Shown here piece by piece: positions 1-64,000 of a stretch of DNA of 64,000 nucleotides. The position numbers were made by a program, and so were the translations under genes. The stretch is from Prostheceraeus crozeri (lineage: Eukaryota; Platyhelminthes; Polycladida; Euryleptidae), in contig CAJQUW010010425.1 in the NCBI GenBank assembly GCA_907163375.1, positions 1-64,000 of the forward strand. The letters run 5' to 3'. The notes beneath the pieces were generated by a model. It searched no databases, had not been told where the DNA came from, and saw only the letters and a program-made list of their open reading frames with translations. Every line of letters starts with the position of its first letter. Positions within the stretch are counted from its first letter, which is position 1.

Positions 1-709
1 CGGGCGAAGCCCTAGTAGACATCTCTGATGTCGTACGAATATTACACCATGACATTTCACCTGTTGGTAATTCTTGTATCATGCAAGAAGAATATAAGCT
101 ATTAAAATCATAATATAACAAATAGTTTTCTCTCATGAATTCATCAATTGCTTTTTCACGTTCTACTCCTTCTCGTTTCGTTCGAAAAATTTCTAATATT
201 TTTTCTTTTTCTTCTGGAGATAGAGGTTTCATTATTCCATATTCTTGTGGATTTACTTTCTAATTATAACATTTAACATATCTATTACCTAAAACTGATG
301 AAACTCCACCTCTAATTCCAGATTCAAAAAATAATAATTTATCATATGTATTTTCTTTATAATGTTTAAGTTTAACGGACTTTGTCCTAGAGCCATCGGC
401 TTGAACATTTGTATGTTTTAATCCTGCTAGCCATGTTAAACCTGGTGTAGAATAACAATAACATGGATCTATTCCGTAATATTCTAAACACATATCACGA
501 AAGTTTTCAAAAAGATCAGCTAGTATTAATACATCTATCTGTAGATATTTCATTGTATAATCATACATTGTTTTACAATTTAACTCTCTCCAATTTTTTT
601 CAGCTTCTGCATAGTCTTCGTCAGATAATTTTGATTGTTTTAATGTTGATTTAAATTTATTTATTGGAGGAAGTTGTTCTTCTTCCATAATTTTATTCAC
701 CGAATTAAA

Positions 710-793
710 ATCAGTCTTCGACTGTGAACCACAGGTTTTATCTCCAGTTATATCAGTCTTCGACTGTGAACCACAGGTTTTATCTCCAGTTAT
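710..793. repeat. Two tandem 42-bp hairpin modules inside pPolB
   Basis: Units 710-751 and 752-793 are identical. Each contains the stem CAGTC-TTC-GACTG and the overlapping stem TGTG-AAC-CACA. They add 14 codons each, giving the repeated peptide around ITGDKTCGSQSKTD in the exonuclease-to-palm region. Length divisible by three keeps the frame. Confidence 0.85.
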
Positions 794-1165
794 ATACTCA
801 TACGGAAATATTCCTTTTAAAGGTTTTAAATTATATTTATTTAATATTTTACATTGTTCAGATTTCAAAGTTTTTCCCATAACATCTAATGAATAAGGAG
901 TAAAAAATCTAAATGCATCTAAAATTCTAATGCAACCTAATTGCATTGAAAAATATTCTTCTTCTGTTTTACATAGTACATTTATTTGTTGTTGTTGTAA
1001 TTTTTCAGATGAAAATAAATCTTTCATTACTAGAGGGAAATCATATTTAGAACCATTGTAGAAATATAGAGGAACAAAGTTATATTTAAATTTATTAGCA
1101 TTAAGATTACAAGAATTATGTGCTGCACCTCTATATAATCCATTTAGATGATCATGATCTTTTAC

Positions 1166-1198
1166 CTTGACGGCAGAGCCGTCGCTTCGCTTGTCAAG
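1166..1198. repeat. 33-bp nested hairpin module inside pPolB
   Basis: Outer arms CTTGAC and GTCAAG enclose GACGGC-AGA-GCCGTC and a GC-TTC-GC mini-stem. It lies in frame in the polymerase between the HDHLNGLYRG region and the KNYKNGKGRY segment. Confidence 0.75.
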
Positions 1199-2096
1199 AT
1201 ATCTACCTTTGCCATTTTTATAATTTTTTGTAAATTCTCTTCCACAGTAATAACATTTTGTTTCATTAATAAAATTTAATTTTTCTTTTTCTGTTAATGG
1301 CATCATTGGAATATTTGTTTCAAGCAATTGTGAAAAACGTCCTTGTAATTCTTCTACTTTCTTTGTAAACATTTCTGAACTATCTTCACCATAGTATTGA
1401 AAATATTCTGATTTAAATAATTCAGGATAATTTGAATGAATGTACATTCCCCAACATAATGGTTTTTGTTCAAATAAATATTTTTCTTTACTTTGTTCAG
1501 CTGAACTTTTTCCAGGTGCACTTTTTTCAGGCGCACTTTTTTCAGAATTATAATTTTCAGAATTATAATTTTCAGAATTATAATTTTCAGAATCGGGTGA
1601 AGCCCTGGAACTTTCCGTTCGATTTTGTGTCATATTAACATTATATGCTTCAAAATCACAATAAATAGTAAAGGGTACTTTATTTTTAAAATACCATTTA
1701 TTATATTCTAAATAATCATCTTTAGGAAAAGTATTTTGAACTGCTTCATTTTGTTGGCAATTCTCCAAATGTCTATTCATTTCTTCTAAAGTTCTAAAAC
1801 TTGTCATACATTGAAGACAAGGAAAATTTTTATTATCTGAAGTTTTTGTAAATATAGAAACATCTTTACACAATATAAAATGTCCCTGATAATATAATAT
1901 ATTCGCTTGTGCTGGTTGTTTTGACTGTACTAATTTTACAAATTCATCTTTATATATTTCATGTGTTTCATTAATTTCTTTTGTAATATTAAATGTATTT
2001 TGATAATAATTTTGATTTAATATTTGTAGCTGATAAATATATTCTTTATCATATTGTTCTTTATATTGTTCTGAACATTTTTTTAAACATTCATTT

Positions 2097-2184
2097 AATC
2101 GGAGCGAAGCTCCTCTGGCTTTAGCCGATTCTTTATTTTCTTCATTATTTAATCGGAGCGAAGCTCCTCTGGCTTTAGCCGATT
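2097..2184. repeat. Two copies of a 34-bp double-hairpin module (2097-2130, 2151-2184)
   Basis: Each unit has outer arms AATCGG/CCGATT, then GGAGC-GAA-GCTCC and GGCT-TTA-GCC stems. The same 34 bp recurs in noncoding DNA at 11024-11057 and, inverted and partial, over the capsid-gene stop codon at 8151-8178. Here both copies are in frame and give the repeated peptide KESAKARGASLRLN. A 54-bp tandem duplication has carried the second copy. Confidence 0.9.
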
Positions 2185-3194
2185 CTTTATTATTTTCTTC
2201 ATTTAATTTTTGAATTGTTTCTATCTCATTTTGATATTTATGGTGATATTCTTGTAGCAACATTTTTATTTGTTGTTGATAATCTATTTTACATTTTTGT
2301 AAACTTTCATTTAAATTTTCTAATTTTTGTTGATATTCTGAAGATAAAGATGAATATTTGTAATTATAATCATCAGTACGTCCTTTATAATTATTATGAT
2401 TAATCATTATTGGTGATAGTGTTTTAACAAGTTCAAATTTTTCAGTACATATTATTTTTCCTTGGTAAAAAATATTATGATGCATGTAATTTCCTCTATC
2501 ATTATATACTATTTCTGATTGACATAAATTTTTATTATTCAAATAAAATTTTTTTGAATCTGAGTAAAGTGGAATAATTTTACCAATAGAAACATAATTC
2601 ACATTTAATTCAAAAACATTTACTTCTATTAAATTTTTATTCTTTTTATGAAACTTTATTAATCTATTATAATCATATGGAAATTCATCTAAGCCATCAG
2701 AAAGATCAAATTCATTTATGTATTCTTCTTTATTATAATGACTTAGTCTTTCTTTATGATATTCTGCAGGATGTAAATGTGCTATAATACTCCACAGAAA
2801 ACAATAATCATCTTCATTTTTTATGTTGATTATTTGTGGTGAACTGAAAGGTAAAGAAACATAACTACCACCAGTATTATTTTTATATTTATCAATTACT
2901 ATTTTCTTAGATAGTATTTTAACAAATCTCCAACCAGATTCACGTAACTGGGCTTCAATTATACAATTTTCTAATTTAAGTATCATCGATTCAAATATGG
3001 GTTGTATATCATTTAAATTATGAATTTCTTGTGAATTTGTAAAATGTCCTTGTATTATTTCTTCAGGAATTCCATCAGGTCCATTTTTTGTATAAAGTAC
3101 TTCTACATTCATATAACATTTGAAAGATTTCTTAAATATATTATAAAAGTTGGTTAGAATATCAGAAAAAGTTTTATCGGTTTCATTATATTCA

Positions 3195-3402
3195 ACGGGC
3201 GAAGCCCTGAAAGACATCTTTGATGTCCCGTGTACAGATTCATTAAATAAATATTTTATATTTGCTAAGGCTTCATCGTTTCGTTCAGCTTCATCAAATT
3301 CATCAGTATCGCCAAATAAATATCTTCCATCTGGTACGGGCGAAGCCCTGGAAGACATCTCCGATGTCCCATGTACGGGCGAAGCCCTAGAACCTTCGGT
3401 TT
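3195..3402. repeat. Cluster of GGGC-GAA-GCCC hairpin modules in pPolB N-terminal region
   Basis: Three occurrences of CGGGCGAAGCCCT at about 3195, 3337 and 3375, two of them followed by GACATC-TYY-GATGTC stems and one by a GAACC-TTC-GGTT stem. Related units lie at 1-40, 1593-1622, 4351-4381, 10932-10961 and 34164-34191. All inside genes preserve the frame; they encode the recurring peptide (S)RASPV(HGTSEMS). Confidence 0.85.
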
Positions 3403-3727
3403 GTATGGTCTCATCTTCACTATTAAAAACTTTTTTATATTCCGAATGTGAATAATCATCAAACATTTTTTTAACTTTTATATCAGTAGGCAATGTTTCT
3501 AGATAGTTTTTATAACTATTTAATTTTAATATATTTCCTTCATCAACTCGTTCTACATTTTGTAAATGCAATTTACTATTTAAATGAGATTGATAACTTC
3601 TTTTTGTTTGCAACTTTTTTTTACATAAGACACAATAAAACTTGGTATTTTCCATTTTTTTATTTTTTAAGGAAAAATTTGTGTTTTAATTTTAGATATA
3701 AACATTCTAATATTTAGGACTTGAGTG

Positions 3728-5110
3728 TTATTTTATATTATTATATATTTCACGTTCTTTAGTTATTTTTTTCTTTATCACATTAAGTTTTATCATATTA
3801 AGTTTTATCTTATTAAGTTTCATCATATAATGTTTTATCAAAAGATAATTTGAATTTTTTTCACTAACTATTGATTCATCATCATCATCATAAATTGTTT
3901 CTTCATCATCATCATAAATTGTTTCTTCATCATCATAAATTACACTTTTTGGTATAGGATGCCCTTCCATGATAGGATACCATTCTCTTATTGGAATATC
4001 TAATTCTAAATTACATCTTTTATCTGATAATAATATAATAGAGAAAAATATTGGTCTTTGATCTCTTTTGGAAAATTTGATAACACCACCATAATTTGAA
4101 TCACTTTTAGTTTTAGTTAAAGATGATAAAATTTTAAATTGATTAGATGTAAATCCTAATTTAAATTTTGTAGACCCGACACATAGTTGTCTAACAGTAT
4201 CTTCAACTATACCATCATTATTATTTTCAATTGTAAGAAAATGAAATTTAGATAAATTTTTATAATTACTAATATTTTTATAATCTTTTTTACCATTTAC
4301 ACCTTTTTCAGATGTTACAGAATCATCATTATTATCATAAGATTCTCTAAGATCGGGCAAAGCCCTAGAACCTTCAGTTCGTTTATTATGAATATGATTA
4401 TGGTCATTGTTAATAGTATAAGGTGTAGTCCACATATAAATTTTCTCTTGTTGAGCTAAACCATTTATATAAGATTTTAATAAATTAATATTTAAGTTGG
4501 AATATAATCCTATATAAGTATCATCATCATATCTTTGGGGCATTTCTAATGTTTCTTGTTTATAAATTGTGTCTCTATAATAAACTTGACATAATAATTC
4601 TTCATTATGTTTTTTACTCTCTATGTGAATGTTATATTGATTTTGTTCATCAACAAATAATCTTATTTTTTCTTTGGAAAAAGATTTTAATTTTTTAACT
4701 AATTCTTTAATATTGATATAATTAATAATTTTAGTTTCTATCCAATCAGTATTACTAATTGGTAACACTGCTCTAATAAATCCATAAACATTATTATGAC
4801 CTATTATAACCATATTTTCTTTATTTAATTCAACATAAGCTACATCATTATATTTACTTACAATCTCCATAAATTTAATAAATGGATCCCCCGGAAATAA
4901 ACAATAATTAGTTTCTATAGAAGGTAAACCTTTAGTCTGTTCTCTAAATATTTCGGCTTGTAATTGAAATAAAATATTAACATCTATACATGGATTATTA
5001 TTATTATTATTATTATCAAAACATTTATTTTCAAATCCCGTTGATCTCGTCGAATAAGAAGAACAGGATGATGCGGGCGAATATAATTTTTTTAAATTTG
5101 GATTTTCCAT
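3728..5110 (-). CDS. Unknown 460-aa Polinton-like protein with acidic tail repeats
   Basis: Not recognised with confidence. It starts at ATG 5110 and is divergent from the fibre gene at 5216 across a 105-bp AT-rich spacer. The N-terminus is low complexity with an Asn run. Residues about 50-330 alternate short beta-like and helical stretches (FIKFMEIVSKYNDVAYVEL; IKELVKKLKSFSKEKIRLFV), a rhythm that loosely recalls sliding clamps; this is inference only. The C-terminus has three tandem acidic units near YDDDEETIYDDDDES and ends in a Lys/Ile-rich repeat. One hairpin module (4351-4381) is inserted in frame and gives the peptide GSRALPD. Neighbour of pPolB on the same strand, so a replication role is plausible. 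The frame is intact. Confidence 0.6.
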   Translation of the reverse strand: MENPNLKKLYSPASSCSSYSTRSTGFENKCFDNNNNNNNPCIDVNILFQLQAEIFREQTKGLPSIETNYCLFPGDPFIKFMEIVSKYNDVAYVELNKENMVIIGHNNVYGFIRAVLPISNTDWIETKIINYINIKELVKKLKSFSKEKIRLFVDEQNQYNIHIESKKHNEELLCQVYYRDTIYKQETLEMPQRYDDDTYIGLYSNLNINLLKSYINGLAQQEKIYMWTTPYTINNDHNHIHNKRTEGSRALPDLRESYDNNDDSVTSEKGVNGKKDYKNISNYKNLSKFHFLTIENNNDGIVEDTVRQLCVGSTKFKLGFTSNQFKILSSLTKTKSDSNYGGVIKFSKRDQRPIFFSIILLSDKRCNLELDIPIREWYPIMEGHPIPKSVIYDDEETIYDDDEETIYDDDDESIVSEKNSNYLLIKHYMMKLNKIKLNMIKLNVIKKKITKEREIYNNIK

Positions 5111-5215
5111 TTTTTTATTTTTATTAGAAAAAATTTTATTTTTTTATTTTTATTAGAAAAAATTTTATTTTTTTATTTTTATTAGAAAAAGTTTTACTTT
5201 TTTATTGTTTTAAAA
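5111..5215. promoter_or_regulatory. Divergent AT-rich intergenic spacer with about 37-bp tandem units
   Basis: Three near-identical units built from TTTTTATTTTTATTAGAAAAA separate the minus-strand 460-aa gene from the plus-strand fibre gene. Both start codons directly abut A/T runs. It is the only place for promoters of both genes, so a bidirectional promoter is inferred; no TATA consensus stands out from the AT-rich background. Confidence 0.4.
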
Positions 5216-6103
5216 ATGATGTTACCAAATGTTGGTGGAGGTGCATATATCCCGAATAATCGTGAATTAGAAATAGAGATAGAAAATTATATCATGAAAA
5301 CTGGAGACGTTTTATCTGGACCATTGCATCTTTCTATTCTTCCGCAACAAAATACAGAGTTAACAAATAAACAATATGTTGATACACAAATCAATGACTT
5401 AAAGGAAAAATATATAAACGATGTTTTGGTTCCACTGATGAACGAATTAAAGTTGCTTAAACTTAATGACAAATCATTAAACGAAAAATTATTAAAACTT
5501 GATAAAAAGGATAGAGAGCTAGAAGCAGATATAGCAAAACTTTTTAAAAAGATTTCTGAACAATCAAAAATTTTAATATTACTTTCTTTAAATTTAAAAT
5601 CTGCTGTAATTAAAAATAAACATCAGATAAAAATGTTAAAAGAACAATTAGAAGATGAAATAGAAAAACTACCTGAAAGAATTAAAAAAAATTTAAAGCA
5701 GTTACAAACTACATTCCAAAAAAGTGTTGATGAATTGAGTTCTAAAATTACTCAACAAATGAAAAAGATGAATAGAATAATAAATGAAGTAAACTCACTT
5801 AATCAAAAAGTTGATAAAATGAAAACTCTTAAAATCAATTTAGAAAATGAATTAAAGAAAAATTTACAAGTAAACTCTAAAGAAAATAAAGAACAGTTAG
5901 ATTCTGTTAAAAGACAATTAGATGTTCTTAAAATTAAGCTAAATGCTCTTAAAACGGCGTTGAAGATTAATCAGCAGAAAATGCAAGTTAATAGAAAAGA
6001 AATTAAAGTACATCACACGCTGCTTGACGCAATAGATAAAGTGCAACAGTCAATTAATAAAGTTATCTCGAAGTTGTTGTCCATTCACAAACGTAAATCT
6101 TAA
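5216..6103 (+). CDS. Fibre-like coiled-coil protein with phage-tail-type N-terminal motif (copy A)
   Basis: 295 aa. Residues 27-60 (MKTGDVLSGPLHLSILP, then TNKQYVDTQIND) resemble the short repeat of tail-fibre and receptor-binding fibres of phages, where a G-x-L-x-L...P...(T/N)K-x-YVD unit forms a trimer-promoting turn. The rest is a long Lys/Leu-rich coiled coil (about 60-290) with heptads, ending in the basic IHKRKS. This architecture suits a trimeric capsid spike or fibre; that function is inference. It opens the plus-strand structural gene array and precedes the pVI-like gene by 42 bp. A decayed paralogue lies at 29240-30114. Confidence 0.55.
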   Translation: MMLPNVGGGAYIPNNRELEIEIENYIMKTGDVLSGPLHLSILPQQNTELTNKQYVDTQINDLKEKYINDVLVPLMNELKLLKLNDKSLNEKLLKLDKKDRELEADIAKLFKKISEQSKILILLSLNLKSAVIKNKHQIKMLKEQLEDEIEKLPERIKKNLKQLQTTFQKSVDELSSKITQQMKKMNRIINEVNSLNQKVDKMKTLKINLENELKKNLQVNSKENKEQLDSVKRQLDVLKIKLNALKTALKINQQKMQVNRKEIKVHHTLLDAIDKVQQSINKVISKLLSIHKRKS

Positions 6104-6145
6104 CACGTAGATATTTTTCCCAAAAGTCAAATTTAATCCTAAAAA

Positions 6146-6709
6146 ATGCCTATAATTTATAAACACAATCTTAAACATTTTGCATCAAATAATAAAATTG
6201 CTCATGAACCATCTCAGAAACCTGTGTACCATTATGATAGTGTAGAAACTGTCGGAACACAAAAGTTCCTAGGCACCGCAGGTGCCGTCCAAAAAGAAGG
6301 GGCTGGCATCTTTTCTGGTATTGGAAGTATCGTTAACTTAATTAAAAATAATAAAGATTTGATTACATCTGCTGCAAAAGGAGCAGCTGCTATAGGTAGT
6401 ACAGCTAGTGCAATATCAAATGCTGTCAAGTCTCAAAACGAATTAAAACAACTAGAAGCTATTCGTAAACTTAGGAATGATTCCGAAGAACTAAAAAATT
6501 TAAAAAAACTTTCAGAGGAAACAAAAAACAAAATTGCTAACATAGCTGTGGGGGGTGAAACCTTGAGGAGCGGAGCTCCGTCTAATAGTAAACATAATGA
6601 AAATAAAAATAATAAAAAAACAATTGAAGAAATAAGAGGAAATGACGTGAGTAGCAACCTTCGGTTTAACCAGCAAAGCTGTAGCGGAGCTGGTCTAGCA
6701 AAATTCTAA
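6146..6709 (+). CDS. pVI/pX-like minor capsid protein candidate (copy A)
   Basis: 187 aa. A Gly-rich hydrophobic, amphipathic stretch at about 54-95 (GIFSGIGSIVNLIKNN, then AAKGAAAIGSTASAISNAV) is followed by a charged helix, as in adenovirus-type membrane-lytic minor proteins; homology is inferred from context and character only. Compared with copy B (152 aa, 30142-30600) it carries extra in-frame hairpin modules at about 6250-6288 (GGCACC-GCA-GGTGCC) and near 6568-6582 and 6656-6698 (GGAGC-GGA-GCTCC, AACC-TTC-GGTT, AGC-AAA-GCT). The protein thus shows module gain or loss between paralogues. Confidence 0.5.
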   Translation: MPIIYKHNLKHFASNNKIAHEPSQKPVYHYDSVETVGTQKFLGTAGAVQKEGAGIFSGIGSIVNLIKNNKDLITSAAKGAAAIGSTASAISNAVKSQNELKQLEAIRKLRNDSEELKNLKKLSEETKNKIANIAVGGETLRSGAPSNSKHNENKNNKKTIEEIRGNDVSSNLRFNQQSCSGAGLAKF

Positions 6710-6821
6710 AATATATTTTTTAGTAAAATTTTTTTAGCAAAATTATTTTAGCAAAATTATTTTAGTAAAATTTTTTTCTGTCTGTGAGAAAAAACAAAAA
6801 GTCAAATTATTTTTTATAAAA
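6710..6821. other. AT-rich spacer with short TTTTAGYAAAAT repeats
   Basis: Five or so repeats of a TTTTTTAGCAAAATTA-like unit lie between the pVI-like and capsid genes, ending in TTTTTATAAAAATG at the capsid start. It probably carries the capsid-gene promoter, but nothing more specific can be seen. Confidence 0.35.
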
Positions 6822-8156
6822 ATGTCTTCGCTTATCGAAAATAAATTTAGATTAGACGATCCTCCGTTCGTCAGTTATAATCAAAAAAAGAATGACTATA
6901 TAAGAATTGCTATGAATCCCGGATCTTCCAGTAGAGTAAATACTGGAGGAGATTTAATTTTTGAAGTTGATAATCAGCAGAGTTATTTATATCTACCTGA
7001 TTCATTTTTACACTGTGAATATTCTTTGTATAGTGATGCCAATTTTACAACACCATTACCAGAAACCGATAATATTGCACTAGAGAATAATTTCTTTCCA
7101 AGATTATTTACACAAATGCGTTTAGATGTTGTAACTCAAAATATAGAAACAATAAGTGATTCTCCAGGTGTAATTGATACAATGCTTAGATTTGTAACAA
7201 TTGGTGAAAATAATAAAAAGTATGAAATCGAAGGTTGGTTTCCTGATACTAATGATGGTATAATTGTTGATGATTTAACTCACGCTGGAACAGATGCAGC
7301 AGGAATTGCGAAAGATGTAGAAAATATTGCAAAACATTTAAATAAAACAAATAATGAAGCATATAAAGAAAGACGTGAATTTAACAAAAAAAGTAAACAG
7401 ACAGTAAATTGGTCATTGTCTCCATTATTCGGATATTTAGATTATGATAAAATATCATATCAATTAAAATTTAAATTAATAATTCATCGTACAGCAAATA
7501 ATGAATTAATCTTTTTTGGTAAGACTGGGAAAAAAGCATATTTAAAAATTGATAGACTTGAATGGTGGATTAAGCATATTACTCCTAGTTTAGAGGTTGA
7601 AACAGCTATTGCAAAAAGATTAAATACTAACAAACCAATTCCAGTAAATTTTCTAAAGCGTACTGCTAGTTCAGTAACTTTTTCCGAACAAAGATTTAAC
7701 TGGCATTTTACTAGAACTGCGAATACACCAAGATATTTATTACTAACATTTCAAAGAAATAATTCTCCAAGTTTTGATAAGAACAACAATATTTTTCATA
7801 TTAATACAATTCGAAGTTTACAAGTTTCATTAAATCAAACTCGATATCCAATTGATCCATTAAGATTCGATGATACCAATAATCAATTTATGGAAGGATA
7901 TGATTGTTATCGAAATCTTTGTACAGAATTTGGAGTTGAACCACAATTAACTCCTGGAGATTGGAGACATTTATATCCTGTTTTCTGTTTCGATTTAAGT
8001 GCACAATCTGAAGATATTATTAAAAATGGTTGTGATGTAACAATTAATATTGAAAAGAAAGATTCCACAACTTCATTGATGGCTTATGGTTTATTGCTAG
8101 AAGATGTAAAATATTCTATTGAAATTCTTAATGGAAAGATGGTAAGGATAGGCTAA
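6822..8156 (+). CDS. Major capsid protein candidate, double-jelly-roll type (copy A)
   Basis: 444 aa and full length. It is beta-rich, with features I associate with Polinton/adintovirus-type hexon-like coat proteins: an N-terminal TGGDLIFEVDNQQ strand region, FFPRLFTQMRLDVV, LEWWIKHITPSLEVE in the middle, FNWHFTRTANTPRYLLLTF, and a C-terminal HLYPVFCFDLSAQSEDI followed by the closing strand SIEILNGKMVRIG. Position between the minor-protein genes and the integrase fits a coat gene. The stop codon falls inside an inverted hairpin module at 8151-8178. A paralogue with many lesions lies at 30636-31954. The assignment to a jelly-roll fold is from memory of the family and context, not from a structure. 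Confidence 0.6.
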   Translation: MSSLIENKFRLDDPPFVSYNQKKNDYIRIAMNPGSSSRVNTGGDLIFEVDNQQSYLYLPDSFLHCEYSLYSDANFTTPLPETDNIALENNFFPRLFTQMRLDVVTQNIETISDSPGVIDTMLRFVTIGENNKKYEIEGWFPDTNDGIIVDDLTHAGTDAAGIAKDVENIAKHLNKTNNEAYKERREFNKKSKQTVNWSLSPLFGYLDYDKISYQLKFKLIIHRTANNELIFFGKTGKKAYLKIDRLEWWIKHITPSLEVETAIAKRLNTNKPIPVNFLKRTASSVTFSEQRFNWHFTRTANTPRYLLLTFQRNNSPSFDKNNNIFHINTIRSLQVSLNQTRYPIDPLRFDDTNNQFMEGYDCYRNLCTEFGVEPQLTPGDWRHLYPVFCFDLSAQSEDIIKNGCDVTINIEKKDSTTSLMAYGLLLEDVKYSIEILNGKMVRIG

Positions 8157-8178
8157 AGCCAGAGGAGCTTCGCTCTGA
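8151..8178. repeat. Inverted, partial copy of the 34-bp hairpin module at the capsid stop codon
   Basis: GGCT-AAA-GCC and GGAGC-TTC-GCTC stems are the reverse complement of the module seen at 2097-2184. The TAA stop of the capsid gene lies in it. At the same position copy B has a different set of stems (about 31946-32008), so the 3' end of the gene has been replaced by different modules. Confidence 0.75.
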
Positions 8179-8338
8179 TAAGTTAATTAAAATTTTTTCA
8201 TAACTAGAATAGATTAAAAATTTTGGTAACTTAAAATTTTTGGTAACTAGAATAAATTAAAATTTTTTGGTAACTTGAAATTTTTTCATAACTAGAATAG
8301 ATTTAAATTTTTGATAACTTAAAATTTTTTTATTAAAA
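8179..8338. repeat. AT-rich tandem repeats between capsid and minor protein genes
   Basis: Imperfect units of TAACTAGAATAGATTAAAA alternate with ATTTTTGGTAACTTAAAA. The same kind of array is found at 32010-32217 in copy B, so it belongs to the element. Role unknown; a promoter or transcript-end region is possible. Confidence 0.6.
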
Positions 8339-8824
8339 ATGTCGCAAGCGAAAAGTAATATTAATAATAAAACTGTTGAATTAAAATTACGTAATATTGT
8401 TGACAAAAATACCCCTAAAACTATTACTATTAATTAAAAAAAGTATTACATAAGTAAACCAATGATAGAGAATATTCAATTACAAGAAGAAAAGAATGGC
8501 GGGATTCTCCCATTAATTCCACTAATAATAGGTGGCATAGCTGCAGCAGGAAGTGTTGCAGGTGGGACAGCTGGTATTGTCCAAGCAGTAAATAAAAATA
8601 AATCAGAGAAGGCAGCATTAGAAGAACAAAAACGCCATAACAGAGAGTTAGAGAAAGTTGCTAGGGGTGAAGGAGTAGTAGATAATTTTATTAGTAAATT
8701 AAAATTAGTTGATGAAGGAAAACGAGTTCTTAAAAATATTCTCCACAATGTTGATGATTTAATTGAAATTAAAGAAACAAAAGATGGTTCTGGAATATAT
8801 CTAAGTCCTAGTATGATTCGGTAA
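8339..8824 (+). pseudogene. Membrane-active minor capsid-like protein, nonsense mutation (copy A)
   Basis: Same protein as the intact 160-aa gene at 32218-32700. The ATG is at 8339, but codon 33 is TAA (8435-8437) where copy B has a sense codon; the rest is open from 8438 to the stop. An ATG at 8462 could still give a 120-aa product keeping the hydrophobic Gly/Ala-rich segment (GGILPLIPLIIGGIAAAGSV) and the charged helix EEQKRHNRELEKV. The segment suits a membrane-interacting minor virion protein; that is inference. Confidence 0.65.
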
Positions 8825-8876
8825 TAACCTCAGGACCTTTGGTCCATAAGGTAAAACATTTATTTTATCTTTTAAA

Positions 8877-10181
8877 ATGAATTCTACAAATTCCGAAAAT
8901 TTAACTAAATTAAAAATTTCTAATTTAGATTTATTGAATTATCTATTAAACAAAAATAAAAACTCACATTGTCAGGATATTGGAGGTGACAAGAACAAAG
9001 TTCCATACCACTTCGGTGGTGATATACAAAAAACATTAGAAAACTTTCCTGGATTTATTTGGAGTAAATATTCGAAAGAAAAACATCTTCCTGGTCATTC
9101 ATATACTGGTCCAGGAACTCGATTAGATATAAGACTAGATGAGAATAATAATCCGAAACCAGGTGAAGAACCAATAAATAGAGTAGATGCCGCAGCTTAC
9201 AGGCATGATTTAGCTTATCGAAATCATGATCTAAGTTCTCGACATGCAGCTGATAAGAAGATGATTCAAGAATTAGATAGTATTCAGAATCCTACATTTA
9301 GAGAAAAAATTGAAAGAATGTTTGTTAAAAAAGCTTTACAAGCTAAAATATTATTCGGTCAGGGTTTAAATGAAAATCATAATTTAGACGTTTACGCGTC
9401 TGAAATCCACAAGGAATATAGAAGACATAAATATTTATTGAAAGTAAAAGTATTTAATAAAGATGATATTTGGAGTGCTGATCTTATTCATATGCCGAAT
9501 GAAAGGGACTACAAATACGCATTGACCGTTATAGATTTATATACACGATACGCTTGGGTAAAGCCTTTAAAAAATAAAAGTGGTCTATCAGTTAAATATG
9601 CGTTTGAAGGAATCTTTAAAGAAAGTAATAGAAAGCCAAGGAAATTGTTTGTTGATAAAGGATCGGAATTTTATAACCGAAACGTTCAGCCACTATTTGA
9701 AATTGTTTATTCAACTGAAAATGCAGGAAAAGCTGTAGTGATAGAAAGATTCAATCGGACGTTAAAAAATAAATTATTCAAGAAATTTACTCAGCAAGGA
9801 AATCAGAAATGGTTGAAGATATTACCAGGAGTTGTAGAAGAGTACAATAATAAAGTTCATTCTGGTATTGAAGAAACCCCAAAGAATGCTTCTGACGACC
9901 CTGATTTGATACGAAAGAAAATATTCGAGAATAATAATTTGAATGAGAGTAATCCGAATTTGCAGAAACTTAAGCCGAAATTTAAAATTGGAGATAGAGT
10001 TAGAATATTTAAATATAAGAATAAATTTGAAAAAGGCTTTGTTGGCTATTGGACTAAAGAAATATTTGAAGTTTCTAAAATAAATCAAAGTTATCCGATT
10101 ACTTATGAAATTAAAGATTTAGATAATGAGGATATCAGAGGTCGTTTTTATCAAAATGAATTACAGAAAACAGAGCTTTAA
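8877..10181 (+). CDS. Parvovirus-type phospholipase A2 domain fused to retrovirus-like integrase (copy A)
   Basis: 434 aa in one open frame. Residues about 70-155 are a viral-type PLA2 domain: calcium-loop motif SYTGPGTRL and catalytic RHDLAY near residue 109. Residues about 175-434 are an rve integrase: first Asp in IWSADLIHM, second in LFVDKGSEF, Glu in KAVVIERFNRTLK, with 29 residues between the last two, then a C-terminal basic/SH3-like part (IGDRVRIFKYKNKFEKGF). Integrase would insert the element; PLA2 would breach host membranes during particle entry. No stop or start separates them. Copy B (32784-34073) has the same fusion. Compared with B, A has an extra hairpin module (TACCAC-TTC-GGTGGT, about 8996-9020) before the PLA2 domain and lacks others at 9371-9400. 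A proteolytic split by the element's protease is possible but not visible. Confidence 0.85.
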   Translation: MNSTNSENLTKLKISNLDLLNYLLNKNKNSHCQDIGGDKNKVPYHFGGDIQKTLENFPGFIWSKYSKEKHLPGHSYTGPGTRLDIRLDENNNPKPGEEPINRVDAAAYRHDLAYRNHDLSSRHAADKKMIQELDSIQNPTFREKIERMFVKKALQAKILFGQGLNENHNLDVYASEIHKEYRRHKYLLKVKVFNKDDIWSADLIHMPNERDYKYALTVIDLYTRYAWVKPLKNKSGLSVKYAFEGIFKESNRKPRKLFVDKGSEFYNRNVQPLFEIVYSTENAGKAVVIERFNRTLKNKLFKKFTQQGNQKWLKILPGVVEEYNNKVHSGIEETPKNASDDPDLIRKKIFENNNLNESNPNLQKLKPKFKIGDRVRIFKYKNKFEKGFVGYWTKEIFEVSKINQSYPITYEIKDLDNEDIRGRFYQNELQKTEL

Positions 10182-10215
10182 CCTTTAGGTGGCGCTTTAG
10201 CTAGCTTCGCTTGAG

Positions 10216-10677
10216 TTATAGATTGTTTAACTCTAACATAATATCTAGAAATGATACTCCTTTTTGTAATTTGTACAAAACGTATAAACATAATTGTCCA
10301 CTATAAGTAGTTCCCGGTTTTTGAATTTGAAACGTATTATAAATTCCATTGCCAAGTATTTCTGTTACTTCATTCGTAGGTGGAAGTCCGTATGAGTCAA
10401 AATAATAATTTGAACAGTTTATATTTCTTTGTCCTGCTGACCAATGTACGCCTTTTTCATCTGACGTATGGAGATTGGTTACGAAATTTACAGTTATTGA
10501 TGGAACTTTGTTCCGGGAACTGAAGGTTCCTGTTGGCTTATTTTTTAGGAATTGTAATTCGTCTCTCATTAGAACATGAAAATTCTTTATTCCTAATTCA
10601 TTTGCGATTTTCTTTAGGTCGAAATTTGTCGTAGTTTGCGTTCCATATAATTTAAAAAACTTATTTATGTTGCTCAT
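10216..10677 (-). CDS. Adenain-like maturation cysteine protease (copy A)
   Basis: 153 aa, ATG at 10677. The catalytic order matches the adenovirus protease fold: His in GVHWSAG (about residue 78), acidic residue in YYFDSYGLPP (about 94) and Cys in SGQLCLYVLYKL (about 129). Expected to mature the virion proteins encoded just upstream on the other strand. It converges with the PLA2-integrase gene, 34 bp apart. Hairpin stems GGAAC-TTT-GTTCC at 10502-10514 are inside the frame and shared by copy B, so this insertion predates the duplication. Intact. Confidence 0.85.
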   Translation of the reverse strand: MSNINKFFKLYGTQTTTNFDLKKIANELGIKNFHVLMRDELQFLKNKPTGTFSSRNKVPSITVNFVTNLHTSDEKGVHWSAGQRNINCSNYYFDSYGLPPTNEVTEILGNGIYNTFQIQKPGTTYSGQLCLYVLYKLQKGVSFLDIMLELNNL

Positions 10678-10679
10678 TT

Positions 10680-11271
10680 TATAATAAAAAAATTTCTTAA
10701 GGGACCCCTAGAAGACAGAAGGGAGGGGGTAGCAGAACTACGTTCATATGATATTGAAGGATATATTCTTGCTGTTTCTTCCACTTTTGTTTCTTCCACT
10801 TTTAAAGAAATATTTTTAGACACATGATATATTTTAAAAACCTGAAAGATGGATAAAATTCATGAATTTGAAATTCTCAACTTTTATGATTTTTGGTGTC
10901 CTGGAACGGTCATGATTTAAGCAATGAAAATCGAACCGAAGGTTCTAGGGCTTCGCCCGATTGTAATTCTCAAATTTTGAGATTTTGAAAAATTTGAAAA
11001 TTGGGTATTTTTAAAAACGCCCAAATCGGAGCGAAGCTCCTCTGGCTTTAGCCGATTTATGAATTTAGGTCTTCATAACCTGAAAAAGGGTTCAAATTCA
11101 TGAATTTATGTCGTTTTTAAAGATACCAATTTTTTTGATTTTATGGTGTCCTGGAACGGTCTAAATTCATGTATTTAGGTCTTAAAAACCTGAAAAAGGG
11201 TCTAAATTCATGAATTTATGTCGTTTTTAAAGATACTATTTTTTTGGAATTTTAGGTGTCCTGGAACGGTC
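10680..11271. repeat. Terminal noncoding region of block A with iterated 17-bp motif
   Basis: No gene. GGTGTCCTGGAACGGTC occurs at 10895-10911, 11145-11161 and 11255-11271, the last two as ends of a 110-bp tandem unit (AATTCATGAATTTATGTCG...). Hairpin modules lie at 10932-10961 and 11024-11057. The part 10759-10990 resembles 35617-35960 beyond copy B, which has the same 17-bp motif. It looks like the shared outer end of the A/B element family; the block stops where the gag fragment begins. Confidence 0.7.
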
Positions 11272-11283
11272 TTTTGCCCATTA

Positions 11284-13222
11284 CTATCCTCCATATAACA
11301 TAATGAAATCCAGTCCGATAATTATGGGGCTCCTGAGGCGTTCACAGACTATAAATGTCTGGTTGAAACATTCGCCCGCGACTTCTATGGGTATGTTAAC
11401 TTCTGCAATAGGTTTGACTTTGGAACAGTCAGGCTGGTCAAACTTTGGCATCTCCTTGCGGGTGTACGAAACGCCTGTTTCTCGACACGTTTCAACATCA
11501 ATCACGCTACGATCTGCTCCGGAATCTAACATAGCGGTACGCGGTTTATGGTTTAAAAGCAGTTGAATAACGTTACAGTTCGGGGTCTGGATTGTGACAT
11601 CAGACGGTTTCTCACCGGCTGCGGAATCAGTCCGTCCGTCCGCGGAGTGTTCCAGCCTCAGTGGTTTAAATATATATTTTCCCGAAATGGACAGTTCCTC
11701 ATGAAATGTCCTTTCTCTCCACATTTGAAACATTTTACTTGTTCATTAGTTCTCTCCTCTCCAGAAAAAGAGCGTCTTGGAGGGGTAGGAGGTCGTAGTG
11801 CCCGTACAGGAGATGGACTCCTCCGTACTTCAGGTAAGTTTGGTGGAGTAGGCGGTCGGATAGGAGACAAGCTCCTGCGAACATCTGCGGATCGATAGGG
11901 TGGCATATTTTTCTGGAAGGATGACCCTGACAGTGGACATGATCCTCCCGTAGGCCTACTTATTTCGACCCTCGAGTCCGAATTGAGCAGACGATTCTTT
12001 TTTATCAAATCTGCTGCGTGATAGAGATGCTCTATCGAGAGGGGTGGGCTGAACGTGAATTGTCGAGAGAGTTCGACATTGCTAGTGCCGGCAAGCATGC
12101 TTTGAAGAATAGTCTCCTCCTGTTTCCAGGAAGGTTGAGCCGGAAAGGCAATCCTTACTAATCGCCGTAATTCTCCCTCAAAATCTTGCAAATCTTCAGA
12201 ATTCCTTTGATACCTGGAATAAAAAAGTTCTTGCGCCCTCGACATATTAATCGGTATAACGTATTTCCTACTCAGAGACTCGACAAGCATATCAAAACTG
12301 TTTAGCACCTCATCCGGTCGATGTTGCACGAACTCGAATGGTTTTGTTCCCAACAGAGTCTATGAATTCTCTCCTGTGGAGGATAGGTGTCCAAATACAT
12401 AGATACTCGGCGAAACCATATGTCAAAATCTTCTCCAGATTCCCCCTGAAAAATTGGTACATTTTTCATGCTCAATTTTTCGTACTTACCTGTCCGCTCT
12501 CTCGGTAGGCTGCTGTCTATCGGTGGCTTTGAGTGTTCCCGGCATTTCATCAGTAGACACTGCACAACTTGCTCAAAAGAACAGTGACCAAGACCCCCAG
12601 GAAAAAAATCACACAAACACTCGATAACGTTGTCTCCTAATTTTGCGGCAAAAATAGGGTAACGCTCGGCCTCTGGATAAGTATTCATAGCGGCACTTAT
12701 CCGTTGATAGTAAATAGAAAAATTACCTCCGTCAAATACGGGAAATGCGTTGAGTGGAACACGCAACCATGTTGACGTGTCTCTAGCGTGAATCCCACCG
12801 CTGCCACCAGTGTAACTTGCTTGTGGTTCTACGCTAGGAGCTACTGTAGTCTTTATAGCACTTACCATTAACGGGGGCGTCGATCCGGGCGAGTTGTCGT
12901 CGGCCTGGTCCTCCCAGCGTACACGCAGTCGCCGAGGTGAAGCGGTGCCTATACTAGGCGGGTGTCTCCACGGGCTTGCCGGTGGGTCGATCTCCTTAAC
13001 GGTCGGCTTCCGTCGAGGCGAGTCTCCCGATTTGGTTCGGGGTAATTCTCCCGGCTGTCGTCGGGGTGAAGAAACAGCGGCCTCAGAGTCTCCTGGCTCC
13101 GGTTTAATTAGCAGCTGTTGTGCACGGGAAACAATCTCCTCCGCTAGAATAGAGATGTCATCATCGTCAATAAAATCATCACTGCATTCTGCCATGTTGA
13201 CCGGAATTGCTAGAACAAGCAA
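11284..13222 (-). pseudogene. LTR-retrotransposon gag-protease fragment
   Basis: Three overlapping frames on the minus strand: 13222-12302, 12353-11658 and 11733-11284. The first has a Pro/Ser/Arg-rich leader and two related segments (FPVFDGGNFSIYYQRISAAMN and VPIFQGESGEDFDIWFRRVSM), suggesting a duplicated gag unit. The second carries the rest of gag with a zinc knuckle (CFKCGEKGHFMRNC). The third is an aspartic protease (AMLDSGADRSVID ... IIIGLDFI). Two frame changes are needed; the second may be a programmed gag-pro shift, the first looks like decay. No reverse transcriptase follows: the protease stops at the junction with block A's terminal repeat. Start probably at the ATG near 13194 (MAECSDDFIDD). 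Confidence 0.75.
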
Positions 13223-13514
13223 TCCCGACCAAGATTACAACAAGAAAACTCTGCTCACCTGAACATTGCTAGCAGGTAGTAAAAACAATTCCCGCGAAAA
13301 GTACAGGCAATTAAAAAGTAGTGCAGTAAAAGTCAATAAAATTAGTTCACTTAAAGACCCCTACTTTACACTATGATTTTACACGTAGTTTCGTTGGTGA
13401 AGAAAAACAAAGTCAAGGTCATATATTTACAAAAGGATTCCACATAAGGTCCGGGGCGAAGAAATGCTGCTTCAGGAGAGAACACTAGCAGCATACATGT
13501 GGATATAGACGACT
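13223..13514. other. Spacer between gag fragment and BEL/Pao remnant
   Basis: I see no gene or LTR pair here. It is moderately AT-rich and has no repeats matching the region beyond 19139. Confidence 0.3.
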
Positions 13515-15291
13515 TCAATATGGCGTCGCAATATCAGCTTCCGCTAAAATGTTGATTTTGTCAACAGCAATCTCAGCAGCTCTTCTCCATGGGGGGCGGT
13601 TTGTCCGATCAGCATCGTGTCGCAGATCGCTCGGTTTCGTCCTTAGCTCGAACGATGGCTCCTCGACCGCTCCGAGAACGCTTGCTGCTTCTAGAGGATA
13701 CAGTCTCGAGATGGCGCGATTCGTCTTCCCCGTTGAGGTACGCAGATTAGCAGCACGACATTGTCCATCTTCTCCGATGATAAGGCTGTCAATGATACCT
13801 AGTTTCCATTTATTTCGAGGCAATGAATTATCATGTATCAAGACCAGCTGTCCTATGTATGGAGAAGAAGGGGTAGAAGAAATCTTACTATTTCTGTTCG
13901 TATAATAATGTCGCTCGCGAAGAGCTGACAGGTATTCAGACTGAAAACGCTGAATGAAATGACGCTGCAATAAAGCTCTACGTGAATTCATTCGGTTCAA
14001 TGTAGTTTCACTGCAACTAATCAAATCATCTTCTAAATCAATGCGAGGATCTGGCAATAAACTTGGATTGTAACCGTATAGTAAATGGGCTGGAGTTAGC
14101 GGTTCTAAATCATCAGCCGTATTCTCAATTGATGTCAGGGGACGAGAGTTCAATGTACATTTTATCTCCTTCAAAAGAACACGCAATTGTTCAAATGTGA
14201 TGCAGGAACGACCAAGAGTCTTTTTCAAGCAAACCTACAAAGCGTTCGTGAAAGCCTTCCCACCAGGGTGCTTTAACTGGAATGTTTCTGAATTTCAACT
14301 CTGTCCATGTTTTCTTTTCTATACCTTTCTGAGAAAATGAGGTGTCTGAATCATCGTTTCAGAGAAGAGAATTCAATTGCTGAATTTCTTGATCTGCCCG
14401 CTTGAAAGTTATGGCGTTGTCAGATACAACGAGATTTGGAGTGCCATAATCAGCGCAGTGGCTACGAAAAGCGAGTAGAAAGGATTCTGTCGACATGTCA
14501 TTTAAAAGCTCAAGGTTTAGATTTCTGGTTGTGCAGCAGGAAAATATACAGATATAGCAATTTTGGAATGAGTGGCTCGTAGATTCATTTCTTACGGTAA
14601 GGCTTCCTGAGAAATCAACTCCTATTGAAGAGAATGGCTTTGTGTTATTAACCCGAAAATCAGGTAAATCAGGAGAAATAGGCAGAGGAAAAGGTGTACC
14701 AGTCAATTTTTTGCATATGATGCAGTTGCGAAGAACACTTCGACACTGTGACTTGCCACATGGTAACCAAAACTTCTGTCTCAATGCGTTAACAGTTGCA
14801 GGAACGCCTAAATGGAAAACAACTTCGTGATAATATCTGATAATCAATTTTGAAAACGTACTACTTTTTGGAATCAGTATGGGCAACTTCGCACTTTCAG
14901 GGATCTTAGCCAATTGCCGTCGTCCTGCAGTTCTGATGATACCGTCTCTTAAAACCAAGCCCAATGAACATACAAGTTCTGGCTTTTTATCTCTGCTATT
15001 TTCATCATTCAAATATTCATACTCTTTTGGAAATTCTACTTTTTGAACAAGCTGTATCAAGCGATTTTCTGCAGAAGAGATCTCGTCACAGGAAAGTTTT
15101 GGAGGGAACCGTGTATCAGGATTTCTCAATTTCGAAATGAATCTGCGAACGTAAGCCATGGTTCTAACGAGTTTAGGATACGAACTGAAACGATCTATGT
15201 CAACAAGTTTTGACAACTCACTACTGTATTCAGTAACTGTGGAAAGAACGTTAGCAGGGGATTCCTCAATCTTTTCGTCAATCCTATACTT
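13515..15291 (-). pseudogene. BEL/Pao integrase and C-terminal region, broken
   Basis: Continuation of the pol gene at 15292-17694 after its in-frame TGA. The frame 15291-14359 has the zinc-binding H2C2-type segment (YYHEVVFHLGVPATV...CIICKK) and the first two catalytic Asp residues (IGVDFSG; LVVSDNA). It ends at a stop at 14359, and the frame shifts across 14229-14358, where the segment containing the catalytic Glu (WEGFHERF) is readable. The last frame 14228-13515 is the typical Pao C-terminal domain (LNSRPLTSIE, LTPAHLLYG, PRNKWKLGII). At least one stop and one frameshift, so not functional. Confidence 0.85.
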
Positions 15292-17694
15292 TCATTTTGG
15301 CCAAGAGTCTTTGGATTTTATCCACTTGGGACCAAACTTCCAATTCTCACAGTTGAGTAATTCTTCGGCAGAAAAACCTCTAGTCATAATGTCTGCGGCA
15401 TTCTCATCAGATGGAACATGTGACCAAGCGTTCTGTGGAATCAAACTCTTGATTTCGGAAACACGGTTGTTCACGAAAACTTTAGTGCGTCCTATCTTAT
15501 TGCTGCTCAACCAGTGAAGGCAGATTTCTGAGTCTGTCCAGGCATTTACTGAATCAATGAAGAAGTCGTTCTTATAGGCTGCGATGACATGACTCACTAA
15601 TCGAGATCCGATCAACATAGCGTGCAATTCCAACTTTGGAATAGTCCATAATAACTTTTTCTTCTGCGGAACTATCTTGTACCTGGCACAAACAAAAGTG
15701 GAAACATTTCCCTGCACGAAGAAAACTACACAGCACATTGCCATGAAGCTGGCGTCACAAAATAAATGAATCTGTACTGGTTCTCTCACATTTATGTTTA
15801 GATATCTTGGAATTATCAGATTCTTGCGGATTTCATCAAGATCAAATTGTAAATCGAGAAACTCGTCTTGGAATTCTTTCGGAAGTATTTCATCCCAAGT
15901 GAGTGATAACTCCCACAATTTTGAAATAAAATGTTTCATACGCATAGTGACTGGGGAAGCTACACCAAAGGGATCAAAAAGGGATGAGGCAATTGAGAGA
16001 GCAATACGTTTGGTGAGCGGTTCATGAGTTTCTGTCAATTTCATGGGAAACAATAATTGATCTGAGTCACAATTCCATCTCATACCTAGGAGAGCTGCTG
16101 TGTCTGACTTCGATGAAACTTTCTCTGTACTGGCAGTTTCGCGCAAGGTTTGGCTATTGGTGTACCATTGTCTCAAGTTCATCTTAGCTGAATTTAGAAT
16201 GGATCGAGATTTCTGAAAATACTCGACCGTATCTTGCTCAGTTGAGCATCCTGAAGCTAAGTTGTCGACGTACAGCTTCTCATACATGTCTCTTGAGACT
16301 TCACAGTCATTGATTCTCAAATGATATCTGACGATTGCGTTCATGATGAAAGGAGAGCATGTGGAACCGAATGCTAAACAACGATATCTAAGGGATACAA
16401 TCTCACAGTCAGGATTACTATCTCTGAACCACAAAAATCTGAGAAAATTTCGATCATCTATCTCAACCTGGATTGAAAGAAATGCTCGCTCAATATCTGC
16501 ACAAAAGGCGTATCTATGAACACGAAATCTAAGTAAGATTTCCCAGAGACTGTTCAACAGACAAGGACCAGTCTCAAGACAGTCGTTCAAAGATACGTGA
16601 CCTGAGCTTGCATCAAAAACTACTCTAAGCGGAGTCGTGGAATTATTTTCTTTGAGGACATAGAAGTGTGGGAGATAATGACAATTGGACTCATGAGAAA
16701 GTTCGACAATAGGTACGTCTTCGACATAACCTTTCTTAATGTGGTCATTGATCACATTTGAATAGGCATCAAACAATACTATTCCTAATAGACGCTTTTT
16801 AATCTGAAGTAGACGTGATTTGCTCATGTTGAAATTCGATGGAAGAACGGGATGATCATCAAGCCAGGGTAACGGAGCTACATACTGGTTACTGTCAGAG
16901 TCAAACTGAAGGCGATTGCAATAACTTCTCAGAAAGTCATCATCACTCTTTTCTATAGAGGGGTCAGTCAAACCAATTGATTCCATAATTAAAGAATCTC
17001 GAACAATAGTTTTCAAGTTATCTAACTCATCTTCTCTTACATTTTCAAAAGACAATTCAGGTAAAATTCGTTCCATGATGGAGTGAGTACTTAGGAGACA
17101 AGATATTCTGGAATATTTAGTTGGCGGATATTCTTGCTTCTTGTGAATTGGACCAGAGAGAATGACTCCGAAGACGCTGTCTTGAGCAACAGGTCCATAC
17201 GGATCGGGAGAGAAAACAGTGGACTTCAAGAAACTCCAAGCGAAGTCTGCTCCTATCAGAATATCAACAACAAATGTATTTTCATCAAATGGATCGGCGA
17301 ATTTCTTACCTTGCAATTGTAGCTGACTGATGAGCTCACACGAAGACCAACCTGATTGGTCGATCTTGACAATTTCAGGGACGACAAGACACTGGATTGT
17401 TGCAGAACCGTCAGCAGTTTCAAGACTTAGATTCACTAGCTCACATGAAATGATCGAAGATTTACCTCCAAACACGTTGTTTTGAATAGTAAATCTTTTT
17501 TCAGTTTTCAAACTCAATTTATCAGCAGTCGTTTTCCTGATGAAACTCAACTGCGATCCTTCATCGATCAGAATCTTTGCGGTAAGCCTTATATCATCAG
17601 AAAATGCAACAGCTTTTACAGTTTTCAAAAGAACGTTGGAAGAAGTATCCTTAGATTTATACTTCTCAGAAGAAGTCAACGATATGGACGACAA
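15292..17694 (-). pseudogene. BEL/Pao pol: protease, reverse transcriptase, RNase H
   Basis: 800 codons open. Protease active site ILIDEGSQLSFI near residue 40; Pao-type RT with the catalytic YVDNLASG at about 475 and an FCADIERAFLSIQ motif; RNase H region with WTDSEICLHWL near 720. The frame ends in a TGA (15292-15294), after which the integrase continues in the same frame, so the stop is most likely a mutation. The beginning of pol lies upstream of the first ATG and joins gag after a single-base lesion near 17945. No LTRs were found on either side. Confidence 0.88.
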
Positions 17695-17753
17695 AGTGGA
17701 ATCTGGGTCGCCAGAAACTACGTCAGAATTATGAGCACCGTGCTCGGAATCAT

Positions 17754-19139
17754 TTAAAACGTCACTATCGTTACATGAGGTTGTGTTCTTGATATGAGGT
17801 TGTCGAGATTTACCATTTTGATCAGAAGACTGATCACAACCTTCAGATCTGTTAGTAGCACTATTACTACTGCCGACATTCTCAGTTGTGAAATGAGAAT
17901 GAATTGAACTATGATGAGGTCTGCTACATTTAGCGCATCTACCTTTGATTTACAGTCCTTCTTCAGATGAGAACCCAAGCAGTTGAAACACAGTTTATGA
18001 GATTGGATGAACGTGATTTTCTCACTTACACTTAGGGGACACATGTAAGTTGAATGATTTTCGGATTTACAATAACTACACTGCCGAACGAAGTTCTTAG
18101 AAAATGGCTTTTTGGAATTCTTAGTGACAGTCATAGTACTCACAAACTCGTCTCGTCTGTCTATTTGAAAATTGCTATTACGCACGTCATTCTGGAAATG
18201 GTTACTTGGCCTACCATGAAGAGTCAAAGAATCAAGGTTCTCAAGTTTACGAACCTCTGTTTCCAGAAAAAACATAAATTCGTCAAGAGACGGATGCGAA
18301 CCATGTGTGGCATCTAGCATTTTCATCTGTAGAGAATGCGGAATTTTCCTTAACAAGGACGGTAAAATAAATGGACCGTACATGGTGGAATCATAAGAAA
18401 GATGACTCAATGCAGAAATATCAAACTTGATTTGATCCAAAAAACGTCTCAAATCAGAGGCTGTTTTATCAGCTGATGGAATTTCATTTATAGAATCAAT
18501 ATGAGCGTTCTTAATCCTATCTCTGTCCCCAAACTCATCCTTCAACTTCTGAATCGCTTGCTGAAACGATGAGTTAGAAGGACGCATGTGGTTGATTCTT
18601 TTCTTAGCACGACCATGTAACAGGTTGTTAAGATAGTGGAACTTAGTGACATCTTCAATGTCGGTTCTTGACTCTATCTCAGAATAGAACGTGTCGCAAA
18701 ATTCAGACCATTTTCGGATGTCTGAACCATCAAAATGGACCATCTGTAGCTTGGGTAACTTGGCAAAACTCGTGGGCTTAGAATGCGTAGGCTTACATGT
18801 AGGTGCAGCGGATACAACAGCGGGTTTTACAACATGTTTTTCAAGAAAAACTTCAATTTCATGCAGACCCTGTAAACTGTCACGCATGAAATCGTTATCA
18901 ATTTCTAACTGCGCAAAAAATTCATCTGACTGGATGAAATCGTCGGAATAGGCTTCCATAATTAGTTTATCGATATTTCGGATATCGTCTAACTTGGATT
19001 TCAAGAAGGTGAGATCGAACCTGATTGAGTTTATATCAGGAGATTCACTAGAAAGACATGCCTTAACTTTATTGAAAGATTTCTTAAAGTAAGAACGGTG
19101 ACCGGCACGTTGCCGAGTGAGACTTGATAAAGTAGACAT
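17754..19139 (-). pseudogene. BEL/Pao gag (DUF1759-type) with frameshift
   Basis: 461 codons from ATG 19139. It has an N-terminal helical region, the Pao gag core (LPKLQMVHFDGSDIRKWSEF ... FHYLNNLLHGRAK) and zinc knuckles CSYCKSENHSTYMC and CFNCLGSHLKKDC. A third knuckle (CAKCSRPHHSSIH) is readable only in another frame from about 17945, so a one-base loss has disconnected gag from pol. Same element as the pol entries. Confidence 0.85.
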
Positions 19140-19383
19140 TTACAAGGAGTGAATAACACCTAAATATATAAATACAAGAGATCAGCTGATCTTAATACAT
19201 GAAACTTATATAGCACATAAAAATGGAAACTTTTACATCAGGAGCTTGCGTTGTGTATGCGTTGCGTTGTGTGGTCACGGCACCAATTGTGGTATTCTTA
19301 CCGACAAACAAAAGTTTATTCTAGTTTCATGAACAATTTTATTGAGAGTACAACAGATTCTCTTTAGGTGGAAAACCATTATA
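19140..19383. other. Junction between BEL/Pao remnant and block C
   Basis: No gene. The last 30 or so bases (ending at the Tc1 target TA) read in frame with the tyrosine-rich gene resumed at 21059, so block C begins somewhere in this stretch. No LTR is recognisable. Confidence 0.4.
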
Positions 19384-19385
19384 TA

Positions 19386-21056
19386 CAGTCCGTTTCATAA
19401 AAAAGTGGATCATCCTAAAATTCGACTAAATAAAACATAAGTATGATACAGAAAGCATTTTTCATGTTATTTCATGTCCCTAATATATTTGAATGTCCTT
19501 ATATAATCTGATCAGCTATGATACAGTAACGGTTCTTAAGAAGCTAATATTTTGTGGCTCTACCCTTATTGTCAATGACATCACCAATTCGTCTAGGCAT
19601 TGATTCGATGATATCGTTGATTTTTGACTGATCTAACTTTCTCCACTCTCTTTTTAACAGTGACGTAAGTTGTGATACGCCATCTGTAGGTAACAGTGAA
19701 CGACGAACGTTACGTTTTAGAATACTCCATACATTTTCTATGGGATTCAGATCAGGAGAACGAGCTGGCCAAGATAATGTCCTAGGCCCTAATTGAGACT
19801 TGCAGAAGTTGACTCTACTACTCCTGTGACACGTAGCATTATCATCCATAAATAACCAAATCGATGGATCACCAAGTTGATCTGTCATTTGGGCAATGTT
19901 CATTCGTAAAACATTCACATAGCGTTCAGAATTCATCGTTCCTTGCTGTATGTGAAGTTCAGAGCGGCTATTGGTCCAAATGCCAGCCCAAATCAGTAGA
20001 GTCGCACCACCTTGTACCCGGGGACGATGTAAATGTCTCGGAATTTCCTGATCAGATTTTATCCATAATCTCAATCGACCATCACTATCCTTCAGACGGA
20101 CTGATGCCTCATCAGACCAGACAACCCGATCCCATTGATTTCGCCAGTGACAATGACTCATTGCCCATCTTAGACGTCTTTTTGTATGCTGATCTGATAA
20201 TTCGATCTGAGAGGGCCTCTTACAGCTCTTGAAATTCGACTCAATCAGTCTTCTACGAATAGTGGACTTAGAAATAGACGAGACTAGTGCAGCCATCTCA
20301 GTTAACGAGAGACGTGGATCAACTTTAACAAATCTCAAAATTAGGCGGTCTCTACGTTTGGATGTTTTGCGTGGACGGCCAGAGCCCTCTTTACGACAGA
20401 GTCGAAAATCATCATTATGCCATCGATGCACATTTGTGTAAGGGACATTTAGTCGCTTGCTTGTAGCTCGCAAAGAAAACCCTAGTTCTACTAGCAAGGC
20501 TGACACTTTGCCTTTTGTGAATGCGATCTCGTTATTGTTCATTTGTGCTTTGTATTGTTTTCAACCGGTAAGAGATAGATTTCTAGCTGAAAGCAATCAG
20601 GAGTGCTGCCAACACCACCGCAACGAAGTCAGGAAGCTATGGAACATGAAGTCCAGTTGATCACATGTAGCAGTTACATTATTGTTGATGAATAATGGTG
20701 CTATACTGGCTCTGATTGACCGATTTTCTTTATTTTTGTTTTGCTTGATAGCTTTCGGCTTGTAGAACAACATATTACATAACAAAGGAAACAAATGTAA
20801 TTTTATAAGAGTGAGGTATGATTTTGTATAACATTGCTAAATGAAGATCAAATTATCTACTACTTTTTTTATGTATAACAGGAAAACAACTCAATATTCA
20901 TGCTCCCAATTCCCAACAATTTCCAACAATGATATTAGTAAGCACAACTGACATATCTTCCAAATTTCAGAGAAATTCGTTCAAGTTTGGCGGAGTTAGA
21001 CAAAGTTGAAGTTAAGGCGATGTTTAAGGGTGATCCATTTTCTATGAAACAATCTG
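19386..21056 (-). mobile_element. Tc1/mariner-family transposon, 1671 bp
   Basis: Imperfect terminal inverted repeats of about 30 bp: left CAGTCCGTTTCATAAAAAAG, right (reverse complement) CAGATTGTTTCATAGAAAAT, each continuing GTGGATCAYCCT-like. Flanked by TA at 19384-19385 and 21057-21058, the family's target duplication. It carries one intact transposase gene. It sits within a block C gene, which it splits. Confidence 0.9.
19544..20542 (-). CDS. Tc1-like DD34E transposase, intact
   Basis: 332 aa. N-terminal paired-like helix-turn-helix DNA-binding part (residues about 5-115), then the catalytic domain: first Asp in VVWSDEASV, second in LFMDDNATCH and Glu in SPDLNPIENVW, with 34 residues between the last two. 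Length and order are typical of the family, with no stop or frameshift. It would cut and paste the flanking inverted repeats. The TIRs are diverged, so present activity is uncertain. Confidence 0.93.
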   Translation of the reverse strand: MNNNEIAFTKGKVSALLVELGFSLRATSKRLNVPYTNVHRWHNDDFRLCRKEGSGRPRKTSKRRDRLILRFVKVDPRLSLTEMAALVSSISKSTIRRRLIESNFKSCKRPSQIELSDQHTKRRLRWAMSHCHWRNQWDRVVWSDEASVRLKDSDGRLRLWIKSDQEIPRHLHRPRVQGGATLLIWAGIWTNSRSELHIQQGTMNSERYVNVLRMNIAQMTDQLGDPSIWLFMDDNATCHRSSRVNFCKSQLGPRTLSWPARSPDLNPIENVWSILKRNVRRSLLPTDGVSQLTSLLKREWRKLDQSKINDIIESMPRRIGDVIDNKGRATKY

Positions 21057-21058
21057 TA

Positions 21059-21775
21059 TAAAACCTAAAGGAAAATTATTTTTTACTCAAGATAATTTAG
21101 CTTTTGATTTAAATAGAGATTTTGTAGATCTATTAAGAGGAGGAGAATTGAAAAATTATCATAGAGATGAATTGATAAAATACAAAGCTATTCTAGATAG
21201 TGTAAACGCAGCAAAAAATTCTAAACGTTATAAAGCATTAAATAACTTATTAAATCCGACTGGAATGAGTGCTCCATCTGGAATGACTACATCATGTGGA
21301 ATGGGGGATGTATGCACGAGCGTATGGGGCATAACCAATGAGTACACAAGCATATGGGACATCATATATACCAAGACCAATGGGAACGCCATCAATGAGT
21401 ACACCAGTATATTATGGAACATCATATATACCAAGACCAATGGGAACACCATCAATGAGTTCACCAGTATATGGAATACAACCATCATCATCAGCATATG
21501 GAACATCATCATATGGAGCATCATCATCATCAACAATGATTACACCTTTAAGTGATCCTTCATCAAAAAGAACACGAACAGGACTAAAAGAGACAATGGT
21601 TTTCCTACCTGATGATCCACAAGAATTAATAAATAGATTAGAGATTTTATTAGCTGCAACAAAGGAAGGACATAACTCTAGCTTTAACGAAATACACGCA
21701 ATATTGAAACGGTTATTGGAAAAGAAAATTATAAATAAGAAGGACTACAAAAGTTTATCTAAATTATTTAGTTAA
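21059..21775 (+). pseudogene. Block C protein with Tyr/Pro-rich tandem repeats, split by Tc1
   Basis: Function unknown. Removing the Tc1 element and one TA joins about 10 codons left of 19384 (LGGKPLY...) in frame with KPKGKLFFTQDNLAFDLNRD to the right. The frame 21059-21300 is helical. It then shifts by one base near 21300 and meets a TAA at about 21332-21334 before the repeat region YGTSYIPRPMGTPSMS (two units, 21356-21470). The C-terminus (21600-21775) is a compact helical domain (FLPDDPQELINRLEILLAAT). It is followed within 3 bp by the penton-like gene, in an operon-like layout. Confidence 0.6.
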
Positions 21776-21777
21776 AA

Positions 21778-22566
21778 ATGTCTTCGGCAGAACTAGAAAA
21801 AATTAATAAACATTTAGAAAATTTAACCGAGATTTTGACCTCATCAAAATTTAGTACGACATTAAAATTTATAGAAACTACTTCATCGCATACTTGTAAT
21901 TTAGACCCTATTATTCACTTAGAACAAGACAAACATTATGAAGTAGCATTAACTAGTTTTTCAACATTTAACACTATACAAAATATTATCAAAGATGTAA
22001 ATGACCGATTTAAATATTCTAATGAAAAAGGCAAAACTTGGAAAATACTGACTTTTCTTCCTGGATCTTATGAAGTTGAATCGATTTCCAATGAAATAAA
22101 AAGACATTTAGGTATTCAATTTAGAGACAAGAAACAATTACATTTCGCAGTTGAACCAGCAGTAAATAAATTTTCTCTTACTTTAGATGAAAATCATCAA
22201 GTTGATTTTGATATTGACAAATCTTTATCAAGACTATTAGGATTTAAAAAGAAACTCTATGCACAAGGTTTTCATATCAGTGAAAATATACCTAAAATAA
22301 CTGAAATAAATTCAATCAACGTTCAGTGTGATATTATAGAAGGTGGTTATGTTAATGGAAAGCTAACAAATCATATCTTCAGTTATCCTGCATTTACAGT
22401 TCGGATTGGTTACAGTTTAAATGTAATCCCAAAATCATTAATATATTTTCCAGTTACAAGAAAAACAATTAATTCAAATACCATTAGAATAACAGATGAG
22501 AAAGGAAAGGCAATAAATTTTGGAGGTGAAGAGATTATGATAGATCTATTATTACAAGAGGTGTAA
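21778..22566 (+). CDS. Penton-like / minor capsid protein candidate
   Basis: 262 aa, intact. A short N-terminal helix is followed by a beta-rich domain: HYEVALTSFSTFNTIQNI, FLPGSYEVESISNEIKRHLG and a C-terminal jelly-roll-like half (GYVNGKLTNHIFSYPAFTV ... INFGGEEIMIDLLLQEV). Proteins with this YEVAL...GSYE pattern occur in Polinton-type elements and are thought to be single-jelly-roll coat proteins; I infer the role. Directly after the Tyr-rich gene and before the packaging ATPase. Confidence 0.5.
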   Translation: MSSAELEKINKHLENLTEILTSSKFSTTLKFIETTSSHTCNLDPIIHLEQDKHYEVALTSFSTFNTIQNIIKDVNDRFKYSNEKGKTWKILTFLPGSYEVESISNEIKRHLGIQFRDKKQLHFAVEPAVNKFSLTLDENHQVDFDIDKSLSRLLGFKKKLYAQGFHISENIPKITEINSINVQCDIIEGGYVNGKLTNHIFSYPAFTVRIGYSLNVIPKSLIYFPVTRKTINSNTIRITDEKGKAINFGGEEIMIDLLLQEV

Positions 22567-22627
22567 ATCTCTTGTGGAACTTCGTTCCGGCGTGAAGTTT
22601 AATTTTTCTTAAAAATATTGACTTAAA
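22567..22627. repeat. Hairpin module downstream of the penton-like gene
   Basis: GGAAC-TTC-GTTCC with flanking ACTTC/GAAGT-like bases at 22575-22600, the same small-stem style as in blocks A and B, here in a spacer. Confidence 0.55.
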
Positions 22628-23408
22628 ATGAGTGAAAACAGTTCTGTAAAATACCCACTAAACAAGAAAGTGAAATTCAATCATCATCATAACTTGTCAA
22701 ATAAAGTTTTATCAGTTATCTGTGGAAGATGAGGTTGTGGAAAAACGTATCTATTATTTAAAATTCTCACGACACCCAACTTTTTTGGATTATAACAATC
22801 TTATCATTTATACAACAACAGCAGAACAACCTATTTATCAATTTTTGAAATATGGCTTTGAAAATAATCTTACAAAATCAGCTATAGCTTCACTGTTTGA
22901 AGAATATGAAAAATCGGAGTATGAAGAGGAAATAAGTTCCTGGTATGAAGAAGCAGCGAAAAATAAACAATTAGTAGAACCCGAAATAAATAAACACATA
23001 TCGATGCAATTAATAGATGATAGTGGTAATATGCAAGATCCTAGTAAACTAAATAAAACGAAAAAACATTGTGTCGTGTTTGATGATTGTGTTAATAACA
23101 AGGATCAGGCAGTTCAGAGAAATTATTTTACAAGAGGACGACACAATAACTGTGGTGTCTTTTATTTGACGCAAAGTTATTCACTAGATGGCAGCGTTAT
23201 TAGAAAGAATGCTAATATTTTTATGCTTTTCGAAATCAATTCAAGAAACCGAAGTGATTTGTTAAGAGACTTATGTATAAGAAATAAAGATGACTTTAAA
23301 CAATCTTGCAGTAATGGTCAAACGATTATGGATTTATCACAATCAATATCGATAAAAAGGTACATGATAGAGTTATCGAACAATTATTCTCTGACTGAAA
23401 GTGAATAG
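22628..23408 (+). pseudogene. A32/FtsK-HerA-type DNA packaging ATPase (block C)
   Basis: ATG at 22628. The Walker A region reads VICGR-stop-GCGKTYLL, with a TGA at 22730-22732 inside the P-loop, and the frame shifts near 22780 into the open frame that runs to 23408. Walker B is CVVFDDC, followed by NNCGVFYLTQSY (sensor-like). Family role: pumping DNA into capsids. Two lesions make it non-functional. It converges with the block C polymerase. A different ATPase lies at 27746-28430. Confidence 0.75.
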
Positions 23409-23429
23409 AAATGTTCTCTGACTAGTGCA

Positions 23430-26400
23430 TTATAATTCCTCTTCCCAGTCTTCACTATCAGTGTATTCACTATCACTGTATTCCATTATATTACATTCTT
23501 TTTTTATTCGATGAAATATTTCGTCTTGAACATCTTCTCCGTTATAAGGTAGCATAATACCATTTGCATCAGGTGCTTGACGTTTAAGAATATTTATTTT
23601 ACCAGTGAATCTCTTTTCTTCAGTGTTATTATTTTTATCAGGAATACTAATACCAGTTTCTAAAGATCTTTTCCATGGTTTATTAACAATTGCTGTCAAT
23701 GTTTCGCCATAGTATAATTGTATAAAATCTTCTACTTTTACTTTAGTTTTTGTATAGCCTTTAAATGTTTTCTTTTCGGCTATTCTTCCATGTTCATCTA
23801 CAGTGATACAATATTTTTTTAGGAGCAATGAATATTGCAAATATAATTCCGCCATTCCCATAATAATTTTTCCCTTGACACAATTCCCCACCAACATATC
23901 CAGTAGCATCTAATTTATTGAAGAGTTCATTGGAAATGTATATTGAATCAGCATCTGTATAATGTATGTATTTTTCTTTGAAACCATTAATTTCTAAAAT
24001 AGAATTGTTCATGATTCGTCTAGAGTGAGTAAGAATAAAAGAACCTAAATGTGATGGCATGAATGATGTCTTTTCAGTGTCTGCAATATTAGCTTTAAGA
24101 AATTCATCATCTTCCATTTCTACTTTCACTAAGAATTGTTCATCATTTACTTTTTCAAAATCTTTTACTTCTTGAGTGAAATTTTTTCTCAATGTATTCT
24201 CATTCCATAAATGATATTTAGTGGTTATGTCTTTTTGTACGGTTTTTCCATATAGTGAATTCATTAATAATTTAATTAACTCATCGTCTACAGTGTTTCC
24301 TTTTATTTTAAATTGTTTTCTTAAATTGAAGAGCTTTTCAATGTATTTTCGAAATGGTGAAACGTGATAATTTTCTTCATAGATTATACCATCTGTAATA
24401 GATAATATTTTTCCACCACATCTAACAATTTCCTGTATGTCTACAGAAGTTAATACATCATAACACATTCCATTCCTAAACCTTATTATTTCTTGATTGC
24501 AATTGTTTTCATTTTTTACCTTATCTTTCGCTGAAACTGGTTGGAAAAACATATCATCAGGATAATGAAACACAACTAAGAATATTCCAGTTTTAGGACG
24601 AAATGATTGAGTGTTAAATTGATATAATACTGCTTGTTCTTCTTCTTGTCTAAATTTTCTAGCTGATTCAGCTTTAGGGTATTCTGAATGTTCATCATAC
24701 ATAGCTGATGGATATAAAGATGTTGCATCAAAAGCCATTAAGAATTCATTTTGTTGTTCGAGTAGTTTATGTTCAATTTCTTTACAAAGATCATTCTTGT
24801 CTTGCAACTGATTATACTCTTTCATTAAATCTATTAAATTATCACCAGGTAAATACCGCTGTAATATTGCTATCAAGATGTTACAAAATGGAGATATATA
24901 ATTTCTTATATTTGCGGACACTCTTCCACCTTTAACAGATTTTCTAACATAGTTTTTAGTCCATAAATCAGTATGTGAGTGTATAAGTGTATTGTCCTCT
25001 TGTACGCTCTTAATCCAACCGCTAAATGTTAAAGCGGAGGATGTTAAATTAGTAGTTATATCTTCACCAATTAATTCTTGCATAACATTAGTATAGTTGT
25101 AGATACAAAATGCTAATGAAAGAACATCGTTAATTAAATGCGGTTTCCACTCATGTTCTTTTTCTTTATAATTGTCATGTGTAATTTCTCCAATTTCATA
25201 ATTTAATTTACACATATTGGTGGGTATTTTAAAATTCTCGCACCATTTGGAAAGACTCGTTTTCACGTGTTGATAGCTACATTTCATTACAATAGTTTGT
25301 AGTGGTAGTATATGAGGATTTCGTTTGGAAGATTGTTGGTTAGATCTAGAGGAACATTGTTGCTTTGATCTAGAGGAAAGTTGGATATACTTACTAACAC
25401 TTTCAGTTGTATAAGGATTTTGTAAAGAAGCACTAAGTATTCCTCTTGATGTTTTAAGCGGTGGTTTAGTTAATTTAAAATTAGATTTTATCGGAAAATA
25501 TGAATCGAATCCTGATGAATTGTGCGCTATTAAAGTTATTTTCGGATAATTAAAAGATCCAAGGTTTTTGAAAAATTGATGCAGCGGACATTCATCTTGT
25601 TTCCTAATAAAGATTTTCACACAACGTTGAAGTTTGTTAAGTTCTTGTTCAGTTAAGTTATTGTATTCACTTATCTGTTTCTTAAGTTCTTTAACTGCAT
25701 GTTCATCCTTACTACTTTTTATTTTAATCATATCGCGTAACAATCGTGCGTCTACTTCTTCCAATCTTCGCTTCGGTAAGCAACGCATGAATTTATTGAA
25801 ATTGATAGCAGCTAAAGCATAAGGAATAGGATGAGCTGTTGGACAACGAGGATCTGGATAAGTTTCGAGATCCAATATATATGTTGAACCATGGTCAACA
25901 AGTAGTTTCTTTGTTGCGGTTTTATACGGAAGTGTTGTTAGATTTTCGTCAGTAACTGTTTTATATATTGGTTTGAAATTATTTTCAATTTCTCTAATAG
26001 CTGCGGGTTTATGATTCTTGTCTATCAAACAATAGTGTCCTATTGATGAACCTTCGTGAGAATAATTGTAATAAACGTAATTATGAGTTGCTGTAATACC
26101 TCTAGGATTTAAATGACGATTAGTAGGGCTGTAATACTGAACACATTCTCCAAAGTATTTATTGAATTGAGAAAATTTGCAGTTTGACATTACTCCTGTT
26201 CTAGATGTAGCTTTCTCTTTATATAAAAACTCATTAAACATCTCGAACATAATTTTAGCTTCTTCTTGATTGAAACCACGTAAGGCGTTGTAACATTTTA
26301 TAAAGCAGAAATCTTCAGAAGGAATGTAGCAATATTGTCTGATGTATTCTTTGATTCTATATTTCATGTTAATACCAGCACCTCTATGTGATCTTTGTAC

Positions 26401-26922
26401 TAGCTTCATTCCAAAATCTTCGTATTTGAGACTACCTGTAAAAACCCATTCATTAGTATCTGATTTGTCATCTAGATTACGACGCCATGTTTCAAATGAA
26501 TTTTTATTATAAAATGTAGCGTAAAAATTTTGTATTATGGTTTCATCTTCTTTGATTATTACACCAAATAAATTTAAAACTTTCCCATTTCGTAAAAGGT
26601 CACGTATATCATTTACTATATTAGTAAAAAGTTCATTTTCATACGTGATTTCGTTCGGATTAAACAGATTCAATAGATCGTCACCAAGTCTATCATTAGA
26701 GAATATATCAGTTTCTAATGTTTCTAATGTTTCCCTTGTTCTACGTGTCTGTTTTTTAATATTACGTTTAATACTACGCTTAATACTACGTTTAGTGCGT
26801 TTCTGTTTTTTAATACGTTTACGTTTCTTTAATGAAGCAACTTATGAATCAAATTCAGCAATTTGTTTCTTGATTAATTCGTCAATCGTATGTTCTGATC
26901 CTTTATTCATTTTACCATTCAT
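23430..26922 (-). pseudogene. Protein-primed family B DNA polymerase (block C), two lesions
   Basis: Starts at ATG 26922. A TAA at 26842-26844 interrupts a very basic leader (KRKRIKKQKR, then KRSIK repeats), then the frame is open to 23794. Exo I LDLETYPD, Exo II IAHNSSGFDSYF, Exo III region INDVLSLAF; palm motifs FDATSLYPSAM, LLMNSLYGKTV and YTDADSIYI are all present. Near 23820 a run of seven A (minus strand) carries a one-base shift; the C-terminal 130 or so residues continue in the other frame (23909-23430) with an acidic end. Unlike the block A polymerase it has no N-terminal zinc finger and little similarity outside motifs. All catalytic motifs are intact. Confidence 0.88.
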
Positions 26923-26961
26923 ATTTTTAAAAGAAAAAATTATGTTTTTTTATTTTTATTT

Positions 26962-27288
26962 TTAAATATATACAGGAATATTTAGTTGATGTAATGTTTC
27001 TAACTCATACTTTGTTAAATTTTCTTTCTTAACCAACCACCATAAATTATTATACGCTAAAAATACTCTGAAACTTCGTAGACAAACTGGAAAGGTTTTT
27101 GTTTTAGTGTAACTTCTTATACCGTGTTTTATTTTATAGTCTTTAACGAACTCTATGTATTATTAATGGTAATAAAATTTAACTTCTTTCTTCGAATTTA
27201 CAGGATTTGTAGGATGCCTATAATCTTTTATAACTGGTACATGCTCTATTTTGTTAACCATGTGTACATGCTCTATTTTGTTAACCAT
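26962..27288 (-). pseudogene. Small unknown gene with two in-frame stops
   Basis: ATG at 27288. Opens with a duplicated 27-bp unit encoding MVNKIEHVH twice, followed by about 30 residues, two consecutive TAA codons, then some 55 more codons (TKTFPVCLRSFRVFLAYNNL) to TAA at 26962. Not recognised. Weak call, based on coding-like continuity and on position between two block genes of the same strand. Confidence 0.35.
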
Positions 27289-27304
27289 ATTTTTTATAAC
27301 GAAT

Positions 27305-27706
27305 TTACATTTCACTTAACTCGTTAAATATTGGTTTTATATCATTTAATGTGTTCTTAGCATCATAAATTAAAGGTTTCACACTTTTCAATACATCTCG
27401 GAAATCACTAATTCCTGTTCGTATAGCATCTAGTCCATCCCTATTTTCTAATCGTTTAAGAGTTTGAATGCCTAACACATTATTCAGATAACGATCGAAA
27501 TAGAAGTAAAAAGTTTCAGGTATAATCGTTAGTGGTTCAAGTGATTCGTTTTCTAAAAAGATAGTTATTTCTTCCATGATATGAGTTGATAGATTTTTCG
27601 TAGCTGCGTAAGCGCTGATATCAAAATCTGATGAATTGTTATATAAGTCATGTTCACTATCTACCAATACATTTAAATCTTTATCATATACTTGCATTTG
27701 GTTCAT
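27305..27706 (-). CDS. Unknown 133-aa protein
   Basis: ATG at 27706. Acidic N-terminal half, helical C-terminal half (FRDVLKSVKPLIYDAKNTL). No recognisable domain. Between the small broken gene and the second ATPase on the same strand, so part of the same minus-strand array. Confidence 0.45.
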   Translation of the reverse strand: MNQMQVYDKDLNVLVDSEHDLYNNSSDFDISAYAATKNLSTHIMEEITIFLENESLEPLTIIPETFYFYFDRYLNNVLGIQTLKRLENRDGLDAIRTGISDFRDVLKSVKPLIYDAKNTLNDIKPIFNELSEM

Positions 27707-27745
27707 AATAGTATCAACATGTATTATACCATATTTAACATGTGT

Positions 27746-28430
27746 TTATTTTGCCAAAGGTAAAGTTAGTTTATAATTTCTCTTGATATCCTCAAAGAAT
27801 GCTGTATTATTTTGTGTAGTTGTATAAAAGGTTTCAACGTTTTCTCTAATCTTATTATCTACGTCACAAGCTTTATGAGCTAATACAACTATTCGTCTAT
27901 GATGGTGACGACCTTTTGTAAATATTTCTGATATGTTCTTTTGTTTCACTAAACTAGCTACATCATCTAATATTAGTAAAGAGTTCTGTTCATATGTACC
28001 CGCAAAATTTTCCATATCTTCTAACATATATATAAATTTTCTATACCATAAACATTAGAATATCGTTTCCATTCGTCAGACTGCATACAGAAAATATGTA
28101 CATCTTCTTCATCGAAATGTTGTTGGATATACTTACGCATAAATGTTGTCTTTCCACTCCCTGCCTTACCATAAACAATAAAATGTAGGTTCTCTTGTAT
28201 TAACTGTCCTGCTGGTTTCGTTCTGTATTGAGATGGAGACTTCCAACCTTTAAAGTCTTTTGTTTGTTCTTGATAAAACGCAACCTTTATTTGTTCTTGC
28301 GTTTGGAAAAAACCTAGGTAGTTTAAGAAACGATATATAAGATAAAGAATAATACATATGATAATAATTTTTACACAATGAAATTGTAGAAACTCAAAGA
28401 GACGTTCAAAATCGGAACTATTTTTAATTT
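27746..28430 (-). pseudogene. Second packaging-type P-loop ATPase
   Basis: From about 28415 a frame with a membrane-like segment (IIIICIILYLIYRFLNYLGF) leads to Walker A VYGKAGSGKTTFM and ends at a stop at about 28026. The next frame (28027-27746) continues with Walker B SLLILDDV and RRIVVLAHK. The change of frame falls in a TATATAT run, so an indel there is likely. No start codon is seen upstream of 28430, where a palindromic cluster begins. Related in type, not closely in sequence, to the ATPase at 22628. Confidence 0.7.
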
Positions 28431-28435
28431 TTTAT

Positions 28436-28616
28436 ATGGGAAAAACACTTCAAAGTCCGGACGTCCGGACTTGTGTCCGACACTCCTTTGAGTGTGTTAT
28501 GCCTCTATAGCACCTCCGGACTACTACGGAATTTGTAGTCCGAGGCTTAAAAAGAGGCAAGACACTCAAGTGAGTGTATGGACACGAGCTCCGGACTACT
28601 ACGGACACAAAGTTAA
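28436..28616. repeat. Palindromic cluster
   Basis: Contains the perfect 20-bp palindrome AAGTCCGGACGTCCGGACTT (28452-28471), the stem ACACTC-CTTT-GAGTGT (about 28478-28494), and two GACTAC/GTAGTC-type stems around CTCCGGACTACTACGGA. No gene. Separates the zinc-finger gene from the ATPase. Confidence 0.75.
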
Positions 28617-29219
28617 TTACACATGACAAATTGTTGCATGACGTGAGAAGTTTCTCTTCAATAAAACTTTGCTACAGTTATTACATCTCACTTGTGTTTT
28701 TAAACATTCTTTACATTGGTATTTACTATCATAAAATTCTGTTTTGGGTTTAAGAATTTGACAACTAGTACATTTACGCGTGCCAATCATACATGAATTA
28801 GAATGATTAGTAAAACCCTGACTAGTAAAAAATTTATTACAATTCAAACATTGTCTATCTCTTATTTTTGCTTGTGGTGGTAATTGACATATCTTTTGAT
28901 GACGTACAAAATTTTTAGATCTTATACTTTTTCAACAATCATTACACGTTCTTTTTACTTGTGGTACCATTTGTTGTTGAGCAGGTTGTATTATTTGTGG
29001 TACCATTTGTTGTTGTTGTTGAGCAGGTTGCGCTTGTACCATTTGTTGTTGTTGAGCAGGTTGTATAATTTGTGGTACCATTTGTTGTTGTTGTTGGGTA
29101 GGTTGTACTTGTACATGTGTTGGATGTACTGTTGGATGTACTGTTGCATGTACTACTTTCATTTGTTTATTTAGTAATGCTTTATTACGAAAAGATAAAT
29201 TACAGATTTCGCATAACAT
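28617..29219 (-). pseudogene. Multi-zinc-finger protein with one in-frame TGA
   Basis: ATG at 29219, divergent from the fibre gene of copy B. First a C2H2-like finger (CEICNLSF ... H), then a Gln/Pro-rich repeat region (QQQMVPQIIQPAQQQ units), then after the TGA at 28932-28934, in the same frame, finger-like segments: RHQKIC, CLNCNKFFTSQGFTNHSNSC, CTSC ... CKEC, and CNNCSKVLLKRNFSRHATIC. DNA binding is likely. The TGA splits a C-x2-C finger, so it is probably a recent mutation. It takes the place held by the 460-aa gene in block A. Confidence 0.7.
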
Positions 29220-29239
29220 ATTTTTAAACAGAAAAAATT

Positions 29240-30114
29240 ATGTTAACAAATGTTGGAGGATCTGCTTACATTCCAAATAATCAAGAATCAGAAATAGAAC
29301 TAGACAGCTGTGTCATGAAAACTGGAGACGTTTTAACAGGTCCGTTACATCTTTCTATTCTTCCACAACAAAATACTGAGTTAACAAGTAAAGAATATGT
29401 TGATAGACAGTTCGATAGAATTGTGACACTGCTGGCTCCACTAATGAAGGAAACAAAGCTTCTAAAGCAGAATGATGAAAGACTGAAAGAAAAGCTAACA
29501 GACCTAAGGACAAAACAAACACATCTAAGCACCAAACATGGAAATATAGAAGCAGATATATCAAAACTTCATGAAAAAATAACAGAATATTCAAAGATTG
29601 TAATCCTATTATCAATAAATTTAAAGTCTGCAATTATAAAGAATAAACATCAAACTAAACAACTGAAAGAAGAATTGAAGAATGAACTAGAAAAATTTTC
29701 CGATAAGAATCAAAAATTATTACAACAGTTGCAACAGCTGCAATCTACATTCCAAAAAAGTGTTGATGAATTGAGTACCAGAATTACACAACAAGTGAAC
29801 TTCATGATAGAATGATAAATGAAGTGAAAGCACTTAATCAAAAGGTTAGCGAATTGAAGATCCTTAAAACGAATTCAGAAAATGAAATAAAGAAAAATTG
29901 TAAAGGAAATAAGGGAAATAAGTAACAGTTGAATGTCGTTAAAGTTCAATTGAATGCTCTTAAAACGGCGTTGAAGATGAATAAGGAGAAAATGCAAGTT
30001 AATAAAAAAGAAATTAAAATACATCACACGCTGCTTGACGCAACAGATAAAGTGCAAAAGCAAATTAATAAAGTAATCACGCGGTTGTTGTCCATTCACA
30101 AACGTAAATCTTAA
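29240..30114 (+). pseudogene. Fibre-like coiled-coil protein, decayed (copy B)
   Basis: Paralogue of 5216-6103. The N-terminal phage-fibre-like motif (MKTGDVLTGPLHLSILP ... SKEYVDRQ) is kept. The coiled coil has a frameshift near 29795 and a TAA near 29922-29925; the end again reads LLSIHKRKS. Confidence 0.75.
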
Positions 30115-30141
30115 TTACAAACTTAAATTTAAGCTTAAAAA

Positions 30142-30600
30142 ATGCCTGTGATACACAAACATAATCTTAAACATTTTACTTCAAATCAAAAAATTGCAAG
30201 CGAACCATCTATGAAACCCGTGTACCATTATGACAGTGTAGAAACAATTCAAAAAGAAGGAGATGGTATCTTTTCTGGTGTAGGAAGTATCGTTAACTTG
30301 ATTAAAAATAATAAAGATTTGATTTCATCTGCTGCTGAAGGAGCAGCTGCTATAGGTAGTACAGCTAGTGCAATATCGAATGCTGTTAAGTCACAAAACG
30401 AATCAAAACAGCTAGAAGTTATTCGTAAACTTAGGAATGATGCTAAAGAACTACAAAAAGATAAAAAGCTCTCAGAGGAAACGAAAAACAAAATTGCGAA
30501 CCTGACAATTCCGAGTGAGAGTAAAAAGTCTCTTGAAGAAATGAGAGGAAATAGGGTGCAATTGGGAAATAGTGTAAACAGTGGAATAGCAAAATTCTAG
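30142..30600 (+). CDS. pVI/pX-like minor capsid protein candidate (copy B)
   Basis: 152 aa, intact; shorter than the 187-aa copy A because it lacks that copy's hairpin modules. Keeps GIFSGVGSIVNLIKNN and the Ala/Gly-rich amphipathic stretch. The start TTAAAAAATGCC resembles other block genes. Offers a nearly module-free reference for the protein. Confidence 0.55.
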   Translation: MPVIHKHNLKHFTSNQKIASEPSMKPVYHYDSVETIQKEGDGIFSGVGSIVNLIKNNKDLISSAAEGAAAIGSTASAISNAVKSQNESKQLEVIRKLRNDAKELQKDKKLSEETKNKIANLTIPSESKKSLEEMRGNRVQLGNSVNSGIAKF

Positions 30601-30635
30601 TACCAAACTGATTTTTTTTTCTAATAAAAAATATA

Positions 30636-31954
30636 ATGTCGTCTCTGATCGAAAGTAAATTTAGATTAGACGATCCCCCGTTCGTCAGTTATAATCAAAA
30701 AAAGAATGACTATATAAGAATTACTATGAACCCTGGATCTTCAGGTAGAGTGAATACTGGAGGTGATTTAATCTTTGAAGTTGATAATCAGCAAAAGTTA
30801 TTTATATTTACCCGATTCATTTTTACACTGTGAACATTCTCTCTATTCTGATGATGAAAACACCATTACCTGCTACGGATAATATTACATTGGAAAATAA
30901 TTTCTTTCCAAGATTATTTACACAATTGCGTTTGGATGTTGCAACTCAAAATATAGAAACAGTAAGTGATTCTCCAGGTATTATTGATTCGATGCTTCGA
31001 TTTGTTACAAAGGATGAAAATAATAAAATGCATGAAATCGAAAGATGGTTTCCAGATAATAATGATGGAATAATTGTAGATGATTTATCTCACGCTGGAA
31101 CAGACGCAGCAGGAATTGCGAAGGATGTAGAAAAATTGCAGAACATTTAAATAAAACAAACAATAGTGCATATAAAGAATGCATTTTAATAATAAAAGTA
31201 AACAAACTGTTGATTGGTCGTTATCTCCATTATTTGGTTATTTAGATTATAATAAAATATCATGTCAATTAAAGTTCAAATTAATAATTCATCGCACTGT
31301 AAGTAATGAATGAATATTTTATGGTAAGACTGGAAAAAAAGCATACATAAAAATTGAAAAACTTGAATGGTGGGTAAAACATATTACTCCTAGTTTAGAG
31401 GTTGAAACAACTATTACGAAAAGATTAAATACTAATAAACCAATTCCAGTAAGTTTTATGAAACGTATTGCTAGTTCTGTAACTTTTACTGAACAAAGAT
31501 TTAACTGGCATTTCACAAGGACATCAAATACTCCAAGATATTTTTTACTCGCTTTTCAAAAGAATGAAACTCCTAGTTTTGATAAGAACAATAGTCGTTT
31601 CCACATCAATTCAATTAGAAGTTTACAAATTTCTTTAAATCAAACACGTTATCCCATCGATCCAATAAGATTTGATGACACAAATAATCAATTCATGGAA
31701 GGATGTGATGCTTATAGAAATCTATGTCGAGAATTTGGAGTTGAAACACAATTAACTCCTGTAGATTGGAATACCCTGTTTTCTGTTTTGATTTAAGTGC
31801 TCAATCTGAAGATATTACTAAGAATGGTAGTGATGTGGCAATTAATATTGAAAAGAAAGATTCCACAACTTCATTGATGGCTTATGGTTTATTGCTAGAA
31901 GATGTAAAATATTCTATTGAAATTCTTAATGGAAAGAAGGCTAGGATAGGTTAG
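30636..31954 (+). pseudogene. Major capsid protein candidate, decayed (copy B)
   Basis: Same gene as 6822-8156, with a one-base insertion near 30793, further shifts near 30855, 31130-31190 and 31775, and a TGA near 31311. All segments are recognisable, including the C-terminus MAYGLLLEDVKYSIEILN. Not functional. Confidence 0.75.
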
Positions 31955-32217
31955 TAACCTGAGGACCTTTGGTCTGATCGGTTAAAGCCCAAGACTTCGT
32001 CGATTAATTAATTTTTTTCATAACTAGAATAGATTAAAATTTTTTGGTAACTTAAAATTTTTTGGTAACTTAAAATTTTTTCATAATTAGAATAGATTAA
32101 AAATTCTTAACTTAAAAATTTTTCGTAACTAGAATAGATTAAAAATTCTTAACTTAAAAATTTTTCGTAACTAGTTTAGATTAAAAATTTTGGTAACTTA
32201 CAATTTTTTTATTAAAA
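31946..32217. repeat. Hairpin modules and AT-rich tandem repeats after the copy B capsid gene
   Basis: 31946-32008 has GGTTAGTAACC, GGACC-TTT-GGTC and GAC-TTC-GTC stems, a different set from copy A at the same place. 32010-32217 has about six TAACTAGAATAGATTAAAA / GGTAACTTAAAATTTTT units. Confidence 0.65.
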
Positions 32218-32700
32218 ATGTCGCAAGCGAAAAGTAATAATAATAAGACTGTTGAATTAAAATTAGGTAATATTGTTGACAAAAATACCCCTGAAACTAT
32301 TACGATTAACAAAAAAAAGTATTACATAAGTAAACCAATGATAGAGAATATTCAATTACAAGAAGAAAAGAATGGCGGGATTCTCCCATTAATTCCACTA
32401 ATAATAGGTGGCATAGCTGCAGCAGGAAGTGTTGCAGGTGGGACAGCTGGTATTGTCCAAGCAGTAAATAAAAATAAATCAGAGAAGGCAGCATTAGAAG
32501 AACAAAAACGTCATAATAGGGAATTGGAGAAAGTTGCTAGGGGTGAAGGAATAGTAGATAATTTTATTAGTAAATTAAAATTAGTTGATGAAGGAAAACG
32601 AGTTCTTAAAAATATTCTCCACAATGTTGATGATTTAATTGAAAATAAAGAAACTAAAGATGGTTCTGGAATAAATCTAAGTCCTAGCATGATTCGGTAA
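32218..32700 (+). CDS. Membrane-active minor capsid-like protein (copy B, intact)
   Basis: 160 aa. A polar N-terminal 50 residues, then the hydrophobic Gly/Ala segment GGILPLIPLIIGGIAAAGSV AGGTAGIVQAV (about 57-87), a charged helix (EEQKRHNRELEKVARGEG) and a C-terminal KDGSGINLSPSMIR. Typical of small Polinton structural proteins of unknown detail; role in membrane interaction is inferred. After the stop lie two hairpin stems (GGACC-TTT-GGTCC and GAACC-TTT-GGTTC, 32706-32752), one more than in copy A. Confidence 0.6.
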   Translation: MSQAKSNNNKTVELKLGNIVDKNTPETITINKKKYYISKPMIENIQLQEEKNGGILPLIPLIIGGIAAAGSVAGGTAGIVQAVNKNKSEKAALEEQKRHNRELEKVARGEGIVDNFISKLKLVDEGKRVLKNILHNVDDLIENKETKDGSGINLSPSMIR

Positions 32701-32783
32701 TAACCTCAGGACCTTTGGTCCGATAGGCTAAAGCCTCAGAACCTTTGGTTCTATTAGGTAAAACATTTATTTTATCTTTTAAA

Positions 32784-34073
32784 ATGAATTCTACAAATTC
32801 CGAAAATTTAATTAAATTAAAAATTGCTAATTTAGATTTATTAAATTATCTATTAAACAAAAATAAAAACTCAAATTGTAAAATTTATGAAGGTAACAAC
32901 ATACAAAAAACATTAGAAAACTTTCCTGGATTTATTTGGAGTAAATATTCGAAAGAAAAACATCTTCCTGGTCATTCATATACTGGTCCAGGAACTCGAT
33001 TAGATATAAGACTAGATGAGAATAATAATCCGAAACCAGGTGAAGAACCAATCAATAGAGTAGATGCCGCAGCTTACAGACATGATTTAGCTTATCGAAA
33101 TCATGACCTAAGTTCTCGTCATGCAGCTGATAAGAAGAAGATTCAAGAATTAGATAGTATTCAAAATCCTACATTCAGAGAAAAAATTGAAAGAATGTTT
33201 GTTAAGAAAGCTTTACAAGCTAAAATATTATTCGGTCAGGGTTTAAATGAAACGACAGCAAAGCTGTCTGAGAGCAACGCTCGAACCTACGCGTCCGAAA
33301 TGTCGACTGACCCAAGCCGCTATGCGTCTGAAATTCATAAAGAATACAGAAGGCCTAAATATTTATTGAAAGTAAAAGTATTTAATAAAGATGATATTTG
33401 GAGTGCTGATCTTGTTCATATGCCGAATGATTCTGATTATAAACACGCATTGACCGTTATAGATTTATATACACGATATGCTTGGGTAAAGCCTTTAAAA
33501 AATAAAAGTGGTCTATCAGTTAAATATGCGTTTGAAGAAATCTTTAAAGAAAGTAAGAGAAAGCTAAAAAAATTGTTTGTTGATAAAGGGTCGGAATTTT
33601 ATAACCGAAACGTTCAACCACTATTTGAAACTGTTTATTTAACTGAAAATGCAGGAAAAGCTGTAGTGATAGAAAGATTCAATCGGACGTTAAAAAATAA
33701 ATTATTCATGAAATTTACTGAGCAGAGAAATCAGAAATGGTTGAAGGTATTACCAGGAATTGTAGAGCAGTACAATAATAAAGTTCATTCTGGTATTAAA
33801 GAAACCCCAAAGAATGCTTCCGACGACCCTGATTTGATACGAAAGAAAATATTCGAGAATAATAATTTGAATGAGAGTAATCCGGATTTGCAGAAACTTA
33901 AGCCGAAATTTAAAATTGGAGATAGAGTTAGAATATTTAAATATAAGAATAAATTTGAAAAAGGCTTCGTCGGATACTGGCCTAAAGAAATATTTGAAGT
34001 TTGTAAAATAAACCAAACTTATCCGATTACTTACGAAATCAAAGATTTAGATGATGAAAATATCAGAGGCTGA
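32784..34073 (+). CDS. Phospholipase A2-integrase fusion (copy B)
   Basis: ATG at 32784, same start context as copy A (CTTTTAAAATG). PLA2 motifs YTGPGTRL and RHDLAY and integrase motifs IWSADLVHM, LFVDKGSEF and VVIERFNRTLK are intact. A TGA at 34071-34073 replaces an Arg codon and removes only the last dozen residues (readable to about 34110). It lacks the copy A module before PLA2 but has an 80-bp run of stems at about 33250-33330 (ACAGC-AAA-GCTGT, GAGC-AAC-GCTC and others) between PLA2 and integrase, lengthening the linker in frame. Confidence 0.82.
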   Translation: MNSTNSENLIKLKIANLDLLNYLLNKNKNSNCKIYEGNNIQKTLENFPGFIWSKYSKEKHLPGHSYTGPGTRLDIRLDENNNPKPGEEPINRVDAAAYRHDLAYRNHDLSSRHAADKKKIQELDSIQNPTFREKIERMFVKKALQAKILFGQGLNETTAKLSESNARTYASEMSTDPSRYASEIHKEYRRPKYLLKVKVFNKDDIWSADLVHMPNDSDYKHALTVIDLYTRYAWVKPLKNKSGLSVKYAFEEIFKESKRKLKKLFVDKGSEFYNRNVQPLFETVYLTENAGKAVVIERFNRTLKNKLFMKFTEQRNQKWLKVLPGIVEQYNNKVHSGIKETPKNASDDPDLIRKKIFENNNLNESNPDLQKLKPKFKIGDRVRIFKYKNKFEKGFVGYWPKEIFEVCKINQTYPITYEIKDLDDENIRG

Positions 34074-34180
34074 TTTTATCAAAATGAATTACAACGAACT
34101 GATTTTTAATTATCATTATCATTATTATTGGAACTAACGTTTCGGGAATGAAATTCCCTTGTTAGGCGTAGCCATAGAAC

Positions 34181-34671
34181 CTACGGTTCGTTCAATTCTA
34201 ACATAATATCAACAAATGGCACTCCTTTTTGTAATTTAAATAAAACATAAAGACATAATTGACCACAATAAGTAGTTCCCGGTTTTTGAATTTGAAATGT
34301 ATTATAAATTCCATTGCCAAGTAATTTTTTGACTTAGTTTGTAGGTGGAAGTCCATAAGAGTCGAACCAATAGTTCTCAGCCTCCGGGCGGTCGAAATAG
34401 TAATTATCTCGATTTTTATTAAAGATACCTGCAGACCAATGTACTCCTTTTTGGTCTGACGTATGAAGATTTGTTATGAAATTTATAGTTATTGATGGAA
34501 CTTTGTTCCGGGAACTGAAGGTTCCTGTTGGCTTTTTTTTAGGAATTGTAATTCGTCTCTCATTAGAACATGAAAATTCTTTATTCCCAATTGATTTGCG
34601 ATTTTCTTTAAATCGAAATTTGTAGTTGTTTGTGTTCCATATAATTTCAAAAACTCATTTATGTTGCTCAT
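34181..34671 (-). pseudogene. Adenain-like protease, decayed (copy B)
   Basis: Paralogue of 10216-10677. ATG at 34671. A frameshift in a T run near 34535 and a TAA near 34335 break it, and a foreign-looking insert lies around 34375-34425. The His region and the Cys region (C-G/Q-LCLYVLFKL-like) can still be traced. Near the stop, hairpin stems GGGAAT-GAA-ATTCCC, GGC-GTA-GCC and GAACC-TAC-GGTTC (34144-34191). Confidence 0.7.
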
Positions 34672-34714
34672 TTTATAATTAAAAAATTTCTTAAGGAACC
34701 CCTAGAAGTCAGAA

Positions 34715-34885
34715 GAGAGGGGGTATTGATTTAAAACTGTTCTCTAATGATGACTTTCCTTACTACTTAGACAGAAGGGGCATTGATTAAAAACTGTTTC
34801 ATAATGATGACTTTCCTTACTACTTAGTCAGAAGGGGGGTATTGATTTAAAACTGTTCCACAATGATGACTTTCCTTACTACTTA
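34715..34885. repeat. Tandem repeat, about 66-bp unit, 3 copies
   Basis: Units built on ATTGATTTAAAACTGTTC...AATGATGACTTTCCTTACTACTTA...CAGAAGGGGG. Located after the copy B protease; copy A has only one comparable AGAAGGGAGGGGGTA stretch at 10717-10732. Confidence 0.75.
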
Positions 34886-34934
34886 TTCGATTTTGAAATA
34901 TTTAATTTAATATAAATTAAAACGTTACATTGTT

Positions 34935-35104
34935 ACATTTTATTAGTAGAGCTAGTGTTTCGTACATCTTTTATCAATAGTAATTCATCCCTCATCAATG
35001 TGTGAAAATTCTTCATTCCCAATTGATTAGCAATCTTATTTAAATCGAAATTTGACGTGGTTTTGCTTGGCGTATATTTTTAGGAAGTCTCTAATGTTAC
35101 TCAT
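34935..35104 (-). pseudogene. Third adenain-like protease N-terminal fragment
   Basis: ATG at 35104 opens MSNIRDFLKIYAK, the same beginning as the two other proteases. After a frame change the segment IANQLGMKNFHTLMRDELL can be read to about 34960. Only the N-terminal third remains, with no catalytic residues. Evidence that the protease end of the element was duplicated locally. Confidence 0.65.
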
Positions 35105-35109
35105 TTTAA

Positions 35110-35616
35110 ATGGAATAAAATCTATTTCAGAAATTTCTCAAAAAAACTGCCGTGTAGCAGCTGCTAAATTTGTGTCAACTGATACGAGTGAAGGAAATCA
35201 CAGACAATAGCTCATGATACGGGTTGTGAAATCTCATTCACACTATAAGAACAAAAGAATCCAAACACAATAGATATATGAGAGAGAAGAGAAATGAATG
35301 AGCATTTCTCTTCATTTTGGTTTCCATAACAATCATTCATGCGACATTATTTTGAATGGAAAAATACACCAACTGTCGAACCATATCGGCACTTTATCGA
35401 CACATTTTCCGGCTCCCAGAACAATTTTGGTGTAAATTTCCATTAGCGTTCAAGGTTATTCTATTAAAAGCATACGGGAATTATTCTCATTGAAGACAAA
35501 CAATTGTTTTAAAGAATGCATGTCATTGTGAATACAATATTCCTGTAACAGACAGGATCGAGAGAGAGAGAGAGAGAGAGAAGTCACGCTGCTCCGTAAA
35601 AGTTTAATTGAGATAA
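35110..35616. other. Noncoding stretch with (GA)n tract
   Basis: No gene seen. A short (GA)n tract lies at about 35561-35581. The rest is plain AT-rich sequence. Confidence 0.4.
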
Positions 35617-35965
35617 CGAAGGATATATTCTTGAGGTTTCTTCCATTTCTGAAGTTCCTTCCACTTTTGTTTCTTCCATTTTTAAAGAAATATTTTTAGT
35701 CACATGATATATTTTAAAAACCTGAAAGATGGATAAAATTCATGAATTTAAATTCTCAACTTTTATGATTTTCGGTGTCCTGGAACGGTCATGATTTTCA
35801 AGGTAAAAATTGTAATTCTCAAATTTGAGATTCTTAACTTTTCTGATTTTTTCGGTGTCGTGGAACGGTCATGATTTAAGCGAGAAAATTGTAATTCTCA
35901 AATTTTGAGATTTTGAAAAATTTGAAAAATTGGGTATTTTTAAAAACGCTTAAATTTTCGCCCTT
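35617..35965. repeat. Terminal region of copy B, homologous to the end of block A
   Basis: GAAGGATATATTCTTG, then TTCCACTTTTGTTTCTTCCA and TAAAAACCTGAAAGATGG match 10757-10860. The 17-bp motif occurs at 35774-35790, and with one change at 35854-35870. Same outer boundary type as copy A. Confidence 0.75.
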
Positions 35966-36047
35966 CGGCCTTCGGCCACGTGAAATTTGAAGTCTACCTA
36001 AATTTTTGAAATTTTTGAAATTTTGATTTTTTGAAAAAACCCGCAAA

Positions 36048-36113
36048 AGTGTGACATCCGGCGCAAGCGAAGCGAAGCAAAGCGAAGCGAAGCGTTGCGC
36101 CGGATGTCACACT
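36048..36113. repeat. Large hairpin, copy 1
   Basis: Perfect 19-bp arms AGTGTGACATCCGGCGCAA / TTGCGCCGGATGTCACACT enclose a 28-nt purine-rich loop made of GCGAA/GCAAA units. An identical hairpin lies at 36524-36589, within a 476-bp direct repeat that also has the CTTCGGCC...CACGTGAAATTTGAAG leader. Confidence 0.95.
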
Positions 36114-36149
36114 ATATACTACTGGTATATTGAGACTACGTGATATTTT

Positions 36150-36400
36150 GAGATAACTTAAATTTTCATCTGCCTAAATTTTCAAAATTCTTAGACCACG
36201 TGATATTTTTAGACAACTTAAATTTTCGATTACGTGATATTTTGGGACAACTTAAATTTTCGATTACGTGATATTTAGGAACAACTTAAATTTTCGATTA
36301 CGTAATATTTTGAGACAACTTAAATTTTCGATTACGTGATATTTTGAGACAACTTAAATTTTCGATTACGTGATATTTTGGGACAACTTAAATTTTTGAA
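36150..36400. repeat. Tandem repeat, 34-bp unit, about 6 copies
   Basis: Unit TTCGATTACGTGATATTTTG followed by RGACAACTTAAATT. Lies between the two large hairpins. No coding potential. Confidence 0.85.
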
Positions 36401-36523
36401 ATTTTGTTTTTTTTGAAAATTTGTCACTACCTAAATTTTCGGCCTTCGGCCACGTGAAATTTGAAGTCTACCAAAATTTTTGAAATTTTGATTTTTTTTG
36501 AAAATTTTGAAAAAACCCGCAAA

Positions 36524-36589
36524 AGTGTGACATCCGGCGCAAGCGAAGCGAAGCAAAGCGAAGCGAAGCGTTGCGCCGGATGTCACACT
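36524..36589. repeat. Large hairpin, copy 2
   Basis: Identical to 36048-36113. It ends 80 bp before the CRE-like site of block D, so it may mark the edge between the copy B family end and block D. Confidence 0.95.
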
Positions 36590-36668
36590 ATATACTACTT
36601 TCAACTGTCAAACTTTACGTATGCTCATCCAAGAGGAAAAACGTTGATCATCGATTTTTTCGTTTTAG

Positions 36669-36695
36669 TGACGTCACATGGGGTTTCTTTATAAA
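36669..36695 (+). promoter_or_regulatory. Promoter: CRE/ATF site and TATA box
   Basis: Perfect TGACGTCA at 36669-36676 and TATAAA at 36690-36695, 36 bp before the ATG at 36731. A clear RNA polymerase II promoter layout for the TBP-like gene. Confidence 0.7.
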
Positions 36696-36730
36696 GGAGA
36701 TTCTACCAAGTATAATTTCATTCGTCAGAG

Positions 36731-37234
36731 ATGGACGACATCAGTCAGATGAAAGTGGTGAATCGCATGGTGGTTACAAAAGCAAACTCAAAAGTCAATC
36801 TACATCAAATCGAGCGAGACATACCCAACAGAAAGCAATGGCTAATAGTGAAGAAGAGGCGAAAGCCGACGACGAGTTTGTATCTGGGGCGACCCACAAT
36901 GTTGACATGGAGAATCTTGAGGAAGGAGAAATCCATGACTGTCCTTTTCTTTCCTAATGGAACAGTGCAGTGTGTTGGGTGCTTCGATGATTGTGATCTC
37001 AATTACCTACACTCCGTGTTGGAAATACTATTACGGGATAAATTACCTAATTGGAAAGTAAAAACCATGACAGTGTTATGCGAATTGAATTATCGCTATG
37101 ACTTTCGCAAAGTTTCCTCTACGTCCAATCTTACTTATGAGGTGGAGTTATTTCTTGCTGCGCAAATGACAAATTGGCATCCTCATCACGTTCACGTGTT
37201 CCACAATGGGAAAGTTGTGATAACTGGCATTTAA
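36731..37234 (+). CDS. TBP-like protein candidate (block D)
   Basis: 167 aa. The last 100 residues have the two-part pattern of the TATA-binding protein saddle: VLFFPNGTVQCVGCFDDCDL (strand, then glycine turn, then helix LNYLHSVLEILL) and later the second VHVFHNGKVVITGI, with a DFRKVSSTSNLTYEVELFL stretch between. One of the two TBP repeats is therefore recognisable and the other shortened. The first 65 residues are basic and unlike TBP. An overlapping frame (to 36957) reads as an acidic peptide, so a frameshift in the N-terminal part cannot be excluded. Would act in the nucleus as an element-specific transcription factor, if real. Has its own promoter and faces away from the other block D genes. 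Confidence 0.5.
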   Translation: MDDISQMKVVNRMVVTKANSKVNLHQIERDIPNRKQWLIVKKRRKPTTSLYLGRPTMLTWRILRKEKSMTVLFFPNGTVQCVGCFDDCDLNYLHSVLEILLRDKLPNWKVKTMTVLCELNYRYDFRKVSSTSNLTYEVELFLAAQMTNWHPHHVHVFHNGKVVITGI

Positions 37235-37405
37235 GACTTGAAAGTTGTATCCCAAATAATAAGTGATTTGAAAAATTATTTTGTAAAAAGTTGATGGACT
37301 GTTGTAAATAGTTTGTAAATATACATTTCAATTGTGAAACTTTGCTCTCCCTCTAAACATTACGCTCTGGGAAATAAAACAAATTTTGCATATATAATGA
37401 ATTTA

Positions 37406-37867
37406 TTACAAGACTGAGTTCATATAACTGTTGAGAATTACATCGTTTTTAGCACAATTTCTAGAGAATAATCGAATAACACTTTTATAGTCACTTTTCA
37501 AAGGTCGTTCATTAACAAAATATAGTACGTAGCCCCCACACATGAGGGATCTATTACTTTGGAGTGGGAACGATGTCACTTTCTTTCTAGTCCATGAGAA
37601 TCTATTCATCCATATTGATATATCATGTAATGGCGGCTGATTGAGAGAGTCAAAATATTCAGCTACTCTATTGCGATTTATGTACACGGCAACCCAATGT
37701 TTACCACGAAGATTAACCGTGTCTGTATTTATAATCAGAGAACAGGGATATGACTGAATTGATGTAGGTAGTTCATCTCTTGGGAATACATTGAGAAACA
37801 ATTTCTTGGAATAGGGATGAGCTTTCTTCATTAAGTTTAAGATTTCCACATTACTGAGGTCGCTCAT
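37406..37867 (-). CDS. Adenain-like maturation cysteine protease (block D)
   Basis: 153 aa. Catalytic His in GKHWVAVYI (about residue 56), acidic residue in AEYFDSLNQPP (about 70) and Cys in SLMCGGYVLYF (about 110). Its ATG overlaps the capsid stop (ATGA, 37864-37867), so the two are expressed together. Distinct in sequence from the A/B protease but the same family and role. Confidence 0.88.
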   Translation of the reverse strand: MSDLSNVEILNLMKKAHPYSKKLFLNVFPRDELPTSIQSYPCSLIINTDTVNLRGKHWVAVYINRNRVAEYFDSLNQPPLHDISIWMNRFSWTRKKVTSFPLQSNRSLMCGGYVLYFVNERPLKSDYKSVIRLFSRNCAKNDVILNSYMNSVL

Positions 37868-39149
37868 CTCTGATAGTTGGCCAAGACGTCTCTCAATCTA
37901 GTAATTTCAATGCTGCTGTCATAGATTGCGTAAAGTAAACCGGTTACAGGAACTTTCAAAGGATCCGCAAATGTGAGTTCCAATCGAAGGTTACCAGCTT
38001 TTGTAACATCCACATTTTCCCCAGTTATATCACAATCTGCTTTGAGGTTGTATAATATATAGAAGTAGCCATTCTTATACATATCCATCGTAATACCATT
38101 TGAATCGTCAGTGTTAAACATGTCTAGTGCCATGAAAGTAGAGCAATATTCGCGAACAAAATTCTTTTCCTTAAAATTTGGTTGATAGGCCTTACAAGCA
38201 ACTGAATTGCCATCTGCGAATAGACCGAGTTTCGTGATACCAAAATGTTGAAAATGAAACGGATTCTTCTGAAAGTTACCACAAAATGATTCATTTTCTG
38301 CAAACGCGATGTACACCGCCTTCGGTAGGGCAATTGGAAAGAGGTTGGGATAATCAAAAGATGAGGTAGTCGCCGGAATCGTAAAAGTGGTTAGTACACT
38401 ATGATTGACTGGATATATAGCATTGTGGTTCTTCAGTCCTACAGCATGTTGATTGATGACTGTGGGATTCATTTTTACTCGCCTTACATTGAGGACAGCT
38501 TCCGTTATGTGTACATCATAGGATGCAGCAGGTCCGAATAACATCAAAGCAAATTTTAATTTAGCACGAACAAATGTTAATCGCATTTGTACTTGAGATA
38601 GGAGGTATCTCGATTGACGGAAAAATCAAGATAGACAGGACCTTTTAGATGTAGTTCAGCTGAATCAGCAGTTAATTCCACACGCTTTTTCAAACCATTA
38701 TTAGCGAAATCATCGAACTTACCAGACTGATCTGTAAACCAACCAGCAGCTTGTCAGTGGGTTTGTTTGGCCTGGTTTTGAAACTGAGTCAATGTATATA
38801 AGTAAGCTCCATATGGATATGATGAATCTCCTCCTTCAATCTGCTTATTATTTAGTGATAAAGTGACATCTGAGAAGAGACTGGCAATTGGGAGATTAAT
38901 CAACCCCACTTTGTCCTTAGAATCAATGTTAGTACCATCAGTTTTTTTAATTTGTACACACAATTCCAAGTCAATAGACTGACAGTCGATGTAGTCGTCA
39001 GCATTAGCAGTAACATCAAACTGAATAGGTATGTCATTACCCACAATATTTGTTGAGGGAAAATAGTCAACAATTCTCGACGAAATTATGTCAGTTTGCT
39101 GGGGTGATGTATCAAAAAAGCACAAAGCTGAATTGATAGTCGATTGCAT
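37864..39149 (-). pseudogene. Polinton major capsid protein, double jelly roll (F54H12.2-like), broken
   Basis: N-terminal half 39149-38754: beta-rich, with LFSDVTLSLNNKQIEG and SSYPYGAYLYTLTQF. A TGA at 38754-38756 ends it, but the same frame stays open for about 58 codons more, and then the C-terminal half is in another frame (38586-37864) with AVGLKNHNAIYPVN, NPFHFQHFGITKLGLFADG and NGYFYILYNL. So one nonsense codon and one frameshift near 38580-38600. The family resembles the C. elegans F54H12.2 protein class, known as hexon-like capsid in Polintons. Upstream of the protease in a tight minus-strand array. Confidence 0.8.
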
Positions 39150-39159
39150 TTCGCTCAGT

Positions 39160-39630
39160 TTAGAAATACGTTAATCTCCTTCGTTTCAACTTATTTCCAA
39201 CTGATTTCGATTTCCGCTTTCGCTTTCGCTTTCTTGTCTTCTTCACAGGAAGCTTCGATCTAGATTTCCTAACTCTTCGTCTTTGCTTAGTAACTCGACC
39301 GGATCCAACTTGTCCTGTCTTGTTGCGCCTCTTACGAACAGGTCGTCTCGACTTTGTTAGGTCATCCAATGCATCAATAGCTGATTGCTAAGCACGGACA
39401 TTCATTGATTCTCCTATATCCGCTCCTTGGAGTGCATCCGCAGCAACATTTACACCAAAATCTAAAGCTCTGTTTCCTACGCGTTTCATCACTGGCAACG
39501 CATAGCGTTTAAGTCCAGGAAGTAATGCACGCTTTAATGCACCAAATATTCCTCCTCCTACTTGTCGCCTACCTCCAGCAAATACGGGATATCCGCTTTG
39601 ATATGATGGTCTGCTATAAAAGCCTGTCAT
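39160..39630 (-). pseudogene. Polinton minor/core protein with amphipathic and Arg/Lys-rich parts, one TAG
   Basis: First part (39630-39391, 80 aa) has the Gly-rich amphipathic GGGIFGALKRALLPGLKRYA and NRALDFGVNVAADALQG. A TAG at 39388-39390 follows, then the same frame continues to 39160 as a strongly basic tail (KKTRKRKRKRKSKS, KLKRRRL). Together about 156 codons, which is the expected size for the pX/pVI-like protein; a basic C-terminus suits DNA condensation. The lower half alone has an ATG at 39369. Confidence 0.75.
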
Positions 39631-39672
39631 TGTAAATTTGAATTCTGAAGAATTTCACAATAGCGTAAAGCC

Positions 39673-41286
39673 TTAGTCTCGATTCTTAATATGTAGTGTC
39701 AGCACAGTAACACCACCATAGAATGGAACAATTTCACCCGCATCATCATGAATTGAAATGTCGATTCTATTGATAACACTTCGATTGATCGGTAAATACA
39801 TTTTGTTGATGAATTCACGATTGATTAACTGCTTCCGGACGGATGATAGGGGAAATGTGCGTAGCAATGGAGCCTCGATGTCACCAACTCTAGTATACTC
39901 AACAATATTGCAGTAAATATATAAGTTACTGATGTCTCTCTCTAATGAAGGTGCTGAATTACCAATGGTTGTACCTTCATTTATTGTGAATTTTGAGAAC
40001 CATAGAATTGCTGCCAACATCTTGTCGAGCTTAATGAGATAATTTCTCCCTACTTTTAAAACCATTCGCTTCTTTAAGGGATCATATGAAAAGAAGTACT
40101 CATCTGCGTTGAGGTAGTGTGCACCATTTTCATTCAGTTTTGTACAAATTTCCGATGGTGTGTTTAGATCTTCAACGTTTAAATTGACCCTCCTTACTAG
40201 CTCAGTTGAGGTACGCAATTCGACAGCCAGTATTTTATCGGAATATACATTGATGTGCCATGCGTCGTTTGTTGCTGTCTTTAGTTTATTGGAATTCAAC
40301 TGAATCTTATATGTATCATTTAATTCTGTCAAACACGGTGGACTATCAGGATGCTTGAATAGTCTCTGAATTTCAGATCCGAATTCAATAACAGCGGAAT
40401 TAGACTTTTCCAAAGGTGTCTTTTTAGTGAAAACAAGAAATTCTACCTCCATTTCAGCAGTAAAAAGAGTTACTTTCTCTTTCTTATATTCACAAGTCAT
40501 TAAACTTTCTGGCACTGATCCTTGAAACTTTCTTGCAACGTCTTCAATATTTTTAATAACTTCAAATTTTTCCTTGACGCGGACACTCCTTTTCTGTAGT
40601 GCATACAACGGTGCAATTCTACATTGAAAATCACTAACTGTTCTCTCAGCTTTCCATCCAAGTCCATTATACCAATGTAGAGATGAAAATGTAGTTCTGG
40701 TAAACCCTAGAGTGTGTGCCAAATCTCTACCTAATATTAGCAGAACATGCTTCCTCCCTTCTTTCAATAGTTTAGTTGAGCCTTTTACAACTGGCTTGAA
40801 GAACCTATTTAAAGTGAGAGTGAAGAGATCGTCTATTCGTCGGAACATTTTACCAATTTCATTCTCTGTATCTTGCAAGCTGAGTGTGGGAACTGTAGAA
40901 TTGAAGGAAGACGTTGCATATGCCTTTTCAATTTTGATCATGTTCTTGACAGACGGTAGCGATGGTGAGAAAGGATGTAAAGTAAGATGATGAAAATCCC
41001 ATGTTCCATGTAGACCATTCTGAAATAGGCGAAAACAATCATCCTTTTCACGTACTTCCGTGTGTATTTCAAAATAATTATTCGTTAACAAACTAATATC
41101 ATTGTAATATGTGACTTCAGTTAATGCGACTTCGTGAGGGCCACTCAGATAAAGAGGCTTGGCAAACTCAACCGAATACTCCGATGGTTTGTTCTCTGGA
41201 AATATCTTGGGATTGCTGTTGCTCGGGAGAATGATGTTGAACTCAGCAGACGACATTATTGGATATAATGTGGGATCAGTAGTCAT
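39673..41286 (-). CDS. Polinton 537-aa structural protein candidate (PY/penton-type)
   Basis: Intact. The N-terminal FNIILPSNSNPKIFPENKPSEY ... PLYLSGPHEVALTEVTYY is the conserved opening of a large Polinton protein family, probably a minor capsid or penton-associated protein. The middle and end repeat similar beta patterns (KIQLNSNKLKTA; YLINREFINKMYLPINR). The rough two-part symmetry may mean duplicated jelly-roll units; inference. Separated from the integrase by only 14 bp, the same strand. Confidence 0.6.
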   Translation of the reverse strand: MTTDPTLYPIMSSAEFNIILPSNSNPKIFPENKPSEYSVEFAKPLYLSGPHEVALTEVTYYNDISLLTNNYFEIHTEVREKDDCFRLFQNGLHGTWDFHHLTLHPFSPSLPSVKNMIKIEKAYATSSFNSTVPTLSLQDTENEIGKMFRRIDDLFTLTLNRFFKPVVKGSTKLLKEGRKHVLLILGRDLAHTLGFTRTTFSSLHWYNGLGWKAERTVSDFQCRIAPLYALQKRSVRVKEKFEVIKNIEDVARKFQGSVPESLMTCEYKKEKVTLFTAEMEVEFLVFTKKTPLEKSNSAVIEFGSEIQRLFKHPDSPPCLTELNDTYKIQLNSNKLKTATNDAWHINVYSDKILAVELRTSTELVRRVNLNVEDLNTPSEICTKLNENGAHYLNADEYFFSYDPLKKRMVLKVGRNYLIKLDKMLAAILWFSKFTINEGTTIGNSAPSLERDISNLYIYCNIVEYTRVGDIEAPLLRTFPLSSVRKQLINREFINKMYLPINRSVINRIDISIHDDAGEIVPFYGGVTVLTLHIKNRD

Positions 41287-41300
41287 TCACCAATATTAGC

Positions 41301-42389
41301 TTAAAAGCTTCTAATGTCTCCTACTTCCACATTTCTCAAGTCTTGATGGGCTATCCAACTGTTGAACGAGTCAGGATATCCCTTCCATTTGACGAGATAT
41401 TTTCTATGATTACCATGTCCTTTCCTCTTAACTATTCTATCTATCATATACACTTCTTCACTCCGATCAACAACCTGTAATTCATATGAGTAGAATTTCC
41501 CTTCAATTGGATTACCATAATAGTCTATTAACTTATACATTGTTGGTTTAAATTTTTTATTTACTTCATCAACAAAGAATTCTTCTTCGGTCCAGTTCGG
41601 TAGATAGCCCTTCTCGAATGTAGACTTCACTTTAGAGATGCGAACTCTATCACCAACGTTGATTTTCTTCTTATTGGTAGTTGCTTTTGGTGCCTTGCCA
41701 TACAGACGAAGCCACAAATCCATAGCATTATCCCGAGTGACGTCGATTGGACGCATCTTTATAATCCGATGATAGCTCTCATTGTAATTTCTCACGAACT
41801 TCTGTAAATCATCTATCCAGACATGTGCATTTTTAGCACTGAAATACCGCCATATCTTTGTCTTGAGTGTACGATTGAACCTCTCAACCATCGCAGCTTT
41901 GTAAGCACTTTTAACACTGAACAGTCTAATGTCATATCGCTCAAGTAGACCACGAAGGTGGGAATCTTCGAATTCCTTTCCTTGATCTGTTTGTATTCTT
42001 TGTGGGATCCTCCCTTCATTTAGAATACTTTGAAAAGCCGCCTCAACTTCTGCTCCTCTCTTGGATTTCAAGGCGCGAACCCAAGCATATCGTGATAAAA
42101 TATCTATTACGGTTAGGATGTACTTGTAACCGTCATTGTATTGAGATATCTGCTGCATATCAGCCAAATCTGCTTGCCATTGACTGTCAATATTATTGAC
42201 AACATATCTCCTAGTTGGAAACCGCTTCCTCACATCCTCGTGTAGCGTGTAGGTTGGTTGACTCTTCAACCATTTCTTCAGTGTCTCTATTCGTACACCT
42301 GCTGCACGGGCTAAAACGCTCGGACGACTGAAGCTTGCGGGATGATTGATATCGTAGTAGATTTGTCTCAGTTTTTCCGCTGCGCTCAT
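41301..42389 (-). CDS. Polinton integrase with C-terminal chromodomain
   Basis: 362 aa from ATG 42389 (a longer frame upstream lacks an ATG). N-terminal HTH-like part (ARAAGVRIETLKKWLKS ... YTLHEDVRKRFPTRR), catalytic core with Asp in QWQADLADM, Asp in RIQTDQGKEF and Glu in AAMVERFNRTLK, an SH3-like part (VGDRVRISKVKSTFEKGY), and a chromodomain (YMIDRIVKRKGHGNHRKYLV KWKGYPDSFNSWI), which would steer integration to chromatin. Intact; in contrast to the A/B integrase it has a chromodomain and no PLA2. Confidence 0.93.
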   Translation of the reverse strand: MSAAEKLRQIYYDINHPASFSRPSVLARAAGVRIETLKKWLKSQPTYTLHEDVRKRFPTRRYVVNNIDSQWQADLADMQQISQYNDGYKYILTVIDILSRYAWVRALKSKRGAEVEAAFQSILNEGRIPQRIQTDQGKEFEDSHLRGLLERYDIRLFSVKSAYKAAMVERFNRTLKTKIWRYFSAKNAHVWIDDLQKFVRNYNESYHRIIKMRPIDVTRDNAMDLWLRLYGKAPKATTNKKKINVGDRVRISKVKSTFEKGYLPNWTEEEFFVDEVNKKFKPTMYKLIDYYGNPIEGKFYSYELQVVDRSEEVYMIDRIVKRKGHGNHRKYLVKWKGYPDSFNSWIAHQDLRNVEVGDIRSF

Positions 42390-42555
42390 CCTCCTTATTC
42401 TGGCGACTCGCTCGAGTATTACTTGCACAGCAACTGCTAACGCAATTGATATCAACTTCTATACCCTCTTCTCCTTTACTATCGAACGCAGACTTCAAAC
42501 AGCAGCAAATTTTCTGCATAGACATGATATGGGAAGCAATTTCACTGTTATTTGC

Positions 42556-43236
42556 CTAATATTTGCAATAACTTTTCAGTGTTCGTGTTGAACGTCTCCC
42601 TCTTCTCTTCGGAGTTGGAGACGTAGCAGGAGAAACAATGGGTTCTCGCTTGACTGTGGTAACTACTTTTCCTTTTGAAGAATCGGTTGCCAACACTTTA
42701 TTCAGTTCATTTATAGTTGGTCCTCCGATTATATTATGGGAGACATTGTGATTAGATAGCACTTTTTGAAAGTATTCCCATCCTTGTGGAGAACCCAGCT
42801 TTCGCCTTACATCTCTCACAGCATATTGTAGAAGATCATCAATGTGAATGTTCCTAATTACATCACCGTTTTCTTCTATTATTTCTCCTCGCTCATTGAA
42901 CTTTACGTGGGGATCAATAAAATCAAACAGCCTTTCAGCTCGCATGCGATATGCTCGAGGAGTTGAAAGAGTTATGAATTTGCGCAGCTTTTCCCTAATA
43001 TGTCGTCTTTCCTCTAAATTCTCATCCTGTAACTGCATTCGTCGATAAGGATCCTCAATCTTTTGAATTTCCCTATCCTGTTGAGATAATTGCTTAAGTT
43101 GATCTGAAACCGGCTGATCCACATTTTTAACTTCCTGAATATTTCTTGTCATTGATAGCTGTAGATATTCCTCTTGAGGAATGACAATCATTTTTGAAAA
43201 ACTCATATTGAAAATGTCATAGTAGCTGAAGCACAT
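42556..43236 (-). CDS. Conserved Polinton protein of unknown function
   Basis: 226 aa; the likely start is the internal ATG at 43206 (MSFSKMIVIPQEEY). Central helical part HIREKLRKFI followed by RAERLFDFIDPHVKFNERG and HIDDLLQYAVRDVRRKLGSP, then a Ser/Arg-rich basic tail (PTPKRRGRRSTRTLK). This gene type recurs near the Polinton ATPase and integrase in many animals; I know no function. The basic tail suggests DNA binding. Confidence 0.6.
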   Translation of the reverse strand: MCFSYYDIFNMSFSKMIVIPQEEYLQLSMTRNIQEVKNVDQPVSDQLKQLSQQDREIQKIEDPYRRMQLQDENLEERRHIREKLRKFITLSTPRAYRMRAERLFDFIDPHVKFNERGEIIEENGDVIRNIHIDDLLQYAVRDVRRKLGSPQGWEYFQKVLSNHNVSHNIIGGPTINELNKVLATDSSKGKVVTTVKREPIVSPATSPTPKRRGRRSTRTLKSYCKY

Positions 43237-43270
43237 ATGTATTGCTTAAAACTGTCATTGGTCCAATTAA

Positions 43271-43933
43271 TTAACTGTTAACAGTGAATACTATCATTGC
43301 ATCTCCAGAGTTTGGTATGATATTAGTTCGAAATCGAAATCGCTCTGGGCATTCTTGCGTTAAATCAATGAAGAGGTAGCCATGTGGCTTCTTCGTCACT
43401 TCATCATATATTTTCGAAAGAGTTTTAGGCTGCTGAGGTAATATTTGTCGACTCAAGTGATGTATCTGACTACTATCTCTTGGATTCTTGAAAACCACCA
43501 AATAGTGTGTATTAAGACTTCTAGTTCTCTGCTCTTTTCCTCCATCAAAGATATTTTGAGTGATGTAGATCATAAAAGCTTGTCTATGGTGTGCTGTTCG
43601 AATAAACATTTCGGTTACATCTTTTGAAGATTTGCTTTCGCGAAGTAGATCATCCAACACGATCAAATCACCTGCTCGGATATCCTCAGTTGGTGGTAGC
43701 CCCTGTTTTACTTCGTATCCCTGCTGTCGGAGTGCAGAATGCAGATCTGGTTGAAAAATACCGTAGTACCATTTTACCTGTTTTATCTTCTTATTAAACA
43801 TCTCATCTCTGTAATGCAGTAGCTGAGTTACAAAAGTTGTTTTACCAGACTGACTTGGTCCGGCCACACACATTGTGCGGTCAGTGAATAGTCGAAAATC
43901 TGTCATTTCAGAATCATTCAATATCATCATCAT
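43271..43933 (-). CDS. FtsK/HerA-type genome-packaging ATPase (block D)
   Basis: 220 aa. Walker A VAGPSQSGKTTFV (about residues 22-34), Walker B AGDLIVLDDLL (about 88-98), sensor-like FMIYITQNIF. Length and order fit Polinton packaging ATPases, which translocate DNA into preformed capsids. Intact. Distinct from the two A/B/C-type ATPases. Confidence 0.9.
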   Translation of the reverse strand: MMMILNDSEMTDFRLFTDRTMCVAGPSQSGKTTFVTQLLHYRDEMFNKKIKQVKWYYGIFQPDLHSALRQQGYEVKQGLPPTEDIRAGDLIVLDDLLRESKSSKDVTEMFIRTAHHRQAFMIYITQNIFDGGKEQRTRSLNTHYLVVFKNPRDSSQIHHLSRQILPQQPKTLSKIYDEVTKKPHGYLFIDLTQECPERFRFRTNIIPNSGDAMIVFTVNS

Positions 43934-44026
43934 TTACTAACACCCATTATTTTGCTTAGTTAGAACTTAAAACATGTAAATTATTTCCAAACAAGTTTTA
44001 TTGAAACGATAAACAGTTGCTTTAAT

Positions 44027-44800
44027 TTACCACATTTGAGTGTCTTCATCGAGAGTAGAATCGAAGGAACTCTTCAAGTCAGTTTGTGCATCCTGTCGCC
44101 TCAGTTTTAGCTTCATGCTGTCCCTCGATTTGCGCGTCCTTTTCTTGCTTTCATCAACCTCCTTGGCTTCTTTTGCATCGTTTGATTCTTTCGGCTCACT
44201 TGGTGTAGCAATGTCTTCAATATGAATTAAGCACTTGTCAATTGGTAATGGTTCATAAACCAATTGTAGAACCTTCATCTGAAGAGAAGCCAATTTACCA
44301 GTTGAACCATGAGCGCCAATGTAAAGTCCAGTAACGTGTACCAAGCCCATGTATCGCCCACGCTTGAGATCATCACAATCCATTGGGTTTGACAGCACAT
44401 CAAACGCTTGGAAATGGTCAGATAATTTTAAGAAGAGAGTATCAAACTCAGGTAGATCTTTGAATCCACTCCCTTCCTCCAACTTCTTCTTCCAATGCAC
44501 CGGAGCACTGTCAGGTAGTTCGACACATTCCTTTGCGAATGAATCAATCAGTTTTAGTATAGTTTGCTGCCATTTAGGAAATGTGACACGCATTTGTCTT
44601 AGATTGCTGTAGCTAGAAGATGACATCCCATTGCTATGAAAAAATGGAACTTGTAAATATAATCCATCATCACCATAATTAAGCGTTTGAAAATAAAACG
44701 TGTTTCCGATTCCTTGAACCTTACGCGTTGGTCTAAATTTCAAGAGATCGCGATCAACAGCGTCGCCCTCTTCCTTAATTATGTGCATTTTAAGAGACAT
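44027..44800 (-). CDS. Unknown block D protein with acidic C-terminus (possible ssDNA-binding protein)
   Basis: 257 aa from ATG 44800 (MSLKMHIIKEE), chosen because the TATA box lies 70 bp upstream. The middle has an OB-fold-like run (GRYMGLVHVTGLYIGAHG ... LASLQMKVLQLVYEPL), and the last 70 residues are highly charged, ending acidic with a terminal Trp (LDEDTQMW). An acidic tail ending in an aromatic residue is known from T7-type ssDNA-binding proteins; the resemblance is only suggestive. First gene of the minus-strand array. Confidence 0.5.
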   Translation of the reverse strand: MSLKMHIIKEEGDAVDRDLLKFRPTRKVQGIGNTFYFQTLNYGDDGLYLQVPFFHSNGMSSSSYSNLRQMRVTFPKWQQTILKLIDSFAKECVELPDSAPVHWKKKLEEGSGFKDLPEFDTLFLKLSDHFQAFDVLSNPMDCDDLKRGRYMGLVHVTGLYIGAHGSTGKLASLQMKVLQLVYEPLPIDKCLIHIEDIATPSEPKESNDAKEAKEVDESKKRTRKSRDSMKLKLRRQDAQTDLKSSFDSTLDEDTQMW

Positions 44801-44866
44801 TTTGTTGTTGTACTCACACAGACGGATGATCACTTGAAAATGACTACTGAAAGCTCACACGCCTAT

Positions 44867-44874
44867 CTTATATA
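44867..44874 (-). promoter_or_regulatory. TATA box of the 44027-44800 gene
   Basis: TATATAAG on the minus strand. About 20-25 bp downstream is a TCAGT initiator-like element (44850-44846), the arthropod-style start-site motif; the ATG follows 46 bp later. Confidence 0.55.
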
Positions 44875-44931
44875 GCCTTCAATCAATGTCAATGAGTAAT
44901 CGATGACGTGTCGACTTCTGATTTGTTGGCT

Positions 44932-45327
44932 TTATGCCAGCAATGCAACACCTGTAATAATTCTTCCTAGAGGACTGTCAAGCACTTTGGAAATACTATT
45001 ACTGATGTCATTTAGCATATCCATAAAGCCACCACCTCCATGTTGAATCATATTTCTCCTGACTTTATCACTACCCCTAGGATTCGAAAATTTGCGAATG
45101 TTTTTGATAGACCTAGGATTCAACAAAGGCTTGTATATTGGAAGACACTTGTAAATTGTAAGGGCCAAATCACGTATGAAGTCATCACTTGAATTTTGAA
45201 TTAATTCACACTTCCTCCGATTATTATGTATTTTATTCAATTTCCGCAATGCCTTCTTAAACTGACTTGATGGTTTAAATGACCGTTTCTTTCGGGGAAA
45301 AGACCGTCGTTTTCTTTGTACAACCAT
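44932..45327 (-). CDS. Small basic protein with hydrophobic C-terminus (block D)
   Basis: 131 aa from the ATG at 45327 (MVVQRKRRSFPRKK); a longer frame starts at 45390. Arg/Lys-rich first half; C-terminal RNMIQHGGGGFMDMLNDISN, then PLGRIITGVALLA, i.e. a Gly turn and an amphipathic/hydrophobic tail. Basic plus membrane-active ends recall small Polinton virion proteins; role unproven. Confidence 0.5.
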   Translation of the reverse strand: MVVQRKRRSFPRKKRSFKPSSQFKKALRKLNKIHNNRRKCELIQNSSDDFIRDLALTIYKCLPIYKPLLNPRSIKNIRKFSNPRGSDKVRRNMIQHGGGGFMDMLNDISNSISKVLDSPLGRIITGVALLA

Positions 45328-45455
45328 ATTTCTTTTTTTACAACAATGAATGAGAAGAAAGCGAATAACATTATTGCTTAATACATACAATGATGATAAT
45401 TCAAACTACAAATAGCATTGTTGCTCAATACATACATGTAATACACAATGTCACT

Positions 45456-46067
45456 TCAAACATTGACAGATGGTAGTTTATAGTCATCAATGTCACTTAA
45501 GGTTTGTTTCGTTGCAATTATCAACTGTTTAAGATCACTCATTAAGTCTATCGAGAGGGGACAACACCTACAACATGACATTTGGGCGTACAAACGCAGA
45601 AGATTCACATAGTATGCTCGAAACTTAGCAGTGTCATCTCGGTCCAGCGCCGCCACGTTGATGCTGACGGATGGTGGACCAGCAAATACGTCAACTTTCA
45701 ATTTTACACCATCTTCTTCATAATGGCTGAACGTTATCAGGTCATGCAGGCATGTGTTGAAATATCGCGTTCTGTTATAGCAATAACAGCGAGAATGAGC
45801 AGGAATTGTCTTAGTTCCACTTAGTGGTTGGAACACTTCTTCAAGCCAAAATTTGGTCACTCTTGTCAGCACTTCAATCAATGCGTTCATTAGGATTTTC
45901 TGCACCTCAACGTTGCCTTCACACTTGAAGAATTTTACAATGTCCTCCATCAAATCTACTAAGTCAGCTTTGTAACCTGTTACGTCGTCACTACAATAAA
46001 ATATAAATCCTTTGAATTTCTTGCCTTGATGAACAAGTGCTACAGGGATATAGCTGCTGAAGGTCAT
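45456..46067 (-). CDS. Unknown 203-aa block D protein
   Basis: ATG at 46067, 60 bp downstream of a TATA box (46128-46133). Contains many Cys (CYCYNRTRYFNTC; CCRCCPLS) but no recognised zinc motif. Not identified. Confidence 0.45.
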   Translation of the reverse strand: MTFSSYIPVALVHQGKKFKGFIFYCSDDVTGYKADLVDLMEDIVKFFKCEGNVEVQKILMNALIEVLTRVTKFWLEEVFQPLSGTKTIPAHSRCYCYNRTRYFNTCLHDLITFSHYEEDGVKLKVDVFAGPPSVSINVAALDRDDTAKFRAYYVNLLRLYAQMSCCRCCPLSIDLMSDLKQLIIATKQTLSDIDDYKLPSVNV

Positions 46068-46127
46068 GCTCAATCTTGTTCAATGAATGAATGAATGAGT
46101 GAAACGAGAACCATTATCTCTCTCTCT

Positions 46128-46133
46128 CTTATA
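46128..46133 (-). promoter_or_regulatory. TATA box of the 45456-46067 gene
   Basis: TATAAG on the minus strand within GGCTATAAGAGAGAGAG, followed by a TCACTC initiator-like element. Confidence 0.45.
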
Positions 46134-46181
46134 GCCAGGCTAAAGCATTAATGACCAATGAAAAGCGAGCTTGATGAGTCA

Positions 46182-46718
46182 TCATGATCTATACACATTC
46201 GTATAGGATGTTACAAACCCTTGACAAAGAGGACATTTCTTTATATAATTATTCTGTTTATGATAACAATGAGAACATAAAACAAAGTGCTCACATGGGA
46301 CCAAGAGAATGGACCTTGGTCGTTCAAAGCATTCAACACAGTTCACTTCGCACAGCAATTTAAATGTCTCGTTTTCCAATTTTCGCCTCTCATCCAAATG
46401 AATTCCACGGTCTGCCGAAGAACTTGGAGAAATAATTTTTGACGAATGTCTCTCTTCTGATCTCCCAGTCACGTCTCGCTGTTTCAAATATATTGCTGTC
46501 TTAAATTCAGGTATCTCATTATAATTTGATGGCGAAAAATCTTCTATCCAACTGTGATCTAAATTTAGTCTTGTAGTACTTTCAAGTAAATCCATTAACC
46601 GCTCAATTAGTTCACCAGCTCGGATGGTTTCATTTAAGTTTGTAACTGTTTTTATAGCTTGCAATGAAAAACCAAGATCTCTTGCAACAATCCATGATGT
46701 TGGACGACCATTCATCAT
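46182..46718 (-). CDS. UBA + RING protein resembling the C-terminal half of an IAP, no BIR
   Basis: 178 aa from ATG 46718. Residues about 8-55 (IVARDLGFSLQAIKTVTN ... GELIERLMDLLES) match the ubiquitin-associated domain that precedes the RING in inhibitor-of-apoptosis proteins; the last 50 residues are a C3HC4 RING (CVECFERPRSILLVPCEHFV, CSHCYHKQNN, CPLC). Would act as a ubiquitin E3 ligase. The BIR domains that normally precede are absent: upstream is a TA microsatellite. Could be a transferred viral gene, a host gene exon, or a truncated remnant. TATA-type promoter not seen. Confidence 0.75.
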   Translation of the reverse strand: MMNGRPTSWIVARDLGFSLQAIKTVTNLNETIRAGELIERLMDLLESTTRLNLDHSWIEDFSPSNYNEIPEFKTAIYLKQRDVTGRSEERHSSKIISPSSSADRGIHLDERRKLENETFKLLCEVNCVECFERPRSILLVPCEHFVLCSHCYHKQNNYIKKCPLCQGFVTSYTNVYRS

Positions 46719-46738
46719 ATATATATATATATATATAT
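46716..46738. repeat. (TA)n microsatellite
   Basis: About 11 TA units directly at the 5' side of the RING gene. Confidence 0.9.
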
Positions 46739-46882
46739 AGAGTGTGATAGAAATTTGACAAAAGAACACAAAATAGAAATGAAGGATTCAATGGTCACAA
46801 TGGTCACAATGGTCATAATGGTCACAATTGTCTCAATCGAACACAAACCATAATGATAATAATAATAAACAATTCTCCATGC

Positions 46883-46982
<100 letters not shown>

Positions 46983-46986
46983 TAAG

Positions 46987-47692
46987 AAATATGCGCTCCT
47001 GCCCCACCGAATTGTACTCTCCTGCCCCACTTGTACTCTCCTGCCCCACGGACGAATATGAAATGTACGTCCCTGCCCCACAACTGTACGCTCCTGCCCC
47101 CATGTGCACTCCTGCTCCACTGACTCTCCTGCCCCACGTATGAGCTTTTGCGGAATATGATTGTGCATTGATATGTACTGTTGCGAAAGAAGTTCTATGG
47201 CTGTCAGCGCCTCCAAATGCCTGGTCCGACGATTGCTGTAGGCCCTGGTCCCTTCAATTTTCGTATTTAGAGTTAGCTTTTGCGGAATATGATCGTGCTG
47301 TGATATGTACTGAGATATATGACAGTCAGAGCACCTCCAAATGCATGGTCCGTCCATTGCTGCAGGCCCTCAATTTTCGTATTTAGAGTTAGCTTTTGCG
47401 GAATATGATTGTGCATTGATATGTACTGATGTGAAAGAAGTGCTATGGCTGTCAGAGAACCTCCAAATGCCTGGTCCGACGATCGATTGCTGTAGGCCCT
47501 CAATTTTCATATTTAGAGTTAGCTTTTGCGGAATATGATTGTGCTGTGATATGTACTGATATGAATGAAGATATATGACAGTCAGAGCACCTCCAAATGC
47601 CTGGTCCGACGATTGTTGTAGGCCCTGGTCCCTTCATGTACAAGTGGGGCAGGAGAGTACAATTCTCGGTGGGGCAGGAGAGCACATTTCGT
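46987..47692. mobile_element. Inverted-repeat element (MITE-like) with internal tandem units
   Basis: Left end 46987-47033 (AAATATGCGCTCCTGCCCCA ...) and right end 47636-47692, read on the other strand, match over some 55 bp with CTCTCCTGCCCCACTTGTAC. Between lie CTCCTGCCCCA minisatellite units (to 47136) and four units of 116-132 bp, each beginning AGCTTTTGCGGAATATGA (47143, 47275, 47391, 47521). Flanked by TA repeats on the left and GATA repeats on the right, so it may have inserted in a microsatellite. No gene. Confidence 0.65.
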
Positions 47693-47696
47693 ATTT

Positions 47697-47724
47697 ATAT
47701 ATAGATAGATAGATAGATAGATAG
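47697..47724. repeat. (GATA)n microsatellite
   Basis: About six GATA units, preceded by TATATA. Confidence 0.9.
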
Positions 47725-47754
47725 CCTTCAACATAATCATTCAAAAAATAACAA

Positions 47755-48085
47755 GTTCAGCATTAGAACATCTGCGTACTCATCCTCAACACAATTAGAA
47801 CATTACGTACTCATCCTCAACACAATTAGAACATTATGTATTCATCCTCAATACAATTAGAACATCTGCGTACTCATCCTCAACACAATTAGAACATTAC
47901 GTACTCATCCTCAACACAATTAGAACATTACGTACTCATCCTCAATACAATTAGAACATTACGTACTCATCCTCAACACAATTAGAACATTATGTATTCA
48001 TCCTCAATACAATTAGAACATTACGTACTCATCCTCAACACAATTAGAATATTACCTACTCATCCTCAACACAATTACAGCAATC
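47755..48085. repeat. Tandem repeat, 31-bp unit, about 10 copies
   Basis: Unit AGAACATTACGTACTCATCC + TCAACACAATT; a few copies have CTGCGT. No coding sense. Confidence 0.92.
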
Positions 48086-48377
48086 CTCAACGTTTCAATC
48101 CTCACACTTTGCCATTCATGTTCAAATTAACAACTCTAGAACATTTAAATGTACCTAACCGAACTCACATCATCAACACATTACACTATTCTCTTCACAA
48201 ATAACACAAAACAGTACACATGTGTTCGCAATCAACACTTCAAATAACAGACGACTACAACCACAAGATCAAGTTTAAAAACAAATCGGTACATTAGGTT
48301 CCAATTCAAAATGTACTCATCCTGATCGGTACATTTAGGTTCCAATTCAAAATGTACTAATCCCGGGACAGTATGAG
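48086..48377. other. Stretch without recognised gene
   Basis: AT-rich; a short direct repeat GGTACATT(T)AGGTTCCAATTC at about 48290-48345. Probably intronic or upstream sequence of the following protease-like gene. Confidence 0.35.
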
Positions 48378-49282
48378 CCCTTTTAATACTACTATTGTAT
48401 AACTGTTTTGGAGTATCAATTCGCACTGCTAATGATATACGTTGTGCTGTCTGTGGTCATCACACGGTAGGTTCAAATATTTATGAATAGTAGAAGTAGA
48501 CTCAGGTTGGTGTGCGTGCTTGAAGTACAAAACTCCTCCTTGCACACTTCATGTATTTCATCGATCAATATTATCTGGAAATGAAAGGGCTTTTAATATG
48601 ATGTTAAAATACTTCTATGATACGCACATAAAACTATGCATCAATTACTGAATGTCTTAAGGACGAACTTCATGATTGTTCATACAGTCGTATCTGTTGA
48701 TGACGGAAGCTTGGCTCGCAGGCATGTTCAGCTGATTCTCATGTATTTCAATCTTGTCGCGCATAGACGGTCATTACATCATCCGATGTGTAGTGTTCTA
48801 AAATTTCTATTGCAATGCGCAATTTATGTTTGTTAGTGTCCATCTGTGTATAGTCCTATACTATCCAATATTTGAATTGAAAAAAGCATTCAAGAGTTAT
48901 TCCACTTTAAAGATTTTGTAAAATTCATTCCATTTTCCTTGCTCTGATGCACGGTAATTTGTAAAAGTTTTTCTATGCATTGATAAAGCATTTTGTACTT
49001 AATTTCATACTTGCATCACTTTGTAGACGCATACAATGCAAAATCCAATTTCAGGTCAAACAATCTAGTGAATATTACATCAATTGTCCGGTTAATCAGG
49101 ATACATTGACCTTGACTGACTGTTTGGAGATATATCAATTGCCAGAGGAGCTGACGTAAGTGAAAATATCTCAGATATTCATGATAAGCTAAATCATTAC
49201 AGCCTTATATTTCATCACATTTCAGTGAATATGTTTGCGATGGTTGTGGACAAAGGGGTAGCTCAAGTAAAGGGACTATAAT

Positions 49283-49460
49283 TGTTGAGATAGGATTTCC
49301 CTAGGAGATACGAGTGCTCTCATTGGACGAAGAGAGACGAATCGTGTGTGCGCTTACGCCCGGTTGTCTGACGCTGTATGTACGATGAGACACCTCTTAC
49401 GAGCCTGCGAATAAAGATGTCTGCTTACTGTGCGTTCTAACTCTGACTCCTATTACAACA
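49283..49460 (+). repeat. 5' LTR, 178 bp
   Basis: TGTTGAGATAGGATTTCCCT ... CTCCTATTACAACA. AATAAA polyadenylation signal at 49410-49415. The final A of the LTR is also the A of the gag ATG. The bases after it (TGGCGACCCAGC) begin with TGG as primer-binding sites do, although they also encode gag. Confidence 0.95.
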
Positions 49461-52400
49461 TGGCGACCCAGCTCGGAAGTATTCGACCACCTGCAAACTT
49501 TCTGATTACATCAAGTTCACCTATTCAAGATACAGAATTCTACATCGAGGAGTTAGAGCTTTACCTTGCTGCTATTGCTGCAGACAAATTTACCGAATCA
49601 CGCCGAACTGCGATAGTGTTGAACATTCTCGGACCATCCTGCAGAAAATTACTTTCCGCCGCAGGCTCACCTTCGTGTGTTTCGGATGTTTACAAACTTC
49701 TACGTTCATTATTTCCATCGGCTCCTTCTGTCACGATTGCAAGACAGAATTTCAACAATCGTCGACAACATCCTACAGAATCGATTGTTGAGTACTTCGC
49801 TGAACTATCGCTTCTCGCATCGAAATGTGACTACGGTACTATGAAAGACGATTTAATGAAAGATAAATTGATCCTTGGTGCGACTGATACGATCAAAGAG
49901 AAACTGATATTAGAGCAACCAACGTCGGTACAGTCAGCGTTGGAAATTGCCCGTCGCATTGAAACGATACAAGGTGAGCTGAACAACAATAACCTCATTC
50001 GACCTGTACATGATAGTTCTGACTTATCTGTGAATAAGCTTTGCCTTTCTGAGAAACCTCATACACAGGGTAGGTCTTCTTTTCTTAAAGAATCTAAGAA
50101 ACAGAATTCTTTTTCTAGTAATACTAAGCGTACTGATGCAAGACACCAAAGAAGTTTTAGCGAACGCTATTGTTTTAGGTGCGGTGCGTACGATCATGTT
50201 GCGAATAGCCCTAATTGCCCGGCTATCGGGAAAGATTGCATGAATTGCGGAAGGAAAAATCATTTCTCTCGCGTGTGTTTTCACACTTCGTCTAAAAATG
50301 TTTACCATATCAATTCCTTATCCAATTCCGCTACTGAATTTCGCACAATTGAAGTTACTACTGACAAACGTAATGCGAGTAGCAAAAGTTGTTCTCCTAA
50401 ATTCAGTTATGTGATCGATACAGGTACTCCGATTACGATTCTTCCGAAAGTTGATTTTCTGAAACATTTCACTACTAGAGACCTGAAGAGATGCAATGAC
50501 CAAATATTTGATTATTCCGGAGGAAACATTAAGGTGTTAGGTCAGATTGAAATGAAACTGTCATGGAATAACAGAAATACTTTTGAAACAGTGATTGTTA
50601 CCGAAAGTGGAAAGGCTCTATTAGGTCTGAAGGCATTCGAAAACTTGCATGTTTACACTCTCTGGCAGGTTAACTCCGTATCTGCTAATTGTAAGCCTAA
50701 ATTCAATCACAAAGTAGCGCTTCGAGATGATATCATTCCAGTAAAACAGAAAATTCGCAGAATTCCATTAGCACTTAGAGATAAAGTGAAACAAGAACTT
50801 AACCAAATGGAGCAAAAAGATATCATAGAAAAGGTTGATGAAAGTGAATGGGTTTCAAACCTTGTAGTAGTACAAAAGCCTAATGGAAAGGTACGACTCT
50901 GTTTAGACTTGAGAGATGTGCATAAAGCTATCATTATTGATGGTTATCCTTTACCTTTCTTGGAAGAAATTTTCTTGAAAGTGCGAGACTGTTCGAAGTT
51001 CTCAGTTTTAGATTTGCAAAATGCTTTTCTACAGCTACCTCTGCATGAAAGTAGTAGACACATTACTACCTTTGTCACCCAAGATGGATTGTATAGGTTC
51101 AAAAAAGTTCCTTACGGACTTGCTTCCGCTCCAGGAGTGTTTCAAAAGTTGATGATGACAATTTTAGGTGACATGCCTGGAGTTCAGTGTTATCTCGATG
51201 ACATAATTATAGCAGGAAATACTCAGGAACAACACGATCAAAGATTACACACGGTTCTTAGCAAGATAGAAGCCGCAGGATTCCACATCAACAAAGCAAA
51301 ATCGCAGATTTCTCGCGACACATTACGTTTCATGGGTCACGTTATTTCAAAAAATGGCATCGAGCCAGATCCGAATAAGGTTGAAGCTATAGTCAATTCG
51401 CCTCCGTTGAAATCTTCTTCCGAAGTAAAATCCTTCCTTGGACTAATCAGTTATTACGCAAAATTCATTCCATCATACTCAGACTTGGCCGAACCATTAC
51501 TCCGTCTTACTAGGAAGAACGTTCCTTGGACATGGGATAGTCATACTCAGGATGCTTATGATAGGCTGAAGCAGGTTGTTACTGAAAAAACTACACTTTC
51601 AATCTTCAATCCAGATTTGAAAGTACGTACTGAAGTACAAACCGATGCAAGTGATACAGGATTGGGTTGCGTTCTCTTACAGTATGACGAACATAATAAA
51701 CAAAAAGTGATAGCCTTTGCTTCTCGTACGCTAACTCCGGCAGAACGTTCGTATTCTGTTATTGAGAAAGAAGCCTTAGCGATATCTTTTGCTGTCAAGC
51801 GTTGGAAAATATTTCTATGGGGACGTACATTTGATATTCAAACCGATCACAAACCTTTAGTTTCCATCTTCACGAAACGTGATACCCTTCAAGTCAATTT
51901 GCGTATCGCTCGTTGTGTTACAAATCTTCTTCCGTTCACTTACAACATTCATTATTGTAAAGGTTCTGAAAACTGTATTGCAGATTTTCTTTCAAGAGCT
52001 AGTCTTTCTGGTGACGATTCAAAAACGAACTCTTTAGACACCTCTTCACAGGAGCTTATTACGATCAACTCTATTTTCACTACAGGGACTATTTCTTCTT
52101 CTGATTTTAAGAAACATGTACAGGTCGACAGAGAGGTTCTTGTTCTTCAGAAATTCCTGAAAGGCCAATCATTGACAACGGAAGAAACTACATCAATGGC
52201 GCCATTCCAGGCCGTGAAACATGAACTCTCAATCAGTGATGGATTGGTGTTTCGTGGCCCAGATCGGCTTGTTCCTCCACAAGCGTTGCGACGAAGGATT
52301 ATCGAAATAGCGCATGAATCCCATCAAGGAATCAATCGAACGGTAGACCAAATCTCAATGGACTTCTGGTGGCCTTCAATCAACAAAGATATTCGTGATT

Positions 52401-53098
52401 ACATCACTCAATGCAACACGTGTGCATCGTCCAAGAAAACAGCCAAATTCTTTTCCGCTACGGTGATACCGACAGATTCTCCAGATTCTCCATGGCATAC
52501 GATCGGTATGGACATCGTAGGACCTATGGCTTACCTGCCTTCTGCGAAACGTTATGCAGTTACAATCATGGACTATCATTCGAAGTTCCCTTTCGTGTAT
52601 TTCGTCTCGGACATAACCAGTGAGCGTATTATTAACATTCTGTCTGATCTATTTGCCATAGAAGGATTCCCGAAAACCATTGTGTCGGACAATGGCCCTC
52701 AGCTGACGTCTACGGAGTTTGAATCATACCTTGCTTCCCACGACATACGTCACCATCGAACCCCAGTTTTTCATGCCCAAGCAAATGGGTTGATAGAGCG
52801 ATTCCATCGCACATTGAAGTCTCAACTGGAAATCGGTGTATCCCATGGTATCAAATGGTATTCATACGTACAGAAATTCCTTGCTAATTATCGTTCGACT
52901 CCTCACACTCATACCTACCTGCTCGGCGATGGTTGCCCATGGCATGTGTCACGCTTGTCAAAATTGCGGGGAAGTGGATCGATTTCAGGACATCCGATCG
53001 GTGGAGCCCCAGTGGGCCAAAGTGCTCAAACTCGGAGATATCCTCAACGCTGTGTTCAACCTCCTGATCGTTACATTTTAAACTCGTTTAATCCGTAG
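49460..53098 (+). CDS. Ty3/Gypsy gag-pol polyprotein, single frame
   Basis: 1212 aa from ATG 49460 (MATQLGSIRPP). Gag with two zinc knuckles, CFRCGAYDHVANSPNC (unusual spacing) and CMNCGRKNHFSRVC, about residues 237-275; protease YVIDTGTPITIL about 320; reverse transcriptase with LQNAFLQLPL and YLDDIIIAG about 579; RNase H with TDASDTGLG about 728 and DHKPLVS; integrase with the zinc-binding HESHQGINRTVDQI ... CNTC about 952-990 and Asp/Asp/Glu in GMDIVGP, VSDNGPQ and LIERFHRTLK. No stops. After the YRST segment the C-terminus is short and lacks the usual linker, going straight to RYPQRCVQPPDRY, so a C-terminal deletion of the integrase is possible. Confidence 0.95.
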   Translation: MATQLGSIRPPANFLITSSSPIQDTEFYIEELELYLAAIAADKFTESRRTAIVLNILGPSCRKLLSAAGSPSCVSDVYKLLRSLFPSAPSVTIARQNFNNRRQHPTESIVEYFAELSLLASKCDYGTMKDDLMKDKLILGATDTIKEKLILEQPTSVQSALEIARRIETIQGELNNNNLIRPVHDSSDLSVNKLCLSEKPHTQGRSSFLKESKKQNSFSSNTKRTDARHQRSFSERYCFRCGAYDHVANSPNCPAIGKDCMNCGRKNHFSRVCFHTSSKNVYHINSLSNSATEFRTIEVTTDKRNASSKSCSPKFSYVIDTGTPITILPKVDFLKHFTTRDLKRCNDQIFDYSGGNIKVLGQIEMKLSWNNRNTFETVIVTESGKALLGLKAFENLHVYTLWQVNSVSANCKPKFNHKVALRDDIIPVKQKIRRIPLALRDKVKQELNQMEQKDIIEKVDESEWVSNLVVVQKPNGKVRLCLDLRDVHKAIIIDGYPLPFLEEIFLKVRDCSKFSVLDLQNAFLQLPLHESSRHITTFVTQDGLYRFKKVPYGLASAPGVFQKLMMTILGDMPGVQCYLDDIIIAGNTQEQHDQRLHTVLSKIEAAGFHINKAKSQISRDTLRFMGHVISKNGIEPDPNKVEAIVNSPPLKSSSEVKSFLGLISYYAKFIPSYSDLAEPLLRLTRKNVPWTWDSHTQDAYDRLKQVVTEKTTLSIFNPDLKVRTEVQTDASDTGLGCVLLQYDEHNKQKVIAFASRTLTPAERSYSVIEKEALAISFAVKRWKIFLWGRTFDIQTDHKPLVSIFTKRDTLQVNLRIARCVTNLLPFTYNIHYCKGSENCIADFLSRASLSGDDSKTNSLDTSSQELITINSIFTTGTISSSDFKKHVQVDREVLVLQKFLKGQSLTTEETTSMAPFQAVKHELSISDGLVFRGPDRLVPPQALRRRIIEIAHESHQGINRTVDQISMDFWWPSINKDIRDYITQCNTCASSKKTAKFFSATVIPTDSPDSPWHTIGMDIVGPMAYLPSAKRYAVTIMDYHSKFPFVYFVSDITSERIINILSDLFAIEGFPKTIVSDNGPQLTSTEFESYLASHDIRHHRTPVFHAQANGLIERFHRTLKSQLEIGVSHGIKWYSYVQKFLANYRSTPHTHTYLLGDGCPWHVSRLSKLRGSGSISGHPIGGAPVGQSAQTRRYPQRCVQPPDRYILNSFNP

Positions 53099-53226
53099 CT
53101 ACTTCGTAAACTTTCAGCTACTGTTTCCGTTTCTATTTACTCTCAGTCATGAGAACTTACGCGTTTTTCATCTATTTGTTATCTGCTTTCGATATACCCC
53201 TATGTTGTAAATTTTTAGGGGGAGGG

Positions 53227-53404
53227 TGTTGAGATAGGATTTCCCTAGGAGATACGAGTGCTCTCATTGGACGAAGAGAGACGAATCGTGTGTGCGCTTA
53301 CGCCCGGTTGTCTGACGCTGTATGTACGATGAGACACCTCTTACGAGCCTGCGAATAAAGATGTCTGCTTACTGTGCGTTCTAACTCTGACTCCTATTAC
53401 AACA
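53227..53404 (+). repeat. 3' LTR, 178 bp
   Basis: Identical by eye to 49283-49460; preceded by a purine tract and followed by the ATAAT duplication. Confidence 0.96.
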
Positions 53405-53481
53405 ATAATCATCCAGCCACTCTCTCAGTTCTTCTTTGTACGTTTACAACGAGCGCATGACGACTTTCTCTACCTGTCAGA

Positions 53482-54195
53482 GTGAGTATAAAAAGATAGC
53501 TTGAAATACATGATATAAAAGGATAAAAAATATAACCTGTTAATCCAAAATTTTGTCAAATTAGTGTACAATAAATCCATCTCCAGCAGTGTTCGGTGCG
53601 ATTACTTGTTTCAAATGCATGAGTAAGCAAACATTAATTATGTACTTAACAGTTGCGTCGGCGCTAATGCAGATAGTGCATTGAATTAAATTACCATATA
53701 CATGCACTGTACATACACTGACGTAAATATTTTATTCCAGTGCGCGAATCGCTTTAGGATGACGAGTAGTCATAAGAGTAATGCTGAGTATCACTGGAGC
53801 AGTGAATATTCCTGTAGCGCCAAGACACGATATAAATATGATCTAAGCATCAAGAACCGGGAACATGAAAAAACGCGAACCTCGTGAGGAGATGGTTACT
53901 GCATGCAGGCAGGTGAAATATTTAGTCTAATGTAAGCTACATACTAGACATAAAAAGAACAGATAGTGTATGTGGGTAGCCTGTTAGTTATTCCTAATAA
54001 TACAAAATTCCTTCAACATAGGGTCTTTAAGTAAAGTTTCGTTATTAAGTAAATACGGGAGTGTTTTATAGTTATCTCAACCTAACCTAGGCAAGAATTT
54101 CTATTACGTTAATAAATTGATTTCTTGATATATTTTAGCTGTTTCATACTATTTTCATGTAAAGGTATTACACAGTTCTACTTTGTCCTACAAAG
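53482..54195. other. Intron-like sequence of the C19-like gene
   Basis: Starts with GTGAGT and ends CAAAG; AT-rich. Contains an acceptor-like TTTATTCCAG at 53740 with a 49-codon frame, not supported as an exon because its joined frame hits TGA. Confidence 0.45.
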
Positions 54196-54669
54196 GTCCA
54201 TCGAAATTTGTGGAGTTCCTTACGCACTATCTGCTGCAATCATTGTGGAAGGTGGAGACAATAACTCCCACTGTAAGTAGAGAATATGACCAGCATGCGC
54301 GTGACTATTGGAGAATCTGCGTGGTTTAGCATTTGCAGGTTCTATTCTTCGCTTGCATTTTTACAAAACTTCTGTTTTACATCATAATTTTACACATACA
54401 TTATTCTAATATAATGATATTGATAATAATTGATTGATCACTTGTTTCCGCTTTATTAGACGTCATTTCCTGTGGTGCATTTGTCAGAGCATGTCTATGA
54501 TCAGCATGTGATCACCAGGGACCAACTTCTAATGCCTGAAACATGACACACGCTTAAATTTTTTTCAGATATGACTTATGCTTTCTCCGGCCAAACCTCC
54601 TACAGAATAAGCGATACATTAATTGGGCGAGTTGACCTTGATACACCGGATATAAGAAACCAAGTCGGC

Positions 54670-54997
54670 GTAAGTATTCACCATTTCAATAATCAACCAC
54701 CTAAGTATTAGTAGTTAAAAGGTGGTGCACACAAAAGTAGGCAATAGAACTATTGCTTGAAACCAGAAAAGTAGCATCAATTGCAATTGTGGAGAAACAA
54801 CCAGGTTACACCAGGGTACAGACCTAATGTGGATGGATTCGGATTTAAAATGGCTGTAAATTGTAATTCTTTATTAGTGAGAAAGAGATCGCTTTTCCTT
54901 ATTTCACGAGTGCAATAGCATGAAATGTTCATGTCAGTGAAAGGTCAGTCGTTCAGTGTTCGCCCATAAATAAGCGAGCCCTCCTAATAGTGAAAAC
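54670..54997. other. Intron start downstream of the last C19-like exon
   Basis: Begins GTAAGTATTC. No exon visible before the hAT end at 54998. The gene may continue beyond the hAT element. Confidence 0.4.
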
Positions 54998-55010
54998 CAG
55001 GCCCGTCGCG

Positions 55011-57594
55011 TCAGGGGGGGCCAGTGGTGCCAGGCCCCCCCAGATGGCTTTTGTGCCCCCCCCAAATCTTGTTGAGCATGGCTGCAGGCAATAATCATTC
55101 ATGGTCATGCACTCATGAGTAAACAAAAAGGAGTCACAAGAGAATTTGAGATTGTATGAGAAGTTTGACAATTTCCATCATCTTCCTGTCTTTCCTTCTC
55201 CTTGTTTCTCATTCCTAGCCTACGTGTACTGTACCTGCTAGGTGAATTCATTCAAACACGACGTGGGGCAATCGTGATTATGTCATTAATGACAGCCGAA
55301 GTAAGTGAAACGCGCTGTCAGCGCCGTTTGCTTGGATCTGAGCTTCATAATTCTTTGTGAGTTTTTGCACTAAATTGGGCTGTCAGTTTCGCACGTATTA
55401 CAATTTTGCTTACATTACCCGAACAAGAAATGGTCAATGCATTTGCCGCCTTTTATCAAGAACATGGTCTGAAGCAAGGCGAGTCAAATTGATAAAGCGA
55501 GCATCGCTGTGGACTTCCTGCTGAGTGATAAATCGTCTGGAGATTTTGGGATGCAAAGCCGAAGCCCGGAAGCTGTTTAATCCATTATCAAACAGAGTTC
55601 CAGGTGAGTCTTGATCCGTGCGCACATGTTTATAACTGTACATTTTCCAATCAACATGCTTAAAACCGGCTTCTTGCATCTCATTTGTTCGCCAAGGTGA
55701 TTTATTAACGTTCGAGTTATCAATTTATTATCCTGACGACTTGTGACTTGACTTCACGATACGTACATTGAACTGATCATACAAGTGCATTATCTACAAA
55801 CAGTCGGATTTAAGTTTTTAGTAAGTGTAGCCCCAAACATGAAAAATATTGAACTTCCAATTCAATGAAATGATGAAATCTCATTCAAAGTCGGTGATGC
55901 AATTTACAGTACGGAGCAACCTCCACAGCGGCACCAGAGCCCTGTCGCTGCGTCGTTTCTGGCAGCAGATTCGACTTACTTCGACGTGACAACCCCCGGC
56001 CCCGGGAATCACTCCTGGGTGGTTGTCTTTGGCGGGAATGCGTTAGAGTAACGCTGAACGAAGCAGTCGAAGGAAGAAAAACTCATGGGCTTAGATACAT
56101 CACTGACTTGGCCATTAGCAATAGGATGTCCCCTAGTTAGGTTGGCCCACTCAATAATTTAGTCTGACTTTTCCGCCCCTACCTTGTTCGGATGACCTGT
56201 CTGGGTGTAGTGTTGAATGCAGCGACTTCGACAGTCAGTGAATCTAGCAGGCACCCTGATCGGACTAGCCATCTGAGAAGGACCGGCCTGGTGGATGAGA
56301 CGGGAGTTTAATGCATCATTCAATTCGCCAGCAGCTCCGATCATGAGATGATGGTTCCATCTCATCTTGGAGGTAGCTAGTTTAGGAATAGGGACCCAAT
56401 ATATATCTACACAGATTACACACACATGCATCTGCAAACACGTACGACTGAAACTTGAATGTCTGCATTCATTGTTTCAACCAAAATATTGATCAATTTG
56501 CATTTTGTTGACATGCATCCTACAAATGATAGCAAATAAATGACATCGGAAAGTTAATGCAGAGGTGAATGTCAAGTGAGCTGCAATGAATGATCAATGA
56601 GCCCATAAAGATGGAATGAGTATTTATGCAAAAACAAAATAAAAATGTGACAGCAAAAAATAATGCGACAATTGAATTTCTCGAGTTCGTCGCTGTTTCT
56701 TTTGAAACATTTTGGAAGAAATCTTTACACAAAAAAGTCATGTAATCTTCAAATGTAATTTCCCGTGGAAGATGTGGCTCAATTTCAGCTAATGTTCTCA
56801 GAATATTGTACATTTGCAATTTTTGTTGAATGCCGAGCCCCTTTAGTACATTAAGTCTATATAGGCTATTGGAACAGGGCCATTGAATGACCGTGATTTG
56901 TAGGGCTGTGTGCTTCCACACCTTGAAGAACTGATGCACCGGCATTTGACCATAGTGCAAGGTCAAATAAGAGGTTATTCAACAAATAGGTCCAATTCAT
57001 GTCGGTGGATGTACAATTGCCATGCTACATCAACTGCAGCATGCGTTTGTGGAAAAATTCATGCGTCTCTTTGGTCCGAGTAGATTTACATGTAGCTTAT
57101 TAGAAACCTAGTTGGTAGATCTAGCTCACTCAATTGGCATGCCTGTGTCCTGCGTGGCAACCACTGTGTAGTAACTCGAAGTGCTTTTGAACCTGAGGAG
57201 TGAAAATGCTTTCTATCTTGACTTTTCGACATGCTTGGATCATCAGTCCGCTCAATAACATAATAGAGAAGATCACAAATCACTTCACTTTCCTGAGCGA
57301 CATGAAGCATCTTGATATGCATTAGCAGAAATTGTTCTATAATCACTTACATGCACACTAGGTGTACCGTCCAAAGAACTGGTGCATGCGAAAAGCAGTG
57401 CACCGGTGCACCGTGCAGAGCCCTAATTTTTGGTCAACTGATAAAGAGACGAGTTCCAAGGGGAGCTGCTTCTCATTTTCTCAGGATGCATGTAATGCTC
57501 TATAAAATTAATATCTACTGCACGACATGCGTTCATGCATTAGTCATTATAGTTTCTACTTATGGTCTTTCAGAGTTTGACGCAAAAATCTGAG
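55011..57594. other. hAT internal sequence without assigned gene
   Basis: Some open frames on the minus strand (56520-56966, 148 aa; 57086-57346, 86 aa) read into each other's region, with EVICDLLYYVIERTDDPSM; I cannot assign them and see no start or splice support. 55930-56400 is GC-richer (CAACCCCCGGCCCCGGGAAT) and looks like an unrelated repeat insertion. An acceptor-like TCTTTCAG at 57565-57572 suggests a 5' untranslated intron. Confidence 0.4.
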
Positions 57595-60520
57595 ATGAAG
57601 CGCAGGAGGATTTCTGGAAATGGTTCTACCCTTTTGAATTATTTTTCAAAAGTTAGAAAAGAAGACACGGGCCACGCCTCAATTCCTGAATCGACGCAAA
57701 AAGAGCTTGCAGCCTGCGATTCTGTGCCTATTTCGGTCACTGAAGACACGAACACGGACCGCACCTCCAATCCTGAATCGACGCAAGCAGAGCTTGCGGT
57801 CTGCGATTCTTTGTCTACTTCGGTCACTGAAGACATGCACCATATTTCCAGTAAGTTCACACATGATCATGGATTCTCAATGTATGCCTGATATCTATTT
57901 GATTAGAATATATGATAATAATCAAAATAAATCTTCATGAAATTAGTAAAAAACTGTAATTGAATGCGAGGTATCATGGCGAGAAATAGAGTAGCCAAGC
58001 AATGTTGCTTTGCATTTGTAGCTTTTCAGTAAAATATCTTTTTGTTGATATTTCTGTAAACCCAAAAAATTAACAGATTTTACAAAACACGAATTTTTAT
58101 GAAACGATGGGCTAATTACTCAAAACTATCGGACCTTGAGAATGATTGGACTTCATGTAAGTTCGGCATTTGCTTCAGAGCGGCGTTCATTCGAAGAAAT
58201 GGGGGGTTATGGAGCACATTCAAATAGTGACTGACCAAATGCTTCTAGAGACTCAATGATAATGATTTTAATCAGCACATTTGAGAAAATGGTCAAGTGA
58301 ATATTCTTATAGTTATTCTTCTTGCATTTCAGATGTGCAGTTGAATCAAAAATCGACGACGAAATCTTCTTCATGTGAAGCTGTCGCTATTATTGATGAT
58401 CTAGGACGGTTGGATGGTGAACCAGCACAGCCTTCACAGACAGTTTATTTTCCGAAGCAGTATGGCAGCCGAAAACGAGACTTTCATTCCAACTGGTTTC
58501 GAGGGCGTGAGTGGTTGGAGTATTCGCTGTCCAAGAATGCGGCATTCTGTTATTGCTGTAGACATTTTAACCGCAGTCATAGCGACCCCTACTTTACCAC
58601 AATTGGTTATTCAAATTGGCAGCATGCACTAGATCGGATGAAAGGCTTTTCAAAGCATGAGACCTCAAAGCTTCATTTAACTGCAATGGCCTTATGGAAA
58701 GAGCGACAAAGACGTGATCAAGATGTCCAGCAGGTGTCTACTCTATTGTTCGACAAACAGCTTGAGAGGAATAGATACTATGTGAAGTCGATCTTCGAGA
58801 TTGTCCAGTTTATTTGCCTCAATGAGCTTCCTCTTCGGGGAGATGGATGCGCGAGTGCATTGTCACTGGACGACGAAAATGACTCTCAGCCGTCGGGATT
58901 GTTTTTCCGATTATTTGAGTACACCTTAGTCAAGGACAAGCTGTTGAAGGAGTACTACGAAACTATTCCGAGAGTTGCGTCGTACACATCAGTTATGATT
59001 CAAAACGAAATAATCGACATCTTCCGGAGGGTTGTGGTTGACCATGCTGCAAAAGATATCAACACCGCTGATATTCCTTTCTTCACACTGAAAGCAGATG
59101 GTACTCGTGATGCACAGAATGTGGAGAATATCTCAGTTGTGGTGCGCTTTGTAAAGGACGGTAGTGTGCGTGAGACTTTAGTTGATATGACATCAACCAA
59201 AAAGTTGGATGCCATTTCATTAACTGATGTTCTGCTATCTAGCTTGGAAGGATGTGGAATTGATGCCTCACGAATGTTGACCCAATGTTATGATGGCGCA
59301 AGCGTCATATGTCAGGGAAGAAAGGAGGTGTCCAGAAAATAATGCAGGAGAAACTTGGAAAGGAAATTCCGTACGTCCATTGTTTCAACCACCAGCTGCA
59401 CTTGGTTATTGTTCATGCCATTGCGGAAAATCCCCATGTTGAAAAATTCTTTGGAACTTGCAACAACATCTACAAATTTGTACAAGGCCCAAAAGTGTCA
59501 GAGTTGTACGCTGGAACAAAGTTTTCTCGCTTGTTGGATCAGCGTTGGAGTGGACATCAATCCACCAATAACAGTATTATTCAAAATTGGCATCACCTGG
59601 TCGACATTATGGAACATTGTGAGGCACAAGCCAATGACTCCAACATATGTGTTCAAGCTGGTGGTTTAGCAAAAATGATTCAGAAGTACCGCTTCATGTT
59701 CATAGCTCATGTTATTCACAAGCTGCTAGACTTGATTGCTCCGGCTGACAAATACCTACAACCGCGTGATTGTGATGTCGAACAAGGAATAAGGGGAAGA
59801 TTGATAAACATCATCCGTGAAGAAATATTGGCAATTCGCAATGACATTGACCTTCATTTTACTGCGATCGATCAATTGGTGAGAAATGACTACGATTTGT
59901 CACCCGATGATTCAAAGAGAACACGAAAGCTGCCGAATGCTCTTAGCAATAGCATCATTCTCAATTCAATCGGTTCGAATAACGACAGTGATAGACAAAT
60001 TTTCATTGAAATTTTAGACAATGTCATTGGTGAGCTTGACGCCCGCTTTGGCGAGAGAAATAGTGAAATTTCCTCTTCATTATCAGCATTATGGCCCTCG
60101 AATCCACACTTCATGGAATCAAAGTATCTACAACCTCTTGCAAGCATGCTCGGACTTACATCAGCCCTTGAGACTGAATCTGTTGTTGCAAAAGCTTTCT
60201 TATTGAAAGAATTTGATGGGACAAAACACAAATGTTTCAGTGACCTTTGTGCATTATTGCATCCTTTACGATCTGCTTTTCCAGATGTGTACACATTGTT
60301 CGCAGGAGCTTCTACGTTTGGAGCTAGCACTGCAGTGTGTGAAGCCTCATTTTCGACTCTCACTCGAGTACTGACTCCTTATCGGCGCTCTATGACCCAA
60401 AAAAGGAAAAGTAATTTAGTGATTTTGTCCTTCTTGGCGACATACACTCATTCCGTTGACTTTGATGAGCTTTTAAAAATGTTTTCTGCATCAAAGAACA
60501 GGCGGCTTCAATTGTTTTGA
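57595..60520 (+). pseudogene. ZMYM1-like hAT transposase, two exons, one frameshift
   Basis: Exon 1 57595-57850 (MKRRRISGNGSTLLNYFSKV, nuclear-localisation-like start) with donor CCA|GTAAGT; exon 2 from 58333 after TTGCATTTCAG; phases fit (1+2). Exon 2 has the TTF-type zinc finger (FRGREWLEYSLSKNAAFCYCCRHF ... H), then the RNase-H-like core (FTLKADGTRDAQNVENI, with acidic residue; TQCYDGASVI), and a frameshift near 59306 (open frames 58281-59342 and 59309-60520). The second part has CFNHQLHLV and, at the end, the hAT dimerisation region (CEASFSTLTRVLTPYRRSMTQK). Normal length; one lesion. Confidence 0.85.
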
Positions 60521-61318
60521 AGCATACAGCTGCCGAAGTGCAATGTTTTGACAATTGCTTTTTGTTATTATTGTCTTGTAATTATAGTCACATAATGCAT
60601 ATACATCTAATCTGGCCAGTATAGGGTTCTTCTACAGTATACTGTATCTACAGTATGCAGGTGATAGCATGGGCCAACGTGCTGCAAAACAATATGCTGG
60701 TGCGCTCATGAGTCATAAATAAAAATATGTGAATGATGTTCCTTTTGATATTCAAACACATGGATGTGGGTGGTAGTCATATGTGAAATGCATTTGAGCA
60801 TAAATAGTATCATGAACGCATGAACTTGCCCATGAAGAATCTTTTCGAGGACTAAACAAAACTAAGCATGAATGTGAGAGAATCGCTTGTGACAGCTAGG
60901 ATGATGAACAGATCAAGCACTTGTTCACTTGCGTTGTATTCTACTTTTCATGAGACCCTTCCTAGCTTACAAAACATGACCTAAGAAATGGGCATAGACA
61001 TCGGATTATACAATGTAGATAACAATGTGTGTATTAGATAGGCAGTGTCCGGTCTACTCCTAGAATAGTGTAATCCGATGTTTATGGAAATGGGCCTTCT
61101 AGGTTTTGTAGATCTATCAGTGACTGCGATAATTAACACATGTAATGCCGAATATTAATCAATAATTACACATGACGCTGTCGATGGAAATGATCCTATG
61201 TCGTGTCGGTGAAGTGACCCACGATCATGCTTTCATCAGCAGTCAGTTAAACTTTTTTCGCCAGCCATGTTGTAAATAAATGGGTCCACCGGTGCCCCCC
61301 CCCCAGGTAGAGAGGCCG
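60521..61318. other. hAT 3' internal noncoding region
   Basis: No gene. A small inverted repeat (GACATCGGATTATAC / GTGTAATCCGATGT) at about 60996-61085 could be a nested short element. Ends in a C-run before the right TIR. Confidence 0.4.
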
Positions 61319-61331
61319 CGCGACGGGCCTG

Positions 61332-61770
61332 AGGACGTCTATCTTTAGTACTATCTTCCCTCTAATCTTTCATAGCCCTCTTGATTGCCTACCGCAATGA
61401 TTGACAATACATTTACTACCAGTCACTTAGGAAGGGAATTCCCGAAAACCAGCCTACATTAATTTCCCTAGTGAATCGTTGTCTTGCGTCCTGGCCATAG
61501 TACTAGATATAGACGTCCTCGGTGTGAGTGAATTCGCCAGTCACTCAGTTGCTTCGAGCGCGCTGTAGGAAGCGGTGATCCGGTGAGTTGAATAACACAC
61601 TTAGTCTTAGTCTATTTACATCCAAGCATAAATGCATTAAGTATAAATATCTAATGAAAGCTATTTTAGTTTCACACAAATAGGGCCTGTAGACTTAGAA
61701 GCCTATATTAGCGTGCACAGCCTTAGCAATAGACTAGACTATCTAAAAGCATATCTTATTTATTGCAGAG
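61332..61770. other. Spacer upstream of pogo-like transposase
   Basis: No coding sequence. GTGAGT near 61580 and TTATTGCAG at 61761-61769 could bound an intron in the 5' untranslated region of the following gene. Confidence 0.35.
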
Positions 61771-63424
61771 ATGGTACGAAATTACCAAAAAACAACTAGT
61801 CAAGGCATCGATCCGGACTTGATACGTTCTGCATGCATTGATGTTGATAGTAGAACAATGTCATTGAGGAAAGCTTCTTCTTTCTATAAACATCCCATTC
61901 ACTACTTTAAGAAGGCATCACAAAAAGCTTGTGAAAAACCCTGGTTGTCTTGGTAGCTTTAGACCAGTCTTTACACCTGAACAAGAAAATGATCTCAAGT
62001 CTCATATTTTTAAGATGCAAGAGCGTTTCTACGGATTGACTAAAGATGATATCCAAACGCTGGCATTTGGTGTTGCTGAGTCGTTAGGTATTGATAATAC
62101 ATTCAATAAGAAGACTAAACGTGCGGGTATAGACTGGCTGATAGGGTTCTTGAGACGAAATCCGGAAGTAAGAGTTCGTCAGCCTGAGTCGACCAGTCTA
62201 GGCCGGGCTGCTGGATTTAGCAAACACCAGGTTGATCTTTTCTATCAGCTTTTGCATGAGAAGTTGTTACTCCATAACTACACTGCTTCCCAGGTTTGGA
62301 ATGCGGACGACATTTCTGTTGTTCACAAGCCTCCTAAAATTCTTGCCAAAAAAGTCAGAAGCAAGTAGGAAAGATAACAAGCGCCGAGAGAGGTCAGAAC
62401 GTGACTGTTTTATGTTGCATGAATGCCGCAGACAGATTTGTTCCCCCCCCCATGATAATCTTCCCTCGCAAACGCATGTGCGAGGCACTTGCGAAAGGTG
62501 CCCCACCTGACAGTCTAGTTACAAACAGTGATAATGGGTGGATGACCCAGGAACTTTTCTTGAAGTGGTTTGAGCACTTCATCAAAATACGAACCCTTCC
62601 AAAGGAAACAGGCAACTTCTGATTCTTGATGGGCGCATCATTCATAGGTCCATGGAGCTTATAGAAAAAGATAAGGCAAATTACGTTGACATCTTGATCT
62701 TACCCCCGCATACCACACACAGGCTTCAGCCTCTGGACCGTGTCTTTTTCGGACCACTGAAGAACAGCTACAACAAATTTTCTGACCAGTACATGATGCA
62801 AAATCCGGGGAAAAGGATAACTTTCTATGACATTTCGGAGTTGTTCGCAAAGGCCTACATTGCCACTGTGACGATGTCAAAGTGTATCAAAGGCTTCGAA
62901 TCCACTGGGATATTTCCTTACAACGCAGATCTCTTTGCTGACTCAGACTTTTCTCCCTCCAATGTCGTCCTTTCCACTCCAACTATTAACGTTAAATCAA
63001 AAGAAAATCAAATCGAACAAGAAAAGTCAGATCAAAGCAACGTCATTCCTGATGATATGACTTACGTGGAAGGACCCAGCTCCAGATCGTTAGCTGTCTG
63101 GATTCTTAGCTGTCACTTCTGATGATAGGCCTATTAAGCCTGACATCGACCATTCCACATCAACATGCAATGCATTCATGGAAACTGTTCTGGAAAAGTC
63201 TCCGCTGCCTCAAAGGACATGTGATTCAAGTCACAAAAGAAAGCGAAAGGTTCAACGGGCGCAAGTGATTACGGATATCACTAACGGTAAAATAATAACA
63301 TCATTGTTCATCCATGTCATCCTTTTGCCTACATGCAGGCCTATCGGTACTCTAAGTCGCTTATCCATCTTTTCAGATCAATGTCCGACAGATGCTGGAG
63401 TGAATCAGACTCGCATGGAGAAAG
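61771..63424 (+). pseudogene. Pogo/jerky-like (Tigger-type) transposase, several frameshifts
   Basis: ATG 61771 opens a helix-turn-helix of the Psq/CENPB type (SRTMSLRKASSFYKHP). Frames then change near 61935, 62365 and 62620. DNA-binding second part (RPVFTPEQENDLKSHI), catalytic region with Asp in VWNADDIS, LLILDGR and HTTHRLQPLD (DDD type), ITSAERGQNVTV between. C-terminus to about 63122 and a spliced tail: the frame through RKRKVQRAQVITDI has a donor near 63286, an acceptor TCTTTTCAG before 63378 and a donor GTAAGT after 63424. Not functional here. Confidence 0.8.
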
Positions 63425-63499
63425 GTAAGTCACTTGAATGAAAATGAAATCACTTTATTGATTGATGCCATGTTTTGTACCAATCGATACAGAGGCCTA

Positions 63500-64000
63500 C
63501 CGGTAGTAGTAACCCCGTGGCAGGCGCAAGCACAAAATGCGCATCGATGAGTCATCAGGCTGACTCAGACCCCCCTCTGGAAGGAAGGAAGGAAGAGAGG
63601 TGAGGGAGTGCGTCAAGGATGTGCTGGGAGGAATGGGTCCGAGAGGAAGAAACAGGTCCATACCCTCCCTCTGGAAGGAAGGAAGGAGTTTTCCAGCTAG
63701 GAGTGGAATCTCGGAAGGGAGAAGGGGTGGAATGTGGGAAGGATAGAGTGAGGAAAGGGTGGGTGTTGATGGTTTTGGGATGAGAAAAGTTGGAAATCGT
63801 CATGAAGGAGGGTTCGGATGGGAAAGTGGAGTTCAGATTTGGAATCTTCATGAAATGTTGGGTGGGGAAGGAAGGCAGGAGGAGCAGCAAGGGGTGGAGC
63901 GGCAGAGTTGGAAAAAGGCGGGTGTTGATGGTTTTGGGATGAGAAAAGTCGTTTTTCGACATGAAGGAGGGTTCGGATGGGAAACGGAGGCCAGATTCGG
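63500..64000. repeat. G-rich minisatellite, about 158-bp unit
   Basis: GGTGTTGATGGTTTTGGGAT recurs at about 63763 and 63921, with GAAGGAGGGTTCGGATGGGA in each unit; shorter GGAAGGAAGGAA arrays at 63580-63690. Runs off the window. The long minus-strand frame over it is a repeat artefact. Confidence 0.8.

What the first reader, a model, noticed from the sequence alone, without database searches (positions are those of the whole stretch)
1..11057. Mobile mini-hairpin modules inserted in frame in genes of a virus-like element
Seen: dozens of short stems with mostly 3-nt loops (GGGC-GAA-GCCC, GGAGC-GAA-GCTCC, GAACC-TTC-GGTTC, GACATC-TCT-GATGTC, CAGTC-TTC-GACTG, GGCACC-GCA-GGTGCC). They are GC-rich islands in AT-rich DNA. 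An identical 34-bp module is in the polymerase gene twice (2097-2130, 2151-2184), in terminal noncoding DNA (11024-11057) and, inverted, at the capsid stop (8151-8178). Inside genes they keep the frame. This resembles palindromic elements known in Rickettsia coding genes, but in a eukaryotic Polinton-like element I know of no description.
Basis: partly seen in the sequence, partly recalled or inferred. Interest (0 to 1): 0.88.

Follow-up and report, generated by a model that had tools for sequence, protein, structure and literature searches.

The report
Hopping 28-letter double hairpins in virus-like DNA
In an animal-type genome full of virus-like elements, tiny DNA units that fold into two hairpins (often 28 letters long) appear to have been inserted at many places in those elements, usually next to a two-letter duplicated target, and many sit inside protein genes without breaking the reading frame.

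Summary
The unit is a double hairpin, most often 28 nt, flanked by a 2-nt direct repeat (AT, TA, AA), so an insertion adds 30 nt, ten codons. A strict detector finds 11 units in element A (9 if two tandem copies are set aside), all 28 nt, against 0.083 in shuffles; in window DNA outside A and B it finds none. Near-identical element copies differ by single units with clean empty sites. Eleven of 12 hairpin-type indels in genes are multiples of 3; the exception lies at the capsid stop. Two 28-mers occur 2,366 and at least 2,812 times in the genome. Best reading: a non-autonomous mini mobile element inserted into 2-nt staggered cuts in Polinton-like DNA, working like yeast mitochondrial GC clusters but nuclear, in a virus-like element and inside genes. 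Against it: flanking repeats of 2 nt or more are as common at other indels here, recombination between copies reshuffles units, and no mobilising enzyme is known.

The parts
376..403 (+). 28-nt unit c(GGACtttGTCC)tag(AGCCatcGGCT)tg, AA on both sides, inside the PolB-like gene
   Evidence: empty allele in L010, L019, L020, L021 (4 of 9 scorable copies)
712..739 (+). 28-nt unit (CAGTCttcGACTG)tg(AACCacaGGTT)tt, AT on both sides, PolB-like gene
   Evidence: empty in L005, L006, L020 and, with 3 nt left over, L024 (4 of 27)
754..781 (+). second copy of the same unit; in the window copy a 42-nt repeat of the first, in many copies a diverged unit with a change on both arms of one stem (AACC/GGTT to AGCC/GGCT)
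1169..1190 (+). 22-nt unit with stem GACGGCagaGCCGTC, TT on both sides; 24-nt polymorphism
   Evidence: empty in L001, L010, L025; one search lists L024 too
1594..1621 (+). 28-nt unit, diverged relative of the GGGC/GAACC type, AT on both sides; its peptide is absent from the homologues that cover the place
   Evidence: sequence; protein alignment
2100..2127 (+). 28-nt unit c(GGAGCgaaGCTCC)tct(GGCTttAGCC)g, AT on both sides
2154..2181 (+). the same unit, probably by a 54-nt tandem duplication
3196..3232 (+). 37-nt unit GGGCgaaGCCC + GACATCtttGATGTC; AA and AA in L018 and L022; in the window the right side reads TA
   Evidence: 15 filled, 12 empty of 27
3337..3373 (+). 37-nt unit, TA on both sides
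   Evidence: sequence
3376..3403 (+). 28-nt unit c(GGGCgaaGCCC)tag(AACCttcGGTT)tg, TA on both sides
   Evidence: empty in L008, L011, L012, L026 (4 of 22)
4354..4381 (+). 28-nt unit in the 460-aa ORF; left AT, right TT (repeat not intact)
   Evidence: sequence
6251..6287 (+). double hairpin (GGAACacaaaaGTTCC)ta(GGCACCgcaGGTGCC) in ORF 6146-6709; absent from element B; second hairpin replaced in 8 copies; no clear 2-nt repeat
6559..6583 (+). 25-nt unit with stem GGAGCggaGCTCC; GA on both sides in L043; 27-nt polymorphism in the window
   Evidence: empty in L029, L038, L048
6654..6681 (+). 28-nt unit gc(AACCttcGGTT)taac(CAGCaaaGCTG), TA on both sides; lies in a 48-nt indel
8150..8177 (-). inverted relative of the 2100 unit at the capsid stop, AT on both sides; supplies the stop codon
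   Evidence: empty in L035, L048
8818..8845 (+). 28-nt unit over the end of ORF 8462-8824, AT on both sides
   Evidence: shorter allele in L043
8990..9024 (+). double hairpin GAACaaaGTTC / CCACttcgGTGG in the PLA2-integrase gene; about 30 nt absent from element B
10501..10530 (+). double hairpin GGAACtttGTTCC / GGAACtgaagGTTCC, shared with element B; 33-nt shorter allele in L031 alone of 17 scorable sequences
10932..10959 (-). 28-nt unit GAACCgaaGGTTC / GGGCttcGCCC, AT on both sides, terminal non-coding DNA; element B lacks it
11027..11054 (+). 28-nt unit identical to 2100, AT on both sides, terminal non-coding DNA
31948..31976 (+). element B, 29-nt unit at the capsid stop, AT on both sides
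32694..32722 (+). element B, 29-nt unit, AT on both sides
32725..32752 (+). element B, 28-nt unit next to it, absent from the window copy of A
33253..33283 (+). element B, 31-nt unit c(GACAGCaaaGCTGTC)tga(GAGCaacGCTC)g, AA on both sides, inside the integrase gene; absent from A in the window
34164..34190 (+). element B, 27-nt unit, TT on both sides, between ORFs
260..3655 (-). PolB-like gene with N-terminal zinc finger, carrier of most units of A
   Evidence: four of the seven aligned homologues carry PF03175
6822..8156 (+). double-jelly-roll capsid gene (PF21738)
8877..10181 (+). PLA2-like plus rve integrase gene

Best explanation
The units are non-autonomous mini mobile elements. Each is a short DNA (most often 28 nt; variants about 22-37) that folds into two neighbouring hairpins with mostly 3-nt loops. 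Shown: units are present or absent at exact sites between near-identical copies; identical 28-mers sit at unrelated sites; at most sites equal dinucleotides, mostly A/T, flank the unit flush; nearly all hairpin indels in genes keep the frame. Inferred: a trans-acting enzyme or structure-specific nuclease makes a 2-nt staggered break at an A/T dinucleotide, the folded unit (excised or copied) is joined in, and the gap is filled, giving the 2-nt duplication. This would happen while the Polinton-like DNA replicates or is single-stranded, which would explain why the units crowd in these elements and not in the host DNA sampled. 28+2=30 adds ten codons, so units can survive inside genes in frames without stops. 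Recombination between element copies then shuffles, duplicates and deletes them.
For: Strict detector: 11 units in A (9 without the tandem copies at 754 and 2154), all 28 nt though 22-39 was allowed, shuffle mean 0.083 of 60; B 5 (0.18); other window DNA 0 of 37.6 kb; with 40 kb more, 1 hit in 77.6 kb. With the right-hand repeat moved by -3, +3, +4, +5 nt A gives 0, 5, 3, 4 hits. Empty and filled alleles among 27 polymerase-region copies (window included) at 0.8-3.4% divergence. A unit at 11103 in L035 only, 1 of 9 scorable sequences. Equal flanking dinucleotides in 18 of 23 site groups found by sequence match, in 19 of 21 curated sites, and at 100 of 100 and 99 of 100 listed genome places of two units. 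Unit peptides absent from the homologues that cover the places. Frame. Ten folded sequences all give two hairpins.
Against: No mobilising enzyme is identified; the rve integrase would be expected to make a longer duplication (recalled, not tested). A direct repeat of 2 nt or more is as frequent at other non-tandem indels (39 of 51) as at hairpin indels (12 of 16); repeats of 2-4 nt are 16 of 51 against 9 of 16, so the repeat alone does not prove transposition. The curated list was not blind. The genome-wide places are largely a few sites multiplied with the element. The L035 unit is an inverted near-copy of the unit about 50 nt away, so fold-back copying could have made it. Presence and absence fit the polymerase tree little better than shuffled labels at most sites. 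Of 42 distinct units over all loci only 20 are 28 nt. Some units lack an intact repeat (3264, 4354) or a clear one (6251, 8990, 10501). Single folds are modest (z -0.2 to -3.9). Zero hits in host DNA is also what shuffles allow (mean 1.55 for the 37.6 kb).
Confidence: 0.6

Rival explanations
1. Replication errors: template switching at quasi-palindromes during copying of the element makes perfect hairpins locally and copies neighbours by fold-back, without a transposition-like step.
For: Perfect arms; a change on both arms at one site (AACC/GGTT to AGCC/GGCT); the L035 unit lies inverted about 50 nt from its near-copy; flanking repeats are no commoner than at other indels.
Against: Identical 28-mers at distant sites, the single length in A and the position of the equal dinucleotides flush with the unit ask for a defined donor unit and a staggered target.
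Confidence: 0.16
2. The units are functional RNA hairpins (transcript ends or 3' processing signals, like the hairpin rule of giant viruses) kept by selection; those inside genes are by-products.
For: Several sit at or between gene ends (8150, 8818, the arrays after 6103, 10932). In Noumeavirus two thirds of palindromes lie between genes and one mRNA end was mapped in a hairpin (PMC5413956, passages seen).
Against: Many lie inside genes, and presence varies between copies with open polymerase frames (17 of 25).
Confidence: 0.1
3. Old insertions only: the units stopped moving long ago, and present variation is recombination and gene conversion among the many element copies.
For: Labels are nearly random on the tree. 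Deletions of 141 and 180 nt run between units of the same type.
Against: A unit seen in one of 9 scorable sequences with a clean AT repeat (L035); exact 28-mers shared by different sites.
Confidence: 0.11
4. Internally deleted remains of a larger DNA transposon with 2-bp duplications (Tc1/mariner or ISL2EU type; the 2-bp rule is recalled).
For: A/T-rich 2-nt repeats; a Tc3-type transposase lies at 19544-20542.
Against: Repeated dinucleotides are AT, TA, AA and GA, not TA alone; no common terminal repeat beyond a frequent C...G end; several unrelated sequences share the fold.
Confidence: 0.03

Closest known systems
Yeast mitochondrial GC clusters (GC42 and kin)
   Different: Mitochondrial; here a nuclear-type genome and a virus-like element, A/T dinucleotides, often 28 nt, many inside genes in frame.
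Double-hairpin elements of Allomyces mtDNA; repetitive hairpin elements of sponge mtDNA
   Same: Dispersed hairpin units with scattered distribution; the double-hairpin name fits (Allomyces anatomy recalled).
   Different: Allomyces elements are reported to lack flanking duplications (PMC2800124, passages seen); both are mitochondrial.
Rickettsia palindromic elements
   Same: Selfish palindromic elements (PMC6649704, discussion read) inserted in frame in protein genes (recalled).
   Different: Longer elements in a bacterium (recalled); here two hairpins of about 10-16 nt and a 2-nt repeat.
Palindromic elements in Magnusiomyces mitochondrial genes (byp elements)
   Same: Palindromic units interrupting genes (PMC6649704, discussion read; the name byp recalled).
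   Different: Those are transcribed but untranslated by translational bypassing; here lengths in genes are multiples of 3, as if translated (not tested).
Submariner MITEs of Pandoravirus
   Same: Inverted-repeat units that invaded a large DNA virus, some inside genes (PMC5799277, passages seen).
   Different: Recalled as longer elements with transposon-type ends.

Membership tests
Mobile GC-cluster / double-hairpin kind | short GC-rich unit folding into hairpins in AT-rich DNA | tested here: met
Mobile GC-cluster / double-hairpin kind | presence/absence at homologous sites | tested here: met
Mobile GC-cluster / double-hairpin kind | short target duplication | tested here: inconclusive
   equal dinucleotides in 18 of 23 and 19 of 21 sites, but repeats of 2 nt or more are as common at other indels
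Mobile GC-cluster / double-hairpin kind | mitochondrial location | tested here: not met
   the units lie in elements with PolB-like, rve and capsid genes, in contigs with retrotransposons and a hAT-type gene
Rickettsia palindromic elements | in-frame palindrome inside genes | tested here: met
Rickettsia palindromic elements | sequence found in bacteria | tested here: inconclusive
   one unit (28-mer) has 0 exact matches in genome contigs; no other unit was searched there
byp elements | sequence skipped by the ribosome | not testable with these tools
   needs protein or ribosome data
Polinton-like / adintovirus-like carrier | double-jelly-roll capsid | tested here: met
   PF21738, E 1.2e-18
Polinton-like / adintovirus-like carrier | rve integrase | tested here: met
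   PF00665, E 4.1e-9
Polinton-like / adintovirus-like carrier | type B DNA polymerase | tested here: met
   element B PF03175 E 2.8e-30; A has no PolB hit of its own in Pfam and is assigned by alignment to homologues with PF03175
Polinton-like / adintovirus-like carrier | A32-type packaging ATPase | tested here: inconclusive
   PF04665 E 0.0047, under the cut-off, in the left part of one copy
Polinton-like / adintovirus-like carrier | terminal inverted repeats | tested here: inconclusive
   the 10932-type unit occurs in opposite orientation about 16-22 kb apart in several contigs, such as C33, C57 and C65; ends not mapped

The most novel reading that the evidence does not exclude
A new class of nuclear mini-transposon: a folded DNA of about 28 nt with no gene of its own that hops in trans among integrating animal virus-like elements, makes a 2-nt A/T target duplication, and whose 28+2 length makes an insertion a ready ten-codon in-frame peptide, so that virus-like genes can take up small peptide insertions without being broken.
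Probability: 0.3. Interest if true: 0.92.

Novelty: new variant of a known kind. Interest (0 to 1): 0.8.

Why it matters
Mobile hairpin units have been described mainly from mitochondria, and their mover is unknown. Here a similar unit, active or recently active, sits in nuclear virus-like DNA with many near-identical copies that give before-and-after sites, so target choice, duplication length and gain rate can be measured. It also shows a route by which virus-like genes may gain in-frame peptides.

Tried and rejected
Relatives outside this genome: capsid scans of viral contigs gave none; two unit cores (26 nt) gave 0 exact matches there and one 28-mer gave 0 in genome contigs, so spread among hosts could not be tested. 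Rfam gave no match at the gathering threshold. Earlier double-hairpin scans were too insensitive or too noisy. An alignment of 11 cores misplaced its last three rows, and stem registers differ, so no covariance model was built. The host was not identified: the best listed Gypsy relatives are at most 51% identical. Dropped rows: L028 (unrelated outside about 540-2500) from the counts; L039, L040, L044, L048 (rearranged) from the indel table; 2 of 27 copies could not be mapped for the frame count.

Literature: ten searches of one open-licence library. No title or abstract start listed there described mobile hairpins inserted in genes of nuclear or Polinton-like DNA; some searches listed only 15 of 34, 20 of 44 and 10 of 15 papers. 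Subscription papers were not covered.

The flank control speaks against the duplication argument, so the best explanation went from 0.66 to 0.60 and the template-switch rival from 0.12 to 0.16, with small shifts elsewhere.


Full report
Setting. The window is contig C8638, bases 1-64000, of a 2.05-Gb genome in 14,165 contigs. Outside the elements it carries BEL/Pao, Gypsy, Tc3-type and hAT-type genes, as in an animal nuclear genome; the species was not identified. Element A fills window 1 to about 11,280 and is cut at the contig start. It encodes a PolB-like protein with a zinc finger (260-3655, minus), a 460-aa ORF, a coiled-coil-like protein, a small ORF, a double-jelly-roll capsid (PF21738), a further ORF and a PLA2-like/rve integrase fusion. 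Element B (about 20,900-36,000) shares its right half with A at about 75-85% identity in the main blocks but has another polymerase. A capsid search of the genome scored 95 hits, all at 99-100% identity, out of 17,825 first-look candidates, which points to a large, recent expansion.

Strong stems number 13 in element A against 0.17 in 30 dinucleotide shuffles. They come in pairs. A strict detector (two hairpins with 2-4-nt loops, at least 8 bp in all, next to a repeated A/T dinucleotide, unit length 22-39) finds 11 units in A against a mean of 0.083 in 60 shuffles, and all 11 are 28 nt long; two of them (754, 2154) are tandem copies, so 9 count as separate. It finds 5 in B (lengths 27-31) against 0.18, and 0 in the 37.6 kb of window DNA outside A and B, where shuffles give 1.55 by chance. 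With 40 kb of further samples (4 stretches picked by coordinate) there is 1 hit in 77.6 kb. Moving the right-hand repeat by -3, +3, +4 or +5 nt leaves 0, 5, 3 and 4 hits in A. Over the window elements and the 48 fetched element loci 42 distinct units pass, 20 of them 28 nt and 8 of them 29 nt. Ten unit sequences folded as single-stranded DNA all give two hairpins, with z-scores from -0.2 to -3.9.

Insertion, not ancestry. In a protein alignment of the polymerase with seven homologues the unit peptides are extra stretches missing from the homologues that cover the places; P0040, P0041 and P0046 are partial there. Against B, units are present in A and missing in B and the reverse. Twenty-eight loci of the polymerase region and 20 of the right half were fetched. 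L028 was dropped and L002 is the window copy; the other 26 differ from the window by 0.8-3.4% in aligned blocks. Scored sequences, filled against empty, of 27: site 3195, 15 and 12; site 1563, 9 and 18; site 712, 23 and 4; site 1166, 23 and 3 (1 not scored); site 3372, 18 and 4 (5 not scored); site 374, 5 and 4 (18 not scored, mostly outside the fetched stretch); site 3264, 17 empty, 3 with a 37-nt unit, 2 with a 28-nt unit, 1 other (4 not scored). A unit at 11103 is present in L035 and absent from 7 other copies and the window; 12 copies could not be scored.

Target repeat. The clean pairs read directly. Site 3376: CCCATGTATGG empty; filled, a 28-nt unit between TA and TA. Site 374: AA and AA. 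Site 3195 in L018 and L022: AA and AA around a 37-nt unit, empty ATTCAAAAGACTG. Site 10932: AT and AT, with B as the empty site. Grouping matches to eight unit sequences by flank gives equal dinucleotides in 18 of 23 groups. In a curated list of 21 sites 19 have them (9 AT, 5 TA, 4 AA, 1 GA) where 9% is expected; that list was not made blind. Genome-wide, the 100 listed places of one 28-mer all have AT on both sides (2,024 of 2,366 matches pass the flank filter), and 99 of 100 listed places of a second have equal dinucleotides; many of these are one element site in different copies. Totals are 1197+1169 exact matches for the first and 1335+1477 for the second within the filter, with 0 for the reversed control. 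Against this, a mechanical count over 81 clean indels shows direct repeats of 2 nt or more at 12 of 16 hairpin indels and at 39 of 51 other non-tandem indels, and repeats of 2-4 nt at 9 of 16 and 16 of 51. So it is the flush position and the recurrence, not the mere presence of a repeat, that favour a target duplication.

Frame. Of 12 hairpin-type indel rows inside genes (10 places) 11 are multiples of 3; in non-coding DNA 2 of 4 are. Other indels in genes also favour multiples of 3 (tandem type 8 of 10, other 11 of 14), so part of this is ordinary selection on genes. The polymerase stretch 569-3424 is open and in frame in 17 of 25 mapped copies. The exception is the capsid stop: units there supply a new stop, so that 18 of 19 sequences with the anchor (B included) still end in R-I-G-stop; L037 does not, and 3 lacked the anchor. 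Units in genes read as short polar peptides such as SAKARGASLR, QTEGSRASPV and QADGSRTKSV.

Reshuffling. Presence and absence fit the polymerase tree hardly better than shuffled labels at most sites (best at 1563: 5 steps against 7.7), so recombination or conversion between copies is likely common. Deletions of 141 and 180 nt run between units of one type, and units are tandemly repeated in the integrase gene and in non-coding arrays after 6103. L024 keeps 3 extra nt at site 712, which may be an excision trace; it is a single case.

Mechanism. Recurring units of one length in A, distant identical copies and equal flush dinucleotides point to insertion into a staggered cut. Fold-back copying alone explains distant copies poorly, though it could explain L035, whose unit lies inverted about 50 nt from a near-copy. 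The units share a fold (stem of about 5, 3-nt loop, 2-3 nt, stem of about 4, 3-nt loop, often C...G at the ends) more than a sequence, and halves recur in different pairs (GGGCgaaGCCC is joined to either of two second hairpins), so the fold may be what is recognised. That step, the enzyme, and the idea that movement happens on replicating element DNA are inference. Seven ORFs in the left part of one copy gave a weak ATPase match and, outside the element, a hAT fragment, but no further recombinase of the element.

Comparison. In working it resembles yeast mitochondrial GC clusters, which have AG or ACT flanking repeats and copy-number variation (PMC4478555, passages). It is not filed as a member: the location is nuclear, the dinucleotides are mostly A/T, and many units lie in genes. 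Allomyces elements are said to lack duplications (PMC2800124, passages). Rickettsia and Magnusiomyces elements share palindromes in genes (PMC6649704, abstract and discussion). Ten searches of one open library, three of them listed only in part, showed no paper on such units in nuclear or Polinton-like DNA; subscription papers were not covered.

Noticed in passing
8146-8181; L035, L037, L042, L045, L046, L048: Different units at the capsid stop codon mostly rebuild the same C-terminus (R-I-G-stop), because they bring GGCTAA or GGTTAG at their edge; L037 is an exception.
   Followed up: yes
1524-1583: A 15-nt in-frame tandem repeat (TTTTCAGAATTATAA) in the polymerase gene varies in number among copies.
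   Followed up: partly
8877-10181 and 32745-34073: A PLA2-like domain is fused to an rve integrase in one ORF.
   Followed up: no
36731-37234: An ORF with a TATA-binding-protein match (PF00352, E 1.2e-10) lies to the right of element B.
   Followed up: no
36061-36585: Two copies of a GC-rich palindromic block (cggcgcaagcgaagcg...) near the right edge of element B.
   Followed up: no
28453-28495: A strong palindrome AAGTCCGGacgtCCGGACTT followed by a second hairpin, in element B.
   Followed up: no
L053:6930-7010: Two tandem double-hairpin units (GGACATC.. and GGGC.. stems) at the end of a small ORF in the left part of another copy.
   Followed up: partly
L046, L040: Extra stretches of 1,840 and 2,561 nt inside element copies, as placed by the alignment.
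   Followed up: no
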